Assembly (NCBI RefSeq): GCF_020034665.1
Contig: NZ_JAIQDI010000001.1
Span: forward strand, 2,418,001 to 2,482,000
Direction of reading: 5' to 3'
Source of the DNA: Niabella beijingensis
GTDB taxonomy: Bacteria > Bacteroidota > Bacteroidia > Chitinophagales > Chitinophagaceae
Length of the DNA: 64,000 nt
The notes beneath the pieces are model-generated. The model searched no databases. It was not told the DNA's origin and saw only the letters and a list, made by a program, of their open reading frames with translations. Within the stretch, counting starts at the first letter, position 1. The number at the start of each line of letters is the position of its first letter. Below are positions 1-64,000 of this stretch, in pieces. The position numbers and the translations under genes were made by a program.

Positions 1-2793
1 ATTCTGAACATTGTCTGGGGCCAGCACCCGGCCGATCACCACCAGGTCCGCATTTCCGATCGCATGCAGCCAGTCGCTTTTGAAACGAAAACTATTGGCC
101 CCCGAAGAAAACGAATGCAGGTACGACAACTGGTGCGAATTGGCATATGGTTTTTTTCTGAAGCCCTGGTTCACAAACCGAACCCCCAGGCCCAGCATGA
201 TCCCATCGTCCCGGTTAAAACCGAGATTGGGACGTATAAAATACCGGTTATAGAGGTCGGTAGGCATATAGGCGGTATTGCTGCTGTCATTCGACAACCG
301 CTTACGGATATGTTGATCTTCCCCGGTAAAATAGACCTGTTCTTTTTTTCCATAGACGCGGATGTTCTTTCTTCCATTAACAACCTGGTATTGCTTTTTA
401 TCTTTATCGCCAATGATCCGCAATCTTATTTTAGAACGGGTATTGATGATCGCACTGTCATCACCGGAATGTATATAAAGACGGATCTCTTTTGTAACAC
501 CGGCATCAAATGTCCGTTCAAACAGCTGGTCGGACACCGCATCTTCCTTATTGATCTTATGGATGCTGATCTTCAGCCCGCGGTCGCCGGCATCGGTAAT
601 CTGCACCAGTTCTTTCTTGTCTGAAGTTTGTATGTCCACCACCCTGTTGTAAAAGCGGTAGTAAGTGGTCATTGCCTCCGGCAGCCGGTTTCTCCGTTCC
701 TTCAGGATCGCCAGGAACTTATCATGATCCCTGTTATAAGATGCCGCCGGAAGCCGCTTCAGTGCTGCTTCCAGCACCGAATCTGTAACAGCGGTTGTAA
801 AATCATGTACCAGCTGCATCCATTGATCGTAGTTGTATTGATTAAAAAAATTACCGTTTATTGCCCTGCCGGCCATGAAATAGGCATTGATCTTTTTGAT
901 CTTCCCTGTGAAATCATGAAACCGCGGCATTATCGAAGGTCCGGAAGCGATCGTGGGCAATATACCCTGCACCACATGAAATACCTGGTCACGGTCGCGG
1001 GGCACGGGTACATACCTGCGGTCCTTCTTCTTTTTATCGTAGGCCCAGCGCCACTGATCTTCGTGCCGGTCCCAGTCCCCGATCAGCAGGTCTACCAGGC
1101 GGGCTCTGAAATACGTGGCCGTATCTACCGTGTTATCGTTATCCTTCAGCAGGTTCTTATACATTTTTTCGGTATTGTCCGATTTCCCGATCGGCTCCCG
1201 TTCTTCCAGTAAACAAACCTTGTTGAAGAAATTGTCCGCATAGGGCAGCAGTGCGGTATCGGGGGCCACCACGCCGATAATGGGATTGGCATGCGGCACG
1301 CCTACTGCGTTCGCAATAGGCGGTACAATCAGTGCCGAAAAAGGATGCTGGCCGCTTAGCGCATCGGTGACGGCATCTTTTGCAAACGTATTCCGCAATG
1401 CCTCCGGAAGGAGGATCTCCATATTCTTGTTTACATTACGTAATACCCACTCTTTTCCCGACGGACTTGCCAGCCGCAGCGATTTCGTCTGAAGTCCGCC
1501 CCCCTCCTTGATCGGCGTAAGTCCTCCGCTGATCTCTGAGATCCGCAGCACCGGCAGTTTTTCGGGCGCCGCCCATTCCTTTCTGAAATTTTCCCCGAAC
1601 CAGACGCGGTGACCGCGCCCCGGCTTTTCAAGCGCTGCATTCGTGCGTACTACTACGCTGTCTGCTGTTGCCAGGGAATCATTAGAAACAGCCTCACGTT
1701 GCTGCTGCCCGGTAATAAACGGCAGGCGGTACTCAAATGCCTGTTGCATGCGCCCGCCATCCATCATGTAATAGGTGATCTTTAACTGCGCCCCGGTGAG
1801 GACATCCACGGTTACAAAACCGCTGTTCTTTCGGGCAAACAGACTGTGCCGCCCCTTCTTTACATAGGCATTCTTTGCCCCTGCTCCGCTCACGATCTGG
1901 GTTTGCTGTCCCTTGATGAACTGCAGGCCGTGTTCATGCCCGGCTACATGAACGAGGTTTTGATACCCGTTAAAAACACTGTCAATCAGGGCTGTCATTT
2001 CTTTATAGTCCGGATGGCCCTGGTCTTCCGGGTTGGGAATGCTGCTCCGCAGCAGGGGATAAAGCGATCCGATTACCGGTAACGGGATGTACAACCCTTT
2101 ATTCAGATTGGTGAGCGGAAAAATATGGTCTTTAAGATTGTAGTACCCCCCATGCACCCCATAACTTTGAAACGGGTGATGGCATACCAGGAAGATCATT
2201 TTACCGCGGTTGCGGTTCACTATTTCAGACAGCTTTTCCAGGAAGGCCTCTTTTGTACTGCATTCGCAGGCTTCGCTGTTCTTTTCATGCTGAAACAGCC
2301 ACCATTCACTGTCAAAGGCGATCAGTACCACTTCCTCCGAAACCGGGATCTCTTCGGGGCCAGGACAGCCTTTTTCCGGAAGCAGCTTTAACCGGGGATT
2401 GTTCTGTCCGTTCAGGAAGGCATCCTGGGCAAGGATCTTTTTGTACCCCTGCTTTCCCATGCGGTCCCAGTCGTGGTTACCCGGAACAAAGACTACTTTT
2501 GCTCCGTTTTTGAGCATGGGCTCGTACTGTGCCGTAAGGATCTTTTCCGCAGCGGTAATCGCCGCCGGGTCCTTCAGCGGCATACCATCCGGATAAATAT
2601 TGTCACCAAGGAACAGTACAGTGGTTTTATTATCCAGTATCTGTGCCGCCGCTGTGGTGATCACAGCAGACTGATGCGGATTGATCTCACCCGCATCACC
2701 GATAAATATGAGGCGGTTCCGCACCGAATCCTGCGCCCGGACTCCGGCAAGCGGAAGCAATAAGAACAGATAACCAATAATTTTTTTCAGCAT
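1..2793 (-). CDS. metallophosphoesterase / kinase-like / outer-membrane barrel protein (3' end cut by window)
   Basis: At least 931 codons, open through the window edge. A signal peptide (residues 1-20, ending VRA-Q) precedes a calcineurin-type metallophosphoesterase domain with its metal ligands in order: GDAGE (D33), GDNIYPDG (D64, N65), GNHDWD (N107-H108-D109), CHHP (H205-H206) and GHEHG (about 285-289). Farther in, residues 572-577 read GDWDRH, followed by EDQW, and residues 598-602 read VPRDRD. This spacing recalls the catalytic loop and metal-binding Asp of HipA/CotH/Fam20C-type atypical kinases, with a possible nucleotide-binding strand at 449-456 (WVLRNVNK). The last ~100 visible residues (FIRPNLGFN, then alternating aromatic/polar strands) look like a surface-antigen beta-barrel. 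The protein is probably anchored in the outer membrane. The phosphatase call is firm, the barrel likely, the kinase-like segment an inference. It starts 6 nt after the upstream stop, so it is the last visible gene of the ppk operon. Confidence 0.85.
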   Translation of the reverse strand, partial: MLKKIIGYLFLLLPLAGVRAQDSVRNRLIFIGDAGEINPHQSAVITTAAAQILDNKTTVLFLGDNIYPDGMPLKDPAAITAAEKILTAQYEPMLKNGAKVVFVPGNHDWDRMGKQGYKKILAQDAFLNGQNNPRLKLLPEKGCPGPEEIPVSEEVVLIAFDSEWWLFQHEKNSEACECSTKEAFLEKLSEIVNRNRGKMIFLVCHHPFQSYGVHGGYYNLKDHIFPLTNLNKGLYIPLPVIGSLYPLLRSSIPNPEDQGHPDYKEMTALIDSVFNGYQNLVHVAGHEHGLQFIKGQQTQIVSGAGAKNAYVKKGRHSLFARKNSGFVTVDVLTGAQLKITYYMMDGGRMQQAFEYRLPFITGQQQREAVSNDSLATADSVVVRTNAALEKPGRGHRVWFGENFRKEWAAPEKLPVLRISEISGGLTPIKEGGGLQTKSLRLASPSGKEWVLRNVNKNMEILLPEALRNTFAKDAVTDALSGQHPFSALIVPPIANAVGVPHANPIIGVVAPDTALLPYADNFFNKVCLLEEREPIGKSDNTEKMYKNLLKDNDNTVDTATYFRARLVDLLIGDWDRHEDQWRWAYDKKKKDRRYVPVPRDRDQVFHVVQGILPTIASGPSIMPRFHDFTGKIKKINAYFMAGRAINGNFFNQYNYDQWMQLVHDFTTAVTDSVLEAALKRLPAASYNRDHDKFLAILKERRNRLPEAMTTYYRFYNRVVDIQTSDKKELVQITDAGDRGLKISIHKINKEDAVSDQLFERTFDAGVTKEIRLYIHSGDDSAIINTRSKIRLRIIGDKDKKQYQVVNGRKNIRVYGKKEQVYFTGEDQHIRKRLSNDSSNTAYMPTDLYNRYFIRPNLGFNRDDGIMLGLGVRFVNQGFRKKPYANSHQLSYLHSFSSGANSFRFKSDWLHAIGNADLVVIGRVLAPDNVQN

Positions 2794-2799
2794 AAAGGG

Positions 2800-3633
2800 C
2801 TATTGTTTGAGCGCGAACTTTAAAACCGTGCCATACGCTTCCTGATCTTTTTCATTACTGATAAACAAATTACCCGCTTTGTCAAAGGTGATCCCCTCTG
2901 GTTGGGGAAACAGCGAGGGCCTCAGGGCATGGGCTTCTTTTATTTTCCAGTCCTTATCCGCTACCAGCAGCGATTTATTTACAGACGACAGGATATACCA
3001 TTCGCCGGTACGCGGATTACGCGCAAGCGCACTTGGCTTTAATGTACTTTTTTTCGACTTTTTCTTCTCTATTGTTGTGCCATCCAGCGCAAACGGACTT
3101 TTAAGCACCAGTTCACCACCACTCCATTGTAATATATAACCGCTCACCTGATTCGTTTTTTTATCCGCTTCGCACTGTTTGCATAAAACATAGAGGTCAT
3201 TACTTACCGGATCGGCATAAAGCGCCTCATATTCTCCCGCAGGCACCGCTTTTTTCCATTCTTTTACTGTAACGGCTTCATTGAGGTTCGTTTCACTCAA
3301 AGGAAATGCAAACAGGCTGCCATCGCTTCGCAGTACTACAATATTCCCGTTGCTTATGGAAAGGTCCTCATAGTCGCCTTTTTTACCAAATTTTGTGGCC
3401 GAAAGTTCAGCGTTACCCGGCTTAAAATGAAATACGGTACCGCTTTCATCCTGTATGGCATAAAGCGTATCACTGCTGCCGTCAAAAGTGATCCCCGAAA
3501 TCTCGTCCAGGATGGCGGGCATATCAAACGTTTCCGGCTTGTTCAGGTCATAGCCTGCCGGGCTTGTATATTCCTTCTGGCTGATGCAGGACACTGCAGC
3601 GATAGAGAAAAGGATCATACCAAGTTTATTCAT
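2800..3633 (-). CDS. lipoprotein with SdiA-regulated / esterase-like propeller domain
   Basis: 277 aa. The N-terminus MNKLGMILFSIAAVSC is a lipoprotein signal with Cys16 as the lipidation site. The remainder carries repeated blades (DEISGITFDGSSDTLYAIQDE near residue 45; PEGITFDKAGNLFISNEKD near 245), the pattern of the SdiA-regulated (YjiK) and phytase-like six-bladed beta-propeller families. The substrate is not evident; these folds bind calcium and some hydrolyse phosphate esters. The ATG overlaps the ppk stop by 4 nt (ATGA) and the phosphoesterase gene begins 6 nt downstream, so translational coupling with both is likely. The fold assignment is fairly secure; an enzymatic role is not. Confidence 0.75.
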   Translation of the reverse strand: MNKLGMILFSIAAVSCISQKEYTSPAGYDLNKPETFDMPAILDEISGITFDGSSDTLYAIQDESGTVFHFKPGNAELSATKFGKKGDYEDLSISNGNIVVLRSDGSLFAFPLSETNLNEAVTVKEWKKAVPAGEYEALYADPVSNDLYVLCKQCEADKKTNQVSGYILQWSGGELVLKSPFALDGTTIEKKKSKKSTLKPSALARNPRTGEWYILSSVNKSLLVADKDWKIKEAHALRPSLFPQPEGITFDKAGNLFISNEKDQEAYGTVLKFALKQ

Positions 3634-5657
3634 TTTCCGTACTTTTCTTTTAGGTAAAGGTAAACAGCCCTTTGCGATCTGAAATCATTTTTGTTTCCCG
3701 GCAGCGGGTGATTCTCCCCATCTGCCCCGATCCATACCGCAGCGGCGGTATCATTCCATTGCATTTCCAGGATGTCGGTCAACTCTTTTTTTAAACGGGG
3801 ATCCAGGACAGGAAAACACACTTCGATACGCCGGTACAGGTTCCGGTCCATCCAGTCTGCAGAGCCCAGGTATACCAGCGGCGCACCGTTATTTTCAAAG
3901 AAAAAGATACGCCCATGTTCCAGATAACGATCCACAATCCTTTTTACTTTAATTCTTTCGCTGAATCCGGCCACGCCGGGCACGATCCGGCAGATACTTC
4001 TTACGATCAGGTTCACGGTTACCCCTGCACAGCTGGCTTCATATAATTTCCGGATCAGCACTTCCTCTTCAAGATTGTTCAGCTTGATCGTAATGCCTGC
4101 TTTTTTGCCGGCCCTTGCATGAGCGATTTCCTGGTCGATCAGCTGTAAAAACTCCTGCTGCAGGTTGAACTGTGCCACCAGCAGTGTATGGAAGAAGGTT
4201 GTTTCTTCCGGCCGGGGCTTCCGCCGCTTGGCAAGGAAAATAAAAAGCAGCTCCAGCTCCCGCAGCAGCAGTGGGTTTGCAGTGAACAGGATATGATCGG
4301 TATAGATGCGAGCAGAAGACTCATTAAAGTTCCCGGTGGAAAACAGTCCGTAACTGACCATCCGCCCGTTTTTCCGCTCCCGTGTCAGTGCTACCTTGGC
4401 ATGGACCTTCAGTTTGGGAATGCTGTAAATAATGCGTACGCCGGCGGCCTTCATTGTTTTGGCCCACCGGATATTGTTCTCTTCATCAAAGCGGGCCTTC
4501 AGCTCTACAAAAGCGGTAACCTTTTTCCCGTTTTTAGCCGCGCTGATCAGTGCGTTGGCTATTTTTGAATCCCGGGCGATCCGGTACATGGTGGTATAGA
4601 TCTCTTCCACATCAGGGTTTATGGCCGCTTCATTGAAGAACCGCAACACCGCATCATACGAGCAATAAGGCGTATGCAATATAAAATCCCCGTCAGCGAT
4701 ACGATCGAACAATGAACCGGCATCCGGAACAAAGGCCAGCGGCGGTTCCGGCGGGTACAGCAATGACGCCTGCCGGAAAGGGAACGAAAAGAAATCCCTG
4801 AGATTGTGATAATACCCTCCTGCAGTAGTGTTGGCCCCCTGCAGTTTATAGGTATTAACCAGTATTTGTAACAATTCCTGTGGCAGGTCCGGTGCGTATA
4901 AAATGCGGGTGGCCAGTCCGAAATCCCTTTTCTGGATCTCTTCTTCTATTTTCACTGCGATATCTCCCGCATATTCATCCTGCAGGTTCAGTTCGGCATC
5001 CCTTGTGATTTTGAACGTATATGCTCCTTTTACTGTCGCGTTCTTAAAGATAATATCCAGGTACAGCCGCAGAATATCATCAATAAAAAGTACATATTCC
5101 GTCCCTTCATGCCGGGTACTGAAAAAGCGGGAGATCTTGTCGGATGGGATATTGATGATCCGGAGCATCTGTTGTCCCTGTTGTTCGAGCGCCACCAGCA
5201 TGTACAGCTTATTATTCTCAAGGAATACCGGGGTCCGGGCTTCCAGCGGAAGTATCGTAATAAATGCGGCCATTACATCAAAAAAGAATGCACGTACCGG
5301 TTCCCGGATACCATCAGGCACCGGCGTATTGTAGACCAGGCAGACACCGGACTGTCGTAGTTCCGGGATGATCTGCGTTTTCAGGATCTGCCCGTACATT
5401 TCCTGTTGGCGGTTGATCCGTTCCAGTACTTCATCCAGCACCGGGAGCCCCTTCTCCTCCGGTGTCCTGAGCTGGCCCAGCGCCTTTATGACCGGTATGC
5501 GTACCCGGTAAAATTCATCCAGGTTGGAAGAAAAGATGGCCAGGAAGTTGATGCGTTCCAGCAGGGGAACATCCGGATGGGCCGCTTCCTGCAATACTCT
5601 TCCGTTAAATTGCAACCAGCTGATATCACGGTCGTTGAATTTTTGCAAATTGTCCAT
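3630..5657 (-). CDS. ppk1: polyphosphate kinase 1
   Basis: 675 aa, normal length for PPK1, which makes polyphosphate from ATP through a phosphohistidine. The N domain opens with FNDRDISWLQFNGRVLQEA (7-25), followed by SSNLDEFYRVR. The two PLD-like catalytic domains contain KLKVHAK (H419, the position of the E. coli autophosphorylated H435), GLFSTGNFNE (438-447), and a second His in YLEHGRIFFF (H581, matching E. coli H592), then GSADWMDRNLYRRIEV (598-613). All key residues are present. The gene lies 17 nt after the HD-PycTM gene and overlaps the following lipoprotein gene by 4 nt, so it is the second cistron of an operon. No exopolyphosphatase gene is visible nearby. Confidence 0.96.
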   Translation of the reverse strand: MDNLQKFNDRDISWLQFNGRVLQEAAHPDVPLLERINFLAIFSSNLDEFYRVRIPVIKALGQLRTPEEKGLPVLDEVLERINRQQEMYGQILKTQIIPELRQSGVCLVYNTPVPDGIREPVRAFFFDVMAAFITILPLEARTPVFLENNKLYMLVALEQQGQQMLRIINIPSDKISRFFSTRHEGTEYVLFIDDILRLYLDIIFKNATVKGAYTFKITRDAELNLQDEYAGDIAVKIEEEIQKRDFGLATRILYAPDLPQELLQILVNTYKLQGANTTAGGYYHNLRDFFSFPFRQASLLYPPEPPLAFVPDAGSLFDRIADGDFILHTPYCSYDAVLRFFNEAAINPDVEEIYTTMYRIARDSKIANALISAAKNGKKVTAFVELKARFDEENNIRWAKTMKAAGVRIIYSIPKLKVHAKVALTRERKNGRMVSYGLFSTGNFNESSARIYTDHILFTANPLLLRELELLFIFLAKRRKPRPEETTFFHTLLVAQFNLQQEFLQLIDQEIAHARAGKKAGITIKLNNLEEEVLIRKLYEASCAGVTVNLIVRSICRIVPGVAGFSERIKVKRIVDRYLEHGRIFFFENNGAPLVYLGSADWMDRNLYRRIEVCFPVLDPRLKKELTDILEMQWNDTAAAVWIGADGENHPLPGNKNDFRSQRAVYLYLKEKYGK

Positions 5658-5674
5658 TTAGTGGGGTTGACCGC

Positions 5675-6868
5675 TTATTTATTAATGATCATGGCTATTA
5701 AAAAACCGATCACTGAAAAGATGATCCCGAACATGAATATATTATAGGCCAGTCGCAGCAATTTATATTTTCTGCCCAGCACTACCCCCTGGGAAAAAAC
5801 ATCTTTAATGAGCGTATCATAAAGAAAATCCCTGTCCGCCATCACTTTCCGCATTCCCGAAGCATATTCATCCAGGTTCATCCTGTAAAAATTGCCGAAA
5901 AACAACAGGTTTATTTTTTTTGTATCAACCTGTTCCTGTGTAAAAACCCCGCTGGGTAAACTGGGGCGGGTGGCCAGGATGCCGATCACCATTGTAATCA
6001 CGGCCGTGGAAAGGATCAGGAAAGTGGGATACACCAGGGGATCATCTCCATCCAGTTTCCGGAGCAACAGGGTAATGATCGCGGAAAGGATGATGGAGTT
6101 CACCGTGATCAATATCTGGGCTTTGTTATCGGCCATGTCGCTTAGCCGCTGGTTATTGGTAGACGTGATCCGGAACATGGTTTCAATACCCCTGCCCGGT
6201 TCTTTTGCACCTTTTTTATCTCCTGACTTCTCCGTTGTCTGGGCCGGCGGCAGGGCGGTATCGGTTGTCTTTTCCTGCTGTTTTGCCAGCAGTTTTTCGA
6301 GGTTCTCCTGTTTTTTATCCGATAAAAGCAGCCGGCAATAGTCGGTATGATAGCGGTGTTGTTGCAGCAACAGGATGGTGCTCTCGCGCCACTCTTCCTT
6401 GGAAATCTTTTTTTGAAGCGCCGCCTCTTCTTCTTTGCGCATTTGTTTATTGAACTCGTCAAACCCGGAAGTGCCCAGATGAAAAAGGTCGGCGTCGCAT
6501 ACGATGGCCTCCAGCTGATTGGCGGGCTGCTGTGGCATTTTTGTAGCCCTTATACAGCCCGTTACGGCAGTAATAAAAGGAGCTTCCACTTCTTTTTCCG
6601 TAAGATAATCTGCGGCCAGGCCGGCACTGGCTTCTTCATGCCCCGCCCGGCTGCCGTCATAATAACCCAGGTCATGGAACCATGCGGCAATGGTTACAAT
6701 GGCATATTCCTGTTCCGGCAGCTGGTAATGATCTGCGATCTGCTTCGCTGCGTCTACTGCGTGGCTGATATGACTGAGGTTGTGGTAATACAGTTCCGGC
6801 CGTTCATGCCGGGAGATGTATTGCTTTACATAATTTGCTGCATCCTGCAACAAGGCGGTATATTCCAT
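5675..6868 (-). CDS. HD-domain phosphohydrolase fused to a Pycsar-effector-type membrane domain (PycTM)
   Basis: 397 aa. Residues 1-200 are an HD hydrolase domain: HNLSH (H29, H33), WFHDLGYYDG (H65-D66), GHEEA (H77) and CDADLFHLG (D125/D127) supply the metal ligands. After a charged Pro/Lys-rich linker (200-226) comes the conserved TSTNNQRLSDMADNKAQILI block (235-254) and three hydrophobic helices (about 251-269, 281-299, 373-394). This is the architecture of the PycTM/DUF5706 domain, known from cyclic-pyrimidine (Pycsar) antiphage effectors. No pyrimidine cyclase is adjacent; the partner is ppk1. The likely job is hydrolysis of a nucleotide or phosphate ester coupled to a membrane module. 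Domain calls are strong; the physiological role is unknown. It is first gene of its operon. Confidence 0.85.
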   Translation of the reverse strand: MEYTALLQDAANYVKQYISRHERPELYYHNLSHISHAVDAAKQIADHYQLPEQEYAIVTIAAWFHDLGYYDGSRAGHEEASAGLAADYLTEKEVEAPFITAVTGCIRATKMPQQPANQLEAIVCDADLFHLGTSGFDEFNKQMRKEEEAALQKKISKEEWRESTILLLQQHRYHTDYCRLLLSDKKQENLEKLLAKQQEKTTDTALPPAQTTEKSGDKKGAKEPGRGIETMFRITSTNNQRLSDMADNKAQILITVNSIILSAIITLLLRKLDGDDPLVYPTFLILSTAVITMVIGILATRPSLPSGVFTQEQVDTKKINLLFFGNFYRMNLDEYASGMRKVMADRDFLYDTLIKDVFSQGVVLGRKYKLLRLAYNIFMFGIIFSVIGFLIAMIINK

Positions 6869-6912
6869 TGTATTCTTTTAAATAGTGACACCAGACCGTT
6901 TTAATCGGGCTG

Positions 6913-6920
6913 CAAAAATA
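6913..6920 (-). promoter_or_regulatory. candidate -7 element for the HD-PycTM/ppk1 operon
   Basis: On the minus strand this reads TATTTTTG, a full match to the Bacteroidota -7 consensus TAnnTTTG. It would place the start of transcription near 6905 and leave a leader of about 37 nt before the ATG at 6868. No good -33 TTTG sits at the usual 19-20 bp spacing, so this is a candidate only. Confidence 0.45.
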
Positions 6921-7040
6921 ACGGCCTGATAAATATACGACGAGTATTCAAAAATTTCCGGATTGGAATACAACACGATGTTGGGATGACATAAGGCTTA
7001 CCTACCGGGGGTGGAAATATATTCCTGTTAATTATATCCG

Positions 7041-7048
7041 TATCTTTG
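7041..7048 (+). promoter_or_regulatory. candidate -7 element for the 7115-9822 gene pair
   Basis: TATCTTTG matches TAnnTTTG exactly and lies 66 nt before the ATG at 7115, in the divergent intergenic region. The -33 region is not recognisable. Confidence 0.45.
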
Positions 7049-7114
7049 TGCCGCTTTTATCATTTTATACAGAACAATTGTATACCCGTTATGGCTGTAT
7101 TTTTCGTTTAACCT

Positions 7115-7789
7115 ATGAAAAGATTCTATTTTTTTTTATACCTCTTTATTGCCGTTGGGTTTTCGTCGTGTTATGAGCTGATTGAAGAGGTGGCCGTACA
7201 ACGGAACGGAAGCGGCTCTGTGCGGATCATTCTCAATTGCAGTGAAAGTAAAACAAAAATAGCCGCAGCAATGCTTGTAGGGCGGTTCAATGATTTCAAA
7301 ATTCCGGATAAATCCGAGATCCGGCAAAATATATCAAAAGTGCAATCCGGACTAAGCAGCATCCCCGGTATCTCGGATGTTACCTTCACTACGGATTACA
7401 ACGCGTATGTCGCCGTTTTAAAATTCAGTTTTTCCGATGTCGGCCGGATCAATGAGGCCGTTAAAACGCTGGCAGCGATCTATAAGATCAGCGCCACACC
7501 CCTGCCGGTTTACAGCTATGACAGGACTTCGGGTGTTTTTGAAAAAAAATACACCGGGGCCGAAGCCGCACAAGCAGCCTACCGGCAACTGAAACAGACG
7601 GGAAAAGACCTGATCGATGGCGGACACTGCATCAGCGTCTGCCGTTTTGCAGGACCCGTAAAAAGCTGGTCCAATACACGGGCGCGGTTGCTTAACAGTA
7701 AATCGGGGGTGGTGCAGCGGTTTACGGCGAAGGAACTGGTATCCGGAAACATTACACTCTCCAATAAAATTCAACTTTCTTCATTCTAA
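7115..7789 (+). CDS. exported lipoprotein of unknown function
   Basis: 224 aa. MKRFYFFLYLFIAVGFSSC is a lipoprotein signal with the Cys at residue 19. The mature part begins YELIEEVAVQRNGSGSVRI, a beta-rich opening reminiscent of LppM-type bacterial lipoprotein domains, but no family can be assigned with confidence. There are no membrane segments after the signal and no recognisable active site. The gene is followed after only 11 nt by another exported protein, so the two are probably co-transcribed and may work together at the cell envelope. Confidence 0.7.
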   Translation: MKRFYFFLYLFIAVGFSSCYELIEEVAVQRNGSGSVRIILNCSESKTKIAAAMLVGRFNDFKIPDKSEIRQNISKVQSGLSSIPGISDVTFTTDYNAYVAVLKFSFSDVGRINEAVKTLAAIYKISATPLPVYSYDRTSGVFEKKYTGAEAAQAAYRQLKQTGKDLIDGGHCISVCRFAGPVKSWSNTRARLLNSKSGVVQRFTAKELVSGNITLSNKIQLSSF

Positions 7790-7800
7790 CAGTTATTACA

Positions 7801-9822
7801 ATGAAACAACTGAAACTTATGTTATTGCTGATGGGAACAGTTCATCTGGCAAATTCCCAGGACCTGGCAGTAAAAATTCCAAAAGAGGCCCATTCCGTTT
7901 TGTCTGTAAAAGGCGGCCAGATATTTAACCTGATCAGTATACAGGATTTTGACCGTTCCGTGCTGGGAAAAGACCTGCTGGAGGCCTATAATAAAAGATC
8001 CGGAACAGACAGCATCAGCAGCATTGAAGCGCTGGGGATCGATGTGACGGCCACAGCGTATTATTATACGCTCAATAATGACAGTATCCGGTACAACTGT
8101 ACACTGCTGCCGCTTAACGATGCAGCGAAATTCGGCACATTATTCACCGCTTTTAAAAACGGTCCGGTAACAAAATACGGCGATCGGTCGCAGGCAACCG
8201 ATACCGCAAGCCACCAGATCTTCGCATGGACCAACAACTACGCACTGATCAGTTCCGGCAATGTTGTAGATGCTTTCTTTTACGACTCTACCGTTGCCGC
8301 CCGCTACGGGATTGAAAACAATACCGATGTGGCTGCCGATACCACCACCGTGGTAGCTGTCGGAGAGCCGGACGTTGCTGTTGACTCGGCAGTAGCCGAA
8401 GTTTCACCGGCTGACGAAGATGTTGCAACTGCTGCTGCTGCGGCCGCCGCGGCGGCCGACGCGGCAATGGCTACCGAAGATACCGCAGCCGATACAGCGA
8501 CTGATCTGCCGGCAGCCGCTGCTGTTCCTGATCCGTTCTACGACGCGCGTTACCAACGCACACAGGATATCAAAGACAGTCTGCGTCATATCTGGACAAC
8601 CAGCTTTGTTGCCGGCGCCATCGGGGCGACGACACCGGAAAATGCCATCACCACAGTTCCCGGCTTTGTGCAGGCACAGCAAAAACAAGCGGCAGCCTCC
8701 CTTTATATCGCCTCCGCCACCAATGCGTTCAGTCTCCCCTACCTCGGGGGGCGGTCCAAACTGCTTTCAGCAGCTTTTCCCGGCAGCGCCTTTAACCTGG
8801 GCGCGAATGCCCTTAATGCCCAGTTGTACCTGGAGAAAGAAAAACTGAGGATCACCAGCGAGCTGGAGGTCAGCAAAAAACTGGAACCTTATCTGAAGGA
8901 GATCATGGATCACCGGATCAATAGGAACCTGCTCCGGTACATCAATACCGACAAGGCTGTGGGTTATATTTCCTATGCATACAATACCGAAGCCTATCTG
9001 AAGTTCTATCCAAAGCTGCTTTCGCGGCTTTATCTCGGACTCGGGAAGAACGAGCCGGAACTGGCAGGACTGGTATCCGACTTTATTTCATTGCTGCTGG
9101 ATGAAAAGGCCATCGCCCGCTGCTTCAAGGGAGATGCCTTATTTGTACTGAGAGGGATTACGGATAAACAGGTAAAACACACCAGCTACAAATATGATGA
9201 GGACACCGGCGAATCAAAAGAAACAGAGGAGCTGCGTACGGAATCCCGGCCGGATTTTCTGTTCCTGTTTTCCAGTGACGACACTCGCCTGTTTGAACGG
9301 CTGCTGCGGTTTGGCATCAAGGAAAAGAAAGTATTCCAGGATAAGAATATTTATACCGTTTCAGATATTTTCGACAATAAGGACGGCAGCGCTTTCCACC
9401 TCCTTATTAAAAACGGGATCGTATTTGCCGCATCGGATAAAAATGCGCTTACAGAGATTGATAACAACCGGTTTGTTTCCCGCCTGGATAAAAAACAGCA
9501 AAAGCAACTGCTCCGTTCCAATATGAACCTGTTTTTCAATCCCGGGCAATTGCAATCCTATTTTGCAAAAAATGAAAAGCGCTCAACGACCGAGACCACA
9601 TTTATAAATATGCTCCGGCAAATGGGCTCCCTGCAGCTGCAGACCCAGCAACTGAAAGGCAACCGGCTTTCGGGAGAGATGACCGCCGATGTTCCCCAAG
9701 GAAATGAAAATGCGTTGAAATACCTGTTCAACCTGATGAACATATATGATCAGAGCAATCAAAAGGAAGATACAATAGAGGTGTCCGCCGCAGATGAACT
9801 CGCCGGTAACATAAAACCATAA
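7801..9822 (+). CDS. DUF4836-like exported protein with an Ala/Asp-rich insert
   Basis: 673 aa with a cleavable signal (ending LANSQ, residue 20). The opening VKIPKEAHSVLSVKGGQIFN (24-43) resembles the start of DUF4836 proteins, a Bacteroidota family of unknown function; the assignment is by pattern only. The family-like parts (about 20-180 and 250-673) are separated by a low-complexity segment at about 180-245, very rich in Ala, Asp, Thr and Val, including an uninterrupted run of nine Ala near residue 212. The insert has no predicted fold. The gene is second of a two-gene unit. Its 3' end faces a convergent gene across two strong hairpins. Confidence 0.65.
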   Translation: MKQLKLMLLLMGTVHLANSQDLAVKIPKEAHSVLSVKGGQIFNLISIQDFDRSVLGKDLLEAYNKRSGTDSISSIEALGIDVTATAYYYTLNNDSIRYNCTLLPLNDAAKFGTLFTAFKNGPVTKYGDRSQATDTASHQIFAWTNNYALISSGNVVDAFFYDSTVAARYGIENNTDVAADTTTVVAVGEPDVAVDSAVAEVSPADEDVATAAAAAAAAADAAMATEDTAADTATDLPAAAAVPDPFYDARYQRTQDIKDSLRHIWTTSFVAGAIGATTPENAITTVPGFVQAQQKQAAASLYIASATNAFSLPYLGGRSKLLSAAFPGSAFNLGANALNAQLYLEKEKLRITSELEVSKKLEPYLKEIMDHRINRNLLRYINTDKAVGYISYAYNTEAYLKFYPKLLSRLYLGLGKNEPELAGLVSDFISLLLDEKAIARCFKGDALFVLRGITDKQVKHTSYKYDEDTGESKETEELRTESRPDFLFLFSSDDTRLFERLLRFGIKEKKVFQDKNIYTVSDIFDNKDGSAFHLLIKNGIVFAASDKNALTEIDNNRFVSRLDKKQQKQLLRSNMNLFFNPGQLQSYFAKNEKRSTTETTFINMLRQMGSLQLQTQQLKGNRLSGEMTADVPQGNENALKYLFNLMNIYDQSNQKEDTIEVSAADELAGNIKP

Positions 9823-10169
9823 CCGGCTGCTGAAATCTCCGGATGGATCCTGTTGTGCAGGCATAATTAATTCCTGAGCGCATGCAGCTCCATGTACGAT
9901 AGTGGCAGCGCGGAGGGCACCTGTCATGGCGGATTCAACCCCTCCCGGGGTTGAACTGTCAACCTTCGGATAGCCTCCAATTGCGGTTGGAGGCTATTCT
10001 TATTGAGTCCTTTCAGGCCGCTTTTATCGGTCAAAGATTGTATCAGTTTTAGCCTGAAGACGGTCCTGGTACTGATGCCCATCCCCAGCCATTTCAAAAA
10101 AACGTGTCCACACGACAGGAGGGGCCGGAACAGCATGCCATTTAACGCACTTTGAAAAGAGCGCCGCAA
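9823..10169. other. 347-nt convergent intergenic region with hairpins, no gene
   Basis: The 3' ends of the 7801 and 10170 genes face each other here. Besides the two hairpins annotated separately, the stretch stays open in minus-strand frames (81 and 114 codons) without initiation context or recognisable protein features, so I treat it as non-coding. It may be a degenerate dispersed repeat. Confidence 0.5.
9934..9997. terminator. two adjacent perfect hairpins between convergent genes
   Basis: Hairpin 1: TTCAACCCC (9934-9942) pairs with GGGGTTGAA (9947-9955) around a 4-nt loop. Hairpin 2: an 11-bp stem, ATAGCCTCCAA (9970-9980) with TTGGAGGCTAT (9987-9997), around TTGCGG, followed on the plus strand by TCTTATT. 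They lie between convergent genes and could stop transcription from both sides, though neither has a long T-tract. A dispersed REP-like element is the alternative. Confidence 0.5.
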
Positions 10170-12248
10170 TCACTCCAGCCACAGCTGCTGCGTGAACGCC
10201 CCGTTTGCCGCAATATCCCAGGCTTCGATCCGGACCCATTTTCTTCCGCGGAGATTTACCGGCCAGCGGAAGGTCTGCCGGCCAAACGGCAGGGTATGAT
10301 CCAGGTTGATGCGGCTGCGATAGACCTCTTTTCCGTCACCGGAAACAATCTCTGCAAACTGAAGCGGGAAGGTCCAGGTGAGCTCCGCATTAATGGTCTC
10401 ATTCCCGGATGTCTTTACTTTCAGCGTTTCGCCGGATTCTTTTCCATCGATATTAAATTCGGGGATGAGCACTTCTCCCGTAGAAACAAAGAACCGGCCG
10501 TTCCGGAGTACGTCCAGTACAGGCTGCCATCCATCCTTGTAAGCAGGCAGCTGCTTTAATTTGAGATAGTTCACATTTAAGTGCGCATACATTTCGTTCT
10601 GTTCCGTTATGGTAAAAATATCCGATTCGGCAAGCGCGTATTTTTTCAATCCCCGGTTGGCCATCTCGTCCATTAAATAAAGCACCCGTTTGCTCAGTGT
10701 AGCCCAGGAAAGATCAGCAGGAATGGATTTCCAGGCTGCGCCAAGATAAGTGGGCGATTTAAAAAAATCCTCTTCCATGTATTTGTCCGGATAGCCTGTC
10801 GATCCCTTTGTACGTGCATGCGCTACCCAGGCCAGTCCGTTTTCCTGCTCCAGCAACCGCAGCATTTCCTTTTTATCGCTTACCCGGTATACTTTTCCGT
10901 ACTCCGGGTCGGTGGTTTCAAACGGGGCATTTTCCTTTCTTGACATGATCCAGTAAACCGGCCGCGGGAAAAAAGCCAGCCAGTGCCCTCCGTAAAAATT
11001 ATTGGCCTCCTCTCCCGGCAGTAAAAGGAACCGGTCATCAGAAAGCCGCCGGGTCTGTTCAAAAAGGCTTTTCAGTTCTTTTAACCGGATCGAGTCCGGC
11101 CCTTTCGGGTGCCCCACTCCATGAAACTCTGCCAGTTTAACAACATCGAGACCCGCTTTTTTCAGTACTTCAACAAATTCCGGCTTTTCCGGAACGGGCT
11201 TTCCGCTCAGTGCCACATTTGTAATGAATTCATTGTGAAAATGAGTCGCCATGGTCTTATATCCCGGCAGGGCCGGAAAGACATCTCCGTTCGTAAACCG
11301 TTTTACTTCATCCAGCACCGCTGTGGCATCGCCGGCACTTGCCATGCAAAAGAAATGAAGCCGCTGCTGCGTGCCGGGCGGGGCATTGAACCAGGGAACA
11401 AATCTTTTGTCGCCCAGGGGATCCTGCCGGATGCCGATGCCAAAACCAGGCACCAGGTCCAGGTAATTGCTGCCCATCCAGGTAAACTTCAGGTTGAAGG
11501 CTTCATCCAGGGGATAAAAATATTGATGCGGAGCCGGAAAAACAGCCAGGGCACCTGCTTTCCCCTGACCGATCACGGTCCGGTATTTTACTTCAAGATC
11601 CCGGGAAGGCTCCTGTGCCTCCGGCCGGGCATACTGCATGGTATTTTGGACATCGGACCAGGCGATCCTGTTCCAAAGCGGGCCCCTGCTGACCAGGCCG
11701 GCATCATACAGGATCGCGGTAGAATCCTGTTGGGTCGACATAACGGCCGCCACATTAAACAAGGGGCTTCCGTTATACACCGTTATTTCCAGGTGACCCG
11801 AAAACGCCGCGGCTTTTAATTCCCCGATTTTTATAATGGTCCGGGACCCTTCGCTCAAAACACTTACCGCAGTCCTGTTAAACCGGATACGCTCTGTAGT
11901 ATACGGACGGGTGGGTACTTTATCGAAAAAAACATCCCATCCGCCGCTGGAAGGGCTCAGTGTCCGTTTGCCCGTTCGCAGGATGAATACAGGATCCAGG
12001 TCTTTTATGATCGTGGTCGGGGCATCGGCACTGCCGGCGCGGATACTCCGGAATAGCGGCCCGGTGCTATCCCGGTTCAGCAGCACCTGCGCAGTGCCGG
12101 ACCTGCCCGCCGGCCAACGAACGGAAACAAGACCTTTATCCACGGTAACGGTTGCTCCGTTTTTCTTTAATCCGCTCAGGTTTACCGGTACCTGGGCATT
12201 CAGAAATTGTGTGTAAATCAGCAATGCGAGGAGGACAGCTCTTTTCAT
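10170..12248 (-). CDS. secreted PHP-type (CehA/McbA-like) metallohydrolase-like protein
   Basis: 692 aa from the ATG at 12248, which gives a clean signal peptide (KRAVLLALLIYTQFLNAQ). An in-frame ATG at 12260 adds four residues. The first ~320 residues form a beta-rich domain with no identified family. Then, numbered from the upstream Met, come metal-ligand motifs in PHP order: THFHNEF (H340, H342), LAEFHGVGH (E378, H380, H384), PGEEAN...GHW (E417-418, H426), VAHART (H481) and AESD (D547). RNGRFFVSTG follows, as in CehA/McbA-type hydrolases. PHP enzymes hydrolyse phosphoesters or amide/carbamate bonds; the substrate here is unknown. The gene is monocistronic, with an inverted repeat just upstream. 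Confidence 0.7.
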   Translation of the reverse strand: MKRAVLLALLIYTQFLNAQVPVNLSGLKKNGATVTVDKGLVSVRWPAGRSGTAQVLLNRDSTGPLFRSIRAGSADAPTTIIKDLDPVFILRTGKRTLSPSSGGWDVFFDKVPTRPYTTERIRFNRTAVSVLSEGSRTIIKIGELKAAAFSGHLEITVYNGSPLFNVAAVMSTQQDSTAILYDAGLVSRGPLWNRIAWSDVQNTMQYARPEAQEPSRDLEVKYRTVIGQGKAGALAVFPAPHQYFYPLDEAFNLKFTWMGSNYLDLVPGFGIGIRQDPLGDKRFVPWFNAPPGTQQRLHFFCMASAGDATAVLDEVKRFTNGDVFPALPGYKTMATHFHNEFITNVALSGKPVPEKPEFVEVLKKAGLDVVKLAEFHGVGHPKGPDSIRLKELKSLFEQTRRLSDDRFLLLPGEEANNFYGGHWLAFFPRPVYWIMSRKENAPFETTDPEYGKVYRVSDKKEMLRLLEQENGLAWVAHARTKGSTGYPDKYMEEDFFKSPTYLGAAWKSIPADLSWATLSKRVLYLMDEMANRGLKKYALAESDIFTITEQNEMYAHLNVNYLKLKQLPAYKDGWQPVLDVLRNGRFFVSTGEVLIPEFNIDGKESGETLKVKTSGNETINAELTWTFPLQFAEIVSGDGKEVYRSRINLDHTLPFGRQTFRWPVNLRGRKWVRIEAWDIAANGAFTQQLWLE

Positions 12249-12280
12249 GACAGGAATCATTTAACCCCTTAATATAAGAA

Positions 12281-12325
12281 ATACCGGCAACATACGGTTT
12301 CGCAGCATACTTTTTTTGCCGGTAT
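12281..12325. promoter_or_regulatory. 10-bp inverted repeat upstream of the PHP-like gene
   Basis: ATACCGGCAA (12281-12290) is repeated inverted as TTGCCGGTAT (12316-12325) with a 25-nt spacer that itself holds two CATAC copies. It sits 21-33 nt upstream of the possible start codons. It could be an operator or a leader stem-loop. The rest of the 336-nt gap up to lysS holds four TTCCGG hexamers and the lysS -7 element. Confidence 0.4.
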
Positions 12326-12479
12326 GTTTCTCTTTCAATCATTTTTTGGATGATTCAGCAGGAGTCTCTGCAATAACAAAAATCAGCCAACCAGAGCCTT
12401 TTTTATCGGATATGTTTGCCCGCGGCCTTTCGACACAGCGCTCCCCAAAACTATAAAAGTCTGACAATCAAAAGATATA

Positions 12480-12556
12480 TTCCGGCATCCTTCCGGCTCC
12501 GGTAAAACTTTTATCCTTCCGGTCCCTTAAACTTCCGGTCAGCTAAAGTATCTTTG
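12480..12556 (+). promoter_or_regulatory. lysS promoter region: TTCCGG repeats and -7 element
   Basis: TATCTTTG at 12549-12556 matches the Bacteroidota -7 consensus and lies 28 nt before the lysS ATG. Upstream are four TTCCGG hexamers (starting 12480, 12491, 12517, 12533). No -33 TTTG is present at normal spacing. Confidence 0.45.
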
Positions 12557-12584
12557 CGCTTCATAAAAAAATCTGAAGCAGTTC

Positions 12585-14108
12585 ATGAGCACACAACAGT
12601 TTTCCGAACAGGAAAAAATAAGACGCGAGAAATTACAGAAATTGAGAGAGGCAGGAGTAGATCCTTACCCGGCGGCACTGTTCCCGGTAACGCACTATTC
12701 GGCAGACGTAAAAAATAATTTTACCGAAGAAAAGAAAGAGGATTTCACCAACGTTGCACTGGCTGGGAGGATCATGAGCATCAATGATAAAGGAAAGGTC
12801 TTTTTTATTAAGATCCAGGATAAACAGGGTCTTATACAATTATATGTAAAACGCGACGAGCTTTGCCCCGGTGAAGACAAATCCTTCTGGGATAATGTAG
12901 TAAAACACGGACTGGATCTGGGTGATTTTATTGGTGTAACGGGTTATGTGTTTATAACAAAGACCGGGGAAACCTCTCTTCATACCCTGACGCTTACCTT
13001 GCTTGCAAAGGCATTGAAACCCCTGCCTGTCGTAAAACGGGATGAAGAAGGCAATGTTTTTGATGAAGTGACCGACCCCGAATTCAAATACCGGCAGCGT
13101 TATGCAGATCTGATCATTAACCCCGCAGTACGCGAGACGTTCTTAAAACGCACGCGGCTCGTAAATTCCATCCGCGAATTCCTGAATAAAGAAGGCGCCC
13201 TGGAAGTGGACACGCCGGTATTGCAATCCATACCCGGCGGTGCGGCAGCCCGTCCGTTCAAAACACACCACAATGCCCTGGATGTGCCCTTCTACCTGCG
13301 TATTGCCAATGAACTTTATTTAAAGCGGCTGATCGTTGGCGGCTTTGACTGGGTATATGAGTTCAGCCGTAATTTCCGCAATGAAGGGATGGACCGCACT
13401 CATAACCCGGAATTCACGATCCTTGAATTTTATGTGGCTTATAAGGATTACTACTGGATGATGGAAACCACCGAAAAGCTGCTGGAAAAAGCAGCACTGG
13501 ATGTGTGTGGTACCACCGACGTACCCGTGGGTGATAAAAATATTTCGTTCAAGGCGCCCTTTCAACGGGTGTCTATTTATGACGCCATTAAAGAACACAC
13601 TGGTTATGATGTAAGCACGCTGGATGAAGAAGGGCTGCGCAACGTGTGCGGAGAACTGGGGATACACGTAGATAAAACAATGGGAAAAGGAAAACTGATT
13701 GATGAGATCTTCGGGGAGAAATGTGAGGCACACTATATACAACCCACATTCATCATCGATTATCCCGTGGAAATGAGCCCGCTTACCAAGAAACACCGCA
13801 GCAAACCCGGACTGGTAGAGCGTTTTGAGCTGATGATCAACGGAAAGGAAATTGCCAATGCATATTCCGAGTTAAACGACCCTGTTGAACAAAGGGAACG
13901 TTTTGAGGAACAGGCCCGTCTTATGGAGCGCGGGGACGAAGAAGCGATGTATATCGACTATGACTTTTTACGCGCCCTGGAATATGGAATGCCGCCCACT
14001 TCCGGCATCGGCTTTGGTGTGGACCGGCTGGTAATGCTGCTCACCAATCAGCCATCCATCCAGGACGTGTTGTTCTTTCCGCAAATGCGGCCGGAAAAAC
14101 AAGATTGA
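12585..14108 (+). CDS. lysS: lysyl-tRNA synthetase, class II
   Basis: 507 aa, typical LysS length. It charges tRNA-Lys with lysine in the cytoplasm. The N-terminal OB-fold anticodon-binding domain is visible near residues 60-140 (LAGRIMSINDKGKVFFIKI, then QDKQGLIQLYV). The class II catalytic core shows motif 2 as RNFRNEGMDRTHNPEFT and motif 3 as GIGFGVDRLVMLL, plus PGGAAARPFKTHHN in the active site. All expected elements are intact. The gene stands alone between its own promoter and a strong terminator. Confidence 0.98.
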   Translation: MSTQQFSEQEKIRREKLQKLREAGVDPYPAALFPVTHYSADVKNNFTEEKKEDFTNVALAGRIMSINDKGKVFFIKIQDKQGLIQLYVKRDELCPGEDKSFWDNVVKHGLDLGDFIGVTGYVFITKTGETSLHTLTLTLLAKALKPLPVVKRDEEGNVFDEVTDPEFKYRQRYADLIINPAVRETFLKRTRLVNSIREFLNKEGALEVDTPVLQSIPGGAAARPFKTHHNALDVPFYLRIANELYLKRLIVGGFDWVYEFSRNFRNEGMDRTHNPEFTILEFYVAYKDYYWMMETTEKLLEKAALDVCGTTDVPVGDKNISFKAPFQRVSIYDAIKEHTGYDVSTLDEEGLRNVCGELGIHVDKTMGKGKLIDEIFGEKCEAHYIQPTFIIDYPVEMSPLTKKHRSKPGLVERFELMINGKEIANAYSELNDPVEQRERFEEQARLMERGDEEAMYIDYDFLRALEYGMPPTSGIGFGVDRLVMLLTNQPSIQDVLFFPQMRPEKQD

Positions 14109-14127
14109 TTTTTACAGGATCTTTTAT

Positions 14128-14153
14128 AAAGGCACTTCAGGGTGCCTTTTTTA
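14128..14153 (+). terminator. intrinsic terminator of lysS
   Basis: AAAGGCAC (14128-14135) pairs with GTGCCTTT (14142-14149) around TTCAGG, followed by a T-run into the convergent gene's stop codon at 14151. It starts 19 nt after the lysS stop. Confidence 0.85.
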
Positions 14154-14846
14154 TTTGCCGTTCCTGAGATCCATCGCTGCTGAAAACGCTTTCCGGAACG
14201 CCTCCCCGATGGGGATCTCCTTTATACCAATCATTACCTGGTGACTCTGGATCTTTTCCAGCTTATCCATATTAACGATAAAAGAGCGGTGAATCCGTAC
14301 AAATTGATAGCCGGGCAGTGTACGGAGAATATCCTTAAGATTGGTTAATACCACAAAATTCCTCTTAGAGGTGCAAACCCGGACATAATCTCTCAATCCT
14401 TCAATATATAAAATATCATTGCTGTATATTTTGTATTGTATGCCGCTTTCTTTTATATAAACACAGGCAGGCTCTTCCTCTTTTTTATAATAAGACGTCC
14501 ACTCCCTGAACTTCCCGATGCTTTTCAGGAACCGCTCGTAGGTAATGGGCTTTAACAGGTAATCCACCACATTGTAATGATAGCCTTCCAATGCATATTT
14601 CGGGTAAGCGGAAGTGATTACAAACGCATTCTTTTCGTTGAACCGGTCCATCAGTTCCATTCCACTTTGTTCCGGCATCCTGATGTCCATAAACACCAGC
14701 TCCGCCATGCCCTTTTCCAGGAAGGGGATCAGAGCTCCGGGCTTTGTTCCGCCAGCCAGTAAGGTCACTCCTTCTGTCTGCAGTATATACTTTTTGAGCA
14801 AGGCTACAGCAAGGGGTTCATCATCAAGTACGATACACCGGATCAT
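14151..14846 (-). CDS. LytTR-family response regulator
   Basis: 231 aa. The receiver domain (1-120) has the acidic pair D8-D9, phosphoacceptor D54 in FMDIRMPEQSG, T78/S79 and K99 in DYLLKP. The C-terminal LytTR DNA-binding domain (about 130-231) contains LYIEGLRDYVRV and FVRIHRSFIVN, the family's signature. It is translationally coupled to the kinase gene (1-nt TAATG overlap), so the pair forms a LytS/LytR-type two-component system. The target is unknown; LytTR systems often control the gene next to them, here possibly the divergent DUF5694 gene at 16010. Confidence 0.93.
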   Translation of the reverse strand: MIRCIVLDDEPLAVALLKKYILQTEGVTLLAGGTKPGALIPFLEKGMAELVFMDIRMPEQSGMELMDRFNEKNAFVITSAYPKYALEGYHYNVVDYLLKPITYERFLKSIGKFREWTSYYKKEEEPACVYIKESGIQYKIYSNDILYIEGLRDYVRVCTSKRNFVVLTNLKDILRTLPGYQFVRIHRSFIVNMDKLEKIQSHQVMIGIKEIPIGEAFRKAFSAAMDLRNGK

Positions 14847-15877
14847 TACAGGTTTATTTTTAAATCGGTTTCATAAATAGCATTATCCGGTCCGCAATGC
14901 AGTGTATACCGGCCGGGATAATAAAACCCCAGCCGCTTCCTTGTGTTTTCGAGACCAACGCCTCCCGACAAGTCCTTATACTTCTTCCCGCTGATGCCGT
15001 TTTTTACTGTAAGATGCAGCTGCGTCGCAGAGGTTTCAAGGCGTATGGTCACCAGCTGTTGCGGTGCATCCGGTACTCCATGTTTCAGCGCATTTTCAAT
15101 AAATGGAGAAAGAATAAACGGAGGGATTAACAGCTGTTCATCGGCAATGCTTTTTTCGAATTGCAGGTTCAGCGGTGTTTCATGGCGGAGCTGTTCAAGG
15201 GCGATCAGGTTTTCGATGTATTGTATTTCCCGTATCAGGGCAACCGTTTCCTCACCTGCTTCATACGTTGTAAAGCGCATCATACCGGAGAGTGCTTCTA
15301 TTGCCTCCAGCGCCCCGCCAGAGCGGTTATATACCAGGGAATAGATGTTGTTCAGGGTATTAAAAATAAAATGAGGGTTCACCTGCGCTTTTAAAAACTT
15401 CAGTTCCGCAGCAGCCTGCTGCACCTTCATCGCTGCATTTTCCTCCATCAGGCGGATATTATGAATCAGTACCCATAATACGGTGCTTATGACCACCGCA
15501 GGAAAAGCAAAGTAAAGGTTGTCATAAATATAAAACAGCAATGACGGATTCCCGTAATAATTTTTATATCCCCATATAGCGGGACTTGCCACCTGCTCAA
15601 AACCATAACGGAGTAATAAAAAGAAGCAATAGCTGATCAGCACCGGGAAAAAATACTTCCCGGCAAAACCTCTTTTTTTACTGAATGCTGGTAACAAGTA
15701 CAGATAATTACAGTAAAAGACGATCGCGGTGATAACCAGGTAAGACATCGTAAAAAAACCGGGCCAGGAGAAATGCAATCTTGCCGCCGGCGTATAAACA
15801 ACCCTGACGACACGCAACCCGGCAAACAGGATCCAGAAAACCAGGTGAACACTTATTTCCGTTTTCTTTCTAAGCAT
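14846..15877 (-). CDS. LytS-type sensor histidine kinase
   Basis: 343 aa. Four hydrophobic helices fill residues ~10-140, with no extracellular sensor domain. The His_kinase domain begins with FLKAQVNPHFIFNTLNNIYS, where H169 is the phosphorylation site. The ATPase region has PPFILSPFIENALKHG (N box) and GGVGLENTRKRL (G box). It belongs to the membrane-bound 2TM/4TM Bacteroidota kinases that pair with LytTR regulators and shares a 1-nt overlap with its regulator. Confidence 0.93.
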   Translation of the reverse strand: MLRKKTEISVHLVFWILFAGLRVVRVVYTPAARLHFSWPGFFTMSYLVITAIVFYCNYLYLLPAFSKKRGFAGKYFFPVLISYCFFLLLRYGFEQVASPAIWGYKNYYGNPSLLFYIYDNLYFAFPAVVISTVLWVLIHNIRLMEENAAMKVQQAAAELKFLKAQVNPHFIFNTLNNIYSLVYNRSGGALEAIEALSGMMRFTTYEAGEETVALIREIQYIENLIALEQLRHETPLNLQFEKSIADEQLLIPPFILSPFIENALKHGVPDAPQQLVTIRLETSATQLHLTVKNGISGKKYKDLSGGVGLENTRKRLGFYYPGRYTLHCGPDNAIYETDLKINL

Positions 15878-16009
15878 CGTCTGTATTTTTTTTATGAAGT
15901 ACGCAGGAACTCATGAAATAACCAACCCGTTTGCAGATAAAACAGGGGGATTTGCAGAGTTTGTTTTCAGATTTTACAGCTCTACGTCAAATTTGAATAA
16001 AAATCTATT

Positions 16010-16828
16010 ATGACCAACCGTTTCTGCATTATTTTATGTTGTTTGCTGACGGCACTCTGCGCCGGGGCACAACGGCCTGTTTTCAAAGATAAATTTGATG
16101 ATGCCATTCCGGTGCTCAACATGGGAACATTCCATATGGGATATACACCCGATGCTGCCAAAGTGGATTTTGACGAGCACAACAGGAACAATCAGCAAAC
16201 AGTACGTGCCATTGCCAGGCAGCTGGCTGCATTCAGACCTACTGTAATTATTGTGGAGCGTGTCCCGGAAAGAAACGAAGCGCTCCTGGAGGACTACCTG
16301 GATTATGTGAAACATCCGGATAAAACTTTTAAAAACCCCAATGAAATCCAGCTGCTGGCCTATGAGGTAGGGCGGCTTAGCGGCGCGGTAAAAATATTTG
16401 GTATCGATTTCCACGAGAATTACAACTACAGCATTTTTAACCAGTTACAAAACAGGGTAGATACGCAAACCATACCGCGCTACCGCGCAATGATCACAAA
16501 GGTCAAAAACCAACTCGGAGAAGATTCGATGACCGTGAGGAACCGGCTGCTCCTGCTGAACCATCCTCAATCCCTGGATTACCTGATCAATGTAAATGCG
16601 GACCTGCTTACCTATGCCTCAACAAAAGGAAACGCAGAAGGGGCACAGGAGGCCGCAAAATTCTATCACAGGAACCTGGTCATGTTTTCCAACCTGAACC
16701 AGCTCCCTCTTTCCGGAAACGACCGGATCTTTATACTCATGGGAGCCGGCCATACTGCTTTTTTTAACGACTTTTTCCGGCGCAGTCCCAGATACCGGCC
16801 CGTGAATATTTTCGACTATCTGAAATAA
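16010..16828 (+). CDS. DUF5694 (TraB/GumN-like) exported protein
   Basis: 272 aa with a cleavable signal (LCCLLTALCAGAQ). The mature protein starts with PVLNMGTFHMG (34-44) and ends with FILMGAGHTAFFNDFF, the paired GTxH and GxGH motifs of DUF5694, distantly related to TraB/PrgY/GumN (TIKI-fold) proteins, some of which are metal-dependent proteases. The His residues in both motifs are present. Function in bacteria is unproven. It is divergent from the histidine kinase gene and 70 nt upstream of the aminotransferase on the same strand. Confidence 0.75.
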   Translation: MTNRFCIILCCLLTALCAGAQRPVFKDKFDDAIPVLNMGTFHMGYTPDAAKVDFDEHNRNNQQTVRAIARQLAAFRPTVIIVERVPERNEALLEDYLDYVKHPDKTFKNPNEIQLLAYEVGRLSGAVKIFGIDFHENYNYSIFNQLQNRVDTQTIPRYRAMITKVKNQLGEDSMTVRNRLLLLNHPQSLDYLINVNADLLTYASTKGNAEGAQEAAKFYHRNLVMFSNLNQLPLSGNDRIFILMGAGHTAFFNDFFRRSPRYRPVNIFDYLK

Positions 16829-16898
16829 GCAGTGTTGCTGAGAATGGAAAGATCAGACAGGTTCGTCTGACTTTATTTGTATTTTTATCAAAAAACAA

Positions 16899-17981
16899 AT
16901 GGCGGAAGCTACAAGTTCTATCTATTTTAATACCGCTGCCTGTGGATTGATACCCGAAACCGTTTTGCAGGCAGGCACCACCCTGTATAAGAATTTTGAA
17001 CACAACAGCTCAGCTGCAAGCGAGCTGTGGCGCGATGTGGAAGCTGCTGTGATCCGGAAAAACACCGCCGCATTTATCGGTGCCGGTATGGAACATATTG
17101 CATTTGTTCCCAATTTTTCCTTTGGTATGAACGCAGTGGTACACGCTTTAAAGGGCGATGAAAAGGTACTGCTGTACCGGAAGGATTTTCCATCAGTTTA
17201 CATTCCATTCCTGATTAACAAATTCGATATCGTGTGGCTGGATGATGAAGACGGTTTTTTTATAGATATAGAAAAAATAAAAGATCTTATAAGAAAAGAG
17301 GGCATCCGCCTGGTGGCCATCAGTCATGTGCAGTGGCAGACCGGTTTTAAAATCGACCTGAAAACACTTTGTGACAGCTGCCGTTCGCTGGGTACCCGTA
17401 CCATCATCGATGCCACTCAAAGTATGGGCGCTGTACACATTTCGCTTTCTGAAATTCAGCCGGATGTTTGCATCTCCAGTAATTATAAATGGATGAATGC
17501 CGGTTTCGGCACCGGAATCCTGTATATGCGTCCGGATTTTGCAGCAGAATACCCGCCAAAAGTATCCGGGGCCCACAGCAACGCCTATCAGTATTCGGGT
17601 AATACTTTTTCATCCAACAACAGCGTGCTTAACTATGAACCCGGGGGATTAAATATGTACGGACTGACCATTTTAAACAGGGCTATTGAGATAAAACAGG
17701 AACGCGGGCTTGCGGCGATCGAAGCACATAATACCGCGCTTGCCCGGCTGCTGCTGCCTGAACTTCCGTCCTGTGGTCTGGACTTACTGGGACCGCCGGA
17801 TACAACCAACAGAAGTTCCATTATCGTAATAAACGATGCCGAAGGGCTGCATGATCATCTTTCTCAAAACAACATCATCACGACCCGCCGCAACGGCCGC
17901 ATCCGCATTAGCCTGCATTACCACAATACAGAAGCAGAGGTCTCCCGGTTTATCGCCAGCATAAGGGACTGGAGAAAATAA
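16899..17981 (+). CDS. class V PLP-dependent aminotransferase family enzyme
   Basis: 360 aa, cytoplasmic. Fold-type I motifs: DATQSMGAVH (D171, Q174) for the pyridine nitrogen and phosphate, SSNYKWMNAGFGTGILY with K197 as the PLP Schiff-base lysine, and a C-terminal RNGRIRISLHYHNTEAEV. The family covers cysteine desulfurases, kynureninase-like and isopenicillin-N-epimerase-like enzymes. It lacks the long catalytic Cys loop of NifS/IscS, so desulfurase activity is not evident. The substrate cannot be assigned. Its 3' end faces glpF with 39 nt between. Confidence 0.85.
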   Translation: MAEATSSIYFNTAACGLIPETVLQAGTTLYKNFEHNSSAASELWRDVEAAVIRKNTAAFIGAGMEHIAFVPNFSFGMNAVVHALKGDEKVLLYRKDFPSVYIPFLINKFDIVWLDDEDGFFIDIEKIKDLIRKEGIRLVAISHVQWQTGFKIDLKTLCDSCRSLGTRTIIDATQSMGAVHISLSEIQPDVCISSNYKWMNAGFGTGILYMRPDFAAEYPPKVSGAHSNAYQYSGNTFSSNNSVLNYEPGGLNMYGLTILNRAIEIKQERGLAAIEAHNTALARLLLPELPSCGLDLLGPPDTTNRSSIIVINDAEGLHDHLSQNNIITTRRNGRIRISLHYHNTEAEVSRFIASIRDWRK

Positions 17982-18020
17982 AGCGGCGGTTGAACGGGTC
18001 CGTTTTAAATAACCAGCAAT

Positions 18021-18728
18021 TTATACCAGTTGTTGGAATATAATTGCTGCCAGCAGGGCACCGATCAATGGTCCGAGAATAGGGATCCAGCTGTAGCTCC
18101 AGTCGCTGCTGCCTTTTTTACCGATGGGCAGGATCGCGTGCATAATGCGCGGGCCAAAATCGCGCACCGGGTTGATCGCATAACCGGTCGGGCCGCCAAG
18201 ACTCAAACCGATCGCCAGTACGATAAAGGCCACCGGCAAAGCGTCCAGCGCACCCAGGCTATTGGAGGGAGCAATAATAAACAGGACTGAAAGGATCAGC
18301 ACAAAGGTTCCGATGATCTCGGTGATCAGGTTACTGGCCGTATTCCGGATGGCGGGCCCTGTGCTGAATACCGCCAGTTTTGCTGCGGTATCATCGGTTT
18401 CCAGGAAGTGCTGCCGGTAAGCCGCCCATACGCCGAGCTGACCCAGCATGGCTCCCAGCAATTGTCCGCCAAGATATTCGGGGATCAGTGTTGGTTCTAT
18501 TTTCCCCAGGTAGGCCAAGGCCACTGTTACTGCGGGGTTCAAATGGGCGCCGCTTGCTTTTGAAGAAACAAACACCCCAACGAAAACTGCCATGGCCCAA
18601 CCCATAGCTATTACGATCCAGCCGCTGCTGTTTCCTTTGGTTTTATTTAATACCACATTGGCAACGACGCCGTTTCCCAGTATAATAAGAAAAAAGGTCC
18701 CGATCAATTCACTTGTAAAAATATTCAT
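18021..18728 (-). CDS. glpF: glycerol uptake facilitator (aquaglyceroporin)
   Basis: 235 aa from the ATG at 18728 (MNIFTSELIGTFFLIILGNG), which matches where MIP proteins begin; an upstream in-frame ATG would add 20 unlikely residues. The six-helix MIP fold has the first pore motif HLNPAVTVALAY, but the second is INPVRDFGPR instead of the usual NPA. The Arg of the selectivity filter is kept. The channel passes glycerol through the inner membrane. It follows glpK by 134 nt on the same strand, so glpKF is probably one unit. Confidence 0.93.
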   Translation of the reverse strand: MNIFTSELIGTFFLIILGNGVVANVVLNKTKGNSSGWIVIAMGWAMAVFVGVFVSSKASGAHLNPAVTVALAYLGKIEPTLIPEYLGGQLLGAMLGQLGVWAAYRQHFLETDDTAAKLAVFSTGPAIRNTASNLITEIIGTFVLILSVLFIIAPSNSLGALDALPVAFIVLAIGLSLGGPTGYAINPVRDFGPRIMHAILPIGKKGSSDWSYSWIPILGPLIGALLAAIIFQQLV

Positions 18729-18862
18729 ATCGCTTTTTTTATTAGTAAGAAGTGAGCCGCGTGAAGGAGAGATCCTAAACTGACTCATTACGAACCTGCA
18801 CGTGTCAACATGACCCCTGTTGATAATTCACGATTCGCTTTTCGCTCCTGAAATCTTAAACA

Positions 18863-20359
18863 TCAACCTTCCTCTGCCCAAACCTGTGCGGCACGTACCG
18901 CGCGTTTCCAGCCCTTGCTCAACTGTTCCCGCACGTCGTCTTTCATATAGGCCTCAAAGCGCTGATCCACCTGCCAGTATTGCTTTACTTCATCCAGGTC
19001 TTTCCAGAAACCGACTGCCAGTCCGCTGAGGTAAGCGGCTCCCAGGGCTGTTGTTTCCGTTATTTTCGGGCGTACCACCGTCGTGTTTAATAAATTCGCC
19101 TGGAACTGCATCAGGTAGTTGTTCACGGTAGCGCCGCCATCTACCCGAACTTCTTTGATCTGCAGTCCTGCATCCGCTTCCATTGCTTTTAATACATCCA
19201 TTGTCTGATAGGCGATGCTTTCTATTGCGGCACGTGCAATATGGCCATCGGAGCTGCCACGGGTAAGCCCGGTGATGATGCCCCGTGCATGCTGGTTCCA
19301 GTAAGGCGCGCCCAAACCGGTAAAGGCCGGAACCATATACACTCCGCCATTGTCGGTTTCCGTTGCAGTAAGGGCCTCGATATCGCCGGATTTCTGAATC
19401 AGTTTTAGTCCGTCGCGCAGCCACTGCACCACGGCACCGGCAATAAATACGCTTCCTTCCAGCGCATAGCTTACTTCATTATTGAGCTTCCATGCAATGG
19501 TGGTAAGCAGGTTATTTTTTGAGGGCACCGGCTTATTGCCTGTATTCATCAGCATAAAGCAACCCGTGCCGTAGGTGTTTTTTACCATCCCAGACTGGGT
19601 GCACATCTGTCCGAACAAGGCTGACTGCTGATCTCCGGCAATACCGCTCACCGGTATCTGTGCCGCAGTAAGCAATTGCTGGGTATGGCCATAGACCTCA
19701 CTGCTGGAGCGGACTTCGGGCATCATGCTGAGCGGGATACCGAACAGCCGCAGCAATTCTTCATCCCACTGCAGGGTATGGATGTTATAGGCCATGGTCC
19801 GGGAAGCATTGCTTACATCCGTGGCATGTACTTTTCCATTGGTCAGTTTCCATAGCAGCCAGGAGTCGACGGTACCGAAACAGAGATCGCCGTTCTGTGC
19901 TTTTGCTTTGGCCCCCTCCACATTTTCCAGTATCCACCTTATTTTCGTTGCAGAAAAATAGGCATCTGTAACAAGCCCTGTTTTTTCCCGGATAATATCG
20001 GCAGATCCGTCTTTTTTCAGCGCATCACAATAATCCGAGGTACGCCGGTCCTGCCATACAATGGCGTTATAAACCAGTTGGGACGTCTTCCGGTCCCAAA
20101 CCACGGTGGTCTCCCGCTGATTGGTAATTCCGATGGAAACAATATCCTGCGTCGTAAGTCCGGCCTTTACCACCGCTTCTGTGGCCACCCCCAGCTGGGT
20201 AGACCAGATCTCATTGGCATCGTGCTCTACCCAGCCGGGCTGGGGAAAGATCTGGGTGAATTCCTTTTGAGCAACAGCAACAATGTTACCAGCTTTATCA
20301 AAAATGATCGCGCGGGAGCTTGTTGTTCCCTGGTCGAGGGATAGAACATATTTTGGCAT
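18863..20359 (-). CDS. glpK: glycerol kinase
   Basis: 498 aa, the normal GlpK length. FGGY-family kinase that phosphorylates glycerol to glycerol-3-phosphate. The N-terminus reads [20 protein letters not shown] (phosphate-1 loop); later [46 protein letters not shown] and [19 protein letters not shown] complete the signature. The start at 20359 is chosen over 20365 because it aligns with other GlpKs. Together with glpF, glpD and the phosphodiesterase gene it channels glycerol into glycolysis. Confidence 0.97.
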
Positions 20360-20534
20360 ATACAATCTTGTTTATAAAAAAGTGAATATAAAAAATTCTG
20401 TTTATGAGCAGGCAATAAATTTAAAAAAATCAATCCGCACAAATCCGTTAATGATGTCCTTCTTCTATCGTGGCCGGTTCATTTTAAATCGTTCTGCTCT
20501 GTTAGCCAGGGGCGGCAGGCCTGCAGAGAAATAT

Positions 20535-21548
20535 TTACGGATGCGTACATTCATGAAAATGATCTCCTGCGGGATAGCTGAATGTGTTTACCAGCTTCCA
20601 TCTTGCCTTATATAATCCTATAGAAGTATTTTTATATACTACGGCGCCATTAATATCCAATACCTGGTCCGTTCTCCATGATTCGCCGCCAGCACCGTTT
20701 GCTTTTGCAATAATCGTTTGATAACCGGATGGCCCGGAAGTTACAGATTTAACACCACTGGTGGCTTTTATCAAAGTAAAAGCGCCTGTGGTCACGTTGA
20801 ACCTGTAAATATTTCCTGAGTTGGTCAGCCAGAGATCTGTGGTGCTACCGTATACAGGAAACAGTTCATGCGCATTACCCTGAGGCATTGTATAGGTTGC
20901 TTTAAGCGTGAGCTTCGGAGCGGTGCAGCTGCCGTTATACGTGAACACTTTCAGCTTGTCTTTCCCCGCAGCGTATAATTGCTGACGGGCATGATCCCAT
21001 ACTACATTATGTACATCTTCAAATGTTGCAGCCTTTACCTGGCTGGATTGGTCATTAATATAAGAATCCACGGTGAATATCATCAGGTAGCCCCCGGTGG
21101 TGGAGGCCGTTACCACATTGCCATTGGGCAATAACTCTGCAGAATGTGTATTACCCCCCGCATAGTCGTACCAGATCGCTTTTTTACTGGATACGCTGAT
21201 GAGGGCCACACCGCCTCCTGATGCTGTTGCCAGAATATAACTGCCGTTATAAACCAGTTTGGCATCGCTCAGGTTGGAAAACCATGCCTGCGCCGCACTG
21301 TGTATCATGGCATAGGAACCGGAAGCCTTCCATTCCCATGTGATCTGGTTGTTGTTGGCGATATCCACCATAATGATCCGTGCATTTTTCTGATCACAGA
21401 TAATCATTTCTTTTGGTGTGACCGCTAAAGCGGCGGCAGCCAGTTTCGAAGATGGTTCCCTGCTTGCTACGGGGCCTCTCAGATTGTTATTCGTTTTGTT
21501 GCAGGCTGCTGTAAACAGCATCATTACGGCGATAAGCAATGGTTTCAT
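20535..21548 (-). CDS. DUF6528-like lipoprotein (beta-propeller)
   Basis: 337 aa. MKPLLIAVMMLFTAAC is a lipoprotein signal, Cys16. The mature protein repeats WD/propeller-like strands (EMIICDQKNARIIMVDI; ITWEWKAS; KLVYNGSYILATASGGG) and ends GDHFHECTHP. This looks like DUF6528, a Bacteroidota surface-lipoprotein family without known activity; the call is by pattern. It starts 23 nt after the phosphodiesterase gene, so it probably belongs to that transcript and may bind the substrate at the cell surface. Confidence 0.6.
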   Translation of the reverse strand: MKPLLIAVMMLFTAACNKTNNNLRGPVASREPSSKLAAAALAVTPKEMIICDQKNARIIMVDIANNNQITWEWKASGSYAMIHSAAQAWFSNLSDAKLVYNGSYILATASGGGVALISVSSKKAIWYDYAGGNTHSAELLPNGNVVTASTTGGYLMIFTVDSYINDQSSQVKAATFEDVHNVVWDHARQQLYAAGKDKLKVFTYNGSCTAPKLTLKATYTMPQGNAHELFPVYGSTTDLWLTNSGNIYRFNVTTGAFTLIKATSGVKSVTSGPSGYQTIIAKANGAGGESWRTDQVLDINGAVVYKNTSIGLYKARWKLVNTFSYPAGDHFHECTHP

Positions 21549-21571
21549 GTTTGAAGGGTTTAGCGTAAAAA

Positions 21572-22483
21572 TTATTTTAACTGGTAAAATAAATCCGGGT
21601 AATCTGTGATCACTCCGTCCGCGCCCATATCTGCCAGGTTCTTTATGATCCCGATCTCATCGGCCGTCCAGGGCACGATCTTCATATTTTTCTGATGGCA
21701 TTCCTTTACCAGCTGCGGTGTAACGATCGAGTAGTGCGGGCTATAGTATTCCGGTACATAGCCCAGGCTTTTCAGCTGCTCATCGAGGCTGCGTTTTTCT
21801 TTATCGCCGATCAGAAGCGAGGTTTGTACCTGCGGATATTTTTCGTGCATTATTTTCAACGCCCGTTCATCAAAACACTGGATGATCATGCGTTTTCCGA
21901 TATTGAAAGGCAATATCGTCTGCATGGCCAGATCCGTAAATTCCGCTACAGGCGGACAGGAAACCCCTTCTCCTTTCGGGTTGGATTTTATCTCGATATT
22001 GTATTGGATCTTTACCCCTTTCTTATTTGCGTAGGCCTCCGTTGCCGTCAGCAGGTCTTTTAGCAGTGGCTTTACAGCCGCCATTTTCTTCTGACGCGGA
22101 ACGGCCGCATAAAACTTTTTGCCTACATCATATTTTTTTATGGAATCATAGGTCATGGTGTACAGGATCCGTTTCTTTGATTCAGCCGGGGTCAGCGTAT
22201 CCCCCTCGGGGGTGGTTGTAAACCCGGCATTGAAAGCGGCATCATGCGATACCACGATCTGCCCGTCCCGCGTTACCTGCATATCCATTTCCAGTGTGGT
22301 TACTCCCATGTCTATGGCATTCAGCATTGCAGGAATGGTATTCTCCGGCATCAGTCCCTTGCCGCCCCGGTGTGCTTCCATATCAAAGTGTTTATACTTT
22401 GCCGGAAGTTCAATTTTTTTTTGTGCGCTGCATGCCGCCACCGTAACCAGCCATACCGTTGTGCATAGTAATCTACTTTTCAT
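21572..22483 (-). CDS. glycerophosphodiester phosphodiesterase
   Basis: 303 aa with a signal peptide ending in AAC-S (probably lipid-anchored), so it acts in the periplasm or at the surface. GDPD motifs: EAHRGGKGLMPENTIPAML (catalytic His and PENT), TTLEMDMQVTRDGQIVVSHD (metal-binding E/D and second His), YNIEIKSNPK (Glu) and MGADGVITDYPDLF at the end. It cleaves glycerophosphodiesters to glycerol-3-phosphate plus an alcohol. It follows the GDSL hydrolase gene by 1 nt (translational coupling). Context with glpF, glpK and glpD supplies the route for its product. Confidence 0.95.
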   Translation of the reverse strand: MKSRLLCTTVWLVTVAACSAQKKIELPAKYKHFDMEAHRGGKGLMPENTIPAMLNAIDMGVTTLEMDMQVTRDGQIVVSHDAAFNAGFTTTPEGDTLTPAESKKRILYTMTYDSIKKYDVGKKFYAAVPRQKKMAAVKPLLKDLLTATEAYANKKGVKIQYNIEIKSNPKGEGVSCPPVAEFTDLAMQTILPFNIGKRMIIQCFDERALKIMHEKYPQVQTSLLIGDKEKRSLDEQLKSLGYVPEYYSPHYSIVTPQLVKECHQKNMKIVPWTADEIGIIKNLADMGADGVITDYPDLFYQLK

Positions 22484-22484
22484 G

Positions 22485-23180
22485 TTATAAATATTTTCCT
22501 TCTTTTAAAATTTTCACCCAGCGTTCGTATCCTTTTATATTCAGGTGCAGTCCGTCATAGGTAAGTGTTGGGTCCAGTTTACCATCCTTTAGAAAATGCG
22601 GATGCAGATCGATCACCGTGATGCCCGTTTCTTTCCCCAATTTCTTCAGCCCTTCATTTACAGCAGCGATGTGTGCATCTTTTCCGTAATGGTTTTTCTT
22701 TGGCGGGATATCGCTGTTCACCGGCAATACCGTCTGAAAATAAATTTTTGTAGCCGGGCTTTCGGTTTGCAGCTGGCTGATAATGCGTTTGTAATTGTCA
22801 AGGATCACTGCATCCGGAACATTGCGGGAAATATCGTTGGTGCCGATAAGGATAAACACTTTTTGCGGTTTTCCTTCCGTCACTTCATGCAGGCGTTCCA
22901 GCACACCAAACGTAATGTCACCACTGATACCCCGGTTCCGGGCATCGGGGTTTTTCAGCAGTTCCGACCAGTCCACACCAGCCGTGATGCTGTTGCCAAG
23001 GAAAATAATATCCTTTGAGGAATTGGGAAAGGCATTGAACTGGTCCACCCGCAGTTTATAACTTCCGGGACGGTAAGTACTGTCCCAAGTGGGGGACTGG
23101 GCGTTACTGTGAGCAGCGCCAAGCATACTGCCTACAATAAGGCAACAGCTTATTGCTTGTTTTAATTTGAGTTTCATCAT
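22485..23180 (-). CDS. secreted SGNH/GDSL hydrolase
   Basis: 231 aa with a signal peptide (ending AAHSNAQ). SGNH blocks are intact: IIFLGNSITAG (block I, nucleophile Ser), NRGISGDITF (block II, Gly), LIGTNDISRN (block III, Asn) and TYDGLHLNIKGYERW (block V, Asp and His). The family contains esterases and lipases. Coupled by 1 nt to the glycerophosphodiester phosphodiesterase, it could remove acyl groups before diester cleavage, although sugar O-acetylesterases share the same fold. The fold is certain; the substrate is an inference. Confidence 0.9.
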   Translation of the reverse strand: MMKLKLKQAISCCLIVGSMLGAAHSNAQSPTWDSTYRPGSYKLRVDQFNAFPNSSKDIIFLGNSITAGVDWSELLKNPDARNRGISGDITFGVLERLHEVTEGKPQKVFILIGTNDISRNVPDAVILDNYKRIISQLQTESPATKIYFQTVLPVNSDIPPKKNHYGKDAHIAAVNEGLKKLGKETGITVIDLHPHFLKDGKLDPTLTYDGLHLNIKGYERWVKILKEGKYL

Positions 23181-23272
23181 TTTTCTTTACTGTTCTTTTA
23201 TTAATCAACAGAAGCAGCAATACAAGACAAGAGGTACAAGGTGAGCGGCTTTATCCTTCTTGTGTCCTGCTT

Positions 23273-23785
23273 TTATCCTGCTTCGTTTGTAAATAGGAAT
23301 TCCATAGGATCACTGACATCTTCTCCGCATTCATTTTTAATTATACAATCAAATACATAGTCGCCAGGCGGAAGAGCTACAGGAAACAGGTAATTACCAC
23401 TCTTTGAAAAATTGTGGATTGTCCCCGAACCCATAAAATTGAAGGTTGGCCCATTTTCGTAAATCGAATATTCGAGTATATAGGTACCACTTCCCGTAAA
23501 ATTCATATTAAAATTGTTGTACTGGGTAACCTGATTATATTCTATGTTCATGCTTATAAGACTCGCCCAGGTAGTTCCACTACAGTCTGAATCCGAAACC
23601 ACTCTAGTTAAGTTATTTAATTTGCTTTCCCTAAAGTTTCTGTCGTACGATTTTTGTACTGCTCCCCGTAAATGAATATTTTTTGTCGGAGCTATAGTTT
23701 TTTCTGCTCTTGTAAAAGCTGTAAGACTAACAAATGCTATCAGCAATATAAAAATTCCGATTGTAATGGTTCTTGTTTTTTTCAT
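23273..23785 (-). CDS. small exported protein of unknown function
   Basis: 170 aa. An N-terminal hydrophobic helix (9-25) is followed by a Ser/Asn/aromatic-rich beta-type sequence (NMNFTGSGTYILEYSIYENG) and a tail ending in two Cys-containing strands (FDCIIKNECGEDVSDP). No family is recognised. It appears visibly more A+T-rich than the neighbouring enzymes. Its place between the SusCD-associated lipoprotein and the GDSL hydrolase, on the same strand with gaps of 67 and 92 nt, suggests membership of the same locus. Confidence 0.65.
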   Translation of the reverse strand: MKKTRTITIGIFILLIAFVSLTAFTRAEKTIAPTKNIHLRGAVQKSYDRNFRESKLNNLTRVVSDSDCSGTTWASLISMNIEYNQVTQYNNFNMNFTGSGTYILEYSIYENGPTFNFMGSGTIHNFSKSGNYLFPVALPPGDYVFDCIIKNECGEDVSDPMEFLFTNEAG

Positions 23786-23852
23786 TTTTTTAGGTTTAAA
23801 GTAAACTAAAAATCTTGGGGTATATTAAATGAATAATAGTCCCCCTGCATTA

Positions 23853-25502
23853 CTATTCTACTATTCTTGTAATTAGCGAATCATTGGGGCCGCCGCGATC
23901 ATTTTCTATATCGGCAATAGTAGCTGCTACATGACCATCTTCTGTTTTTTGAAACAGTTCTATTACAACCTGTTTCCTGGCAGTAGTCCACCGGCCCAGG
24001 GTAATATTATATACGCCACCCATCATACTGAACAAGCCAGCATCAGCTTTCGACGGGTCGGGGTGTGCTGCATTTACCGGATAGGGCATATTGGTGGTAT
24101 TTCCAGCTGAACGATAATGTAAATACGGTACTATTACTGGTTTATAGGTGTCCGGATCGATGGCTATGGAGTACATGGAGTACCAGTCGTTATTACAAAT
24201 ACGATATCCCTGTATCGGGTTTTTGGAAGGGTCGTAGAGACCCGTGTTTCCTCCCGAGGCAATAAATAAAACGTCTTCGGGCACTGACGCTTCTGTAACC
24301 GAAGTTCCTTTAAACAAAGCTACACCACAGGCATTCCCGCTATTGGCAAAAGGGCCGCTTTCGGTAAATACGCTGGTTCGAACAAGCCCTCCATCGCCTG
24401 GATTGGTCGGTCCCCCCTTTACATTCAGATAAGTTTTTCCATACCAATTAGTTTCTTCGGGGAAAGAAACAGTACCTGCGTTTCCATTAATTTTCCTGTT
24501 TTGGAAGCCAAAATAAAAAAACTTCCCTTTAAGCGCAGTACCCGATGTAATATCCCATTTAATAGTACGTTTACCACCAGTGGCCCACCCAGCATCCAGC
24601 GTCGTAGGAGTAGAGGCTCCTGCATTGTTGCAAAATACAATGCTGTATGGAGTAACCGAAAAGTCAATATCTCTGGTCGCCATTATTTGTACGTATTCAT
24701 TCCCCCCATCTCCACCTTTAGGATCGCTCTGAATACCAGTAATAATCAAATCCTGCGCTGAAGTTCCCATGTCAACGATATCATCCCCTTCTCTTGTCCT
24801 CAATTCTACGGATCCATCGGTCTTTTTGAAGGGGATGCCTACATACGCCGCTAACATTAAAGGGGTGTTATTTGCGTGGGCTGCATTTGGATCGGTATAA
24901 AGCGTAAGGTCGCCAAAACCATCATTGATATTTTTAGCACCGCTGATCACATCGCCCGGTTTGGGGGCCGGGTTAAGGCTGGATTTATTAATAATGCAAA
25001 GCGAACTTTCATAAATATCCGGGTTGGCCAGCAATTGTGGTACAGTGATGGAGTTGATACCAACAAACCCCTTCCCCTTAGGTATGATCTTGGACACCGG
25101 TATACCTGTAATAGTTAAAATACCATTTTTACGGGTCAGGGTGCTCCCGATAATATCGATCATCAACGAATCTCCGGGATGATAATTAGCTGCAGCAGCA
25201 CCCATGTCTATTGAAATACCTCTTATTGTGTTGAGGCGGCGGCTATCCTGGACTATCAGCAGACCTTCCGGAATATTCCCGGCAGTATGATCTGATACAA
25301 CTACTGCTGCCAGATTTGTAGCACCATAAACACTTTCCTTGGTAATGGTTATATCCTGCCCTTTATACAAAGGGCGTACATCCAGAACGGAAACCACCTC
25401 GTATGGTACTCCTCCCGGATAATTTTCGTAGGTATTTTTGGTACAGCTATTAATGGTTATACCTACGCTTAGTACTAAAAAAAGATTGAATATATATTTC
25501 AT
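23853..25502 (-). CDS. DUF5689-like surface lipoprotein
   Basis: 549 aa. Lipoprotein signal with the Cys in TINSCTKN (residue 20). Residues ~35-240 (DVRPLYKGQDITITKESVYG, GLLIVQDSRRLNTIRGISID, VSKIIPKGKGF) fit DUF5689, a beta-barrel domain often found in third genes of SusCD operons. The second half is beta-rich and resembles a carbohydrate-binding or choice-of-anchor type module. It follows susD by 66 nt. The likely role is surface ligand binding, in the place SusE/SusF take in starch loci. Confidence 0.75.
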   Translation of the reverse strand: MKYIFNLFLVLSVGITINSCTKNTYENYPGGVPYEVVSVLDVRPLYKGQDITITKESVYGATNLAAVVVSDHTAGNIPEGLLIVQDSRRLNTIRGISIDMGAAAANYHPGDSLMIDIIGSTLTRKNGILTITGIPVSKIIPKGKGFVGINSITVPQLLANPDIYESSLCIINKSSLNPAPKPGDVISGAKNINDGFGDLTLYTDPNAAHANNTPLMLAAYVGIPFKKTDGSVELRTREGDDIVDMGTSAQDLIITGIQSDPKGGDGGNEYVQIMATRDIDFSVTPYSIVFCNNAGASTPTTLDAGWATGGKRTIKWDITSGTALKGKFFYFGFQNRKINGNAGTVSFPEETNWYGKTYLNVKGGPTNPGDGGLVRTSVFTESGPFANSGNACGVALFKGTSVTEASVPEDVLFIASGGNTGLYDPSKNPIQGYRICNNDWYSMYSIAIDPDTYKPVIVPYLHYRSAGNTTNMPYPVNAAHPDPSKADAGLFSMMGGVYNITLGRWTTARKQVVIELFQKTEDGHVAATIADIENDRGGPNDSLITRIVE

Positions 25503-25568
25503 CAGTGATTTTTTTTATTTCCTTTAATACTCCGACAATCTTCCCGCATTAGCAGAACTCTTCTGTTA

Positions 25569-27140
25569 TTATGGCTTTTGCCACCATACATTGGTATTGA
25601 TCTGATCAACCCCCTGTGCCGCCACGGCTGCTTTATAATTAGTCGGATTTGCAGATTGCACATAAACAGGATATACCAGACGTGCCGGCATCACGCTATT
25701 GTTTTGCAGGCCTTTTAACTGATCCAGATGTAAATTCGGATATCCTGTCCGCCGGTACTCAAACCACTGCTGCAGATCCGTCAGGAACAGGGCATAGTAT
25801 TTCTGTCCATGTATCAGTTCCATCTTTCTTTCCGGAGAAGTATTATCATCCCAGATAACGCTGCCGGCAGCAAGGTTCTCAAGGTGTGTGGCGAAATTGG
25901 TAGAATTAACATCTTCCGGAAAATCGGGTACCCAATAATTGATAGCAGACGCCATGCCCTGATAAAAATAGTCTTTTGCATCACCTCCGATCCATCCCTT
26001 AAGTGCTGCTTCCGCCAGTATAAACTGAACTTCGGCATACTGCATGATAATCCCCGTCCGCGGATTTTGCTGCAGTGACCAAACCCCGCCAGTACTGGTA
26101 TTATCATAGCTTTGGAAATAACATCCTTTCTCCTGACCCTTACCCGGTTCATATCCACTTGCCACTCCGCGCCATCCGCCGCCGCTTGCCTGCGCAATAC
26201 CCAGGCGGCCAATAGAGCCCGATCCATAAGGTTTTGCTGATGTCAGCCGGGGATCCGACCAGGTATTCAAACTATCCAGGAAATAACTGCAGATTGCCGG
26301 AGATCTGAAGTCCTGTACACGGATATTGTATACATACGGTGAGGTATAAGGATCAGTGCTGCTTACATCCCCAGTCCAAAGTACTCTTGCACAATCGGCG
26401 TTACTGGTCATAATAGGATAGTTTGCCGGATTTTCAACAATCGCTTTTATTTTTTCCTGGCATTGCTGTGCCACTTCAGCCTTTCCGGATATACGCAGCA
26501 GCAATCTTAAGTACAACGAATTCCCGAGTTTTCTCCATTTTGAAATATCGCCGTTGAAAACGGGATCACTCGACAAAACGATAGGCGTATTACCTGCCAG
26601 CAACTCATTGGCTTCTTCCAATTTATTAAACATTCCTTGATAGATATCTTTTTGCCGGTCAAAAACAGGTTGCACATTTCCCTGTTTTCCGCCAAGCGCC
26701 TCCTTGTAAGGGATATCACCATATGTATCTGTTAAGTTGGCAAACAGCCATGCCTCGCAAATGCGGGCAATTCCCTGATAGGATGTATTGATTTTACCGC
26801 CACTGCTTGCCAGGCTGTCAACGCTTCTGAAGTTGGTAAGTTGTACATACCAGGAATTCCATAAATAGTCCGACTGGCTTGCCCTGAATGCATACCGGAA
26901 TACGGTATTTTCTCCATCGCTTAAACTCACCGTAACCTGCATCAGTTCGTTTGTAAAGCTCCTGTTCCGGCTCATACCCGGCCAGATCGAGTTCACCAAT
27001 GCCGGTGCCAGTAATTTATCCGAAGAGGTCTCTAGTATATTAATAGGATCTATATTCAACTTTTCGAAACCCTTCTTACATGAATAGAGCGTTGATACCA
27101 TCAACAAAGCAAGGCCTGCAATAAGTAGTTGTTTTTTCAT
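25569..27140 (-). CDS. SusD/RagB-family outer-membrane lipoprotein
   Basis: 523 aa. Lipoprotein signal with Cys21 (LYSCKKGFEKLNIDP). It is of the SusD-like type common in Chitinophagaceae, with TPR-helix regions and typical GIARICEAWLFANLTDTYGDIPY (residues around 120) and MQYAEVQFILAEAAL (around 365). It forms the lid over the SusC transporter and captures ligand. It begins 10 nt after susC. The ligand cannot be read from the sequence; the locus suggests a glycerol-phosphate compound. Confidence 0.93.
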   Translation of the reverse strand: MKKQLLIAGLALLMVSTLYSCKKGFEKLNIDPINILETSSDKLLAPALVNSIWPGMSRNRSFTNELMQVTVSLSDGENTVFRYAFRASQSDYLWNSWYVQLTNFRSVDSLASSGGKINTSYQGIARICEAWLFANLTDTYGDIPYKEALGGKQGNVQPVFDRQKDIYQGMFNKLEEANELLAGNTPIVLSSDPVFNGDISKWRKLGNSLYLRLLLRISGKAEVAQQCQEKIKAIVENPANYPIMTSNADCARVLWTGDVSSTDPYTSPYVYNIRVQDFRSPAICSYFLDSLNTWSDPRLTSAKPYGSGSIGRLGIAQASGGGWRGVASGYEPGKGQEKGCYFQSYDNTSTGGVWSLQQNPRTGIIMQYAEVQFILAEAALKGWIGGDAKDYFYQGMASAINYWVPDFPEDVNSTNFATHLENLAAGSVIWDDNTSPERKMELIHGQKYYALFLTDLQQWFEYRRTGYPNLHLDQLKGLQNNSVMPARLVYPVYVQSANPTNYKAAVAAQGVDQINTNVWWQKP

Positions 27141-27150
27141 TTTAATAAAG

Positions 27151-30100
27151 TTAAAATCCGATTGATAAATTAAACCCTACAGTGCGTGTAGAGGGGAACT
27201 GTCCAACTTCAAACCCTGTAACAATATCTGATCCGCTTAATGTACCAAATTCCGGATCGAAAATGGGCCAGGGCGACCAGATAAACAGATCGCGTCCGTA
27301 AATACCGATCATCGCGGAACTCAAACCTATTTTCTTCAAAAGCTTTGGTTTAAACGCGTAGTTTAATGATGCTTCACGAAACTTGATAAAGTCTGTACTG
27401 AAGGTGCTTCCTTCTGCATTCAGCGATCCCATGCTATTTTGATAATACTGGTCGATATCATATGCTACCACATCATTTTTTCGGTACCCTGTAACATTGC
27501 CGTTCTTGTCGAATATCTCCAGTACACCGTTTCCAACAATACCATTATACCTTCCCGGAAGGGTACTTTTCAGTTTTCCCTGTTCAACCATTTTATAGTG
27601 AGTAAGCGAATATCCCACTGCGCCGGCCTGCGCGTCAAACAATACTTTTAAGCTCAGTTGTTTATACCTGAATGTGTTGCCCAGGCTCATTTTATATTTC
27701 GGAGTTGTATTTCCCAGGTAAATAATGTTGCTGGTAATTTTCGGGAAGCCGGTTGCCGGATCAAAGATCACCTGGCCGTCCGGGCTGCGCTGATATCCAA
27801 GACCGTACAAATCACCCATACTACCACCAATCGTAGCTACGATCTGGCCGCTTGCTATCTGTCCGGAGCGGAGCAAAACAGTGCTGTCGGGCATGGAAAT
27901 GATTTTATTTTTATTTGATGCAAAAGTGGCCGTCACCTCCCAGTTAAATCCATTGCTGTTTACGATGGGTTTTCCGTTTAGCGATAATTCAACACCACTG
28001 TTGTTCACCCTTCCCGCATTAATTACAGCTGCATCATAGCCGGAAGACCGGTCAACGGTTCGCGTCAGTATCTGATTCTTTGTGTTTCCCCAGTAAACCG
28101 CCAGATCAAATCCCAGGCGGTTTTTAAACAGCTGAACCTCCGTTCCCAATTCAAAGGTCGTGGTTTTAAGCGGTTTCAGATTGTCATTTGGTAAGGTCCT
28201 TGGATTGGATACGGCACTATCAGGATATATCCCGTTATTCCTGGAAACAGGATAGGTGTAAGCCGTCCGGTAAGGTATCGTGGCACCGCTTCCTACCTGA
28301 GCAATAGAGGCCCTTAGTTTAGCATAGCTAATAAAGGTTGGTAATTGAGTGAAATCAGACAATATAAAGCTGGTGTTTAATGAAGGATAGAAAAAGCCCA
28401 CATTATCCGTTCTGTTCGCCGTGGCCAGAACACTGTTCCAGTCCTGCCTTCCGGTTAACTCCGCAAACAGATAGTTCTTGTAGCTAAAATTCACAATCCC
28501 GTAAACACTGTTGATCTGGTAACGGCTGGTATCAGGAAAATAGGTCAGCCCGTACAGATTATTATCCAGATTGTACATATCGGGATAAGGTGAGCCATTG
28601 AGGGAGTCGGGGAATTTTAAACCATCGGCCCTGACATCGGTCTTGTTGTATTCGTTCCTCAGCTGGCTTCCTCCTAAAGAAACGCCAAACTTAACATCAT
28701 CCGACAGGTCTTTATGGTAGCGGGCAAGAAAGTCATAACTCATTTCCCGGGCATAGACATTCTGCTTTCTTACCGATCCGAAAGGCAGCCGCGAGCCGGC
28801 ATCATAAGGACGATCCTGTTCCCGCTTATCGTTCGACCAATCCAAACTTCCGCGTACCATAAAGCTCAGTTCTTTCGTAAGCTGGTAATTTAACTGCACA
28901 TTTCCCGTTACATTATTTCTTCTGGTCTTATTCAAAAATTCATTTACAATCGCAAATGGATTCTCCGGATAAGAAGAATAAGGATAACGGATCCTTCTGT
29001 ACATACTGTCGGAGCTATAGATGCTGCCCGGGGCGCCCATCCAGTAATTTCTCAGCCAGTTATAATCAGCGTTGGGTTGCCAGAAGATGTACCAATACAT
29101 CAGCGACTGGTTGCCGTAACCGGCAGACGGAAGATTATTGCTGGACCTGTAACCATAGTTCACTTTAGTAGACAACTTTAGTTTTTTCGTAATGTCTGTA
29201 CTCGTTGTAAGACTTGCTGATTTACGATCGAAGCCGGTGTTGGGTACCACCCATTTGTTATTTTGTATGGCTCCGGAAACGCGGAAGGAGGTCGTTCCGA
29301 TCCTGCCGCTCAGGCTTAAGTTGTTTGTAAGATTTCTCCCGACATCCCAGAAATCATTGATGTTGTCGTAAGCTACCCAGGGGGTGCGTTCCAAACCCAC
29401 TGCCTGCCGCACCGGATCATACTGAAAAAATGATTGTCCGTCAAATTTTGGTCCGTATGCTGAACTGGTACCACTGGTGCTGCTGCCATCTGCCGAAGCA
29501 CCATAAGAGTAATAAAGAGCGCCATCCAAGCCCTGGCCGTATTCATATTGCAGATCCGGAGACCTGTTTATTGACTCCAGCGATCCGTTTGAGGTAAACC
29601 GGACACTTAATTGTCCTTTCTTTTTTGCGGCAGCAGATTTGGTCGTGATAATAATAGCACCGTTCGCTCCTCTTTGTCCGTACAAAGCAGCTGCAGCAGG
29701 CCCTTTTAGTACCGATACGCTTTCGATATCCTGCGGGTTGATGTCATTCAGCGAGCTCCCGTAATCTGCAGGCAGGTTGTCGCTGCCCGTAGCATAGACA
29801 TTATCGGAGGCATTTGCCGAACGTTTCCCACTGCTGTTATTGATCACAACTCCATCTACAACAATGAGTGCCTCGTTATCGCCGGTAAGGTTGTTCTCTC
29901 CACGAAGGATGATTTTGTTGGATCCTGCCGGACCAGAGCCGGAACGTATCAGATTCAACCCCGCCACTTTACCGGAAAGCGCATCGGTCCAGTTAGAGGA
30001 CACGGCATCTGTCAGCTGCGTGCTATCGATCTTAGTGAGCGCATACCCTAAGGATTTTTCCTGCCGCTTAATTCCCAGGGCCGTAACAACCACTTCTTCT

Positions 30101-30432
30101 TCCTGTTTGCCTACTTCTTCTAGCACCACATTTATTGTCGACTCTCCATCCGCTCTGCGATCCTCATCCTTATACCCGATGGCCGAGAAGGTTAGTGTTT
30201 CTCCCGTTTTCACAGCAATTGAATACCGGCCTTCATCATCCGTTGCGGTTCCTCTCGAAGTACCTTTTACCACAACCGTTGCCTTGGAAACAGCCGAGCC
30301 GGTTTCCTTTGAAGTAACCCTTCCGCTTATCGTCTTTTGTTGCGCATGCACAACAAAAGGGATACACCACAGGCAAGCCAAAAGCAGCAGTATTGTGGTA
30401 AGTTTCGTTTTGTGGATTTTTAATTTTCCCAT
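27151..30432 (-). CDS. SusC/RagA-family TonB-linked outer-membrane transporter
   Basis: 1093 aa. Signal peptide (ending VVHAQQ), a carboxypeptidase-regulatory-like domain (ISGRVTSKETGSAVSKATV, 35-53), a TonB-box-like EEEVVVTALGIKRQEKSLGY, a plug domain (LIVVDGVVINNSSG; GPAAAALYGQRGANGAIIIT) and a C-terminal barrel ending TVGFNLSIGF. Full length. It imports a ligand across the outer membrane with the adjacent SusD. No anti-sigma/ECF pair or hybrid two-component sensor, the usual regulators of SusCD loci, is visible; the DeoR-type gene at 32731 is the nearest regulator. Confidence 0.96.
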   Translation of the reverse strand: MGKLKIHKTKLTTILLLLACLWCIPFVVHAQQKTISGRVTSKETGSAVSKATVVVKGTSRGTATDDEGRYSIAVKTGETLTFSAIGYKDEDRRADGESTINVVLEEVGKQEEEVVVTALGIKRQEKSLGYALTKIDSTQLTDAVSSNWTDALSGKVAGLNLIRSGSGPAGSNKIILRGENNLTGDNEALIVVDGVVINNSSGKRSANASDNVYATGSDNLPADYGSSLNDINPQDIESVSVLKGPAAAALYGQRGANGAIIITTKSAAAKKKGQLSVRFTSNGSLESINRSPDLQYEYGQGLDGALYYSYGASADGSSTSGTSSAYGPKFDGQSFFQYDPVRQAVGLERTPWVAYDNINDFWDVGRNLTNNLSLSGRIGTTSFRVSGAIQNNKWVVPNTGFDRKSASLTTSTDITKKLKLSTKVNYGYRSSNNLPSAGYGNQSLMYWYIFWQPNADYNWLRNYWMGAPGSIYSSDSMYRRIRYPYSSYPENPFAIVNEFLNKTRRNNVTGNVQLNYQLTKELSFMVRGSLDWSNDKREQDRPYDAGSRLPFGSVRKQNVYAREMSYDFLARYHKDLSDDVKFGVSLGGSQLRNEYNKTDVRADGLKFPDSLNGSPYPDMYNLDNNLYGLTYFPDTSRYQINSVYGIVNFSYKNYLFAELTGRQDWNSVLATANRTDNVGFFYPSLNTSFILSDFTQLPTFISYAKLRASIAQVGSGATIPYRTAYTYPVSRNNGIYPDSAVSNPRTLPNDNLKPLKTTTFELGTEVQLFKNRLGFDLAVYWGNTKNQILTRTVDRSSGYDAAVINAGRVNNSGVELSLNGKPIVNSNGFNWEVTATFASNKNKIISMPDSTVLLRSGQIASGQIVATIGGSMGDLYGLGYQRSPDGQVIFDPATGFPKITSNIIYLGNTTPKYKMSLGNTFRYKQLSLKVLFDAQAGAVGYSLTHYKMVEQGKLKSTLPGRYNGIVGNGVLEIFDKNGNVTGYRKNDVVAYDIDQYYQNSMGSLNAEGSTFSTDFIKFREASLNYAFKPKLLKKIGLSSAMIGIYGRDLFIWSPWPIFDPEFGTLSGSDIVTGFEVGQFPSTRTVGFNLSIGF

Positions 30433-30981
30433 TTTACTGATTGTTTTAAAAAAAGTCTTTAAACAGTGATCTCTTCGGGTCTATCGTTACAATACCCATA
30501 TAGTCCGCTCAGACGCTTACCCAATGGCCGATCAAAAACGGTCACCCCTGTATCTTTAATTTTTTATTTTCCTGTCAATTCGTATCTGCCCGCCTTCCCT
30601 TATTGCATACTCCGTCCACACTCTTCCGGGTAACACATGTGCTACCTGTTCTCCGGGGTACCGGAGTTTCTGATAGCAAACCGTTTTATGTAAACAGTTG
30701 CAGCCATTGGTTGCCTGGCAATACAGCTGGCAAACCTGCTACACAATGATGATGTGAGATTTACAACACGATCATATAAGGATTGTCCCCACCTTGTTCT
30801 ATACAACAAAGCGCATTCAATTTTCCCTTGAAGGTTTTGCGTCTTTAAAAAAACGCAACGGGGGCCCAAATATAGAGCGCCCTCTGCATGTGTTTGATAC
30901 CATTTGACGTTGTTAACGAAAACATAATGTAGCGCCTTCGTTACGATGCAAAACAATCGATTCATATGGCATTTTTTTTCG
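30433..30981. other. 549-nt leader/intergenic region between glpD and susC, no gene
   Basis: No credible coding frame. On the minus strand it contains a -7-like TATATTTG at 30867-30874, a GCGT/ACGC hairpin with an A/T-rich core just after it (about 30839-30856), and CTCCGG-TACC-CCGGAG further down (about 30651-30666). If transcription begins near 30860, susC would have a leader of roughly 430 nt. Confidence 0.5.
30867..30874 (-). promoter_or_regulatory. candidate -7 element for susC
   Basis: TATATTTG on the minus strand, exact match to TAnnTTTG, between glpD and susC. No clear -33 partner. Confidence 0.4.
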
Positions 30982-32547
30982 TTATTGTAAAATATATTGC
31001 TGTGCAAGTCCGTTAAATCGTTTTACTTCTTCTGTAACCCAATGCTCATCCCGGTTCAGCTCCTGCGCCATAATTCCGGCAACCGCTGCACTGATCCGGA
31101 TACTTTCCCGCGCATCCAGCAGCAATGCCCTTGTTCTCCGCGCCAGCACATCTTCCACGGTACGGGCCATTTCATGGGTAACGGCCCATATAACCTGCGC
31201 TTTATTTATTTTTAACGACTCACTGATCCAGTGCCCGTTACTGTTGGCTTTGATGTCCGGCGCATCGCTTCCATAAAAATAAAAGGGGTCGCTCCAGTCC
31301 ACTCCTTCTGCAAAACCATGGATGCGCAACTGCGGTGTTCTTGAAGTCGTTGCAGGCCAGCCGAGCTTTTTCTCCACACTGTCCATCATATCTTCTCCCA
31401 TTTTTCGGTAGGTGGTCCACTTACCGCCAATGATGGTAAAGAGCCCGCTGGGAGTGATCATGATCTTATGACTGCGCGAAATCTCTTTTGTTTTTTGTGC
31501 ACCTTCCTTTGGCGCTGCCAATGGTCGCAAACCGGCAAATACACTGAGCACATCGCTACGGCCTGGCTTTTTTTTGAGATAGGTGCCCGCCGTTTCCAGG
31601 ATAAACTCGATTTCTTTTTCGAGGGGACGGGGCTCAACAGAAGGCGCACCCACCAGGGTATCCGTAGTGCCCACCACCACCTCGTTATGCCAGGGTACGG
31701 CAAACAATACACGCCCATCCGTGGTTTTGGGGATCATCAGCGCATGGGAAGAAGAAAAAAAGGATTTATTTAAAACCAGGTGGATGCCCTGACTGGCAAC
31801 AACACTTTTTGCCGCGGAAGGGTTATCCATTCGCAGGATGTCATCTACAAAAACACCGGTAGCATTGATAACGGCACGGGCCTGTATGGTATAGGTTTCC
31901 GACCGTTCTGTATCTTCCACTACCACCCCTCCGGGTTTTTGGGCAGCGTCCTTCTTCAGGCCGGTCACCTTCATATAGTTCACCGCAACACCACCCTGCT
32001 CAATAATCGTTTGTGCCAGGTTTAACGCAAGCCTTGAGTCGTCAAACTGCCCGTCGTGATACAGCACACCACCCACAAGGCCTTTTTGGCTGACATCCGG
32101 CACCGCTTCAATGGTCTTCTTTTTTGAAATGAAAACGGAAGACCCCAGGGACAGGCGTCCCGCAATCCAGTCATAGGCCTTTAATCCGATGGTATATTTC
32201 AGCCGGTCCCAAAATGAATATACCGGTACAATAAAAGTTTGGTTCTTCACAAGGTGGGGCGCATTCTTTTGTAACAAGCCTCTTTCAATGCTGGCTTCGC
32301 GTACCAATGCAATATCTCCCTGCGCGAGGTAACGAACACCGCCATGCACCAGTTTGGTGCTCCGGCTGGAAGTACCCTTGGCAAAATCATATTGTTCGAG
32401 CAGCAAGGTCCTGTATCCGCGGGTTGCGGCTTCCAGTGCGATTCCCAGCCCGGATGCTCCGCCTCCGATCACCAGCACATCCCAAACCACCCCCGTCTGT
32501 GTAGCTGCCTTTACCAATTGATCCCTGTCAAGAATACCATTATTCAT
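30982..32547 (-). CDS. glpD: glycerol-3-phosphate dehydrogenase (FAD, aerobic type)
   Basis: 521 aa. Oxidises glycerol-3-phosphate to dihydroxyacetone phosphate at the inner membrane and passes electrons to quinone. The FAD-binding start VLVIGGGASGLGIALEAATR (residues 24-43), then LLEQYDFAKGTSSRSTKLVHGG and VRYLAQGDIALVREA, are diagnostic. Near the middle are IPKTTDGRVLFAVPWHN and TDTLVG; IGGKWTTYRKMGEDMMD comes late, and a C-terminal DAO_C helical domain follows. Divergent from the DeoR-family gene, which probably regulates it. Confidence 0.97.
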   Translation of the reverse strand: MNNGILDRDQLVKAATQTGVVWDVLVIGGGASGLGIALEAATRGYRTLLLEQYDFAKGTSSRSTKLVHGGVRYLAQGDIALVREASIERGLLQKNAPHLVKNQTFIVPVYSFWDRLKYTIGLKAYDWIAGRLSLGSSVFISKKKTIEAVPDVSQKGLVGGVLYHDGQFDDSRLALNLAQTIIEQGGVAVNYMKVTGLKKDAAQKPGGVVVEDTERSETYTIQARAVINATGVFVDDILRMDNPSAAKSVVASQGIHLVLNKSFFSSSHALMIPKTTDGRVLFAVPWHNEVVVGTTDTLVGAPSVEPRPLEKEIEFILETAGTYLKKKPGRSDVLSVFAGLRPLAAPKEGAQKTKEISRSHKIMITPSGLFTIIGGKWTTYRKMGEDMMDSVEKKLGWPATTSRTPQLRIHGFAEGVDWSDPFYFYGSDAPDIKANSNGHWISESLKINKAQVIWAVTHEMARTVEDVLARRTRALLLDARESIRISAAVAGIMAQELNRDEHWVTEEVKRFNGLAQQYILQ

Positions 32548-32574
32548 TTCCGCTTTCCTCCGATTGTCTTTAGT

Positions 32575-32614
32575 TTCGAACCCTTATCTTTCCAATAAAA
32601 CAAAACATTTCGAA
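32575..32614. promoter_or_regulatory. paired TTCGAA motifs between glpD and the DeoR-family gene
   Basis: GTTTCGAAC (32573-32581) and TTTCGAAA (32608-32615) are two palindromes with centres 34 bp apart in the glpD leader or promoter. E. coli GlpR half-sites also contain TTCG, so these are candidate operators for the divergent DeoR-type repressor. They are not seen in front of glpK, which weakens the case. Confidence 0.3.
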
Positions 32615-32694
32615 AGCAATAATAACGTTTTTTTAATTAAAATGAAAAAATTCATAATAATTTAATAAGCAGATATAAGTTTCCTTTTATTTCT

Positions 32695-32725
32695 TTTGAA
32701 AAAGCAGCCGGAAACGCTACTTTTG
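32695..32725 (+). promoter_or_regulatory. promoter of the DeoR-family gene
   Basis: TTTG at 32695-32698, a 19-bp spacer and TACTTTTG at 32718-32725 match both Bacteroidota promoter elements at ideal spacing. The ATG follows 6 nt after the -7 element, so the transcript should start at or beside the start codon (leaderless mRNA). Confidence 0.75.
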
Positions 32726-32730
32726 ATTGC

Positions 32731-33501
32731 ATGAGCAGTCTAATTGAACGTCATCAACATATAATGGACTCCCTGAAGCAGAAAGGAATGGTTCAGGTAC
32801 TGGATCTTTGCCAGGAGTTGGATGTTTCATCCGTAACCATTCGAAAGGACCTGCAATTCCTGGAAGATAAAAATCAGCTTTACCGGACGCACGGCGGAGC
32901 CACACTCACCAATCCTTATATTGGCGACCGGCCGGTTGTTGAGAAAGTAGGAATTCAATCGACAGAAAAGGAAAAAATCGGCCAATATGCGGCCGGATTA
33001 GTAGAGCCCAACGATTGTATCCTGATCGCATCGGGTACCACGGTTTTTTATTTTGCAAAACACATACAACCAAAAGGAAATGTAACCGTTATCACAGCGG
33101 CACTGAATGTGGCCATGGAAATTGCCCATCATCCGGGTATAGAGGTCATACAACTGGGGGGTATCATGCGCAAAACATCCTCATCCGTTACCGGTGTTTA
33201 TGCCGAAAAGATCCTGGAAGATTTCTCCTGCAGCAAGTTGTTCCTGGGCGTTGACGGTATTGATCTCGAATTCGGGCTGACCACTACCAATATGATGGAA
33301 GCGCAGCTGAACCGGAAAATGATCGCCGCTTCCCGGAAGACCATTGTACTGGCCGACTCCAGCAAATTCGGGAAAAGGGGCTTTGGAAAGATCTGCGGAC
33401 TGGACGATATCGAGCAGATCATTACAGACAGCAATATATCCCCCCACCTTGTAGAAGAGCTAACCGCAAGAGGGGTTGAGGTAACCGTACTGCCGGTTTA
33501 G
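32731..33501 (+). CDS. DeoR-family transcriptional regulator (probable glycerol-locus repressor)
   Basis: 256 aa. The N-terminal DeoR winged helix-turn-helix (RHQHIMDSLKQKGMV, LCQELDVSSVTIRKDLQFLE, THGGAT) is followed by the sugar-phosphate-sensing DeoR_C domain with ASGTTVFYFAKHI, VIQLGGIMR, FLGVDGID and ADSSKFGKRGF. Members bind a phosphorylated sugar; GlpR binds glycerol-3-phosphate. The divergent arrangement with glpD supports a GlpR-like role. The family call is firm; effector and targets are inferred. Confidence 0.93.
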   Translation: MSSLIERHQHIMDSLKQKGMVQVLDLCQELDVSSVTIRKDLQFLEDKNQLYRTHGGATLTNPYIGDRPVVEKVGIQSTEKEKIGQYAAGLVEPNDCILIASGTTVFYFAKHIQPKGNVTVITAALNVAMEIAHHPGIEVIQLGGIMRKTSSSVTGVYAEKILEDFSCSKLFLGVDGIDLEFGLTTTNMMEAQLNRKMIAASRKTIVLADSSKFGKRGFGKICGLDDIEQIITDSNISPHLVEELTARGVEVTVLPV

Positions 33502-33518
33502 CCCAGCTTTATCCACGA

Positions 33519-35810
33519 TCACCGCTTCGGGGGTCTGGCGGCCATTATAAATTCCAGTGTACCGCCCCCGGTTATATCGCTGTGCCTGATGAAGTGCGCT
33601 TTCAGTGGCTGGCCGTTCAGCAACACCTTAGACACATACACATTTTTTTCCGATTGATTCCTGGCCGTGATGGTGAAGGTTTTTCCGTTTTCGAGCTGCA
33701 GTACCGCCTTGTTTACAGCCGGACTTCCAAGCTGGTACTCCTCGGCGCCGGGAGCAAACGGATAAAAACCCAATGTGCTGAATATATACCAGGCGCTCAT
33801 CTGTCCGCAATCATCATTGCCGCCCAACCCGTCCACAGCCGGCTGGTATTGCTTTTTTAGGATCATACGTACCCGTTCCTGTGTTTTCCAGGGCTGACGG
33901 GTAAAGTTATACAGATAGGCCACATGATGTGACGGCTCGTTGCCATGCACATAATTGCCGATGATACCTTCCCGCGTAATGTCTTCCGTTTCTTCAAAAA
34001 ATTTATCCGGCAGGTGCATGGTAAACAGGGAGTCAAGGTGTGGTATGAATTGCTTTTCCCCGCCCATTGCAGCAATCATTCCCGCCGGATCCTGGGGCAC
34101 AAATAAGCTGAAGTTCCAGGCATTGCCTTCAATAAACCCCTGTCCGTGTGTAGACAGTACATCAAAGTCTTTACGGAACGTCCCGTCGCTCAGCCGGGGG
34201 CGCATATAGCCGACAGAAGCATCAAATACGTTCTTCCAGTTTTGTGAGCGCTTCATAAAGGTTTCGTATACATCCATACGGCCCAGCTTCTTCGCTGCCT
34301 GTGCCAGGCTCCAGTCGTCAAAAGCATATTCCATAGTGGTGGAAACGGAATTCGGGCGCACATCGTCGGGCACATATCCTTTTGTCAGATAGGCCTCCAA
34401 CCCATCATAATAGCGCACATTCGCTGTTTGGATACAGGCCTCCAGTGCCTTGTTGGCATCAAAGCCGGCCACCCCTTTCACAATGGCATCGGCAATGACC
34501 GGCACACTGTGATACCCGCTCATACACCAGTTCTCATTGGCATAATGGCTCCATACCGGCAGCATCTTGTGCACGCTCTGCTGCTGATGTGCCAGCATGC
34601 TCCGGATCATATCACTGTTGCGCCGGGGCTGTATCAGGTTAAAGAGCGGATGCAGGGCACGGTAGGTATCCCACAACGAGAATGTGGTATAGTTGGTGAA
34701 GCCATCCGTTTTATGAACATTTTGATCCAGCCCCTTGTATTCCTGGTTCTGGTCCATATAAACGGTCGGACTTAAAAAAGCATGATACATCGCCGTATAA
34801 AAATTGATCCGGTCGTTCTTATCCGGCACTTCTATTTTTATTTTTGCCAGCTCTTTGTTCCATTGGTCCTGTCCCTGTGCTTTCACTGCTTCAAAATTCC
34901 AGCCGGGGGCTTCTGTCTGCAGGTTTTCCAGGGCATTTTCTGTACTTACCGGTGAAAGCGCAAACTTTATCCCGACCTTTTCCCCTGCCCCGGTTTTAAA
35001 ATCAAAATGCGCGCGGATCTGCTCTCCGGCCATTTCCGGGAAATTCATGGTCTGGTCAAACCGTTTGTAAAACCCTTTGTATGGATAGGTCTTGAAGTTT
35101 GCGAACCCGTAGGAACGGACCGGCTTTGAAAAAACCATGGCAAAATAAACGGTGCGGGTGCGGGCCCAGCCATTGGTCTGCTTAAATCCTGTTATCAGCG
35201 TATCGTTTTCCACCCGCACAAAGGTCCACACATTTTTATCTTCATAGTTATAGATCCCGTGCATAAGATCAAGGATGATATGCGCCTCCTCCGATTGCGG
35301 GAAGGTATACTGATGAACCCCCACTCTTGTGGTGGTCGTCAGCTCCGCCAGGATATTATTATCATCCAGTTTTACTTTGTAATAATTCGGTTCAGCAGTT
35401 TCATTGGTATGGCTGAACCGGCTCCGGTAGCCGGTTTCGGGGTGCGCTGCTGTGCCCGGGTTCAGCTGCAGCGGCCCGGTTGTGGGCATGATGAGAAAAT
35501 CGCCCAGGTCGGAATGCCCCGTGCCGCTGAAATGCGTATGGCTGAACCCTACAATAGTAGGATCATCATACTGGTACCCTGCACAATATTTATAAACATC
35601 GGTATTGTATTTTCCGTTAACATCATATGGCAGGGTATCTGTGTCCGGACTAAGCTGTACCGCACCAAAAGGAACTGTCGCCCCGGGAAAAGTATGCCCC
35701 ATTTTTTGAGTTCCGATCAGGGGGTTTACATAACGGATGAGCGAATCCTGGGCCATCCCGTTCTGTAACAGGGAAAACCCTAAAGCACAAAGGAATAATC
35801 GTTTTTTCAT
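33519..35810 (-). CDS. GH92 alpha-mannosidase
   Basis: 763 aa with a signal peptide (ending NGMAQ). Glycoside hydrolase family 92, calcium-dependent inverting exo-alpha-mannosidases. Visible family motifs: VNPLIGTQKMGHTFPGATVP (29-48), GFSHTHFSGTGHSDLGDFL, SLWDTYRALHPLF, TTMEYAFDDWSLA, GNEPSHHVAYLYNF and GGNDDCGQMSAWYIFSTLGF, which hold the catalytic acidic residues and calcium ligands of characterised members. All are intact. It probably trims mannose from N-glycans or mannans in the periplasm. No partner glycan genes are directly adjacent; it is convergent with the DeoR gene. Confidence 0.96.
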   Translation of the reverse strand: MKKRLFLCALGFSLLQNGMAQDSLIRYVNPLIGTQKMGHTFPGATVPFGAVQLSPDTDTLPYDVNGKYNTDVYKYCAGYQYDDPTIVGFSHTHFSGTGHSDLGDFLIMPTTGPLQLNPGTAAHPETGYRSRFSHTNETAEPNYYKVKLDDNNILAELTTTTRVGVHQYTFPQSEEAHIILDLMHGIYNYEDKNVWTFVRVENDTLITGFKQTNGWARTRTVYFAMVFSKPVRSYGFANFKTYPYKGFYKRFDQTMNFPEMAGEQIRAHFDFKTGAGEKVGIKFALSPVSTENALENLQTEAPGWNFEAVKAQGQDQWNKELAKIKIEVPDKNDRINFYTAMYHAFLSPTVYMDQNQEYKGLDQNVHKTDGFTNYTTFSLWDTYRALHPLFNLIQPRRNSDMIRSMLAHQQQSVHKMLPVWSHYANENWCMSGYHSVPVIADAIVKGVAGFDANKALEACIQTANVRYYDGLEAYLTKGYVPDDVRPNSVSTTMEYAFDDWSLAQAAKKLGRMDVYETFMKRSQNWKNVFDASVGYMRPRLSDGTFRKDFDVLSTHGQGFIEGNAWNFSLFVPQDPAGMIAAMGGEKQFIPHLDSLFTMHLPDKFFEETEDITREGIIGNYVHGNEPSHHVAYLYNFTRQPWKTQERVRMILKKQYQPAVDGLGGNDDCGQMSAWYIFSTLGFYPFAPGAEEYQLGSPAVNKAVLQLENGKTFTITARNQSEKNVYVSKVLLNGQPLKAHFIRHSDITGGGTLEFIMAARPPKR

Positions 35811-35939
35811 TTTGGTAAATTTAAGACCTTCGCTTTATTTAAAAACAAAAAGACGGTTATTGTCCTTTTGGTGCTGCTGCGGGCCTCTGGTCGTTTTAGC
35901 TGCGGCTTTTTTGTAAATTGCGGTATATTATTCTGCCAG

Positions 35940-36404
35940 ATGCTACGCGACTTCTTTTCCCGGAACAGGGCCCTTATTTTATACGGTGTTATACTGGCAC
36001 TGCTGGTTTTCCTGCTCAAATGGCTACAGCTAAAATTTGTAATCATTGATCATGCCTTTGAAATTTATGCGGGATCCCTTGCATTGCTGTTTACCCTTTT
36101 CGGCATCTGGCTCGCCCGCAGGCTGACAAAACCCCGGACGGTCATTGTTGAAAAAGCGATCTATATAAAAGATGCCGGATTTATTTGTAACCGGCAGGCT
36201 ATCGAAAAAATGGGGTTGAGCGAACGCGAACTGGAGGTACTGCAGCTGATGGCCGAAGGATTGAGCAACCAGGAAATAGCCGGACGGCTGTTCATTTCTC
36301 TTAATACGATAAAAACCCACTCTTCCCGGTTGTTTGAAAAAATGGACGTTAAACGCCGGACACAGGCCGTGGAAAAAGCCCGGCGCTTATGTATCATCCC
36401 CTGA
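35940..36404 (+). CDS. membrane-bound LuxR-type regulator
   Basis: 154 aa from the ATG at 35940. An upstream ATG at 35868 would add a Cys-rich stretch that does not look coding. Two membrane helices (about 10-30 and 40-60) are followed by a linker and a LuxR helix-turn-helix: LSERELEVLQLMAEGLSNQE, then GRLFISLNTIKTHSSRLFEK. There is no receiver domain. These short 2TM-HTH proteins are common in Chitinophagaceae, usually beside a small membrane protein, as here (DUF4199 gene 196 nt downstream). Confidence 0.85.
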   Translation: MLRDFFSRNRALILYGVILALLVFLLKWLQLKFVIIDHAFEIYAGSLALLFTLFGIWLARRLTKPRTVIVEKAIYIKDAGFICNRQAIEKMGLSERELEVLQLMAEGLSNQEIAGRLFISLNTIKTHSSRLFEKMDVKRRTQAVEKARRLCIIP

Positions 36405-36497
36405 ATAACAGTACCGGGCAGTGGTACGTTTGCCGGAGCATCAAAAAAATCAGTATTTCAGAATTTCTGTGGTGCCAAAACAGGCCAAACACGATAC

Positions 36498-36544
36498 TAC
36501 TTTCGGGTAAATAAGGCTGGTATAACAAAAATCACCCGAAAGTA
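36498..36544. promoter_or_regulatory. 11-bp perfect inverted repeat upstream of the DUF4199 gene
   Basis: TACTTTCGGGT (36498-36508) and ACCCGAAAGTA (36534-36544) with a 25-nt spacer. It ends 56 nt before the DUF4199 ATG and about 25 nt before a 7/8 match to the -7 consensus (CATATTTG, 36570-36577). It has no T-tract, so an operator is more likely than a terminator; the neighbouring LuxR-type protein is a natural candidate binder. Confidence 0.5.
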
Positions 36545-36600
36545 TGAACGATTCCGGTTGAGGGCACCCCATATTTGTACTGCAATAAAAACGTATCAAA

Positions 36601-37134
36601 ATGAAAAAAAATGTACTCATCTTCGGATCGGTTGCCGGCATATTATTGAGCGGGTTTATGGCTGTAGCCATCGCAAAATGTTATGGGACTGCCGACTTTA
36701 AGGGAAATGAAGTGGTGGGTTACGCTGCCATGTTGCTGATCTTTTCCCTGGTATTTGTGGGTGTGAAGAATTTCCGCGACCGTTATAATGGCGGGATTAT
36801 TTCCTTTGGAAAAGCGTTCAGGGCGGGATTCCTGATCGCACTTGTCGCTTCCACCATCTATGTATTGGTGTGGCTGGTCTGTTATTATGCTTTTTTTCCC
36901 GACTTTGGTGATAAATATACCGAGTATATTTTGCGCGAGGCCAGGGCCGGTGGCGCCAGCGCTGCGGAAATGGATGCCAAAGCCGCAGAAATGGTCCGTT
37001 TCAATAAAATGTACCGCAACCCGCTTTTTGTGATACTGCTCACCTATACCGAGGTGCTACCCATCGGGACCCTGGTGGCCCTGATAAGCGCACTGATCCT
37101 GAAACGGAAACCCCGAGTGCCCCAGGCAGCATAG
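36601..37134 (+). CDS. DUF4199 membrane protein
   Basis: 177 aa, four predicted membrane helices (about 5-25, 38-55, 75-97, 143-165) and the central motif FRDRYNGGIISFGKAFRAGF typical of DUF4199, a Bacteroidota inner-membrane family of unknown function. The long soluble segment between helices 3 and 4 contains EARAGGASAAEMDAKAAEM, a helical Ala-rich stretch. Likely regulated by the upstream LuxR-type gene. Confidence 0.8.
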   Translation: MKKNVLIFGSVAGILLSGFMAVAIAKCYGTADFKGNEVVGYAAMLLIFSLVFVGVKNFRDRYNGGIISFGKAFRAGFLIALVASTIYVLVWLVCYYAFFPDFGDKYTEYILREARAGGASAAEMDAKAAEMVRFNKMYRNPLFVILLTYTEVLPIGTLVALISALILKRKPRVPQAA

Positions 37135-37239
37135 TGGCCGGAGTGCTGACCGGAATTTTAAGAGGCGGGCGGTTCCCGGCAACTGCCGTTGCAACAAAAC
37201 TCCTTTGTTTTTATTACATTGTGTTTATATTGCGATTGA

Positions 37240-38766
37240 ATGCCCTTGCTGAGTCCGGCCATATCATCCCTCGCCCGCATGCGTCAATGGCGCATCGACG
37301 GATGGCGCAGTCATCCGCTGGATGCGCAGCGGGAGGTATTGCAGAACCTCGTCACCTCTGCCCAGTATACGGAATTCGGAAGAAAGTATCAGTTCAGCAA
37401 CCTGTTCAATATCCGCGACTTTAAAAAAGCGATCCCCATCCAGGAGTATAACGACCTGAAGCCCTATATCGAACGGTGTATGAACGGGGAACAGAACCTG
37501 CTCTGGAACTCGCCCATTTTTTGGTTTGCCAAAAGCAGCGGCACCAGTGGTGATAAAAGCAAGTTCATTCCCATAAGCGAAGAAAGCCTGGTGGACTGTC
37601 ATTATAAAGCTGCCAAAGATGTGCTGACCATGTACTATCATTTTAAACCGGATAGTACGATGCTTACCGGCAAAGGGCTGGTACTTGGGGGGAGTCATAA
37701 CATCAACGCCCTGAATGAGGCAGCCCAGTTCGGCGACCTCAGCGCGGTACTGTTGCAGAACAGCCCTTTCTGGGGACACTGGCTCCGGACACCGGAACTG
37801 AGTATCGCTTTAATGGACGATTGGGAAACAAAGCTGGAAAAAATTGCTGCGCAGGCCATTAACGAAAATGTTACTTCTGTAAGCGGGGTTCCTACCTGGA
37901 CACTGGTACTGTTTAAAAGGATCCTGGAGATCACGGGCAAATCATCCATTGTGGATGTATGGCCGGGACTTGAGCTGTATATGCATGGCGGGGTTTCGTT
38001 TACCCCTTACCGCGAGCAGTTCAAGAAGATCGTGGGAAAAGACATTCATTACCTGGAAACCTATAACGCCAGTGAAGGCTTTTTTGCGGCACAGCAGGCG
38101 CCGGGGGAAGACGGCCTGCTGCTGTTTACAGATCATGGCATTTTCATGGAGTTTATGCCGCTGGGTGAATACGGATCAGCAGACCCCCGCACGATCGGGT
38201 TGAAGGATATAGAATTGGACACCAACTATGCCCCCGTGATCAGCACCAATGGCGGGCTCTGGCGTTACCTGTTGGGGGATACCATCCGGTTTTTATCAAA
38301 AAATCCCTTTAAAATAATTGTATCCGGACGTGTCCGGCACTTTATCAATGCCTTTGGAGAAGAAGTGATCATCGATAATACCGACAAGGCTATCAGCATG
38401 GCCTGTCGCGAAACCGGCACTGTTGTAAACGATTATACGGCCGCGCCGGTGTATTTTTCTGATGAGGGGAACGGGGGGCACGAATGGCTGGTGGAGTTTG
38501 AAAAAGCACCTGAGGACCTGGAACAGTTTACCCGGCACCTGGACGCTGCATTGAAAGCGATCAATAGTGATTACGAGGCGAAGCGCCACAAGGATATTGC
38601 CCTGAAAAGCCCGGTGATCCATTCCCTGCCCAAGGGGCTTTTTATTGATTGGCTGCATCATAAGGGAAAGCTGGGGGGCCAGCATAAAGTGCCCCGGTTA
38701 AGCAATGACCGGACCCTGCTCGAGGAGATCCTTTCTTTTTATAAGAGCCGGAAAGTTACTTTTTAA
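37240..38766 (+). CDS. GH3-auxin-responsive-type acyl-acid-amido synthetase family protein
   Basis: 508 aa, full length for the bacterial GH3 family of adenylate-forming enzymes (related to plant JAR1/GH3 enzymes, not glycosidases). Motifs: WFAKSSGTSGDKSKFIP (P-loop-like A3), YLETYNASEGFFAAQ (A5), LWRYLLGDTIRF and VSGRVRHFINAFGEEVI (A8 region). They activate a carboxylic acid with ATP and join it to an amino acid or similar nucleophile; the bacterial substrate is unknown. It overlaps the convergent MmcQ-like gene by 11 nt at the 3' ends. Confidence 0.9.
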   Translation: MPLLSPAISSLARMRQWRIDGWRSHPLDAQREVLQNLVTSAQYTEFGRKYQFSNLFNIRDFKKAIPIQEYNDLKPYIERCMNGEQNLLWNSPIFWFAKSSGTSGDKSKFIPISEESLVDCHYKAAKDVLTMYYHFKPDSTMLTGKGLVLGGSHNINALNEAAQFGDLSAVLLQNSPFWGHWLRTPELSIALMDDWETKLEKIAAQAINENVTSVSGVPTWTLVLFKRILEITGKSSIVDVWPGLELYMHGGVSFTPYREQFKKIVGKDIHYLETYNASEGFFAAQQAPGEDGLLLFTDHGIFMEFMPLGEYGSADPRTIGLKDIELDTNYAPVISTNGGLWRYLLGDTIRFLSKNPFKIIVSGRVRHFINAFGEEVIIDNTDKAISMACRETGTVVNDYTAAPVYFSDEGNGGHEWLVEFEKAPEDLEQFTRHLDAALKAINSDYEAKRHKDIALKSPVIHSLPKGLFIDWLHHKGKLGGQHKVPRLSNDRTLLEEILSFYKSRKVTF

Positions 38767-39082
38767 TTTTTGCTACCAGGTTATAGGAATCTGTGATCCA
38801 TTCTTTTAAAAGCCGGCTGCTTGTGGTGCCATCCACCACGATGGTATTCCAGTGTTTTTTATTCATGTGATAGCCGGGCAATACCGAGGGATAACTTTCA
38901 CGCAATGCTTCCGCTTTTTCCGGGTTGCATTTCACGTTGAACTGCAACGGATCATTATCCAGTCCCGTAAGGAGGAATATTTTTCCCTTCACCTTAAATA
39001 CAAGAGTATCGGGCCCGAAGGGAAATCCCTCCTCCACATCCGGAAATTGCAGGCAGAAATCCCGCAGCATTTCAATATCCAT
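38756..39082 (-). CDS. MmcQ/YjbR-family protein
   Basis: 108 aa from the ATG at 39082 (MDIEMLRDFCLQFPDVEEGF). An earlier ATG at 39106 would overlap the upstream gene. The family pattern is complete: FPFGPDTLVFKVKGKIFLL, LQFNVKCNPEKAEALRE, VLPGYHMNKKHWNTIVVDG and LLKEWITDSYNLV. YjbR proteins have a double-wing fold and are called DNA-binding, but their function is not settled. Last gene of the kdsD-manC-exonuclease run, 10 nt after the exonuclease gene. Confidence 0.88.
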   Translation of the reverse strand: MDIEMLRDFCLQFPDVEEGFPFGPDTLVFKVKGKIFLLTGLDNDPLQFNVKCNPEKAEALRESYPSVLPGYHMNKKHWNTIVVDGTTSSRLLKEWITDSYNLVAKIKK

Positions 39083-39092
39083 AGGAAACCAT

Positions 39093-39815
39093 TTACTTGT
39101 ATTCAATATTTTCTTCTGCGATCAGTTCTTCCCCGCTCATTTTTAAAAAGATCTGTGCCACCGTGATCACATCCTTCTGGCAATAGGTTGCAATACGCTC
39201 GATCTGCCGCTCCTGATAATATACTTCGGCCACCATACTTCCGTCGATATCATCTTTTGGAGTTGGCACCCCCAGCGCATGTGCCAGTAAATTTAACGTG
39301 GTATAACTTTTAAAATCCCCGAATTTCCACAGCTCCATGGTATCCAGATGGTTCACCTCCCAGGGCTTCTTGCCTGCCGTGTTCAGCAGCAGCGGTATCG
39401 GCACCCCGTTGATCAGCATCCGCCTGCATAAATACGGGAAATCGAATTCTTTTCCGTTATGCGCGCACAGGTATTTCTGCTCGTTCGCGCTGAACTTTTG
39501 CAGCATTTCAGCAAAAGCACCAAGGAGTTGTTTTTCATCGTCTCCATAAAAAGACTTTAAGATGATCTTCCGTTGATTGACCCCTCCCTGTATAATGCCA
39601 CAGCTGATACACACGATCTTTCCAAACTCTGCATAGATCCCGGCTCTTTCATAAACACTTTCCGGGGTTTCCTCTTCCCGGTTCCGTAAAATAGAAGCAG
39701 ACTTTCGCTCCCACAGGTGTTTCCAGGCCTCCGGCACTTCGCTGAACGAAGCGTATTGCGGCACGGTTTCGATATCTAAAAAAAGAATGGTATGAACAGC
39801 ATATTGAGCAAGCAT
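39093..39815 (-). CDS. DEDDy 3'-5' exonuclease (PolB-type)
   Basis: 240 aa. RNase H-like fold with the four acidic ligands and catalytic Tyr: LFLDIETVP (D14, E16), CAHNGKEFDFPYLCRR (D125) and ATYCQKDVITV (Y211, D215). This is the predicted-3'-5'-exonuclease/PolB-like subgroup, standing alone without a polymerase domain. It acts on DNA or RNA 3' ends. It begins 2 nt after the manC stop, so the two are co-translated, a link with no obvious functional logic. Confidence 0.9.
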   Translation of the reverse strand: MLAQYAVHTILFLDIETVPQYASFSEVPEAWKHLWERKSASILRNREEETPESVYERAGIYAEFGKIVCISCGIIQGGVNQRKIILKSFYGDDEKQLLGAFAEMLQKFSANEQKYLCAHNGKEFDFPYLCRRMLINGVPIPLLLNTAGKKPWEVNHLDTMELWKFGDFKSYTTLNLLAHALGVPTPKDDIDGSMVAEVYYQERQIERIATYCQKDVITVAQIFLKMSGEELIAEENIEYK

Positions 39816-39817
39816 GA

Positions 39818-40897
39818 TTACAGGTATTTTTCGTCTTTATTCCGTTTTACATCTGCAACGTACTCTTTTATCTCCTGTTCCTGGTCTTTTCTGCAGATCA
39901 GCAACACATCATTGGTATCTACCACGATAAAATTTTCAAGCCCCTGCAACACCACCAGTTTTCCTTCCGGTACATGCACCATACAATTATGTGTATCATA
40001 CACCATCACATCCGCACCCACAACCGCATTGTCAAAATAGTCCTTACTCATATTGTCGTAGGCGCTGTTCCAGGTACCGAGATCGCTCCACGTGAACCCT
40101 GCGGGTATCACATATACGTTCGATGCTTTTTCCATAATGCCAAAATCGATGGAGATATTGGAACATTGTGCATAGATCTCTTCTATTATATCTGCCTCCT
40201 CCGGAGTGTTGAACAGATCCTGATACGAGGCAAATACTTCATGGATCTCGGGTAAAAACCGCTCAAACGCTGCAAGGATATTTTTTACCTTCCAGGTAAA
40301 GATGCCGGAGTTCCATAAAAAGTCCCCGCTTTTTACAAACACTTTTGCCAGATCGAGATTGGGTTTCTCTGTAAATGTCTTTACCTTAAAAATGCCGGGA
40401 GCCGCTTCAACGGAGTCATGCTGTATATAGCCATATCCCGTATTGGGGTTACGGGGCTTGATGCCCAGGGTTACCAGGGCATTAACGGACTCTACAAACT
40501 TCAGGGCGTTCTCTACTGTTTCATTAAATGCCTCGTCTTCCAGGATAAGATTGTCCGACGGTGCCGCGATCATGATGGCCTCGGGGTCTTTTTTCTGGAT
40601 CTTAAACGCGATGTATGCAATACAGGGCGCCGTATTTTTCCGGAACGGTTCGGTAACAATATTTTCCTGCGGAAGATCGGGAAGCTGCTGCGCCACAATA
40701 TCCCTGTATTCTTCCGAGGTCACCACAAAGATGTTCTCAGCGGGCACAATTTTGTTATACCGGCTGAATGTAGACTGGATCAGCGTTTTACCGGTATTCA
40801 GAATGTCTAAAAACTGTTTGGGGTAATTGGTCCGGCTTTTGGGCCAGAACCGGCTTCCGATTCCCCCGGCCATTATGGCAACATAACGGTTACTCAT
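39818..40897 (-). CDS. manC: mannose-1-phosphate guanylyltransferase
   Basis: 359 aa, single-domain (no C-terminal phosphomannose isomerase cupin). The nucleotidyltransferase signature MAGGIGSRFWPKSRTNYPKQ (9-28) is followed by TSEEYRDIVAQQLPDLP, IMIAAPSDNLI and PNTGYGYIQ. It makes GDP-mannose from mannose-1-phosphate and GTP for glycan and lipopolysaccharide synthesis. 10 nt after kdsD, so it shares a transcript with another envelope-sugar gene. Confidence 0.95.
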   Translation of the reverse strand: MSNRYVAIMAGGIGSRFWPKSRTNYPKQFLDILNTGKTLIQSTFSRYNKIVPAENIFVVTSEEYRDIVAQQLPDLPQENIVTEPFRKNTAPCIAYIAFKIQKKDPEAIMIAAPSDNLILEDEAFNETVENALKFVESVNALVTLGIKPRNPNTGYGYIQHDSVEAAPGIFKVKTFTEKPNLDLAKVFVKSGDFLWNSGIFTWKVKNILAAFERFLPEIHEVFASYQDLFNTPEEADIIEEIYAQCSNISIDFGIMEKASNVYVIPAGFTWSDLGTWNSAYDNMSKDYFDNAVVGADVMVYDTHNCMVHVPEGKLVVLQGLENFIVVDTNDVLLICRKDQEQEIKEYVADVKRNKDEKYL

Positions 40898-40907
40898 GTC
40901 GTTTTAT

Positions 40908-41870
40908 TTAGATCAACCCCTCCTTTAACAGGTCGTGTATGTGAATAATTCCCAGGTACGTCGCATCTTCAACAACAGCCAACTGGGTTATTGCATTCTT
41001 CCGCATCATATCAAGAGCAGAAATTGCCAGTTCACCAGGTGCGATCGTTTTAGGGTTTCGCGTCATAATATCCCGGGCAACAGTGCCTTCGATATCGGTG
41101 TTCTTTTCCAGCATCCGCCGGAGATCTCCGTCTGTTATAATGCCAGCAAGCGCATTTTGTTCATTTACCACCGCAGTTACTCCCAGTCTTTTTTGAGTGA
41201 TCTCCACGATCACCTCTTTTACGGATTGCCCTTCAAAAACCATCGGCCGGTCGTTGCCCGCAAAAACATCCGCCACGCTCAGGTACAGCTTTTTGCCCAG
41301 GGTACCTCCCGGATGGAACTTGGCAAAATCATCATCTTTAAAACCTTTCAGATCCATCAGGCAGGCAGCCAATGCATCGCCCATGACCATCTGTGCGGTG
41401 GTACTGGAGGTCGGTGCCAGGTTATTCGGACAGGCTTCCTGGTCGACGGTTGTATTTAAAATAAGATCGGCCTGCTGCGCCAGATAAGACCCGGTATTAC
41501 CTACGATGGCGATCAGTTTGTTCCCAAAGTTTTTTACCAGCGGCACCAGTGCTTTTATTTCCGGGCTGTACCCGCTTTTACTGAGGATGATCACAATATC
41601 CGCGTCTTGTACCATGCCAAGGTCACCATGCAATGCGTCGGCCGCATGCATAAAGATAGAAGGCGTTCCTGTTGAATTGAACGTAGCCACGATCTTCTGT
41701 GCCACCAGGGCACTTTTGCCTATTCCGCTGAAGACCACCCGCCCCGTACAGTTCTGAATCAGCAGGACCGCTTGCCGGAAATCATCGTTTAACTGCTGCT
41801 GTACTTCATTAAGCGCACCGGCCTCTAGCTGGAATGTTTTTCTGGCGCGTTGTAATATATTGTCACTCAT
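40908..41870 (-). CDS. kdsD: arabinose-5-phosphate isomerase (KpsF/GutQ/KdsD)
   Basis: 320 aa. An N-terminal SIS domain (about 35-170: VVFSGIGKSALVAQKIVATF, DIVIILSKSGYSPEIKALVP, NNLAPTSSTTAQMVMGDAL) is followed by two CBS domains (about 205-320: RLGVTAVVNEQNALAGIITD, and ITQLAVVEDATYLGIIHIHD). It converts ribulose-5-phosphate to arabinose-5-phosphate for Kdo synthesis. The first gene of a four-gene minus-strand run. Confidence 0.95.
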   Translation of the reverse strand: MSDNILQRARKTFQLEAGALNEVQQQLNDDFRQAVLLIQNCTGRVVFSGIGKSALVAQKIVATFNSTGTPSIFMHAADALHGDLGMVQDADIVIILSKSGYSPEIKALVPLVKNFGNKLIAIVGNTGSYLAQQADLILNTTVDQEACPNNLAPTSSTTAQMVMGDALAACLMDLKGFKDDDFAKFHPGGTLGKKLYLSVADVFAGNDRPMVFEGQSVKEVIVEITQKRLGVTAVVNEQNALAGIITDGDLRRMLEKNTDIEGTVARDIMTRNPKTIAPGELAISALDMMRKNAITQLAVVEDATYLGIIHIHDLLKEGLI

Positions 41871-41897
41871 TTAAATATCAGCCTACTTAAGAAAACA

Positions 41898-41905
41898 CAA
41901 ATGTA
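41898..41905 (-). promoter_or_regulatory. candidate -7 element for kdsD-manC operon
   Basis: Reads TACATTTG on the minus strand (TAnnTTTG), 27 nt before the kdsD ATG. A TTTTTTG tract lies upstream at 15-bp spacing, shorter than usual. Confidence 0.45.
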
Positions 41906-42057
41906 TTATTTATATGGGCACAAAAAACTTTAACCATTAATATTTTAAAAGCAGGCCAACCTTAGCTAAATTCGCTTCCCGAAAATTTTTTTTTTCTGAA
42001 TATCCAACGTACCTTTTAAGGATATTGGATGACAATTAAATCTTTTATATTACAGAA

Positions 42058-44322
42058 ATGGCAGTGAAAAGCGAAAAGAAGGCCACCAGGAAAAAGGAAC
42101 CTGCGGTCAGCCGCACCAAGAAAACAGAAACAAAGACAGACCTACACGGAGAACTGCTTAAGAACTTTGGTTTTCAAAAATTTAAAGGCAAACAGGAAGC
42201 CATCATCCAATCGCTTTTATCAGGAAAAGACACTTTTGTTATTATGCCCACCGGTGGAGGAAAAAGCCTCTGCTACCAGCTGCCCGCTGTGATCATGGAG
42301 GGTGTTGCTATTATTGTTTCACCGCTGATCGCCCTGATGAAGAACCAGGTAGACCTGGTGCGGGGGTATAACAGCAATGATGAAATTGCACACTTTTTAA
42401 ATTCCACGTTAAATAAAAAGGAAATAAAGGAAGTTCATGATGACCTGTTATCCGGTAAGACAAAACTCCTGTACGTTGCCCCGGAAACCCTGACCAAACA
42501 GGAGAACCTGGCCTTTTTCAGCGATCTGAACATTTCCTTTTTTGCAGTAGATGAGGCGCACTGTATTTCCGAGTGGGGCCATGATTTCCGCCCGGAGTAT
42601 CGCCGGTTGCGGGAAATGATGAACCAGATCAACCCGGATGCCGCCGTCATTGCCTTAACCGCTACAGCTACCCCGAAGGTGCAAAGCGATATTATAAAAA
42701 ACCTGGGTCTTAAAGAGGCAAACATCTTTATTTCCTCCTTTAACCGGGACAATCTTTATTATGAGATCGCTCCCAAGATAAACAAGAAACAGACCAACGA
42801 AAGTATTGTCCGCTTTATCAAAAGCATGAAGAATAAAAGCGGCATCATTTATACGCTGAACCGTAAGACTACGGAAGAGCTGGCCGATATACTGATGGCC
42901 AATGGCATTAAGGCAGTGGCTTATCATGCGGGGCTGGACAGTAAGCTACGTGCAGAGCGGCAGGACCAGTTCCTAAACGAGGATGTACAGGTAATTGTAG
43001 CCACTATCGCCTTTGGAATGGGGATCGACAAGCCCGATATCCGGTTTGTCATACATTACAATATTTCAAAGTCCATTGAAAACTACTACCAGGAAACCGG
43101 TCGTGCCGGCCGCGACGGGCTGGAAGGGAAATGCCTGTTGTACTATTCCCATAAGGATGTGAGCAAACTGGAACATTTAATGCGCGATAAACCGCTCAGC
43201 GAACGGGAAGTGGGTGCCCAGCTGATCAATGAAACCGTGGCTTATGCCGAAAGCGGCGTTTGCCGGAGAAAAGTGATCCTGAGCTATTTCGGGGAGCAAT
43301 ATGAGGTAGAGAATTGCGGGCAGTGCGATAATTGCAGACACCCTAAAGAACGCATGGAAGCAAAAGACCAGGCCGTACTGGTGCTCAAGACCATTAAAGA
43401 ACTGGACGAACGTTTTGCCACAGATTATACAGTGAATATCCTTATCGGAAAACTTACCCCCCAGGTGAAAATGTTCCGTCATGAAGGGCTTTCCAGTTTT
43501 GGTACGGGAAAAGAGCAGGACACCCTGTTCTGGAACTCCCTGATCCGCCAGATGCTCCTGGAAGGACTGTTGAAAAAAGACATTGAAGAATATGGTGTAT
43601 TAAAAATAACCCCGGCCGGAACCGCTTTCTTAAAGAAACCCAAGGCCTTCCCGATTGTGCTCAACAATAAGTTTGAAGAAGCCTGGGACGACGATGAGGC
43701 CGGTGCAGAAGATGGTGACGGAGCTGCGACTGATCAGCAGTTATTTGAGATGCTGAAAGAACTTCGTCAGAAGGAAGCCAAGCGGAAAAGCCTGCCCCCC
43801 TTTGTGATCTTCCTTGAAAATTCGCTGATGGACATGGCCACTTTGTATCCCACCACCACAGCTGAACTGGAAAAATGCCAGGGGGTGAGCAAGGGCAAGG
43901 CCATCCGCTATGGAAAACCTTTTGTGGAGCTGGTGGCGCGCTATGTAGAAGACAATAACATTCAGAAGCCGGATGATTTTGTAATGAAAAGCGTGGTGAA
44001 TAAAAGCGGTAACAAAGTGTACATTATTCAGCAAACTGATAAAAAAATTCCGCTGGAAACCATTGCTAAAAACAAGGGCTGGCAAATGAACGAACTGCTG
44101 GAGGAAATGGAAACCATTGCTGCCAGCGGTACCAAGCTGAACCTGGGGTATGCTATAGATGAAATGCTGGATGAGGAAGAACAGGATGAGATCATCGAAT
44201 ATTTCAAAAGCTGTGAAACCTCTTCCCTTCAGCTGGCACTGGAAGAACTGGCCGAGTTTGATTTTAACTGGGAGCAGCTTAAGATCATGCGGATCAAGTT
44301 TTTGGCAGAATACGGAATGTAG
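42058..44322 (+). CDS. recQ: ATP-dependent DNA helicase RecQ
   Basis: 754 aa. An unusual Lys-rich N-terminal tail (1-30) precedes the helicase core: PTGGGKSLCYQLP (K69, Walker A), AVDEAHCISEWGHDFRPEYR (DEAH and the RecQ aromatic loop), ALTATATPKV and QETGRAGRDG (motif VI). The RecQ-Ct zinc site (CRRKVILSYFGE, CGQCDNC) and winged helix follow, then an HRDC-type domain near 580-628 and a further C-terminal helical extension to 754. It unwinds DNA 3'-5' in recombination repair. Monocistronic. Confidence 0.97.
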   Translation: MAVKSEKKATRKKEPAVSRTKKTETKTDLHGELLKNFGFQKFKGKQEAIIQSLLSGKDTFVIMPTGGGKSLCYQLPAVIMEGVAIIVSPLIALMKNQVDLVRGYNSNDEIAHFLNSTLNKKEIKEVHDDLLSGKTKLLYVAPETLTKQENLAFFSDLNISFFAVDEAHCISEWGHDFRPEYRRLREMMNQINPDAAVIALTATATPKVQSDIIKNLGLKEANIFISSFNRDNLYYEIAPKINKKQTNESIVRFIKSMKNKSGIIYTLNRKTTEELADILMANGIKAVAYHAGLDSKLRAERQDQFLNEDVQVIVATIAFGMGIDKPDIRFVIHYNISKSIENYYQETGRAGRDGLEGKCLLYYSHKDVSKLEHLMRDKPLSEREVGAQLINETVAYAESGVCRRKVILSYFGEQYEVENCGQCDNCRHPKERMEAKDQAVLVLKTIKELDERFATDYTVNILIGKLTPQVKMFRHEGLSSFGTGKEQDTLFWNSLIRQMLLEGLLKKDIEEYGVLKITPAGTAFLKKPKAFPIVLNNKFEEAWDDDEAGAEDGDGAATDQQLFEMLKELRQKEAKRKSLPPFVIFLENSLMDMATLYPTTTAELEKCQGVSKGKAIRYGKPFVELVARYVEDNNIQKPDDFVMKSVVNKSGNKVYIIQQTDKKIPLETIAKNKGWQMNELLEEMETIAASGTKLNLGYAIDEMLDEEEQDEIIEYFKSCETSSLQLALEELAEFDFNWEQLKIMRIKFLAEYGM

Positions 44323-44395
44323 CGGCTCCCTTTAACGGATGACGCGCGTATCAAATGAATCCTCTCCGGAGATTTTTTGATTTTTTGCGGATATT

Positions 44396-44427
44396 TTTGA
44401 AAATCTGCTGCCTATGCTCTATATTTG
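44396..44427 (+). promoter_or_regulatory. promoter of tRNA-Phe
   Basis: TTTG (44396-44399), a 20-bp spacer and TATATTTG (44420-44427) match both Bacteroidota promoter elements. The tRNA begins 24 nt downstream. Confidence 0.75.
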
Positions 44428-44450
44428 CAGCCCGCTAAGGCGGAAAGGAT

Positions 44451-44523
44451 GGTGCGGTAGCTCAGTCGGTAGAGCAAAGGACTGAAAATCCTTGTGTCGC
44501 CGGTTCGATCCCGGCCCACACCA
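44451..44523 (+). tRNA. tRNA-Phe (anticodon GAA)
   Basis: 73 nt, full cloverleaf: D arm GCTC/GAGC, anticodon arm AAGGA-CTGAAAA-TCCTT with GAA at 44484-44486, T arm GCCGG-TTCGATC-CCGGC, discriminator A; CCA is not encoded. The acceptor stem (GGTGCGG with CCACACC) has one C-A mismatch at the 5-68 pair (44455 and 44518). The 3' end from about 44511 is duplicated downstream with the same A. Confidence 0.95.
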
Positions 44524-44664
44524 CGAAAAGAACCCGGAGTGTTTCACTCCGGGTTTTTTTATTGGAACACAATAGGTAAGTCGCCCAAATATGATTGTAC
44601 TGCAAAATCGGGATCTTTGCTTTTATGCACTTTGTATATATTTTATACAGTCCGGCCTGTGACC
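44511..44664 (+). repeat. direct repeat copy A: tRNA-Phe 3' end, terminator and GIY-YIG gene start
   Basis: About 150 nt running from the tRNA T-stem through the terminator to the first codons of the GIY-YIG gene. It recurs 450 nt downstream (copy B, 44961-45110) with few differences. Confidence 0.85.
44531..44560 (+). terminator. intrinsic terminator of tRNA-Phe
   Basis: AACCCGGAGTG (44531-44541) pairs perfectly with CACTCCGGGTT (44545-44555) around TTT, then a T-run. Begins 7 nt after the tRNA. Confidence 0.92.
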
Positions 44665-44933
44665 GGTTTTACATCGGGGAAACAGTTTGTCCGGAACAAC
44701 GATTGCAGCAGCACAACACAGGATTTTATGCTACATCCAGTACCGCTTTTACTTCCGATTGGAAAATTGTATTGACGTTGAAAGTACCCCTACGGGTAGA
44801 AGCCCTCAGGATTGAACAGTACATAAAATCAATGAAATCTAAAAATTTCTTGCGAAAACTCATTGCCCAGGATCTGTTTTTGGAACAATTCAAGAAAATT
44901 GTTGACGAAAAATTCGCCATTACAATTTATTAA
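44625..44933 (+). CDS. GIY-YIG nuclease family protein
   Basis: 102 aa from the ATG at 44625 (MHFVYILYSPACDRFYIGET). It is the UPF0213/YhbQ-like single-domain GIY-YIG type: VYI and YIG strands, then QRLQQHNTGF with the catalytic Arg and His, and ALRIEQYIKSMKSKNF with the metal-binding Glu. All catalytic positions are present, so it may be an active DNA endonuclease. It sits directly behind tRNA-Phe, flanked by copies of the tRNA 3' end, as expected for a homing-type passenger. A near-match to the -7 element (GATCTTTG, 44612-44619) lies 5 nt before the start. Confidence 0.88.
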   Translation: MHFVYILYSPACDRFYIGETVCPEQRLQQHNTGFYATSSTAFTSDWKIVLTLKVPLRVEALRIEQYIKSMKSKNFLRKLIAQDLFLEQFKKIVDEKFAITIY

Positions 44934-44960
44934 AGTGCCGGTTCCCCCGAAGCTTCGGGG

Positions 44961-45110
44961 CCGGCCCACACCACAAAAGATCCCGGAGTGTTTCACTTCG
45001 GGTTTTTTATTGGAACACAATAGGTAAGTCGCCGAAATATGATGGTACTGCAAAATCGGATCTTTGCTTTTATGCATTTTGTTTGCGTTTTGTACAGCCC
45101 GGCCTTTACC
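44961..45110 (+). repeat. direct repeat copy B of the tRNA-Phe 3' end/terminator/nuclease start
   Basis: Starts CCGGCCCACACCAC as in the tRNA, then a terminator with one G-T pair (44982-45002, T-run after), then the nuclease leader and ATGCATTTTG. It diverges from copy A after ...CCGGCC. Confidence 0.85.
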
Positions 45111-45218
45111 AATATTCTCAAACCCAGAAAACATAAAATACCTGAACAGGCGCAGCGCGCCGATAATCATTATAACCAGGAGGCCTCAATGATCATCCCA
45201 GCCGCAGCGCGGCGGTAA
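45072..45218 (+). pseudogene. GIY-YIG remnant: start joined to an unrelated tail
   Basis: A 48-codon frame begins MHFVCVLYSPAF, clearly the start of a GIY-YIG protein, then jumps to LKPRKHKIPEQAQRADNHYN and ends IIPAAARR. The YIG motif, catalytic Arg and Glu are missing, so this is an internal-deletion remnant. The tail is the part repeated at 45458-45556. Confidence 0.7.
45120..45218 (+). repeat. 99-nt direct repeat, copy 1
   Basis: From AAACCCAGAAAACATAAAAT to GGCGGTAA, nearly identical to 45458-45556 (338 nt away). It encodes the tail of the GIY-YIG remnant. Confidence 0.85.
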
Positions 45219-45358
45219 ATTTTTGCAATGGCTGCAGGAGCCTTTTTTTGTTACCGGTGCGCTGCACCTTTATTCCTCTGTTATTCGCTTACCTGAAAGA
45301 TCTACGCTGCGATGCAGCTTTCGGGTATACTCAAATTAACTTAATGCGTTTGCGATGC

Positions 45359-45720
45359 ATCAGGGCCGATCCATACCACGGAGTACTGTCTTTACCAATA
45401 ACAAGATATCTCTGCATCCGGAGCCGGCTTGCCACATTGATTGTTGAGGCATATCTTAAACCCAGAAAACATAAAATGCCTGAACAGGCGCAGCGCGCCG
45501 ATAATCATTATAACCAGGAGGCCTCAGTGATCATCCCAGCCGCAGCGCGGCGGTAACTTCCCTGCAACTTTTTGTTACCAGTACATTAAAAAGTCAACCC
45601 AAAGCACCTGACAGGGCCCGGCGGTCGGGTATGCACCAGCATATTCTAACCAGTAGTAAATGCGATCTTTGGTACAACGTCTTTGCATCAGGACCGGCTC
45701 AGACCATAAAAGATACCGGA
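45359..45720 (+). repeat. decayed copies of the tRNA 3'-end motif
   Basis: GCATCAGGGCCGATCC-ATACCA (45357-45378) and GCATCAGGACCGGCTC-AGACCA (45685-45706) resemble each other and the CCGGCCCACACCA end of tRNA-Phe; the latter is followed by AAAAGATACCGGATC, like the start of the terminator in copy B. These look like older cassette scars. Apart from these and the 99-nt repeats I see no gene between 45219 and 45826. Confidence 0.4.
45458..45556 (+). repeat. 99-nt direct repeat, copy 2
   Basis: Second copy of 45120-45218, differing at a few positions. The frame ending here (IIPAAARR stop) has no GIY-YIG start upstream. Confidence 0.85.
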
Positions 45721-45725
45721 TCTAT

Positions 45726-45788
45726 TTGGCTTTAACAATGATTTCAACAACAGTTAAAGCCAATTTTAATTTATAATTTGGCTTTAAC
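45726..45788. promoter_or_regulatory. repeated TTGGCTTTAAC operator-like motif upstream of the ATPase gene
   Basis: TTGGCTTTAAC (45726-45736) is inverted as GTTAAAGCCAA (45753-45763), repeated directly at 45778-45788, and a half copy GCCAAA lies at 45811-45816. Three full copies and one partial in 91 nt, ending 10 nt before the ATG, suggest a binding site array for a regulator, possibly the gene's own product. Confidence 0.6.
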
Positions 45789-45826
45789 GCGTATTTTGAT
45801 TATATTTATAGCCAAATGTCTTTCTT

Positions 45827-47242
45827 ATGCTTATCGGACGTAAAAAGGAGCAGGAGCAGCTAAAGAAGATCTGTACATCGGCACAATCAGAGTTCATTGC
45901 AGTGTATGGCCGGCGCCGCGTAGGAAAAACTTTTTTAATACGGGAGACCTTTGCCAATAACTTTGACTTCTATATTACCGGGATGGCAAATGTAAACACC
46001 CGGCAACAACTCCTGAACTTTCACCTGGCCCTGAATAAATACGACCCCGCAGCAAAAGAAAATATACCTCCCGAAAACTGGCTGATGGCCTTCCAGCGAC
46101 TGATCACCCTGCTGGAAACAAAAACCAGTGACCAAAAAATCGTATTCCTTGATGAGCTTCCCTGGCTGGATACCGCACAGTCTGGTTTTATGCCGGCGCT
46201 GGAACATTTCTGGAACTCTTGGGCAAGCGGCAGAAAAGATATTGTGCTGGTGGTTTGCGGATCAACCGCTTCCTGGATGATCAATAAACTCATCCATAAT
46301 AAGGGAGGTCTGCACAACAGGGTTACCCGGCGCATTAAGCTGGATCCCTTCACCCTTGCCGAATGCGAAGCTTTTTTAAAAAGCCGGAACGCCGTTTTTG
46401 ACCGCTATCAGATCATTCAATTATACATGGTAATGGGTGGTATTCCCTTTTACCTGAACCAGGTTGACCCGGGCCGCAGTGCCGCACAGAACATTGACCG
46501 GATCTGCTTCAGCGAAAGCGGACTCCTGGTTACAGAATTTGACGATCTGTACCGTTCTTTATTTAACAAGGCAGAAAAACACATCCAGATCATAGAAGCG
46601 CTGAGCAAAAAAGCAAAAGGGCTTACGCGCGATGCGATCATTACCCTTACGAAGCTGCCGAATGCCGGCAGCACTACCCGCATATTAAAAGAGCTGGAAG
46701 AAAGTGGTTTTATCCGTAAGTACAATTCTTTCGGTAAGAAAGAACGAAACAGTTTGTACCAGCTGGCTGATTTCTATTCGCTTTTCTATCTGCGTTTTAT
46801 TGTAACCCGGCAGGATGAAAACAACTGGATCAATGGCCTGGATGATCCAAAGCACCGGGCCTGGAGCGGCTATGCCTTTGAGCAGGTTTGTCTTGCACAT
46901 ATAAAAGAGATCAAACAGGCACTTGGTATCAGCGGGGTGCAGACATCGGTTTCTTCCTGGATGGGTGAAGGGGCCCAAATAGATCTTGTGATCGACCGGA
47001 AAGACCAGGTGATCAATCTTTGTGAAATGAAATTCTCCCTTAATGATTTTACGATCACCAAAAAATACGCAGGAGAACTGAGAAATAAAATCACTGCCTT
47101 CCGCGAAGCTACAGGCTCCCGGAAAGCGTTGTTTTTGACCCTGATCACCACGTACGGATTGACCAGGAACGAATACTCCGGCTCCCTGGTCCAGAACGAC
47201 CTGAACATGGAGCTCCTTTTTTATGTGTTGGCAGACGACTAA
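45827..47242 (+). CDS. AAA-family ATPase with C-terminal DUF234 nuclease-like domain
   Basis: 471 aa. Archaeal-type ATPase family: GRRRVGKT (28-35, Walker A), KIVFLDELPWLDT (Walker B, near 105), VVCGSTASWM (sensor 1) and a helix-turn-helix region around 255-300. The C-terminal DUF234 part has AQIDLVIDRKDQVINLCEMK (about 384-403), a D-x(n)-E-M-K arrangement like PD-(D/E)XK nucleases. Such genes are common as isolated accessory units in Bacteroidota and Archaea; the function is unknown, with defence or mobile-element roles suspected. It stands alone beside the tRNA/GIY-YIG spot. Confidence 0.85.
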   Translation: MLIGRKKEQEQLKKICTSAQSEFIAVYGRRRVGKTFLIRETFANNFDFYITGMANVNTRQQLLNFHLALNKYDPAAKENIPPENWLMAFQRLITLLETKTSDQKIVFLDELPWLDTAQSGFMPALEHFWNSWASGRKDIVLVVCGSTASWMINKLIHNKGGLHNRVTRRIKLDPFTLAECEAFLKSRNAVFDRYQIIQLYMVMGGIPFYLNQVDPGRSAAQNIDRICFSESGLLVTEFDDLYRSLFNKAEKHIQIIEALSKKAKGLTRDAIITLTKLPNAGSTTRILKELEESGFIRKYNSFGKKERNSLYQLADFYSLFYLRFIVTRQDENNWINGLDDPKHRAWSGYAFEQVCLAHIKEIKQALGISGVQTSVSSWMGEGAQIDLVIDRKDQVINLCEMKFSLNDFTITKKYAGELRNKITAFREATGSRKALFLTLITTYGLTRNEYSGSLVQNDLNMELLFYVLADD

Positions 47243-47321
47243 GGCTTCAGGAATAATGCGGTAACTCCGTTCTCAGCCGATAACAACGGACCGAAAATAC
47301 TTGTACTGCTTTCACCATGGC

Positions 47322-48251
47322 TCATCGCCGTACCTGTGCCTGATCCATTCCGGATACAACATCATCTGCAATCGCCCTTAACGCTTTTGCAAATTCATCC
47401 GTTACAATTTCTGGCTTAAATGTGGTGCGCACGGAAGAAGCACCAAACAGGAACTTATACCATACCAATCCCGCAAGGTAGCAGCCCGCTTCGCTGGCAT
47501 GATGCGTATCCAGGTCCAGCTCCTTCTTTTTATTATAAAAATATCCCACATGCAGGGAATGTGCCTGATCAGGAAGATCAGGAAAAACGGCCTGCCCGCG
47601 TTTAAAGGATTGATCCGTTTTAAATGCCGTGCTGCTTTTCTGTTGCGCTGCAAAAAAAGCATCCCCTACAGGAATAAGCGGTAACTGTAACGCAGCAGCT
47701 GTTGTATGATATGCAGCCCGTGATTGTTTCCACATCGCTTCGGCAGACGGAGCATGGCCTCCGCCGGAGATCTGTGAAAAGGACGGCGCATCGGTGCGGT
47801 AGGGCCATGTCTGGTGCAGCACAATCGTTGCGGTGGGTTGCAGGTGGTGAATGTATTCCACCAGTTTGCGCGCATAGGGTTTGTAGGTATTGGAATCGCC
47901 GGATAAAATGGAGGCCTGCTGCAATGTAACCACATCCCAGGTTCCGGAGCCCAGCAATTCTTTTAACGATTTTCCGTTGTATGCTTTTCCTTTAGGATCG
48001 CCGGCCTCTGCGGCTTCAACCAGTTCCCAGTGCCGTTGCAATGAGCAGCCTCCCAGTTCAGCACGACCGATGGAAAGGGTAAAACCGCCCTCCTGCGCCA
48101 GTTGAGGGAGGTATCTTGTAGCATTCTGCGAAAAACTATTACCGATCAGGAATAACCGTACCGTTTTCCGGCCCGTGTCCTGAGTATAACCCCTGCTAAA
48201 GCCCGTAAGAAGCAAAAGCAGCACAATGATCCGGTATGCACTGTATTTCAT
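47322..48251 (-). CDS. DUF4886 (SGNH-like) exported protein
   Basis: 309 aa with a signal peptide (ending RGYTQ). LFLIGNSFSQNATRYLPQLA (33-52) has the GNS nucleophile block of SGNH-type hydrolases, AELGGCSLQRHWEL the Gly block, and a late HASEAGCYLAGLVWY carries a His. DUF4886 proteins are predicted esterases or glycan-modifying enzymes found in polysaccharide loci. 10 nt after the GH105 gene, so probably in one operon with it. Confidence 0.82.
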   Translation of the reverse strand: MKYSAYRIIVLLLLLTGFSRGYTQDTGRKTVRLFLIGNSFSQNATRYLPQLAQEGGFTLSIGRAELGGCSLQRHWELVEAAEAGDPKGKAYNGKSLKELLGSGTWDVVTLQQASILSGDSNTYKPYARKLVEYIHHLQPTATIVLHQTWPYRTDAPSFSQISGGGHAPSAEAMWKQSRAAYHTTAAALQLPLIPVGDAFFAAQQKSSTAFKTDQSFKRGQAVFPDLPDQAHSLHVGYFYNKKKELDLDTHHASEAGCYLAGLVWYKFLFGASSVRTTFKPEIVTDEFAKALRAIADDVVSGMDQAQVRR

Positions 48252-48261
48252 TTGTTCCTTA

Positions 48262-49380
48262 TTATTTTTTTAAATAATGATACAATTGAGTACCCGCCAG
48301 CAGGAAGGCCCCTACCCCGTAAACCTCTGTGCTTTCCGCATTTACCTTGTCTGGTGCCGCACCAATGCGTTGTACATAGCCCAACATTCCATCCGCATTC
48401 ACTGAAGACACCATAACATCCCAGGCACGCTGTGCCGCCGGCCAGTAAGCAGCTTTATCCAGCAGACCATGATTCAATCCCCATAAAATTGCATAGCAAA
48501 AAAAGCCCGTACCGCTCATTTCCTTTACCGGAAAGCTTTCCGAATCCAGCAATGACGCATGCCAGCTGCCATCCGGCTGCTGAAGCGAAACCACTTTTGC
48601 GATCATGTCTTTATAAAGCTTCTCAAATCTTGCCCTATCGGAATAATTGGCGGGCATATTTTCCAGCATCCGTACCAATCCACCCAGTACCCATCCGTTG
48701 CCCCGCGACCAGAATGTTTTTTGCCCGTTCTTTTCCTTTTTATTAAAATAACTTTCGTCTCTGAAATAAAGCAGCTCGGAAGGATCATAAAGAAAATCGG
48801 TTGTTTTCCACCAGAGCTTTGCCGCCATATCCAGGTACTTCGGATCCCTTGTTGCGGTGGTCAGGTAGGCCAGTGAAGGCGGACCCATAAATAAGGCATC
48901 GCACCAGGCCCACTCCCGCAGTTGTATGCTGTTCTTCCAGTTCAGCGGCTCATCATGCGGTTTTGCAAGGATGCTATCGGCCAGCAATATAAAAGGCGCA
49001 ATCATTTTCGGGTCTTTATATTTCACCGACAGTTGTGCATAGGTTTGTCCCACACAATAATCATCTGCAAAAAAACGGCGGCGCCCCGTATTCCAGCTAA
49101 GATCATTGCCTATGTTTACCAATGCCTGCAGGTACTTTTTTCCCCCCTTCAATGTTCCTGCGGCGTACAACCCGGTATAGCAGGCTCCATTGGTCCAGTC
49201 AGCCTTTCCATACTTAAAGCCCTTTATTTTCCAGTCGTTCAGCTGCCAGTCGGCCACGCGGTGCATCATCTTCAACACCGCTTTGGGTTTTGGATCCGCA
49301 GCCATTGCAGCATGGCTGGTTATTGCAAAAAAAGCTACTGTCCAAAAAACAAGCAGGTTTTTAAAAGTAGGAGTTGTCAT
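48262..49380 (-). CDS. GH105/GH88-type unsaturated uronyl hydrolase
   Basis: 372 aa with a signal peptide (ending HAAMA). An (alpha/alpha)6 barrel of the GH88/GH105 clan, with ADWTNGACYTGLYAAG (about 60), REWAWCDALFMGPPSLAYL carrying the catalytic Asp, and FWSRGNGWVLGGLVRML. It removes unsaturated galacturonyl or glucuronyl residues left by polysaccharide lyases, for example from rhamnogalacturonan. No lyase is visible in the window. With the following DUF4886 gene it forms a two-gene unit. Confidence 0.92.
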   Translation of the reverse strand: MTTPTFKNLLVFWTVAFFAITSHAAMAADPKPKAVLKMMHRVADWQLNDWKIKGFKYGKADWTNGACYTGLYAAGTLKGGKKYLQALVNIGNDLSWNTGRRRFFADDYCVGQTYAQLSVKYKDPKMIAPFILLADSILAKPHDEPLNWKNSIQLREWAWCDALFMGPPSLAYLTTATRDPKYLDMAAKLWWKTTDFLYDPSELLYFRDESYFNKKEKNGQKTFWSRGNGWVLGGLVRMLENMPANYSDRARFEKLYKDMIAKVVSLQQPDGSWHASLLDSESFPVKEMSGTGFFCYAILWGLNHGLLDKAAYWPAAQRAWDVMVSSVNADGMLGYVQRIGAAPDKVNAESTEVYGVGAFLLAGTQLYHYLKK

Positions 49381-49477
49381 ACTGATGTTTTATTGTATCC
49401 CCGTAATCGTTAACGGGGGTATGAAAGTATGAAAAGAGCGGGAAAAACCAACACAGAAATACCCGGCACATAACGAT

Positions 49478-49711
49478 TCACCCCCTTTCCGGTTCAAAAC
49501 ATGCCGGAACTATAATGAGCTTGTTTTCTGCAATCGTTATATCTATATGCTGGCCGCACTTAAAGCCACAATCCAAAAGCCATTTGCCCATAAGACGTAT
49601 TTCCGGGTAATGATTAATTATGTACCCGCTCCAAAGGGTGGAGTTATACACAATTGCCCGGTCATATATCTTCAGCTTACGCATTCTTTTGATGGTGGCG
49701 CTGTTTTTCAT
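49478..49711 (-). CDS. SymE-like toxin-family protein
   Basis: 77 aa from the ATG at 49711 (MKNSATIKRMRKLKIYDRAI); an ATG at 49729 is possible. The core YPEIRLMGKWLLDCGFKCGQ, followed by HIDITIAENKLIIVPA, matches the SymE AbrB-like fold (P-x-I/L-R-L-x-G-K-W-L). In E. coli SymE is an SOS-induced protein repressed by an antisense RNA; no such RNA can be identified here. Divergent from a broken XRE-type regulator gene. Confidence 0.78.
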   Translation of the reverse strand: MKNSATIKRMRKLKIYDRAIVYNSTLWSGYIINHYPEIRLMGKWLLDCGFKCGQHIDITIAENKLIIVPACFEPERG

Positions 49712-49824
49712 GGTTGCAATAATTGCCATAATTGGTGTTTTATAAAGTTAAGAAGCAGGTTCTGTTTTATTTTTCCAATCATCGCCAAACTCAAACAAAA
49801 AGAAACCATAAATGTACCCTGCTC

Positions 49825-50054
49825 CAACAGATATATACTGCATTAAAAATACCCGCGGAAGCGATACAGAATTCTGATGAGGAACAGGCAGTGAATATCA
49901 TATCTAATACTTTTATTGATGAGGCTGTAGCTTATGCAGGACAATACAAATGCACATTTAATCCAATCGATAAGATGGTTGAGCTGTACGAGCGATGCTG
50001 TAACAGCAAAAGGGAATGATTGATAAGCTGGAAAAACTAATTGCGAAGAAATAA
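49825..50054 (+). pseudogene. C-terminal remnant of an XRE-type regulator, frameshifted
   Basis: The frame reads LLQQIYTALKIPAEAIQNSD, then ending FNPIDKMVELYERCCNSKRE and a stop. Shifting one frame at 50016 continues with MIDKLEKLIAKK and a stop at 50052-50054. Together these resemble the linker and coiled C-terminus of Bacteroidota XRE helix-turn-helix proteins, with one nucleotide missing near 50017. No helix-turn-helix is left upstream, so the gene is truncated and frameshifted. Confidence 0.5.
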
Positions 50055-50060
50055 TTTTTT

Positions 50061-50201
50061 GGGCGTGCCCCCAACCCTACCAGCGCTGCAAAAGCAGTAC
50101 ACGGCCGGGGTCGGGCTATCCGCTCCTACTCCGCCATCCCGATAGCCACCGGGACCCATCACACAAAGGCTTCAGCGGGGTATCCGCTGCTATCCCTCAC
50201 A
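50061..50201. repeat. GC-rich structured element behind the XRE remnant
   Basis: Begins GGGCGTGCCC (self-complementary) and ends in a CAGCGG-GGTAT-CCGCTG hairpin (50173-50189) plus CTATCCCTCAC. From memory, similar GGGCGTGCCC...ATCCCT(A/C)AC segments recur in Bacteroidota genomes near XRE-type genes; not verified here. No coding frame. Confidence 0.45.
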
Positions 50202-50330
50202 CGGGGAGGAAGGAAATAACGAAGCAGAAAAAGAAAGATGATAGAGCGGTTCTTTCGCCTTGATTCGTGTTTGCACTATAGCTTATGCCCCGAGCCTACG
50301 GTTCTCTGTTCCGCATTCTCCTTCTATACC

Positions 50331-50532
50331 GCGAACTGAAGTTCGCAGTTGATGGCTGGTCGAGGCGATGCCTCTTATCCTTCGATAGGAATACAGAAGG
50401 CCATCGGCCTGATCCCTCTCCCAACTCCGGAATTTATTCCGGAGATAGCACCCGCTAATAAAAGATAGAGTGCCGTAGGCACGGTACATTTCAGGCAGGG
50501 ATCTGCTGCCCTGTTTCGCGTCCGTACCGGAC
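50331..50532. repeat. array of eight short hairpins
   Basis: GCGAACTGAAGTTCGC (50331-50346), GAGGCGATGCCTC (50362-50374), a TATC/GATA or TCCT/AGGA stem (50376-50390), AGGCCATCGGCCT (50398-50410), CTCCGGAATTTATTCCGGAG (50425-50444), GTGCCGTAGGCAC (50470-50482), GGCAG/CTGCC (50494-50510) and GTCCGTACCGGAC (50520-50532). Four have 5-bp stems and 3-nt loops (GAT, ATC, GTA, TAC). It lies directly downstream of the symporter stop. Confidence 0.7.
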
Positions 50533-50543
50533 ACACACCCGCA

Positions 50544-52220
50544 TCAGTTGTCTTTCCCTTTCTTTGATGCCCGCCAGGGTATAAGGGCCCCTGCCAGGAT
50601 GAGTACCGCGATGATGGCCACCAGTGTCCTGCCCTTTGAGGTAATAAATGCCAGTACCAGCATCAACACCGCCATAAACGCCAGCGAAAAAGCGATCATC
50701 TTTAACCCGAATATGTTTTGTTGTTTTACAAGCCGGGCCTCTTCCTCATTCTGTACGGCGGCTTCCTTTTTTTTGTTTTGTTTGTAATCCAGGTATGCCG
50801 TGTAGTCGGTACTGATCCGTTGTTTTCGCATTGCAATAAATTCATACACGGCCAGCGCAATCAGCGGCAACAGTACACCCAGCAGCATTTCATTGGCCCT
50901 CGACAATTTATACTGATTGATAAACGGGATCACCATTTTAAACAGCAGGTTCACCGCAAGACTCAGTACTGTAATATAGATGGTGGCCTTCCCCGACAGC
51001 CTTTTGGAGAACAGGGCCCAGATGGGTGGTAGCAGTAGCGGTCCGCCTGTAATCGCGCCCACGCTGAGCGTAAACTCCACGATTCCGCCGATATACGGCA
51101 CCCCAATGGCGATCAGGATCATAAAAATTCCGAAGAACCAGGAGGAGGCCCGGGCCACAAACATCAGTTTTTTATCGGAGGCCCCGGGATTGATGGATCC
51201 CTTATAAATATCATTGGTAAATACCGCAGATACCACATTCAGCGCGGTATTGGCAGAGGCAGAGGTGGAAAAATACATGCCCGTCAACATCAGGCCCAGC
51301 AGGCCCGCCGGCAATACCTGTTTACAAACCATGATGTATGCATTCTCCGCATCCAAACCCGACAGACCGGGATGGATCACCTGGTAAGCCATGGGCGGCA
51401 ACATCCAGATGATGGGACTTAAGATATAAAGCCCCGCAAACAGGTAGGCCACTTTCGAGGCACTTTTGGGGCTATCCACACTGGTATATCGTTGCACAAA
51501 AGTCCAGTTACCTCCGATGTAAAATATATGGTAGAGCGCGAATGCAAAAATGAAGCCCCAGCTGTATTCGCCGTTCACCAGGTTAAAGAAATGATCGGGC
51601 GCTTTATCAATAAACTGTTGCACGCCGCCTGTTTCATGAAATACCAGGGGCAGTATGATCAGCACGGCAGCAGTCAATACCACAAACTGCAATATATCCG
51701 TTACCATTACCGCCCACAGGCCGCCAACCGCGGTGTAGGAGATCATCAGGATGCCCAGTATGACCGTAACCGGAATAAGGGGATACCCCAGTGATGCAGA
51801 CACCAGCTTTGCCACCGAATAAAGTACCGATCCTTTTATAAATACCGAAACAATGGTAAAAATGTAGATATAGCTTTTTTGAACACCAGGCCCCAGCCGC
51901 ATCTTGATGAACTCCGCTGCCGTAAGGTTTCCGGTGGCCTTCCATTTGGGCGCCAGGTACAGACCCGTTACCAGCGCACCGATGCACATGGTCCATTGTA
52001 TGGTAACCGCCACCCATCCGTGCTGGTATGCAATGGCGCCCCAGGCAACAAATGTTCCGGCAGAAAAAAAGCTCATGAACAGCGACAGTCCGCCAATGAA
52101 CCAGGGCACCGCCTCTCCCCCTGCAAAAAAGGACTTCAGGTTTCTTCCGGTACGGGAAAAACTGATGCCCACCAGCAAAATAAAAACAGAAAATACGATA
52201 ACCACTATTGTATCTATCAT
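50544..52220 (-). CDS. sodium/solute symporter (SSS family)
   Basis: 558 aa, about 13-14 membrane helices. SSS features: FFAGGEAVPWFIGGLSLFMS near residue 35, SAGTFVAWGAIAYQHG, AVGGLWAVMVTDILQFVVLT and GLMLTGMYFSTSASANTALN. It takes up a sugar, uronate or similar small molecule with Na+. In this cluster it is the only inner-membrane transporter visible and is likely to import monosaccharides released by the neighbouring hydrolases. The substrate cannot be read from the sequence. Confidence 0.92.
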   Translation of the reverse strand: MIDTIVVIVFSVFILLVGISFSRTGRNLKSFFAGGEAVPWFIGGLSLFMSFFSAGTFVAWGAIAYQHGWVAVTIQWTMCIGALVTGLYLAPKWKATGNLTAAEFIKMRLGPGVQKSYIYIFTIVSVFIKGSVLYSVAKLVSASLGYPLIPVTVILGILMISYTAVGGLWAVMVTDILQFVVLTAAVLIILPLVFHETGGVQQFIDKAPDHFFNLVNGEYSWGFIFAFALYHIFYIGGNWTFVQRYTSVDSPKSASKVAYLFAGLYILSPIIWMLPPMAYQVIHPGLSGLDAENAYIMVCKQVLPAGLLGLMLTGMYFSTSASANTALNVVSAVFTNDIYKGSINPGASDKKLMFVARASSWFFGIFMILIAIGVPYIGGIVEFTLSVGAITGGPLLLPPIWALFSKRLSGKATIYITVLSLAVNLLFKMVIPFINQYKLSRANEMLLGVLLPLIALAVYEFIAMRKQRISTDYTAYLDYKQNKKKEAAVQNEEEARLVKQQNIFGLKMIAFSLAFMAVLMLVLAFITSKGRTLVAIIAVLILAGALIPWRASKKGKDN

Positions 52221-52366
52221 ACTCTTAAACTATTTTTTAGCACCTGTTACTACTATATTTTTTATATGCCCGGCTGCAGCACTACTATGATGCTTTGTTG
52301 CGTCGCACCCTTCAACTCCGGTACTGCTATGTACTTTTCTTACGTTGCACAACGGTCACAGTTCAT

Positions 52367-54652
52367 TTATTCTGCATAACATCTTACAGAAAACAACGCC
52401 GCCGGAACCTGCCCGGAGGGATGTTCCATCCGGATCGTCAGCCGCTTCGTGGTTACCGGTTGTTCAAATACAATCGTATGCTGCGTTTGAAAGTTAGCCT
52501 CTTTTTGATACACAATATTTCCCCCTTCATCTTCCACCTGGTAGCGCTGCACGCAGAACGGCATCGTGGTCTCCGGATGGGTCATCAGCACCGATTCCAT
52601 GGCGTGATCAAAATCCGTATCAAACGCCAGGTGGATCTTTCGGATCTGCTGCGGCACGCTCCAGTCAAGGGATACAGACGGATGTGCATCCGCGGGATCT
52701 GCGATCCAGGCATTGGGCTGGTCGGTTGGCCGGTCAACGCCATTGGTAAGCGCGCTTATGCCTGGTACAAATACAGGGTCCGAAAAGGTAAGCGCCAGGT
52801 TCTGTCCCTCCGGCCGCCGCTGCGGGCACCAGAACTCGAAGGTATCCACTCCCGATCCTTCCGGTGCCTGCTGTTTCCCATTATTGGATACCGCTTTGTT
52901 GACCCCGTTAAAGACCGAAACAAAACCTGTTATCCGTTGCGCGGAATACGCGATCTCCACCGCTTCATTTTTCATAAAACAAAGAAACAGGTATTGCGGC
53001 CGATCCAGCTGCAACCCGGAGTTTATTTCAATTACCGTATCACCCGCGCTCAATGAAAGCTGCTTCCGGAACAGGATCTTGTCCGGCGTGAACCCGCCGG
53101 GCCTGCTGCTGGAGCGAATCTCCACGGTAAGCTCTGTTGGCGCGTCTGCTCTTACAGGCAACCGGAACGCCGGCAATGTTCCTGACGTAACAGGAATCAG
53201 CTGTCCTGCAGATATTGTAAGCGGCTTATACATCAACTCCCGCTGATCAAACCCGCTGAAGTTTATAGAAGAACTCGCTGTAACAGTGCTGCGGAGCGCC
53301 AGGTCTTCCTCATCCCGCAACTTTTTACCCGGAATATACTGACCGGTCTTCATCAGTTCTTTTTGAAGGGTTGCCATATGCGGTGCTTCCAGCAGCTCCT
53401 GCGGTTCTTTCTGCAGCCGTGCACAAAGCGCAGCTGCCACGGCCACCGCCTGACCCGTATAAGCACTGGTAGCCATTACGCGGGTAGCACCAAAAGCCAC
53501 ATGACTGACGCTGATGATACGGCCTGCAAGAAACAGGTTCTTTATATTCCGGCTATACAAACAACGATACGGAATTTGAAAAAGTCCTTTGCTGTGCCAT
53601 TGATTGCAGGGAGAGCGCTCACTGAATACGCCGTCTGCCGGGTGCAGGTCTATCGACCATCCTCCGTAAGCAACGGCATCGGGATGTATCCGCTGTTCGA
53701 TCAGGTCCGTTTGAGATAACATATAATCTCCTTCAAACCGGCGGCTTTCCCTTTTACCCGGGATCATTCCCACCCATTCCAGCGTATAGGTAGCCGCTTC
53801 AGGAAACTCCCCTGAATTTTTGATATAATCCCACACACCATAGATCACCTTCCACAATTCCCACTTGATCTGTTCGGTGTCGTGTACGGTATCCAGTCTT
53901 CCGCCATACTCCACCCACCAGAGCTTACAGCCATGCTCCTTTGCATTAAAACTCCTGTACCGGGGAATTTCTTTTTGCACATCCATTGCAAAAGCAGGCG
54001 GATGGAACGCCACGGGTTTACCCGTATCCTTTGTATAAAAATAAAGCGAATGCCCCAGCAGTTCTCCATAGCTCATATCCGGAGCCATCGGCTCATTGAA
54101 TGTCTCCCTGTTTTCTGCACCCATGCGGAATGCTGCTCCTGAAAGAAATCCGACGATCCCATCTCCCGAAGCATCACAGAACAGCGGCGCCCGTAATTCA
54201 TATTCAGTGGCGTTCTGACTGCAAAAGGCCTTCAGTGCGGAAATATGGTCTGCATCCGTCTTCATCACTTCATAAACCGCCGTATTCAGCAATAAGGTAA
54301 TATTGGGTTCCTGTGTTACCTTATCTAACAGGATCATATCTAGTATTACGGGGTTGCCCTCCGGATTCCGGTGCGTATTTTCCACCAGGATCTCGTCAAT
54401 CACGCCTCCTTCCCGGCTCCACCGGTTGTTATTGCCCATATGGGACGTAGCCCCCAAAATCCACAACCGTACCTCACTGGATGCATTGCCTCCCAGAACA
54501 GGACGGTCCTGTACCAGCAATACCCGGAGCCCCTGCCGGGCGGCCGTTATGGCGCCGCATACACCAGACATTCCCCCTCCCACAATAACAAGGTCTTTCT
54601 CAATAAGCTCTTTTTTCAGCTCCCGCTTCGTTGCTGCATCTTTAATGATCAT
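52367..54652 (-). CDS. FAD-dependent oxidoreductase with C-terminal beta-sandwich domain
   Basis: 761 aa, without a signal peptide. FAD-binding Rossmann start LVIVGGGMSGVCGAITAARQ (21-40) and PVLGGNASSEVRLWILGA; later LFLAGRIISVSHVAFGATRV, matching the FAD_oxidored family found in polysaccharide-utilisation loci. The last ~200 residues (SVSLDWSVPQQIRKIHLAFD...KRLTIRMEHPSGQVPAALFS) look like a discoidin-type beta-sandwich. Possible role: oxidation of a sugar or its derivative; unproven. 31 nt upstream of it on the transcript is the 940-aa gene, so they are co-transcribed. Confidence 0.85.
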   Translation of the reverse strand: MIIKDAATKRELKKELIEKDLVIVGGGMSGVCGAITAARQGLRVLLVQDRPVLGGNASSEVRLWILGATSHMGNNNRWSREGGVIDEILVENTHRNPEGNPVILDMILLDKVTQEPNITLLLNTAVYEVMKTDADHISALKAFCSQNATEYELRAPLFCDASGDGIVGFLSGAAFRMGAENRETFNEPMAPDMSYGELLGHSLYFYTKDTGKPVAFHPPAFAMDVQKEIPRYRSFNAKEHGCKLWWVEYGGRLDTVHDTEQIKWELWKVIYGVWDYIKNSGEFPEAATYTLEWVGMIPGKRESRRFEGDYMLSQTDLIEQRIHPDAVAYGGWSIDLHPADGVFSERSPCNQWHSKGLFQIPYRCLYSRNIKNLFLAGRIISVSHVAFGATRVMATSAYTGQAVAVAAALCARLQKEPQELLEAPHMATLQKELMKTGQYIPGKKLRDEEDLALRSTVTASSSINFSGFDQRELMYKPLTISAGQLIPVTSGTLPAFRLPVRADAPTELTVEIRSSSRPGGFTPDKILFRKQLSLSAGDTVIEINSGLQLDRPQYLFLCFMKNEAVEIAYSAQRITGFVSVFNGVNKAVSNNGKQQAPEGSGVDTFEFWCPQRRPEGQNLALTFSDPVFVPGISALTNGVDRPTDQPNAWIADPADAHPSVSLDWSVPQQIRKIHLAFDTDFDHAMESVLMTHPETTMPFCVQRYQVEDEGGNIVYQKEANFQTQHTIVFEQPVTTKRLTIRMEHPSGQVPAALFSVRCYAE

Positions 54653-54683
54653 TCTCTATCTATTTTTCAATTGATTTATATTA

Positions 54684-57506
54684 TTATTTATGGCCCATTT
54701 CATATTCCTTTGTACGGATTATCTTTCCGTCTGTCCCTGTAAGGATCAATGAAAACACAATGGGCTCCTGAAGACCGGCTTCCACCGTAAATTCAAAAGG
54801 ATACTCCGATTTTATAACCGTTTTTTTTGTTGCTGTTCCCACGCGGTACTGAAGCCGGGCGCTGCTCCATTTACTATCATCATCACCCAGGTAAACGAAC
54901 AACCGGCGGCCATATCCACCCAGTTTAAACAGCATTGCTTTTGTATGGCCTTCGGGTATGGAAAGATAATCACGGCTTTTATCCGGGTCCGGTTGCAGCA
55001 GCTGATCCTGGAATTCTGACCGGAGCACCGCGCCGCTGAGCACCACAGCCGTTTGTCCGTTGGCGGGAACCGTTACTTCGAAGCTGCTGTCCTTTAAAGA
55101 CTGCCGGTTATTTTCCGTTCCGGGCACGGAGCATACTGCCTTCCGTGAAAAGGTAGCCCACGCCGGGTTGACCGTTACTGTTGTTTTAATGGCGTGCGCA
55201 GACTGGTTGGCAAACGCAATGAATAAAGAATCTTTTTTGCGTGCAGCAATATAATTCAGTCCGATGTCCCCGATCGATAACAGGCGCGCCGGCATCCAGA
55301 GCTGCACCTGGTCCGATCCCATAAAGCGCCCTTTTTTGTGCCCGTAAAATTTATTCTGCAGATAGGCATACCCTTCGATATAATCACTCGGAAAGCTGAT
55401 CTTTCCACCGCTTTTAACATACGCATCCGAAACCAGGTAATCCATAAAAAGAGAGGCCATCGGAAGAATATGGTTGTAATGAAAAGAGTTTACACTTTGC
55501 TCCTTGTGCTCATGCAGTGGAAAATCCGGTTTTTCATAGGCCGTGGTTCGTTCTGTATTCATATGATACCCGGGGAAGCTGGCAGAACGCCCCACCAGCG
55601 CCGCTTTTGCGATCTCTATTAGAAATTGATCCTTGGCATAATACCCGATGCGCAGCATCCAGGGGGCAAAGGTGGACATAAAGATCCCGCGATGCCCTGT
55701 AGCCGTTCCGGAAGACTCCGGCGTAAGCCCCACTTCCGACACCCGCCAGGCCGGCACTTTTTCCTCCGGATAATACATTTGCTGATGCCCTTTCGATTTC
55801 AGGTACCAGTACATCGGCGCCTTGCCACCCTTGTTCACCGTGATCATACTGTCGGGTATCGCCGGCGCCATCCAGGTAAACAAGGCATAATGCCGGGCAC
55901 CGTCGTGCGCTGCTTTTAAATAGCGTTCTTCTTTGGTCAGTTCGTACAGTTCCAGCAGGGCCGACCAGTTATTGGTGAACGTCGGCCAGAAAAAATGTGT
56001 GGAGATCATCGGATCCCCAAAGGCCGCCATGCGTTTGTCTACCCGCTCTTTCAGGTATTCATCCGCCATTCTCCGGCTCATAGTAAGGTAGGCCGTATCC
56101 TGCGTCATTTTAAAAAGGAACAGGGCATTGATCCAGTTGGCGCCTTTTTCCTCCACATCCAGGTTGCGTACCCTTGTTTTTTTAAATTCCTTTTTTGCCA
56201 GCGTGGTATATAAATAATCGTTCCCGGGAAAAACGCTGTGCAGTACCCCCAGCTCCGACAACGGCGCAATCGGCCCATTGAGTTTACGCGAAGGGGATTG
56301 TATCTTTTGTGTACTGTCCAGAATGAACAGGAACTTTTCCCGCGACAACATGAATTCCATCAGCGGGTAGGCGCGCTTTTCAAACAGCTCTTTATCGTCC
56401 CTGATGATGGCCATCTCCAGCGGGTTGAGACTGGATACATTTTTTACCGCGCCGGGAACATCGGTTGAATAGGCAAATCCCTTCAGGCTGTCCACAAACC
56501 AGGCATAGTGCGTTTTGACATAATCAATAAGATTGTCCAGCGTGGTATTCATCGATACGGTGGCGTTGGTACGGTAATCCCTGAATCCGAAAATATTCCG
56601 GGCGATCTGTTCATAGGTATCCGTGATCGTATGCGGCGTCACTAAAAGATAAAAAGAAAATCCAAATGTTTCCCCGGGTTTCATAAAGGAATGGAGCCCG
56701 CCCGGCAGGGGCGCAAACACCTGGGGTTGCAATTGTTCCTTCGGGTTTAACAGGGCGATCCCGAACCGGCTGTTGTCCAGCAACGGCAATGGCTGAAAAG
56801 GAAGATACTGCGGATCGGCCAGCACGCCCACTGAATTTACCCCGTCGTTTACCAGTGTTGTGGGTTCAGTGGCCATGAACGCCGGGGTAAGATAAGGCTG
56901 ATCCGGGGTACGCTTCTCTGTCCAGATCAGCGGCTGCCAGGATTCTTTGGTCTCCTGTTTTTCAAAGGCCGGGGCTCCGGTATATCCAACGCTGTAGTAT
57001 CCCTCTTTTTTGGGTGTCAGCAGAAATCCGACTGAGGGATAGGGCGCCGTATTCTTCACCAGCCAGGCCTGCAATGAAAACCCTTCCTGATCTGCAAAAT
57101 GAAAATGAACCGTATCCCCCTTCTCCCAGACCCTGTCTGTTTTTATGGTTAAAGACCGGCCAACATGATAAATATTAGCCGTTCTTTCCTCTTTTTTACT
57201 CCGCAGGATCTTGTCATCAAACCCATCCCCGGCCACTGATGTATTGATCTGTTGTTGCCGGTAATCGGCTTTTGAAGCATCCGTTTTCCAGGTGGGCACG
57301 TTATACGGTACCTTATCGATTCCTGCCGGCTTAAGCGCAAGGGCCGGATCTTTTTCGCTATACAAAACCGTAAACTCAGGTAAAAACTGATAGGTCTTTC
57401 CGCCGGAGCGTACCTGGATATCGTTACCACTCAGCTTCACCTGCGCAGCAACAGGAAAGAAACCGGTAATCATGATCAAAAAAGTTATGTGGGTCCGTTT
57501 CATCAT
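54684..57506 (-). CDS. large exported protein, DUF5695-like (probable glycan-active enzyme)
   Basis: 940 aa from the ATG at 57506, in the ATGATGA junction with the GH97 stop; earlier in-frame ATGs run into that gene. Signal peptide ends FFPVAAQ. A beta-rich N-terminal half (to ~310) is followed by an alpha-helical toroid-like region with motifs YSTDVPGAVKNVSSLNPLE, KIQSPSRKLNGPIAPLSELG and WPTFTNNWSALLELYELTKE, then a C-terminal beta-domain. This is the outline of (alpha/alpha)6 glycoside hydrolases or lyases. I suspect DUF5695 but cannot confirm it. Coupled to GH97 and the oxidoreductase. Confidence 0.75.
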   Translation of the reverse strand: MMKRTHITFLIMITGFFPVAAQVKLSGNDIQVRSGGKTYQFLPEFTVLYSEKDPALALKPAGIDKVPYNVPTWKTDASKADYRQQQINTSVAGDGFDDKILRSKKEERTANIYHVGRSLTIKTDRVWEKGDTVHFHFADQEGFSLQAWLVKNTAPYPSVGFLLTPKKEGYYSVGYTGAPAFEKQETKESWQPLIWTEKRTPDQPYLTPAFMATEPTTLVNDGVNSVGVLADPQYLPFQPLPLLDNSRFGIALLNPKEQLQPQVFAPLPGGLHSFMKPGETFGFSFYLLVTPHTITDTYEQIARNIFGFRDYRTNATVSMNTTLDNLIDYVKTHYAWFVDSLKGFAYSTDVPGAVKNVSSLNPLEMAIIRDDKELFEKRAYPLMEFMLSREKFLFILDSTQKIQSPSRKLNGPIAPLSELGVLHSVFPGNDYLYTTLAKKEFKKTRVRNLDVEEKGANWINALFLFKMTQDTAYLTMSRRMADEYLKERVDKRMAAFGDPMISTHFFWPTFTNNWSALLELYELTKEERYLKAAHDGARHYALFTWMAPAIPDSMITVNKGGKAPMYWYLKSKGHQQMYYPEEKVPAWRVSEVGLTPESSGTATGHRGIFMSTFAPWMLRIGYYAKDQFLIEIAKAALVGRSASFPGYHMNTERTTAYEKPDFPLHEHKEQSVNSFHYNHILPMASLFMDYLVSDAYVKSGGKISFPSDYIEGYAYLQNKFYGHKKGRFMGSDQVQLWMPARLLSIGDIGLNYIAARKKDSLFIAFANQSAHAIKTTVTVNPAWATFSRKAVCSVPGTENNRQSLKDSSFEVTVPANGQTAVVLSGAVLRSEFQDQLLQPDPDKSRDYLSIPEGHTKAMLFKLGGYGRRLFVYLGDDDSKWSSARLQYRVGTATKKTVIKSEYPFEFTVEAGLQEPIVFSLILTGTDGKIIRTKEYEMGHK

Positions 57507-59485
57507 TTGTGCTTCTTTAAGTTCCTCCCTTCTTTTATTCCTGGTTTTGCTTCCAGGCAAAGCACCATCCCGCCGGAAGGTTGCAGTGTAACGGTTATTT
57601 TACCCTGCTGTTCCGCATGTACGGGCCTGGCCGAAAAACCATTGTCCTGATCGTTGATAAGCGTGCCTTTGTAATCCGAACGATTTCTGATAAACGACAG
57701 ATCCAGCGTTCGTGTAATTTCTTTTTCCTGCCCGTTCACCGCCACTACATACCAGTCGCGGCCGTTTCTTTTAGCGATAATGGCCAGCTCCCCGATCCGG
57801 CTTTGGGGTAAAACCACCCGTTCATCCCAGGTAACCGGCAGTTTCCGCAACAGCGGAAGTAGGGGTTTAAAACGAGGGTTGTTTAAAAGTGTGAGCGGAT
57901 TTTCTGCAATGCACTGAAGCGGCGATTCCATCAGGTACAATAATGCCAACTGATGCGCGTTGGTGGTCGGCCCCTTCTTTGAGAACAGTCCCGGGGTATA
58001 ATCTCCCGGCCCGGTTATCAGCCGGGTAAAGGGCAATGCGGCATTATGACTTGCCGGCAAGGGTTCATTCATAATGTTCAGCTCCATGCCGCGGATTCCT
58101 TCTCTTGTTAATTCATTCGGATACGTGCGGTATTCACCCGTTGAGGTCTGGCATCCGTGAAAGTTCACCATTAGTTTTCTTTTTGCAGCCGCCTTTAAAA
58201 ATGCGGTTTCAAAATCAATAAGCGCCTTCGCCTCGCTGTTCATAAAATCGATCTTGATGCCCGCCACACCCAGTTGCTGCAGGGTATCCAGGAATGCATC
58301 CCTGTAATTGCTGTCCCTTAAAAATTTGGAATCCTTCCATACCCACACGCCAACCTTCTTTGTTTTTCCAAAATCGATCAGTTCTTTTAAAACTGGCCAT
58401 TTATTTATCCATTTTTGTTCCCACCCGTCATCGATCAGGGTATATTCAAATCCCAGTTCCGCAGCAGCGGAGATCAGTTCTTTTTCAAATCCGGGGTCCA
58501 GGTACCGGTCGTCCCTGGTGATCCAGCTCCATACGGCCCTGCCCGGTCTGATGTAATCCGGTTCCTTATACAATCCGGGATCGGGTGGCGGATTCAGGGA
58601 CTCTATCATTGAATGATTCACCAGTTCATTCAGATCTTTTGCAAGGCCAATCACCCGCCAGGGCGTAAAGGACGGGTATGGCCCCTGTACATCGAACCCT
58701 TCTGCCTGCTCTGTAAAATCTACGGAAGGGGCATTCCGCTCTGCCCTTAACCGCATGCCGCTATAACCCTGTAAAGCCGCTTCGGTAATAAAGAGATAAC
58801 TTTTATCCGCTAATTGCAGCACTACCGGCTTGCCCTGCACCGGACCGCCGGGGGAAATTTTATCCAGGCTGTCTGACCGGGTCTGCATCCACAACCCGGC
58901 ATAGGATTTCAGCTTCCAGTCGTTGGTGCGTTCAAAAAACCAGGCACGCTCATCCCCGTTCAACGTGAAACGGGTTTGCTCCCCGGTAATATGTACTTTT
59001 CCTTTTGGTAACTGATACCGGAATGCACAGCCATTATCAAAAATGGCAAATTCGATCAGGGATTGCCCAATACGGACCTTGTATTTTTTATAGGATATCC
59101 GGAGCTGCGCATTATTATTTTTGAGCAGCTGAAAGGCTTCTTTTACATCTTCGGTTTTAACCAGCTCCAATGGGGAGGCGGTTTCCAGTAACGGCTTTCC
59201 GGAAATATCCAGGCCCAGGAGGGATGGTTGTATCAGCGTGTGTCCATTTTTTGATACCGAATAAAAGGCCCCCTGGTTATTTTTAATTACCTGAACAGAT
59301 ACAGCTCCTGAAGGACTTTTGAGCACCAATGGTTGTGCACTACATTGCCCGGTAAAGGGTGCCGGAAGCAACAGGAGCAGCTGCAGTAGGGCGATCAAAG
59401 CAATACGGCGCACATGAAACGTAGCGGCGGCGTATAACAAGCTGCCACTTTTCAGACCGGTTGATATGTTACTTCTTTGCGTCAC
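57503..59485 (-). CDS. GH97 alpha-glycosidase (SusB-like family)
   Basis: 660 aa with a long N-terminus holding a signal peptide (ending QCSAQP, about 50). GH97 layout: N-terminal beta-sandwich (LVLKSPSGAVSVQVIKNNQG), a TIM barrel with SWITRDDRYLDPGFEKELIS, YTLIDDGWEQKW, VWVWKDSKF, GIKIDFMNSE and MVNFHGCQTSTGEYRTYPNE, and a C-terminal beta-domain. KIDFMNSE has an Asp at the nucleophile position of retaining members, so a retaining alpha-galactosidase-type enzyme is more likely than an inverting alpha-glucosidase. Overlaps the next gene by 4 nt. Confidence 0.92.
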   Translation of the reverse strand: MTQRSNISTGLKSGSLLYAAATFHVRRIALIALLQLLLLLPAPFTGQCSAQPLVLKSPSGAVSVQVIKNNQGAFYSVSKNGHTLIQPSLLGLDISGKPLLETASPLELVKTEDVKEAFQLLKNNNAQLRISYKKYKVRIGQSLIEFAIFDNGCAFRYQLPKGKVHITGEQTRFTLNGDERAWFFERTNDWKLKSYAGLWMQTRSDSLDKISPGGPVQGKPVVLQLADKSYLFITEAALQGYSGMRLRAERNAPSVDFTEQAEGFDVQGPYPSFTPWRVIGLAKDLNELVNHSMIESLNPPPDPGLYKEPDYIRPGRAVWSWITRDDRYLDPGFEKELISAAAELGFEYTLIDDGWEQKWINKWPVLKELIDFGKTKKVGVWVWKDSKFLRDSNYRDAFLDTLQQLGVAGIKIDFMNSEAKALIDFETAFLKAAAKRKLMVNFHGCQTSTGEYRTYPNELTREGIRGMELNIMNEPLPASHNAALPFTRLITGPGDYTPGLFSKKGPTTNAHQLALLYLMESPLQCIAENPLTLLNNPRFKPLLPLLRKLPVTWDERVVLPQSRIGELAIIAKRNGRDWYVVAVNGQEKEITRTLDLSFIRNRSDYKGTLINDQDNGFSARPVHAEQQGKITVTLQPSGGMVLCLEAKPGIKEGRNLKKHK

Positions 59486-59494
59486 TCGTTCTTT

Positions 59495-60592
59495 TTATAA
59501 TAGCTGAAAGGTGATTGTCCGGGAAGCCAGGGTCCTTCTGCCATCCGGTCTGAAATCATAGGCATAATATAACCGGATCACCTGTCCGCCTTCAACACTG
59601 CTGGCCCCGATGATGGACGGATACCAGGCCTTGGGACCATCTTCCAGTAATAGCTTCGGGGTTTCCCAGACTTCACAATCAGCACTGGCGGAGATATATA
59701 ATTTGCCATCCCATCCATGCCAGATCATCACAAATTTGTTCAGATAGGTATTCCAGTGAACAGAAGGATTTGATCCTGGTTTTGTATTAAGCGGTGCGAT
59801 GGCTGTTTGCTTACCGCCCAGGCCCGGTTCTGAAAATGCATTATTGTACCACTTCTTCCAGGAACCCACATAGCCATTGGGATCTGTTGCAGAAGCCATG
59901 CAGAGGGCAGTGACGCCGGTAGCAGGTGTGTAAAAACAATAATATTTGTTGTTTAAATGATTATAAATAACCGCGCCATCTCCCAATCCTGACCAGCGGG
60001 GCGTATCGGGCTTATTTAACTCATGCTTCAGGATCTGGTAAGGAGCCCCCCAGGATCTGCCACTATCGCTTGAATAGGCTACGCCAATAGATTTGTAGGC
60101 ATACCACCCCTGTGTGTTCCGGGGATACCAGTGCGTTTCGGCATGGAAAAAGCCCGCTAACCGGCCATCATTTAATTGCCGCACACCAATAAACCACATG
60201 CCCCCGTCATTAAACCCGTTGGACGTTCCGTTATTGGGCTGGTTGCCTCCGAATACAGGCGTTGCAGGATCCAGGTGGTTTAAATGATCCTCTAACAAGG
60301 GGGAGCTGGCAACGGTTCTGTAATTGCGGTACCGGCCCCAAAAGCCATAGTACTGGTTGCCTAGTTTTAATACAGATACAGCACCATCCGTATAATAGCC
60401 GCTGTCGCCCGGCGGAAACCCGCTCTGGGACAGGGTTGAGCGTTCTCCCAACGTAAGACTCCAGTCACCGGTCAGCAATGTAGATGCTGTTTTCAGCTTA
60501 AGATCATTAGCCACAGCATTTTCATTTTTACTACAGGAGCTCCAGGATGAAAGGAGTTGAATGCTGAATAAAACAAATAAAAATCTAATCAT
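59495..60592 (-). CDS. five-bladed propeller lipoprotein
   Basis: 365 aa. Lipoprotein signal with Cys20 in SSWSSCSKN. The mature part repeats blade-like segments (DGAVSVLKLGNQYYGFWGRY; GAVIYNHLNNKYYCFYTPAT; YLNKFVMIWHGWDGKLYISA; IRLYYAYDFRPDGRRTLASR), resembling the GH43/GH32-type five-bladed propeller. The conserved acidic triad cannot be confirmed, so it may be a glycosidase or only a binding protein. 9 nt upstream of GH97, same operon. Confidence 0.75.
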   Translation of the reverse strand: MIRFLFVLFSIQLLSSWSSCSKNENAVANDLKLKTASTLLTGDWSLTLGERSTLSQSGFPPGDSGYYTDGAVSVLKLGNQYYGFWGRYRNYRTVASSPLLEDHLNHLDPATPVFGGNQPNNGTSNGFNDGGMWFIGVRQLNDGRLAGFFHAETHWYPRNTQGWYAYKSIGVAYSSDSGRSWGAPYQILKHELNKPDTPRWSGLGDGAVIYNHLNNKYYCFYTPATGVTALCMASATDPNGYVGSWKKWYNNAFSEPGLGGKQTAIAPLNTKPGSNPSVHWNTYLNKFVMIWHGWDGKLYISASADCEVWETPKLLLEDGPKAWYPSIIGASSVEGGQVIRLYYAYDFRPDGRRTLASRTITFQLL

Positions 60593-60662
60593 ATGAAGCG
60601 ATTTTAGAGGTTAAAAAATTTTAGAAAGAACCCGTTATTGGGAACGCTCATCTGCTCCTGTT

Positions 60663-62090
60663 TTATCTGATCACTTTTCCCCTTATTAAGATCCGTCCCA
60701 GGTAAATGACCGACCGGTCGTATTTCTCCGGATGCTGTTGAATATCCTCCCGTTTATCTTCCGGAAGGATCTGTAGCTTATCTGCTTTCTTTGAAGAAAC
60801 GGTCACCGTTACATCATGCACACCGGGCTCCAGCTTCACCACATCAAACTGTCCCCGGTAGCGGTTATTGCAATAGGCATTGAAGCGGTTCAGCACGTTG
60901 TTCGATGCCCTATCGTTTGCCTGGTAATAAATAAAACTGCCCTGTTTTTCCCTGCTGAGCTTTACCGGTTTGCCATCCGGTTTGCCATCCACCATAAACT
61001 CCAGTTGCCCCACTTCCGGGCCGCCAATATCAAAGATGCCGAACAGGTCTCCATTAAAGCGAAAACGAAACGCAGCTCCCGGTTTATCTGCCGTAAACAC
61101 CGTCTCAAACCAGGGACTGAATTTTTTCAGCGCGGGATCCGGTTCTGTTGCATGCCGCGACCAGCCATTATTTGAAACAGCCGCAATTGCCGGATCTATC
61201 ATAGTGGCGTCATCCCAGGTTGCAGTAATAACAGGTGCCGGGAGCCCTTTCTTTTTTGCCGGTGCGTGTGTTTTCATTTTTTGAAATGCCCTTGCAATGG
61301 CCGCTGCATACAGGTTGCCCCCCGCCGTAACCGGATGAATACCGTCTTCTGAAAATAAGATCTTATCCGGAACCGCCTGCGGGCCTCCCTTCCAGATCAG
61401 TTTTCCGGCGGCTTCCAGGCGGGCAGCTTCCATCCCCAGATGAACGGAAGGCAATCCATAATATTCCGCAACGCGTTCCAGTCCTTTAATATTGGGTGGT
61501 ATTTCATTTTTTTGATAGAATGCCGCTTGTCCATTTTGTATGGTGTACAACAGGCAGACGTCTGTGGACGGATCCGTTTTTAGGATCTGCCGGATCATCC
61601 CTTCCATGGCATCCGGATATGCCCCGTTTACGGCAAATTCAATAAAGACCAGGTCCGGTTTATGTTGTAATACCTGTTCTCTGATCCGGAACGCACCCAG
61701 GTCTGTTCCGGTGCCGGAAACACCTGCATTGATCCACTTAAACCGGGCAGACGGGTATAACTGCTCCAGGTACCGGGCCGTTTGTAACCGGTAGCAAAGA
61801 TTGGCCTGGGTAATGCTGCCCCCGATAAAGGCCATTACGATTTCTTTTCCCTGCCGGATCTTATCAAAAAAACCGGGCAGTCCTCCGCGCTGCGAACATT
61901 CGGCTTCATTATAAAATTTGCCGGGCTCAATCAGCGGTATATCTGCAGCAGTGGCTTTAAAATAAAGCGGTGAGGCGCCCGCCTGCGAAGCCGCTATTTT
62001 ATCTTTTTCCGCTGTTGTTTGTGCCGGTGTATTGTAAGATACCGTTAACAAAAGCCACAGAAACATTATTTGCCCTAGAACCTTTTTCAT
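60663..62090 (-). CDS. SGNH/GDSL-family exported hydrolase
   Basis: 475 aa from the ATG at 62090 (MKKVLGQIMFLWLLLTVS), giving a signal peptide; the upstream ATG at 62135 would overlap the previous gene. SGNH blocks: VMAFIGGSITQANLCYRLQT (nucleophile region GGSIT), NAGVSGTGTDLGAFR, EFAVNGAYPD and a late LFSEDGIHPVTAGGNLYA (Asp-His). A C-terminal beta-domain follows. Predicted carbohydrate esterase, for example removing acetyl groups from pectin. 7 nt after the beta-helix gene. Confidence 0.88.
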   Translation of the reverse strand: MKKVLGQIMFLWLLLTVSYNTPAQTTAEKDKIAASQAGASPLYFKATAADIPLIEPGKFYNEAECSQRGGLPGFFDKIRQGKEIVMAFIGGSITQANLCYRLQTARYLEQLYPSARFKWINAGVSGTGTDLGAFRIREQVLQHKPDLVFIEFAVNGAYPDAMEGMIRQILKTDPSTDVCLLYTIQNGQAAFYQKNEIPPNIKGLERVAEYYGLPSVHLGMEAARLEAAGKLIWKGGPQAVPDKILFSEDGIHPVTAGGNLYAAAIARAFQKMKTHAPAKKKGLPAPVITATWDDATMIDPAIAAVSNNGWSRHATEPDPALKKFSPWFETVFTADKPGAAFRFRFNGDLFGIFDIGGPEVGQLEFMVDGKPDGKPVKLSREKQGSFIYYQANDRASNNVLNRFNAYCNNRYRGQFDVVKLEPGVHDVTVTVSSKKADKLQILPEDKREDIQQHPEKYDRSVIYLGRILIRGKVIR

Positions 62091-62097
62091 ACAGTTA

Positions 62098-63522
62098 TTA
62101 ATTTCCGGTAACCACAATATTTTCTGTAAATGCATTTGCGGTTACGTCCGACTGCAACATGCTGCGGCCTGCCAGTTTTATATTTTCAAATATTATATTG
62201 GTGATCCGGTGTGTGGCATCGTATCCTTCCAGCACGGTTTCTGTTCCGCTGCTGATACAATTGGTAAACCGGATATCTGTGATCGTACCCGGGCGATATA
62301 CCGGGTTGGAGTTGGATGTTTGTTTTATATAGGCCAACACAAATTTTGTGTTATTGGGCGTTTCATCATAAATGCTGTCAAAGGCAATATTACTGACTGC
62401 CGCCCAGTCGGAATGAGGAATGGCCACCGCATAACCGCCCCAGGTCATCTTTGCAAGATCTATATTTTTAAAACTGAGGTTTTTTACCTCGCCTGTTTCC
62501 AGGGAAGACCCAATGCGGATGCCCACTCCTACCTGGCTTTTCCAGATCATACAGTTTTGCGCATGGCAATCGGTCAGGGGTTCTTCCCCGTCTTTTGCTG
62601 CATTGATTGCATGCCACCCAAAACCATCATCACCCGAACCAATGAAGCACTGACTGAAGTTCACACGGGCACATCCGGACCCAAGGTCCAGCCCATCGTT
62701 ATTCTGTCCGAAGCTGAGCAGGTTCAGGTACGACACATCGACGTCCGACGAATTCACCATATCCACCTGCCATCCCAAAGCAGCGTGGCGCACCCCAAAA
62801 CCTTTCAGCTCTATATTACTGCTTTTATACACTTTTATAAAATTCCCCGCCACCGGGCTCCGCCGGTCATCGATCAGCCCTCTGCCGATCAGTTTCACAT
62901 TGGTCGCATTCTCAATAAGGATCTTTCCATTAAGTACAGCCCCTTCTTCGAGATAATAAGTGGTATTGGACTGGAGGCGGAATTCGCCGTTCTCCGCATT
63001 ATGCAGCCCGCTGTCGAATACAACGGCTCCCGTTTTATACGCACTCAGATCCGGGGCTCCGAAGAGGAACAGCGGTTCCCTTCCGGGGATATCCAGGGCA
63101 TAATTATAATAATCCGGAGCCGTAAAAGTGAGGGTATTTCCTGTTTTCACCGGTTGCAGGCTCAGCCGCACCGGCGACAGCTTGTATTCGGTAAAAGGTG
63201 TTGCACAAACAATTTTGATCTGCGCGCCGGGCCGGTAGGTATAACGGGCAGTGTGCACCACTCTTTTCCCGCCATTCTGATACAGGTCATAACAGGTTTC
63301 CTTTAATACCGGCACCAGTGTATCATTTATATATACCTGGTAGGCGCTACTGTTTACTACAGGCGTATCGATTGTCGCCAAAGGCTGCACTACCGGTCCG
63401 CTGCCGGAAGCCCTCCTGTCCGTTTCCGTCAACCGTTCCTGTACCTTATTGCAGGCGCTTCCGGCAATGGTGGCAATCGCCAGCAGGACGTTGCTTAATA
63501 GATTCAATTGAAGACTGATCAT
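62098..63522 (-). CDS. GH28-like right-handed beta-helix protein
   Basis: 474 aa with a signal peptide/lipoprotein-like start (ATIAGSACNKVQE). A long parallel beta-helix: LIGRGLIDDRRS, VKVYKSSNIELKGFGVRHA-type turns, FGQNNDGLDLGSGCARVNFS, QCFIGSGDDGFGWHAIN and VGVGIRIGSS. Spacing recalls GH28 polygalacturonases (NTD, DD, RIK), but the GHG motif is absent and NTD reads NND, so it is a divergent GH28-like or other beta-helix hydrolase. It opens the run to the GH97 cluster, 21 nt after the gene at the window edge. Confidence 0.82.
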   Translation of the reverse strand: MISLQLNLLSNVLLAIATIAGSACNKVQERLTETDRRASGSGPVVQPLATIDTPVVNSSAYQVYINDTLVPVLKETCYDLYQNGGKRVVHTARYTYRPGAQIKIVCATPFTEYKLSPVRLSLQPVKTGNTLTFTAPDYYNYALDIPGREPLFLFGAPDLSAYKTGAVVFDSGLHNAENGEFRLQSNTTYYLEEGAVLNGKILIENATNVKLIGRGLIDDRRSPVAGNFIKVYKSSNIELKGFGVRHAALGWQVDMVNSSDVDVSYLNLLSFGQNNDGLDLGSGCARVNFSQCFIGSGDDGFGWHAINAAKDGEEPLTDCHAQNCMIWKSQVGVGIRIGSSLETGEVKNLSFKNIDLAKMTWGGYAVAIPHSDWAAVSNIAFDSIYDETPNNTKFVLAYIKQTSNSNPVYRPGTITDIRFTNCISSGTETVLEGYDATHRITNIIFENIKLAGRSMLQSDVTANAFTENIVVTGN

Positions 63523-63543
63523 AATTTTTTTTTAACCGCCTCT

Positions 63544-64000
63544 TTAGCGGTAATCAAAACGATATACCCGGAGCCCGTAGGGTGCAATGCTTATCGCATT
63601 CTTTAATGCAGCAGGAAGACGCTTTCCTTCCGACAGCAATTCTGCATTCCCTGGCGTGATCCTTATGCCGCCTACTGTTGCATTCTGACTCAGGTTCAGA
63701 TCTGTGGTCTGTGTTTCGTCATCGTTATTTAAAAGAAAAAGATAGACTTTCTTTGTGCGCCGATCGATTGCACATAAATAATCGATGTTGGGGTTGTTCA
63801 GTGTTACCAGCTGATCGGTCATCACCAGCTCCGCTTCATTACCATATATTTTTCCCGAACTGAATCCATAGGTTTTATGCGGTCCTACTTTAGGAGCCAG
63901 GAAACCGGCAGGAAAGGAGATCTGCCCGTTTGAGCGCAATGAAAGCTCTGCCATTAAATAATCCGTGATCCACCCGACCTGCCACCAGGCGTGATGCGGG
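63544..64000 (-). CDS. C-terminal part of a carbohydrate-active or exported protein (5' end cut by window)
   Basis: The frame is open to the window end; the last 152 codons are visible. Residues read upstream of the internal Met as HHAWWQVGWITDYL, so the true start is beyond 64000 and the ATG at 63954 is internal. The tail is beta-rich (NIDYLCAIDRRTKKVYLFLL; ISIAPYGLRVYRFDYR), like the C-terminal beta-sandwich of many glycoside hydrolases. The family cannot be named from this piece. 21 nt before the GH28-like gene, so it is in the same operon. Confidence 0.75.
   Translation of the reverse strand, partial: PHHAWWQVGWITDYLMAELSLRSNGQISFPAGFLAPKVGPHKTYGFSSGKIYGNEAELVMTDQLVTLNNPNIDYLCAIDRRTKKVYLFLLNNDDETQTTDLNLSQNATVGGIRITPGNAELLSEGKRLPAALKNAISIAPYGLRVYRFDYR

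Follow-up and report, generated by a model that had tools for sequence, protein, structure and literature searches.

What does a SusC/SusD pair import when it lies inside a set of glycerol genes? In the 64,000-nucleotide stretch of the Niabella beijingensis genome analysed here, which we call the window, the list of open reading frames contains ten genes in the order glpD-SusC-SusD-DUF5689-170aa-GDSL-GDPD-DUF6528-glpK-glpF, all on the minus strand. This layout, with SusC/SusD between glpD and glpKF and a divergent DeoR-type regulator, had been described in the original prediction, and the coordinates and protein families we find agree with it. The locus combines the tandem susC-susD arrangement of PUL-like nutrient loci with glpK, glpF and glpD. 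SusCD pairs are usually taken to be glycan importers, according to the available text of PMC8115612. We consider it likely that this one belongs to a glycerophosphoester scavenging system grafted into glycerol-catabolic glp genes, for which phospholipid head groups or glycerol-phosphate polymers would be the most likely ligands.

The glycerol genes occupy both ends of the cluster. At one end, glpF (18021..18788, minus strand) encodes a glycerol facilitator of the MIP family with an NPxRD motif, which we take to mark the glycerol type, and glpK (18863..20365, minus) encodes a glycerol kinase, assigned by TIGR01311 (737 bits, cut-off 590) and the sole copy found in the genome. The listed start of glpK is a TTG, but translation more likely begins at an ATG two codons further on (20359). 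At the other end, glpD (30982..32547, minus) encodes a glycerol-3-phosphate dehydrogenase with DAO and DAO_C domains, and the divergent regulator (32731..33501, plus) has HTH_DeoR and DeoRC domains. Among NCBIfam models AgaR comes nearest to it, but the score of 248 bits falls short of the 260 required, so that the name GlpR is not warranted from NCBIfam.

Between these ends, and likewise on the minus strand, lie genes for a SusC/RagA TonB-linked transporter (27151..30432; TIGR04056, 560.9 bits, over cut-off), a SusD-like lipoprotein (25569..27140; SusD-like_2, PF12771, 324 bits), a DUF5689 lipoprotein (23853..25502; PF18942), a 170-residue secreted protein (23273..23785), a GDSL/SGNH hydrolase (22485..23180; Lipase_GDSL_2, signal peptide recognized by eye), which is a putative deacylase or esterase, a lipoprotein-type glycerophosphodiester phosphodiesterase (GDPD; 21572..22483; PF03009), whose nearest solved relative by sequence is 3ch0, and a DUF6528 lipoprotein (20535..21548; PF20138) predicted to form a β-propeller. 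The 170-residue protein matches no family, and its sole counterparts among the loci compared come from two other loci of Niabella (55-57% identity). GDPD has the motifs HR, EN, ExD and HD, and the GDSL protein GNS, GTND and DGLH, all of which we presume to carry the meaning usual in these families. Rather than the two lipoproteins counted previously, inspection by eye yields a cysteine-containing lipobox in four of the ten proteins, namely SusD, DUF5689, GDPD and DUF6528. By Pfam, none of the ten genes encodes a glycoside hydrolase or polysaccharide lyase, and an Rfam search of positions 17900-33600 at gathering thresholds gave no match. A GH92 gene lies outside the ten-gene cluster, past the regulator.

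The association of SusCD with glp genes is far above chance: in 12 of the 39 Chitinophagaceae genomes that have both (our own included), a SusD relative lies within 10 kb of glpK, where 0.24 would be expected. For the composition of these loci we examined 41 stretches covering 42 of the 57 SusD places found outside the window, and the best 80 of 239 candidates (79 loci). A batch of 20 stretches that contributed to the first of these sets was picked by hand and not at random. It consists mostly of the highest-scoring glpK places not beside an already examined SusD, together with one glpK place in G189 and one SusD place in G175; several of these are short contigs. Five duplicate rows were removed ahead of the counts, and the 9 rows (of 116) in which a flank is shorter than 7.5 kb were scored as unlinked where nothing was seen. 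Since only the best 80 of the 239 candidates were kept and the query alignment includes glp-linked members, the locus frequencies below do not come from a random sample; neighbours were called by tblastn with proteins of the window and its relatives, which distant versions can escape.

Counting the window, there are 116 distinct SusD loci, of which 31 are linked to glp genes. GDPD is present in 51 of the 116, with 26 of the 31 glp-linked loci against 25 of the 85 others (Fisher p 1.6e-7, relatedness not removed). On the SusD tree of 107 rows, glp linkage shifts no fewer than 18 times. Among the 12 independent pairs with support, GDPD shifts with glp in 6.8, versus 0.6 in the opposite direction. 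The paired test gives a median p of 0.039 (range 0.004-0.5), making the association of glp with GDPD borderline once relatedness is removed. GDSL hydrolases accompany GDPD in 36 of 51 loci, compared to 2 of the 65 loci without it, and GlpT, confirmed in one representative relative that we scanned (TIGR00712, 729 bits, over cut-off), is in the neighbourhood of 17 of the 116, 15 of which also have GDPD. A SusCD pair inserted beside glp genes and kept there by hitch-hiking, without functional tie, would account for the frequent gain and loss of linkage on the tree, but we regard this as very improbable given that GDPD, GDSL and GlpT keep recurring alongside SusCD, and that distant SusCD types occupy the same gap between glpD and glpK (L067 and L069, with SusD identities of 40 and 39%, and L100, with 36%). 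Some glycerol gene sets show no match to SusC/SusD at all (L086, L087, L089, L091, L092, L094, L095; about 20 kb each), and SusCD therefore looks like an addition to the glp genes.

Within the genus the arrangement is stable. In all seven other Niabella loci examined glpD lies upstream of SusC, in L041 with glpT between them, and GDPD and glpK are each retained in six of the seven, GDPD being absent from L051. Loss of linkage in close relatives, which the original prediction named as grounds for its refutation, is not seen in Niabella (7/7). The nearest SusD relatives outside it (Niastella, Longitalea and others) mostly lack both glp genes and GDPD. Most of these are among the 40 of 116 SusD loci that have no glp gene, GDPD, GlpT, MetallophosN/C-type metallophosphatase or NPP-type phosphodiesterase. 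Several of the non-Niabella relatives have ECF sigma/FecR genes instead. We conclude that these loci are a real and conserved variant of SusCD loci, probably one for glycerophosphoesters.

With Bacteroidota polysaccharide utilisation loci the cluster shares a SusC/SusD pair, lipoproteins and hydrolases on the same strand. It differs from them in having a phosphodiesterase and glycerol genes and no glycoside hydrolase or polysaccharide lyase. Import of a sugar or glycolipid such as galactosylglycerol, with the glp genes merely using the released glycerol, would fit several neighbourhoods: L046 has a GH36 melibiase gene between its GDPD and glpK genes, a GH92 gene adjoins the locus in the window and in three other Niabella loci, and one genus has three loci (L044, L045, L049) in which the SusC-SusD-DUF5689 trio lies upstream of genes for GH127, ribulokinase and L-arabinose isomerase (the family scan of the arabinose genes covered L044). 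The absence of a glycosidase from the window's ten genes, and the recurrence of GDPD and GlpT at the frequencies given above, make this reading quite improbable.

If the ligand is a glycerophosphoester, the steps can be arranged as follows. SusC/SusD and the DUF5689 lipoprotein would capture a glycerophosphate-bearing compound and bring it through the outer membrane. The GDSL enzyme would strip an acyl or ester group, and the lipoprotein GDPD would split the diester into sn-glycerol-3-phosphate and an alcohol. Next, glycerol-3-phosphate would be converted to glycerol and phosphate by a phosphatase from another part of the genome, PafA being the likeliest, and GlpF, GlpK and GlpD would take the glycerol to dihydroxyacetone phosphate. 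The phosphatase enters because GDPD is expected to yield glycerol-3-phosphate, GlpF is expected to carry glycerol only, and this genome yielded no GlpT, its four MFS matches reaching 24-27% identity (best 52.5 bits, at 24%); an enzyme from outside the locus is needed. The original prediction that the route runs unbroken from diester to dihydroxyacetone phosphate consequently fails at this step. In other respects the prediction is supported by the SusCD-glp linkage, by the association with GDPD and by the clustering of GlpT and phosphoesterases in relatives.

PafA is encoded elsewhere in the genome (782.7 bits) and probably bridges this gap. In Flavobacterium johnsoniae, as far as the available portion of PMC8812569 reports, phosphoglycerol was used as phosphorus source and PafA was highly active toward phosphomonoesters, and the organism was unable to use phosphoglycerol as carbon source despite PafA. 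Nothing close to the MetallophosN/C enzyme of other loci appears in the genome of N. beijingensis, the single match having 25% identity and 28.5 bits.

The closest described systems are the PusCD complexes (PUSI-IV) of F. johnsoniae (Lidbury et al. 2020), for which, in the accessible text of PMC8115612, an organophosphorus ligand is inferred and PUSI is suggested to serve lipid head groups and nucleic acids. They resemble our locus, with its GDPD, in placing a SusCD-like complex beside phosphodiesterases or phosphatases. In the same text these SusCD loci, adjoined by phosphodiesterase and phosphomonoesterase genes, are induced by phosphate depletion (PMC8115612), which favours a reading in which PUS-like phosphate scavenging is the main job, glycerol carbon is a by-product, and the ligand may be any phosphodiester, including nucleic-acid fragments. 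A MetallophosN/C-type metallophosphatase near SusC-SusD-DUF5689 in 61 of the 116 loci, and an NPP-type phosphodiesterase in 3, point the same way. However, the window locus has no phosphomonoesterase gene, and in this clade the cluster lies within glp genes beside a DeoR regulator, pointing to carbon use; we consider phosphate scavenging as the main job unlikely. The SusD domains also differ: PusD1 and PusD2 are listed with PF07980/PF14322, whereas the window SusD has PF12771 and scores 16.7 bits with PF14322, under the cut-off of 27, a difference of little weight as PusD as a whole is called polyphyletic (PMC8115612, in part).

The glycerophosphoester reading describes a SusCD family whose partners in several genera point to glycerophosphoesters and which is tied to a catabolic gene set, not to phosphate starvation. 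It predicts that these Bacteroidota use phospholipid head groups or teichoic acid as carbon. The E. coli glp regulon comprises glpTQ, glpFK and glpD, with GlpR. Our locus shares with it a GDPD, glycerol facilitator, kinase, dehydrogenase and DeoR-family regulator, and some relatives (17/116) also GlpT, which is undetected in the window genome. To our knowledge, the E. coli regulon includes neither SusCD nor DUF5689 or DUF6528. A search of the open-licence literature gave no description of a SusCD-glp locus among the matches listed, which does not imply absence from print.

The locus also places DUF5689 and DUF6528 in a testable context. The DUF5689 protein has two predicted OB-like folds (about residues 36-146 and 147-246), followed by a DUF4876/lamin-tail-like C-terminal part; no solved structure matched it by sequence up to E 1. 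In Riemerella anatipestifer, the DUF5689 protein RA0C_RS04920 is essential for natural transformation, and its neighbour is a predicted outer-membrane protein with a carboxypeptidase regulatory-like domain as in TonB-dependent receptors (PMC8459023, in the text available). RA0C_RS04920 differs from our protein in its role in DNA uptake, its predicted location in the fimbrium and its combination of DUF5689 with DUF5017, and the accessible text does not describe its neighbour as a SusCD pair (PMC8459023). A nutrient-uptake accessory protein is in this way linked to a domain found in a Riemerella protein required for DNA uptake. It is conceivable, if rather doubtful, that DUF5689 serves at the surface as a receptor whose tandem OB folds capture phosphodiester backbones, DNA in transformation and polymeric glycerol phosphate (teichoic acids) in SusCD loci, and that Niabella and Pedobacter thus eat Gram-positive wall or membrane polymers via SusCD, a periplasmic GDPD and an embedded glp operon. 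Open-licence literature searches for Pedobacter with GlpQ and teichoic acid, and for DUF6528, found no paper.

For DUF6528, the best 50 rows of a fold search contain WD40-type and other propellers and no lead to an enzyme. As no more than 10 of the 195 family genomes have a DUF6528 match, we regard it as accessory. Most solved relatives of SusD (26 sequences) go by the name 'SusD homolog' or are called SusD-type glycan-binding proteins, and none of the names refers to a phosphate ligand.

Although the ten genes are co-directional, gaps of about 550 bp between glpD and SusC and about 170 bp before glpK leave room for more than one transcript. The regulator probably represses glpD and its own gene via TTTCG-containing operators. 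With a matrix from 19 hand-picked sites in loci outside the window's genus (the L041 sites, from the same genus, were excluded), chosen from listed TTTCG words and thus biased to TTTCG, the best match in the 64-kb window is a candidate operator at 32603..32621 (minus strand, 18.4 bits), and a second candidate lies in the same regulator-glpD divergent region at 32674..32692 (plus strand, 17.4 bits). The third-best match (17.0 bits, at 49793) falls outside the locus. Upstream of SusC there is no operator of the glpD type, the best score in the gap being 8.6 bits and that in the conserved block 5.1, compared to 18.4 at glpD; co-regulation of SusCD and glp is therefore unproven. As an operator common to glpD and SusC, ATTATNNYTTTCGNNA was rejected, with 4 matches in the genome (one being its source site at glpD) versus 6 for the reversed control. 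Sigma-70 and terminator scans remained at shuffle level (27 vs 28.9 and 18 vs 17.5, respectively).

Both gaps contain conserved sequence. Of the four Niabella loci compared, three share a conserved block in the gap before glpK, and all four share two blocks in the glpD-SusC gap (30845..30928, minus strand; about 30910-30928 and 30845-30880). The latter block contains TATATTTG, with a -7-like element of the form TAnnTTTG, which we take to be the -7 consensus, and is a possible candidate for SusC's own promoter.

The ORF listing contains ten minus-strand genes running from glpD (30982-32547) to glpF (18021-18788), with a divergent regulator at 32731-33501, as the original prediction had described, and family scans returned the families it had named. 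The respective motifs were found in the GDPD and GDSL proteins. One glpK was found in the source genome (6.6 Mb), and the nearest sequences to the genome's DUF5689 protein come from Niabella (85%). The locus is genuine and conserved, and represents a variant of the SusCD nutrient loci; its substrate class is most likely that of the glycerophosphoesters, to which we infer its ligand belongs. Convergent with the regulator lies a GH92 gene (33519-35810; PF07971, 599.5 bits), which has the same position in three other Niabella loci (L101, L102, L106).

PusCD of Flavobacterium (PMC8115612) is the nearest described idea. Like PusCD, the window locus couples SusCD to phosphoesterases; unlike it, the locus lies within a carbon-catabolic cluster, and its SusD domain differs from those of PusD1 and PusD2. 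We do not class it as a PUS. The open-licence literature, among the matches listed, yielded no description of a SusCD-glp locus.

We compared 40 neighbourhoods of about 20 kb, another 20 stretches of which almost all surround glpK, and 79 named loci from a genome scan (from the best 80 of 239 candidates). The stable unit is SusC-SusD-DUF5689, DUF5689 being present in 111 of the 116 distinct SusD loci, which are not a random sample. Around this trio we found MetallophosN/C phosphatases (MetPhos; 61 loci), GDPD (51), GDSL (38), glp genes (31), GlpT (17) and, as another neighbour type, ECF/FecR genes; 40 loci have none of glp, GDPD, GlpT, MetPhos or NPP-type phosphodiesterase. TIGR00712 and PF16370/PF16371 bore out the GlpT and phosphatase identities on representatives. 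A common order in Pedobacter is SusC-SusD-DUF5689-MetPhos-GDPD-(GlpT)-GDSL. In some loci (L166, L168) glpD precedes it, and in L156-L158 the glp genes and the regulator flank it on the opposite side, as they do in L131, a record titled Flavobacteriaceae bacterium that is arranged like L156-L158 and may be misnamed. Flavisolibacter longurius (L173) has a full set, glpD-GlpT-SusC-SusD-DUF5689-MetPhos-GDSL-GDPD-glpK-glpF. In one genus (L044, L045, L049; families scanned on L044 only) the trio lies upstream of sigma factor, GH127, ribulokinase and L-arabinose isomerase genes. Downstream of the trio in L055 (11909-19248), a GDPD gene is flanked by two large genes which, on inspection by eye, look like a different type of TonB-dependent outer-membrane receptor.

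In all seven other Niabella-genus loci (L038, L041, L051, L101, L102, L103, L106) glpD lies upstream of SusC, with glpT between them in L041. GDPD is kept in six (absent from L051), as is glpK, which in the L041 genome is on another contig (L099); glp and SusCD therefore stay linked in close relatives; their separation there would have refuted the original prediction. Beyond the genus, the nearest SusD relatives, Niastella and Longitalea among them (~70% identity), mostly have neither glp nor GDPD; several carry ECF/FecR genes, and one, L037, has NPP and MetPhos. Linkage to glp is therefore a changing trait, with at least 18 changes over the 107 full-flank rows of the SusD tree. Searches of 195 family genomes matched SusD (E 1e-60 or better) in 45 and glpK (E 1e-120 or better) in 118; the two lie within 10 kb in 12 of the 39 genomes having both, the window's own counted, where copy numbers and genome size would predict 0.24.

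GDPD occurs in 26/31 glp-linked loci versus 25/85 others. With relatedness considered, the signal keeps its direction and is weaker: of 12 supported independent pairs, GDPD went with glp in 6.8 and the opposite way in 0.6 (median p 0.039, range 0.004 to 0.5). Between glpD and glpK we also found other SusCD types (L067, L069 and L100; 40%, 39% and 36% SusD identity), and seven ~20-kb stretches (L086, L087, L089, L091, L092, L094, L095) have glpD, glpK and glpF with no SusC/SusD match. L096 is intermediate, with glpD-GDPD-glpK-glpF and a distant SusCD pair ~3 kb downstream. Within a glpD-MetPhos-GDPD-glpK-glpF cluster, L081 (3400-4300) joins a SusC start to a piece resembling a DUF5689 end, a junction that looks like a deletion of the SusC-SusD core or a misassembly. 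In L046 a GH36 melibiase gene (14528-16693) separates GDPD and glpK. In the short stretch L186, which has no SusCD match, DUF6528 directly follows glpD, a 22-residue glpK-like match being all that separates the two.

GDPD yields sn-glycerol-3-phosphate; GlpT takes glycerol-3-phosphate and GlpF glycerol. Searches of the window genome found PafA, no GlpT and no close relative of the MetallophosN/C phosphatase. The economical route here would lead glycerol-3-phosphate through a phosphatase step into GlpF-GlpK-GlpD. Among the 51 GDPD-bearing loci, MetPhos is nearby in 40 and GlpT in 15. In Flavobacterium johnsoniae, according to PMC8812569, PafA is constitutive and highly active toward phosphomonoesters, and the wild type uses phosphoglycerol as a phosphorus source and cannot use its carbon.

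We derived a matrix from 19 TTTCG sites, picked by hand in the regulator-glpD regions of loci outside the genus; it ranked two candidate operators highest in the window, 32603-32621 (18.4 bits) and 32674-32692 (17.4 bits), both between regulator and glpD; the third match (17.0 bits) lies outside the locus. Before SusC the matrix found no such operator (best 8.6 bits); conserved blocks there, including TATATTTG, are common to four Niabella, and SusCD may be controlled separately, from a promoter of its own.
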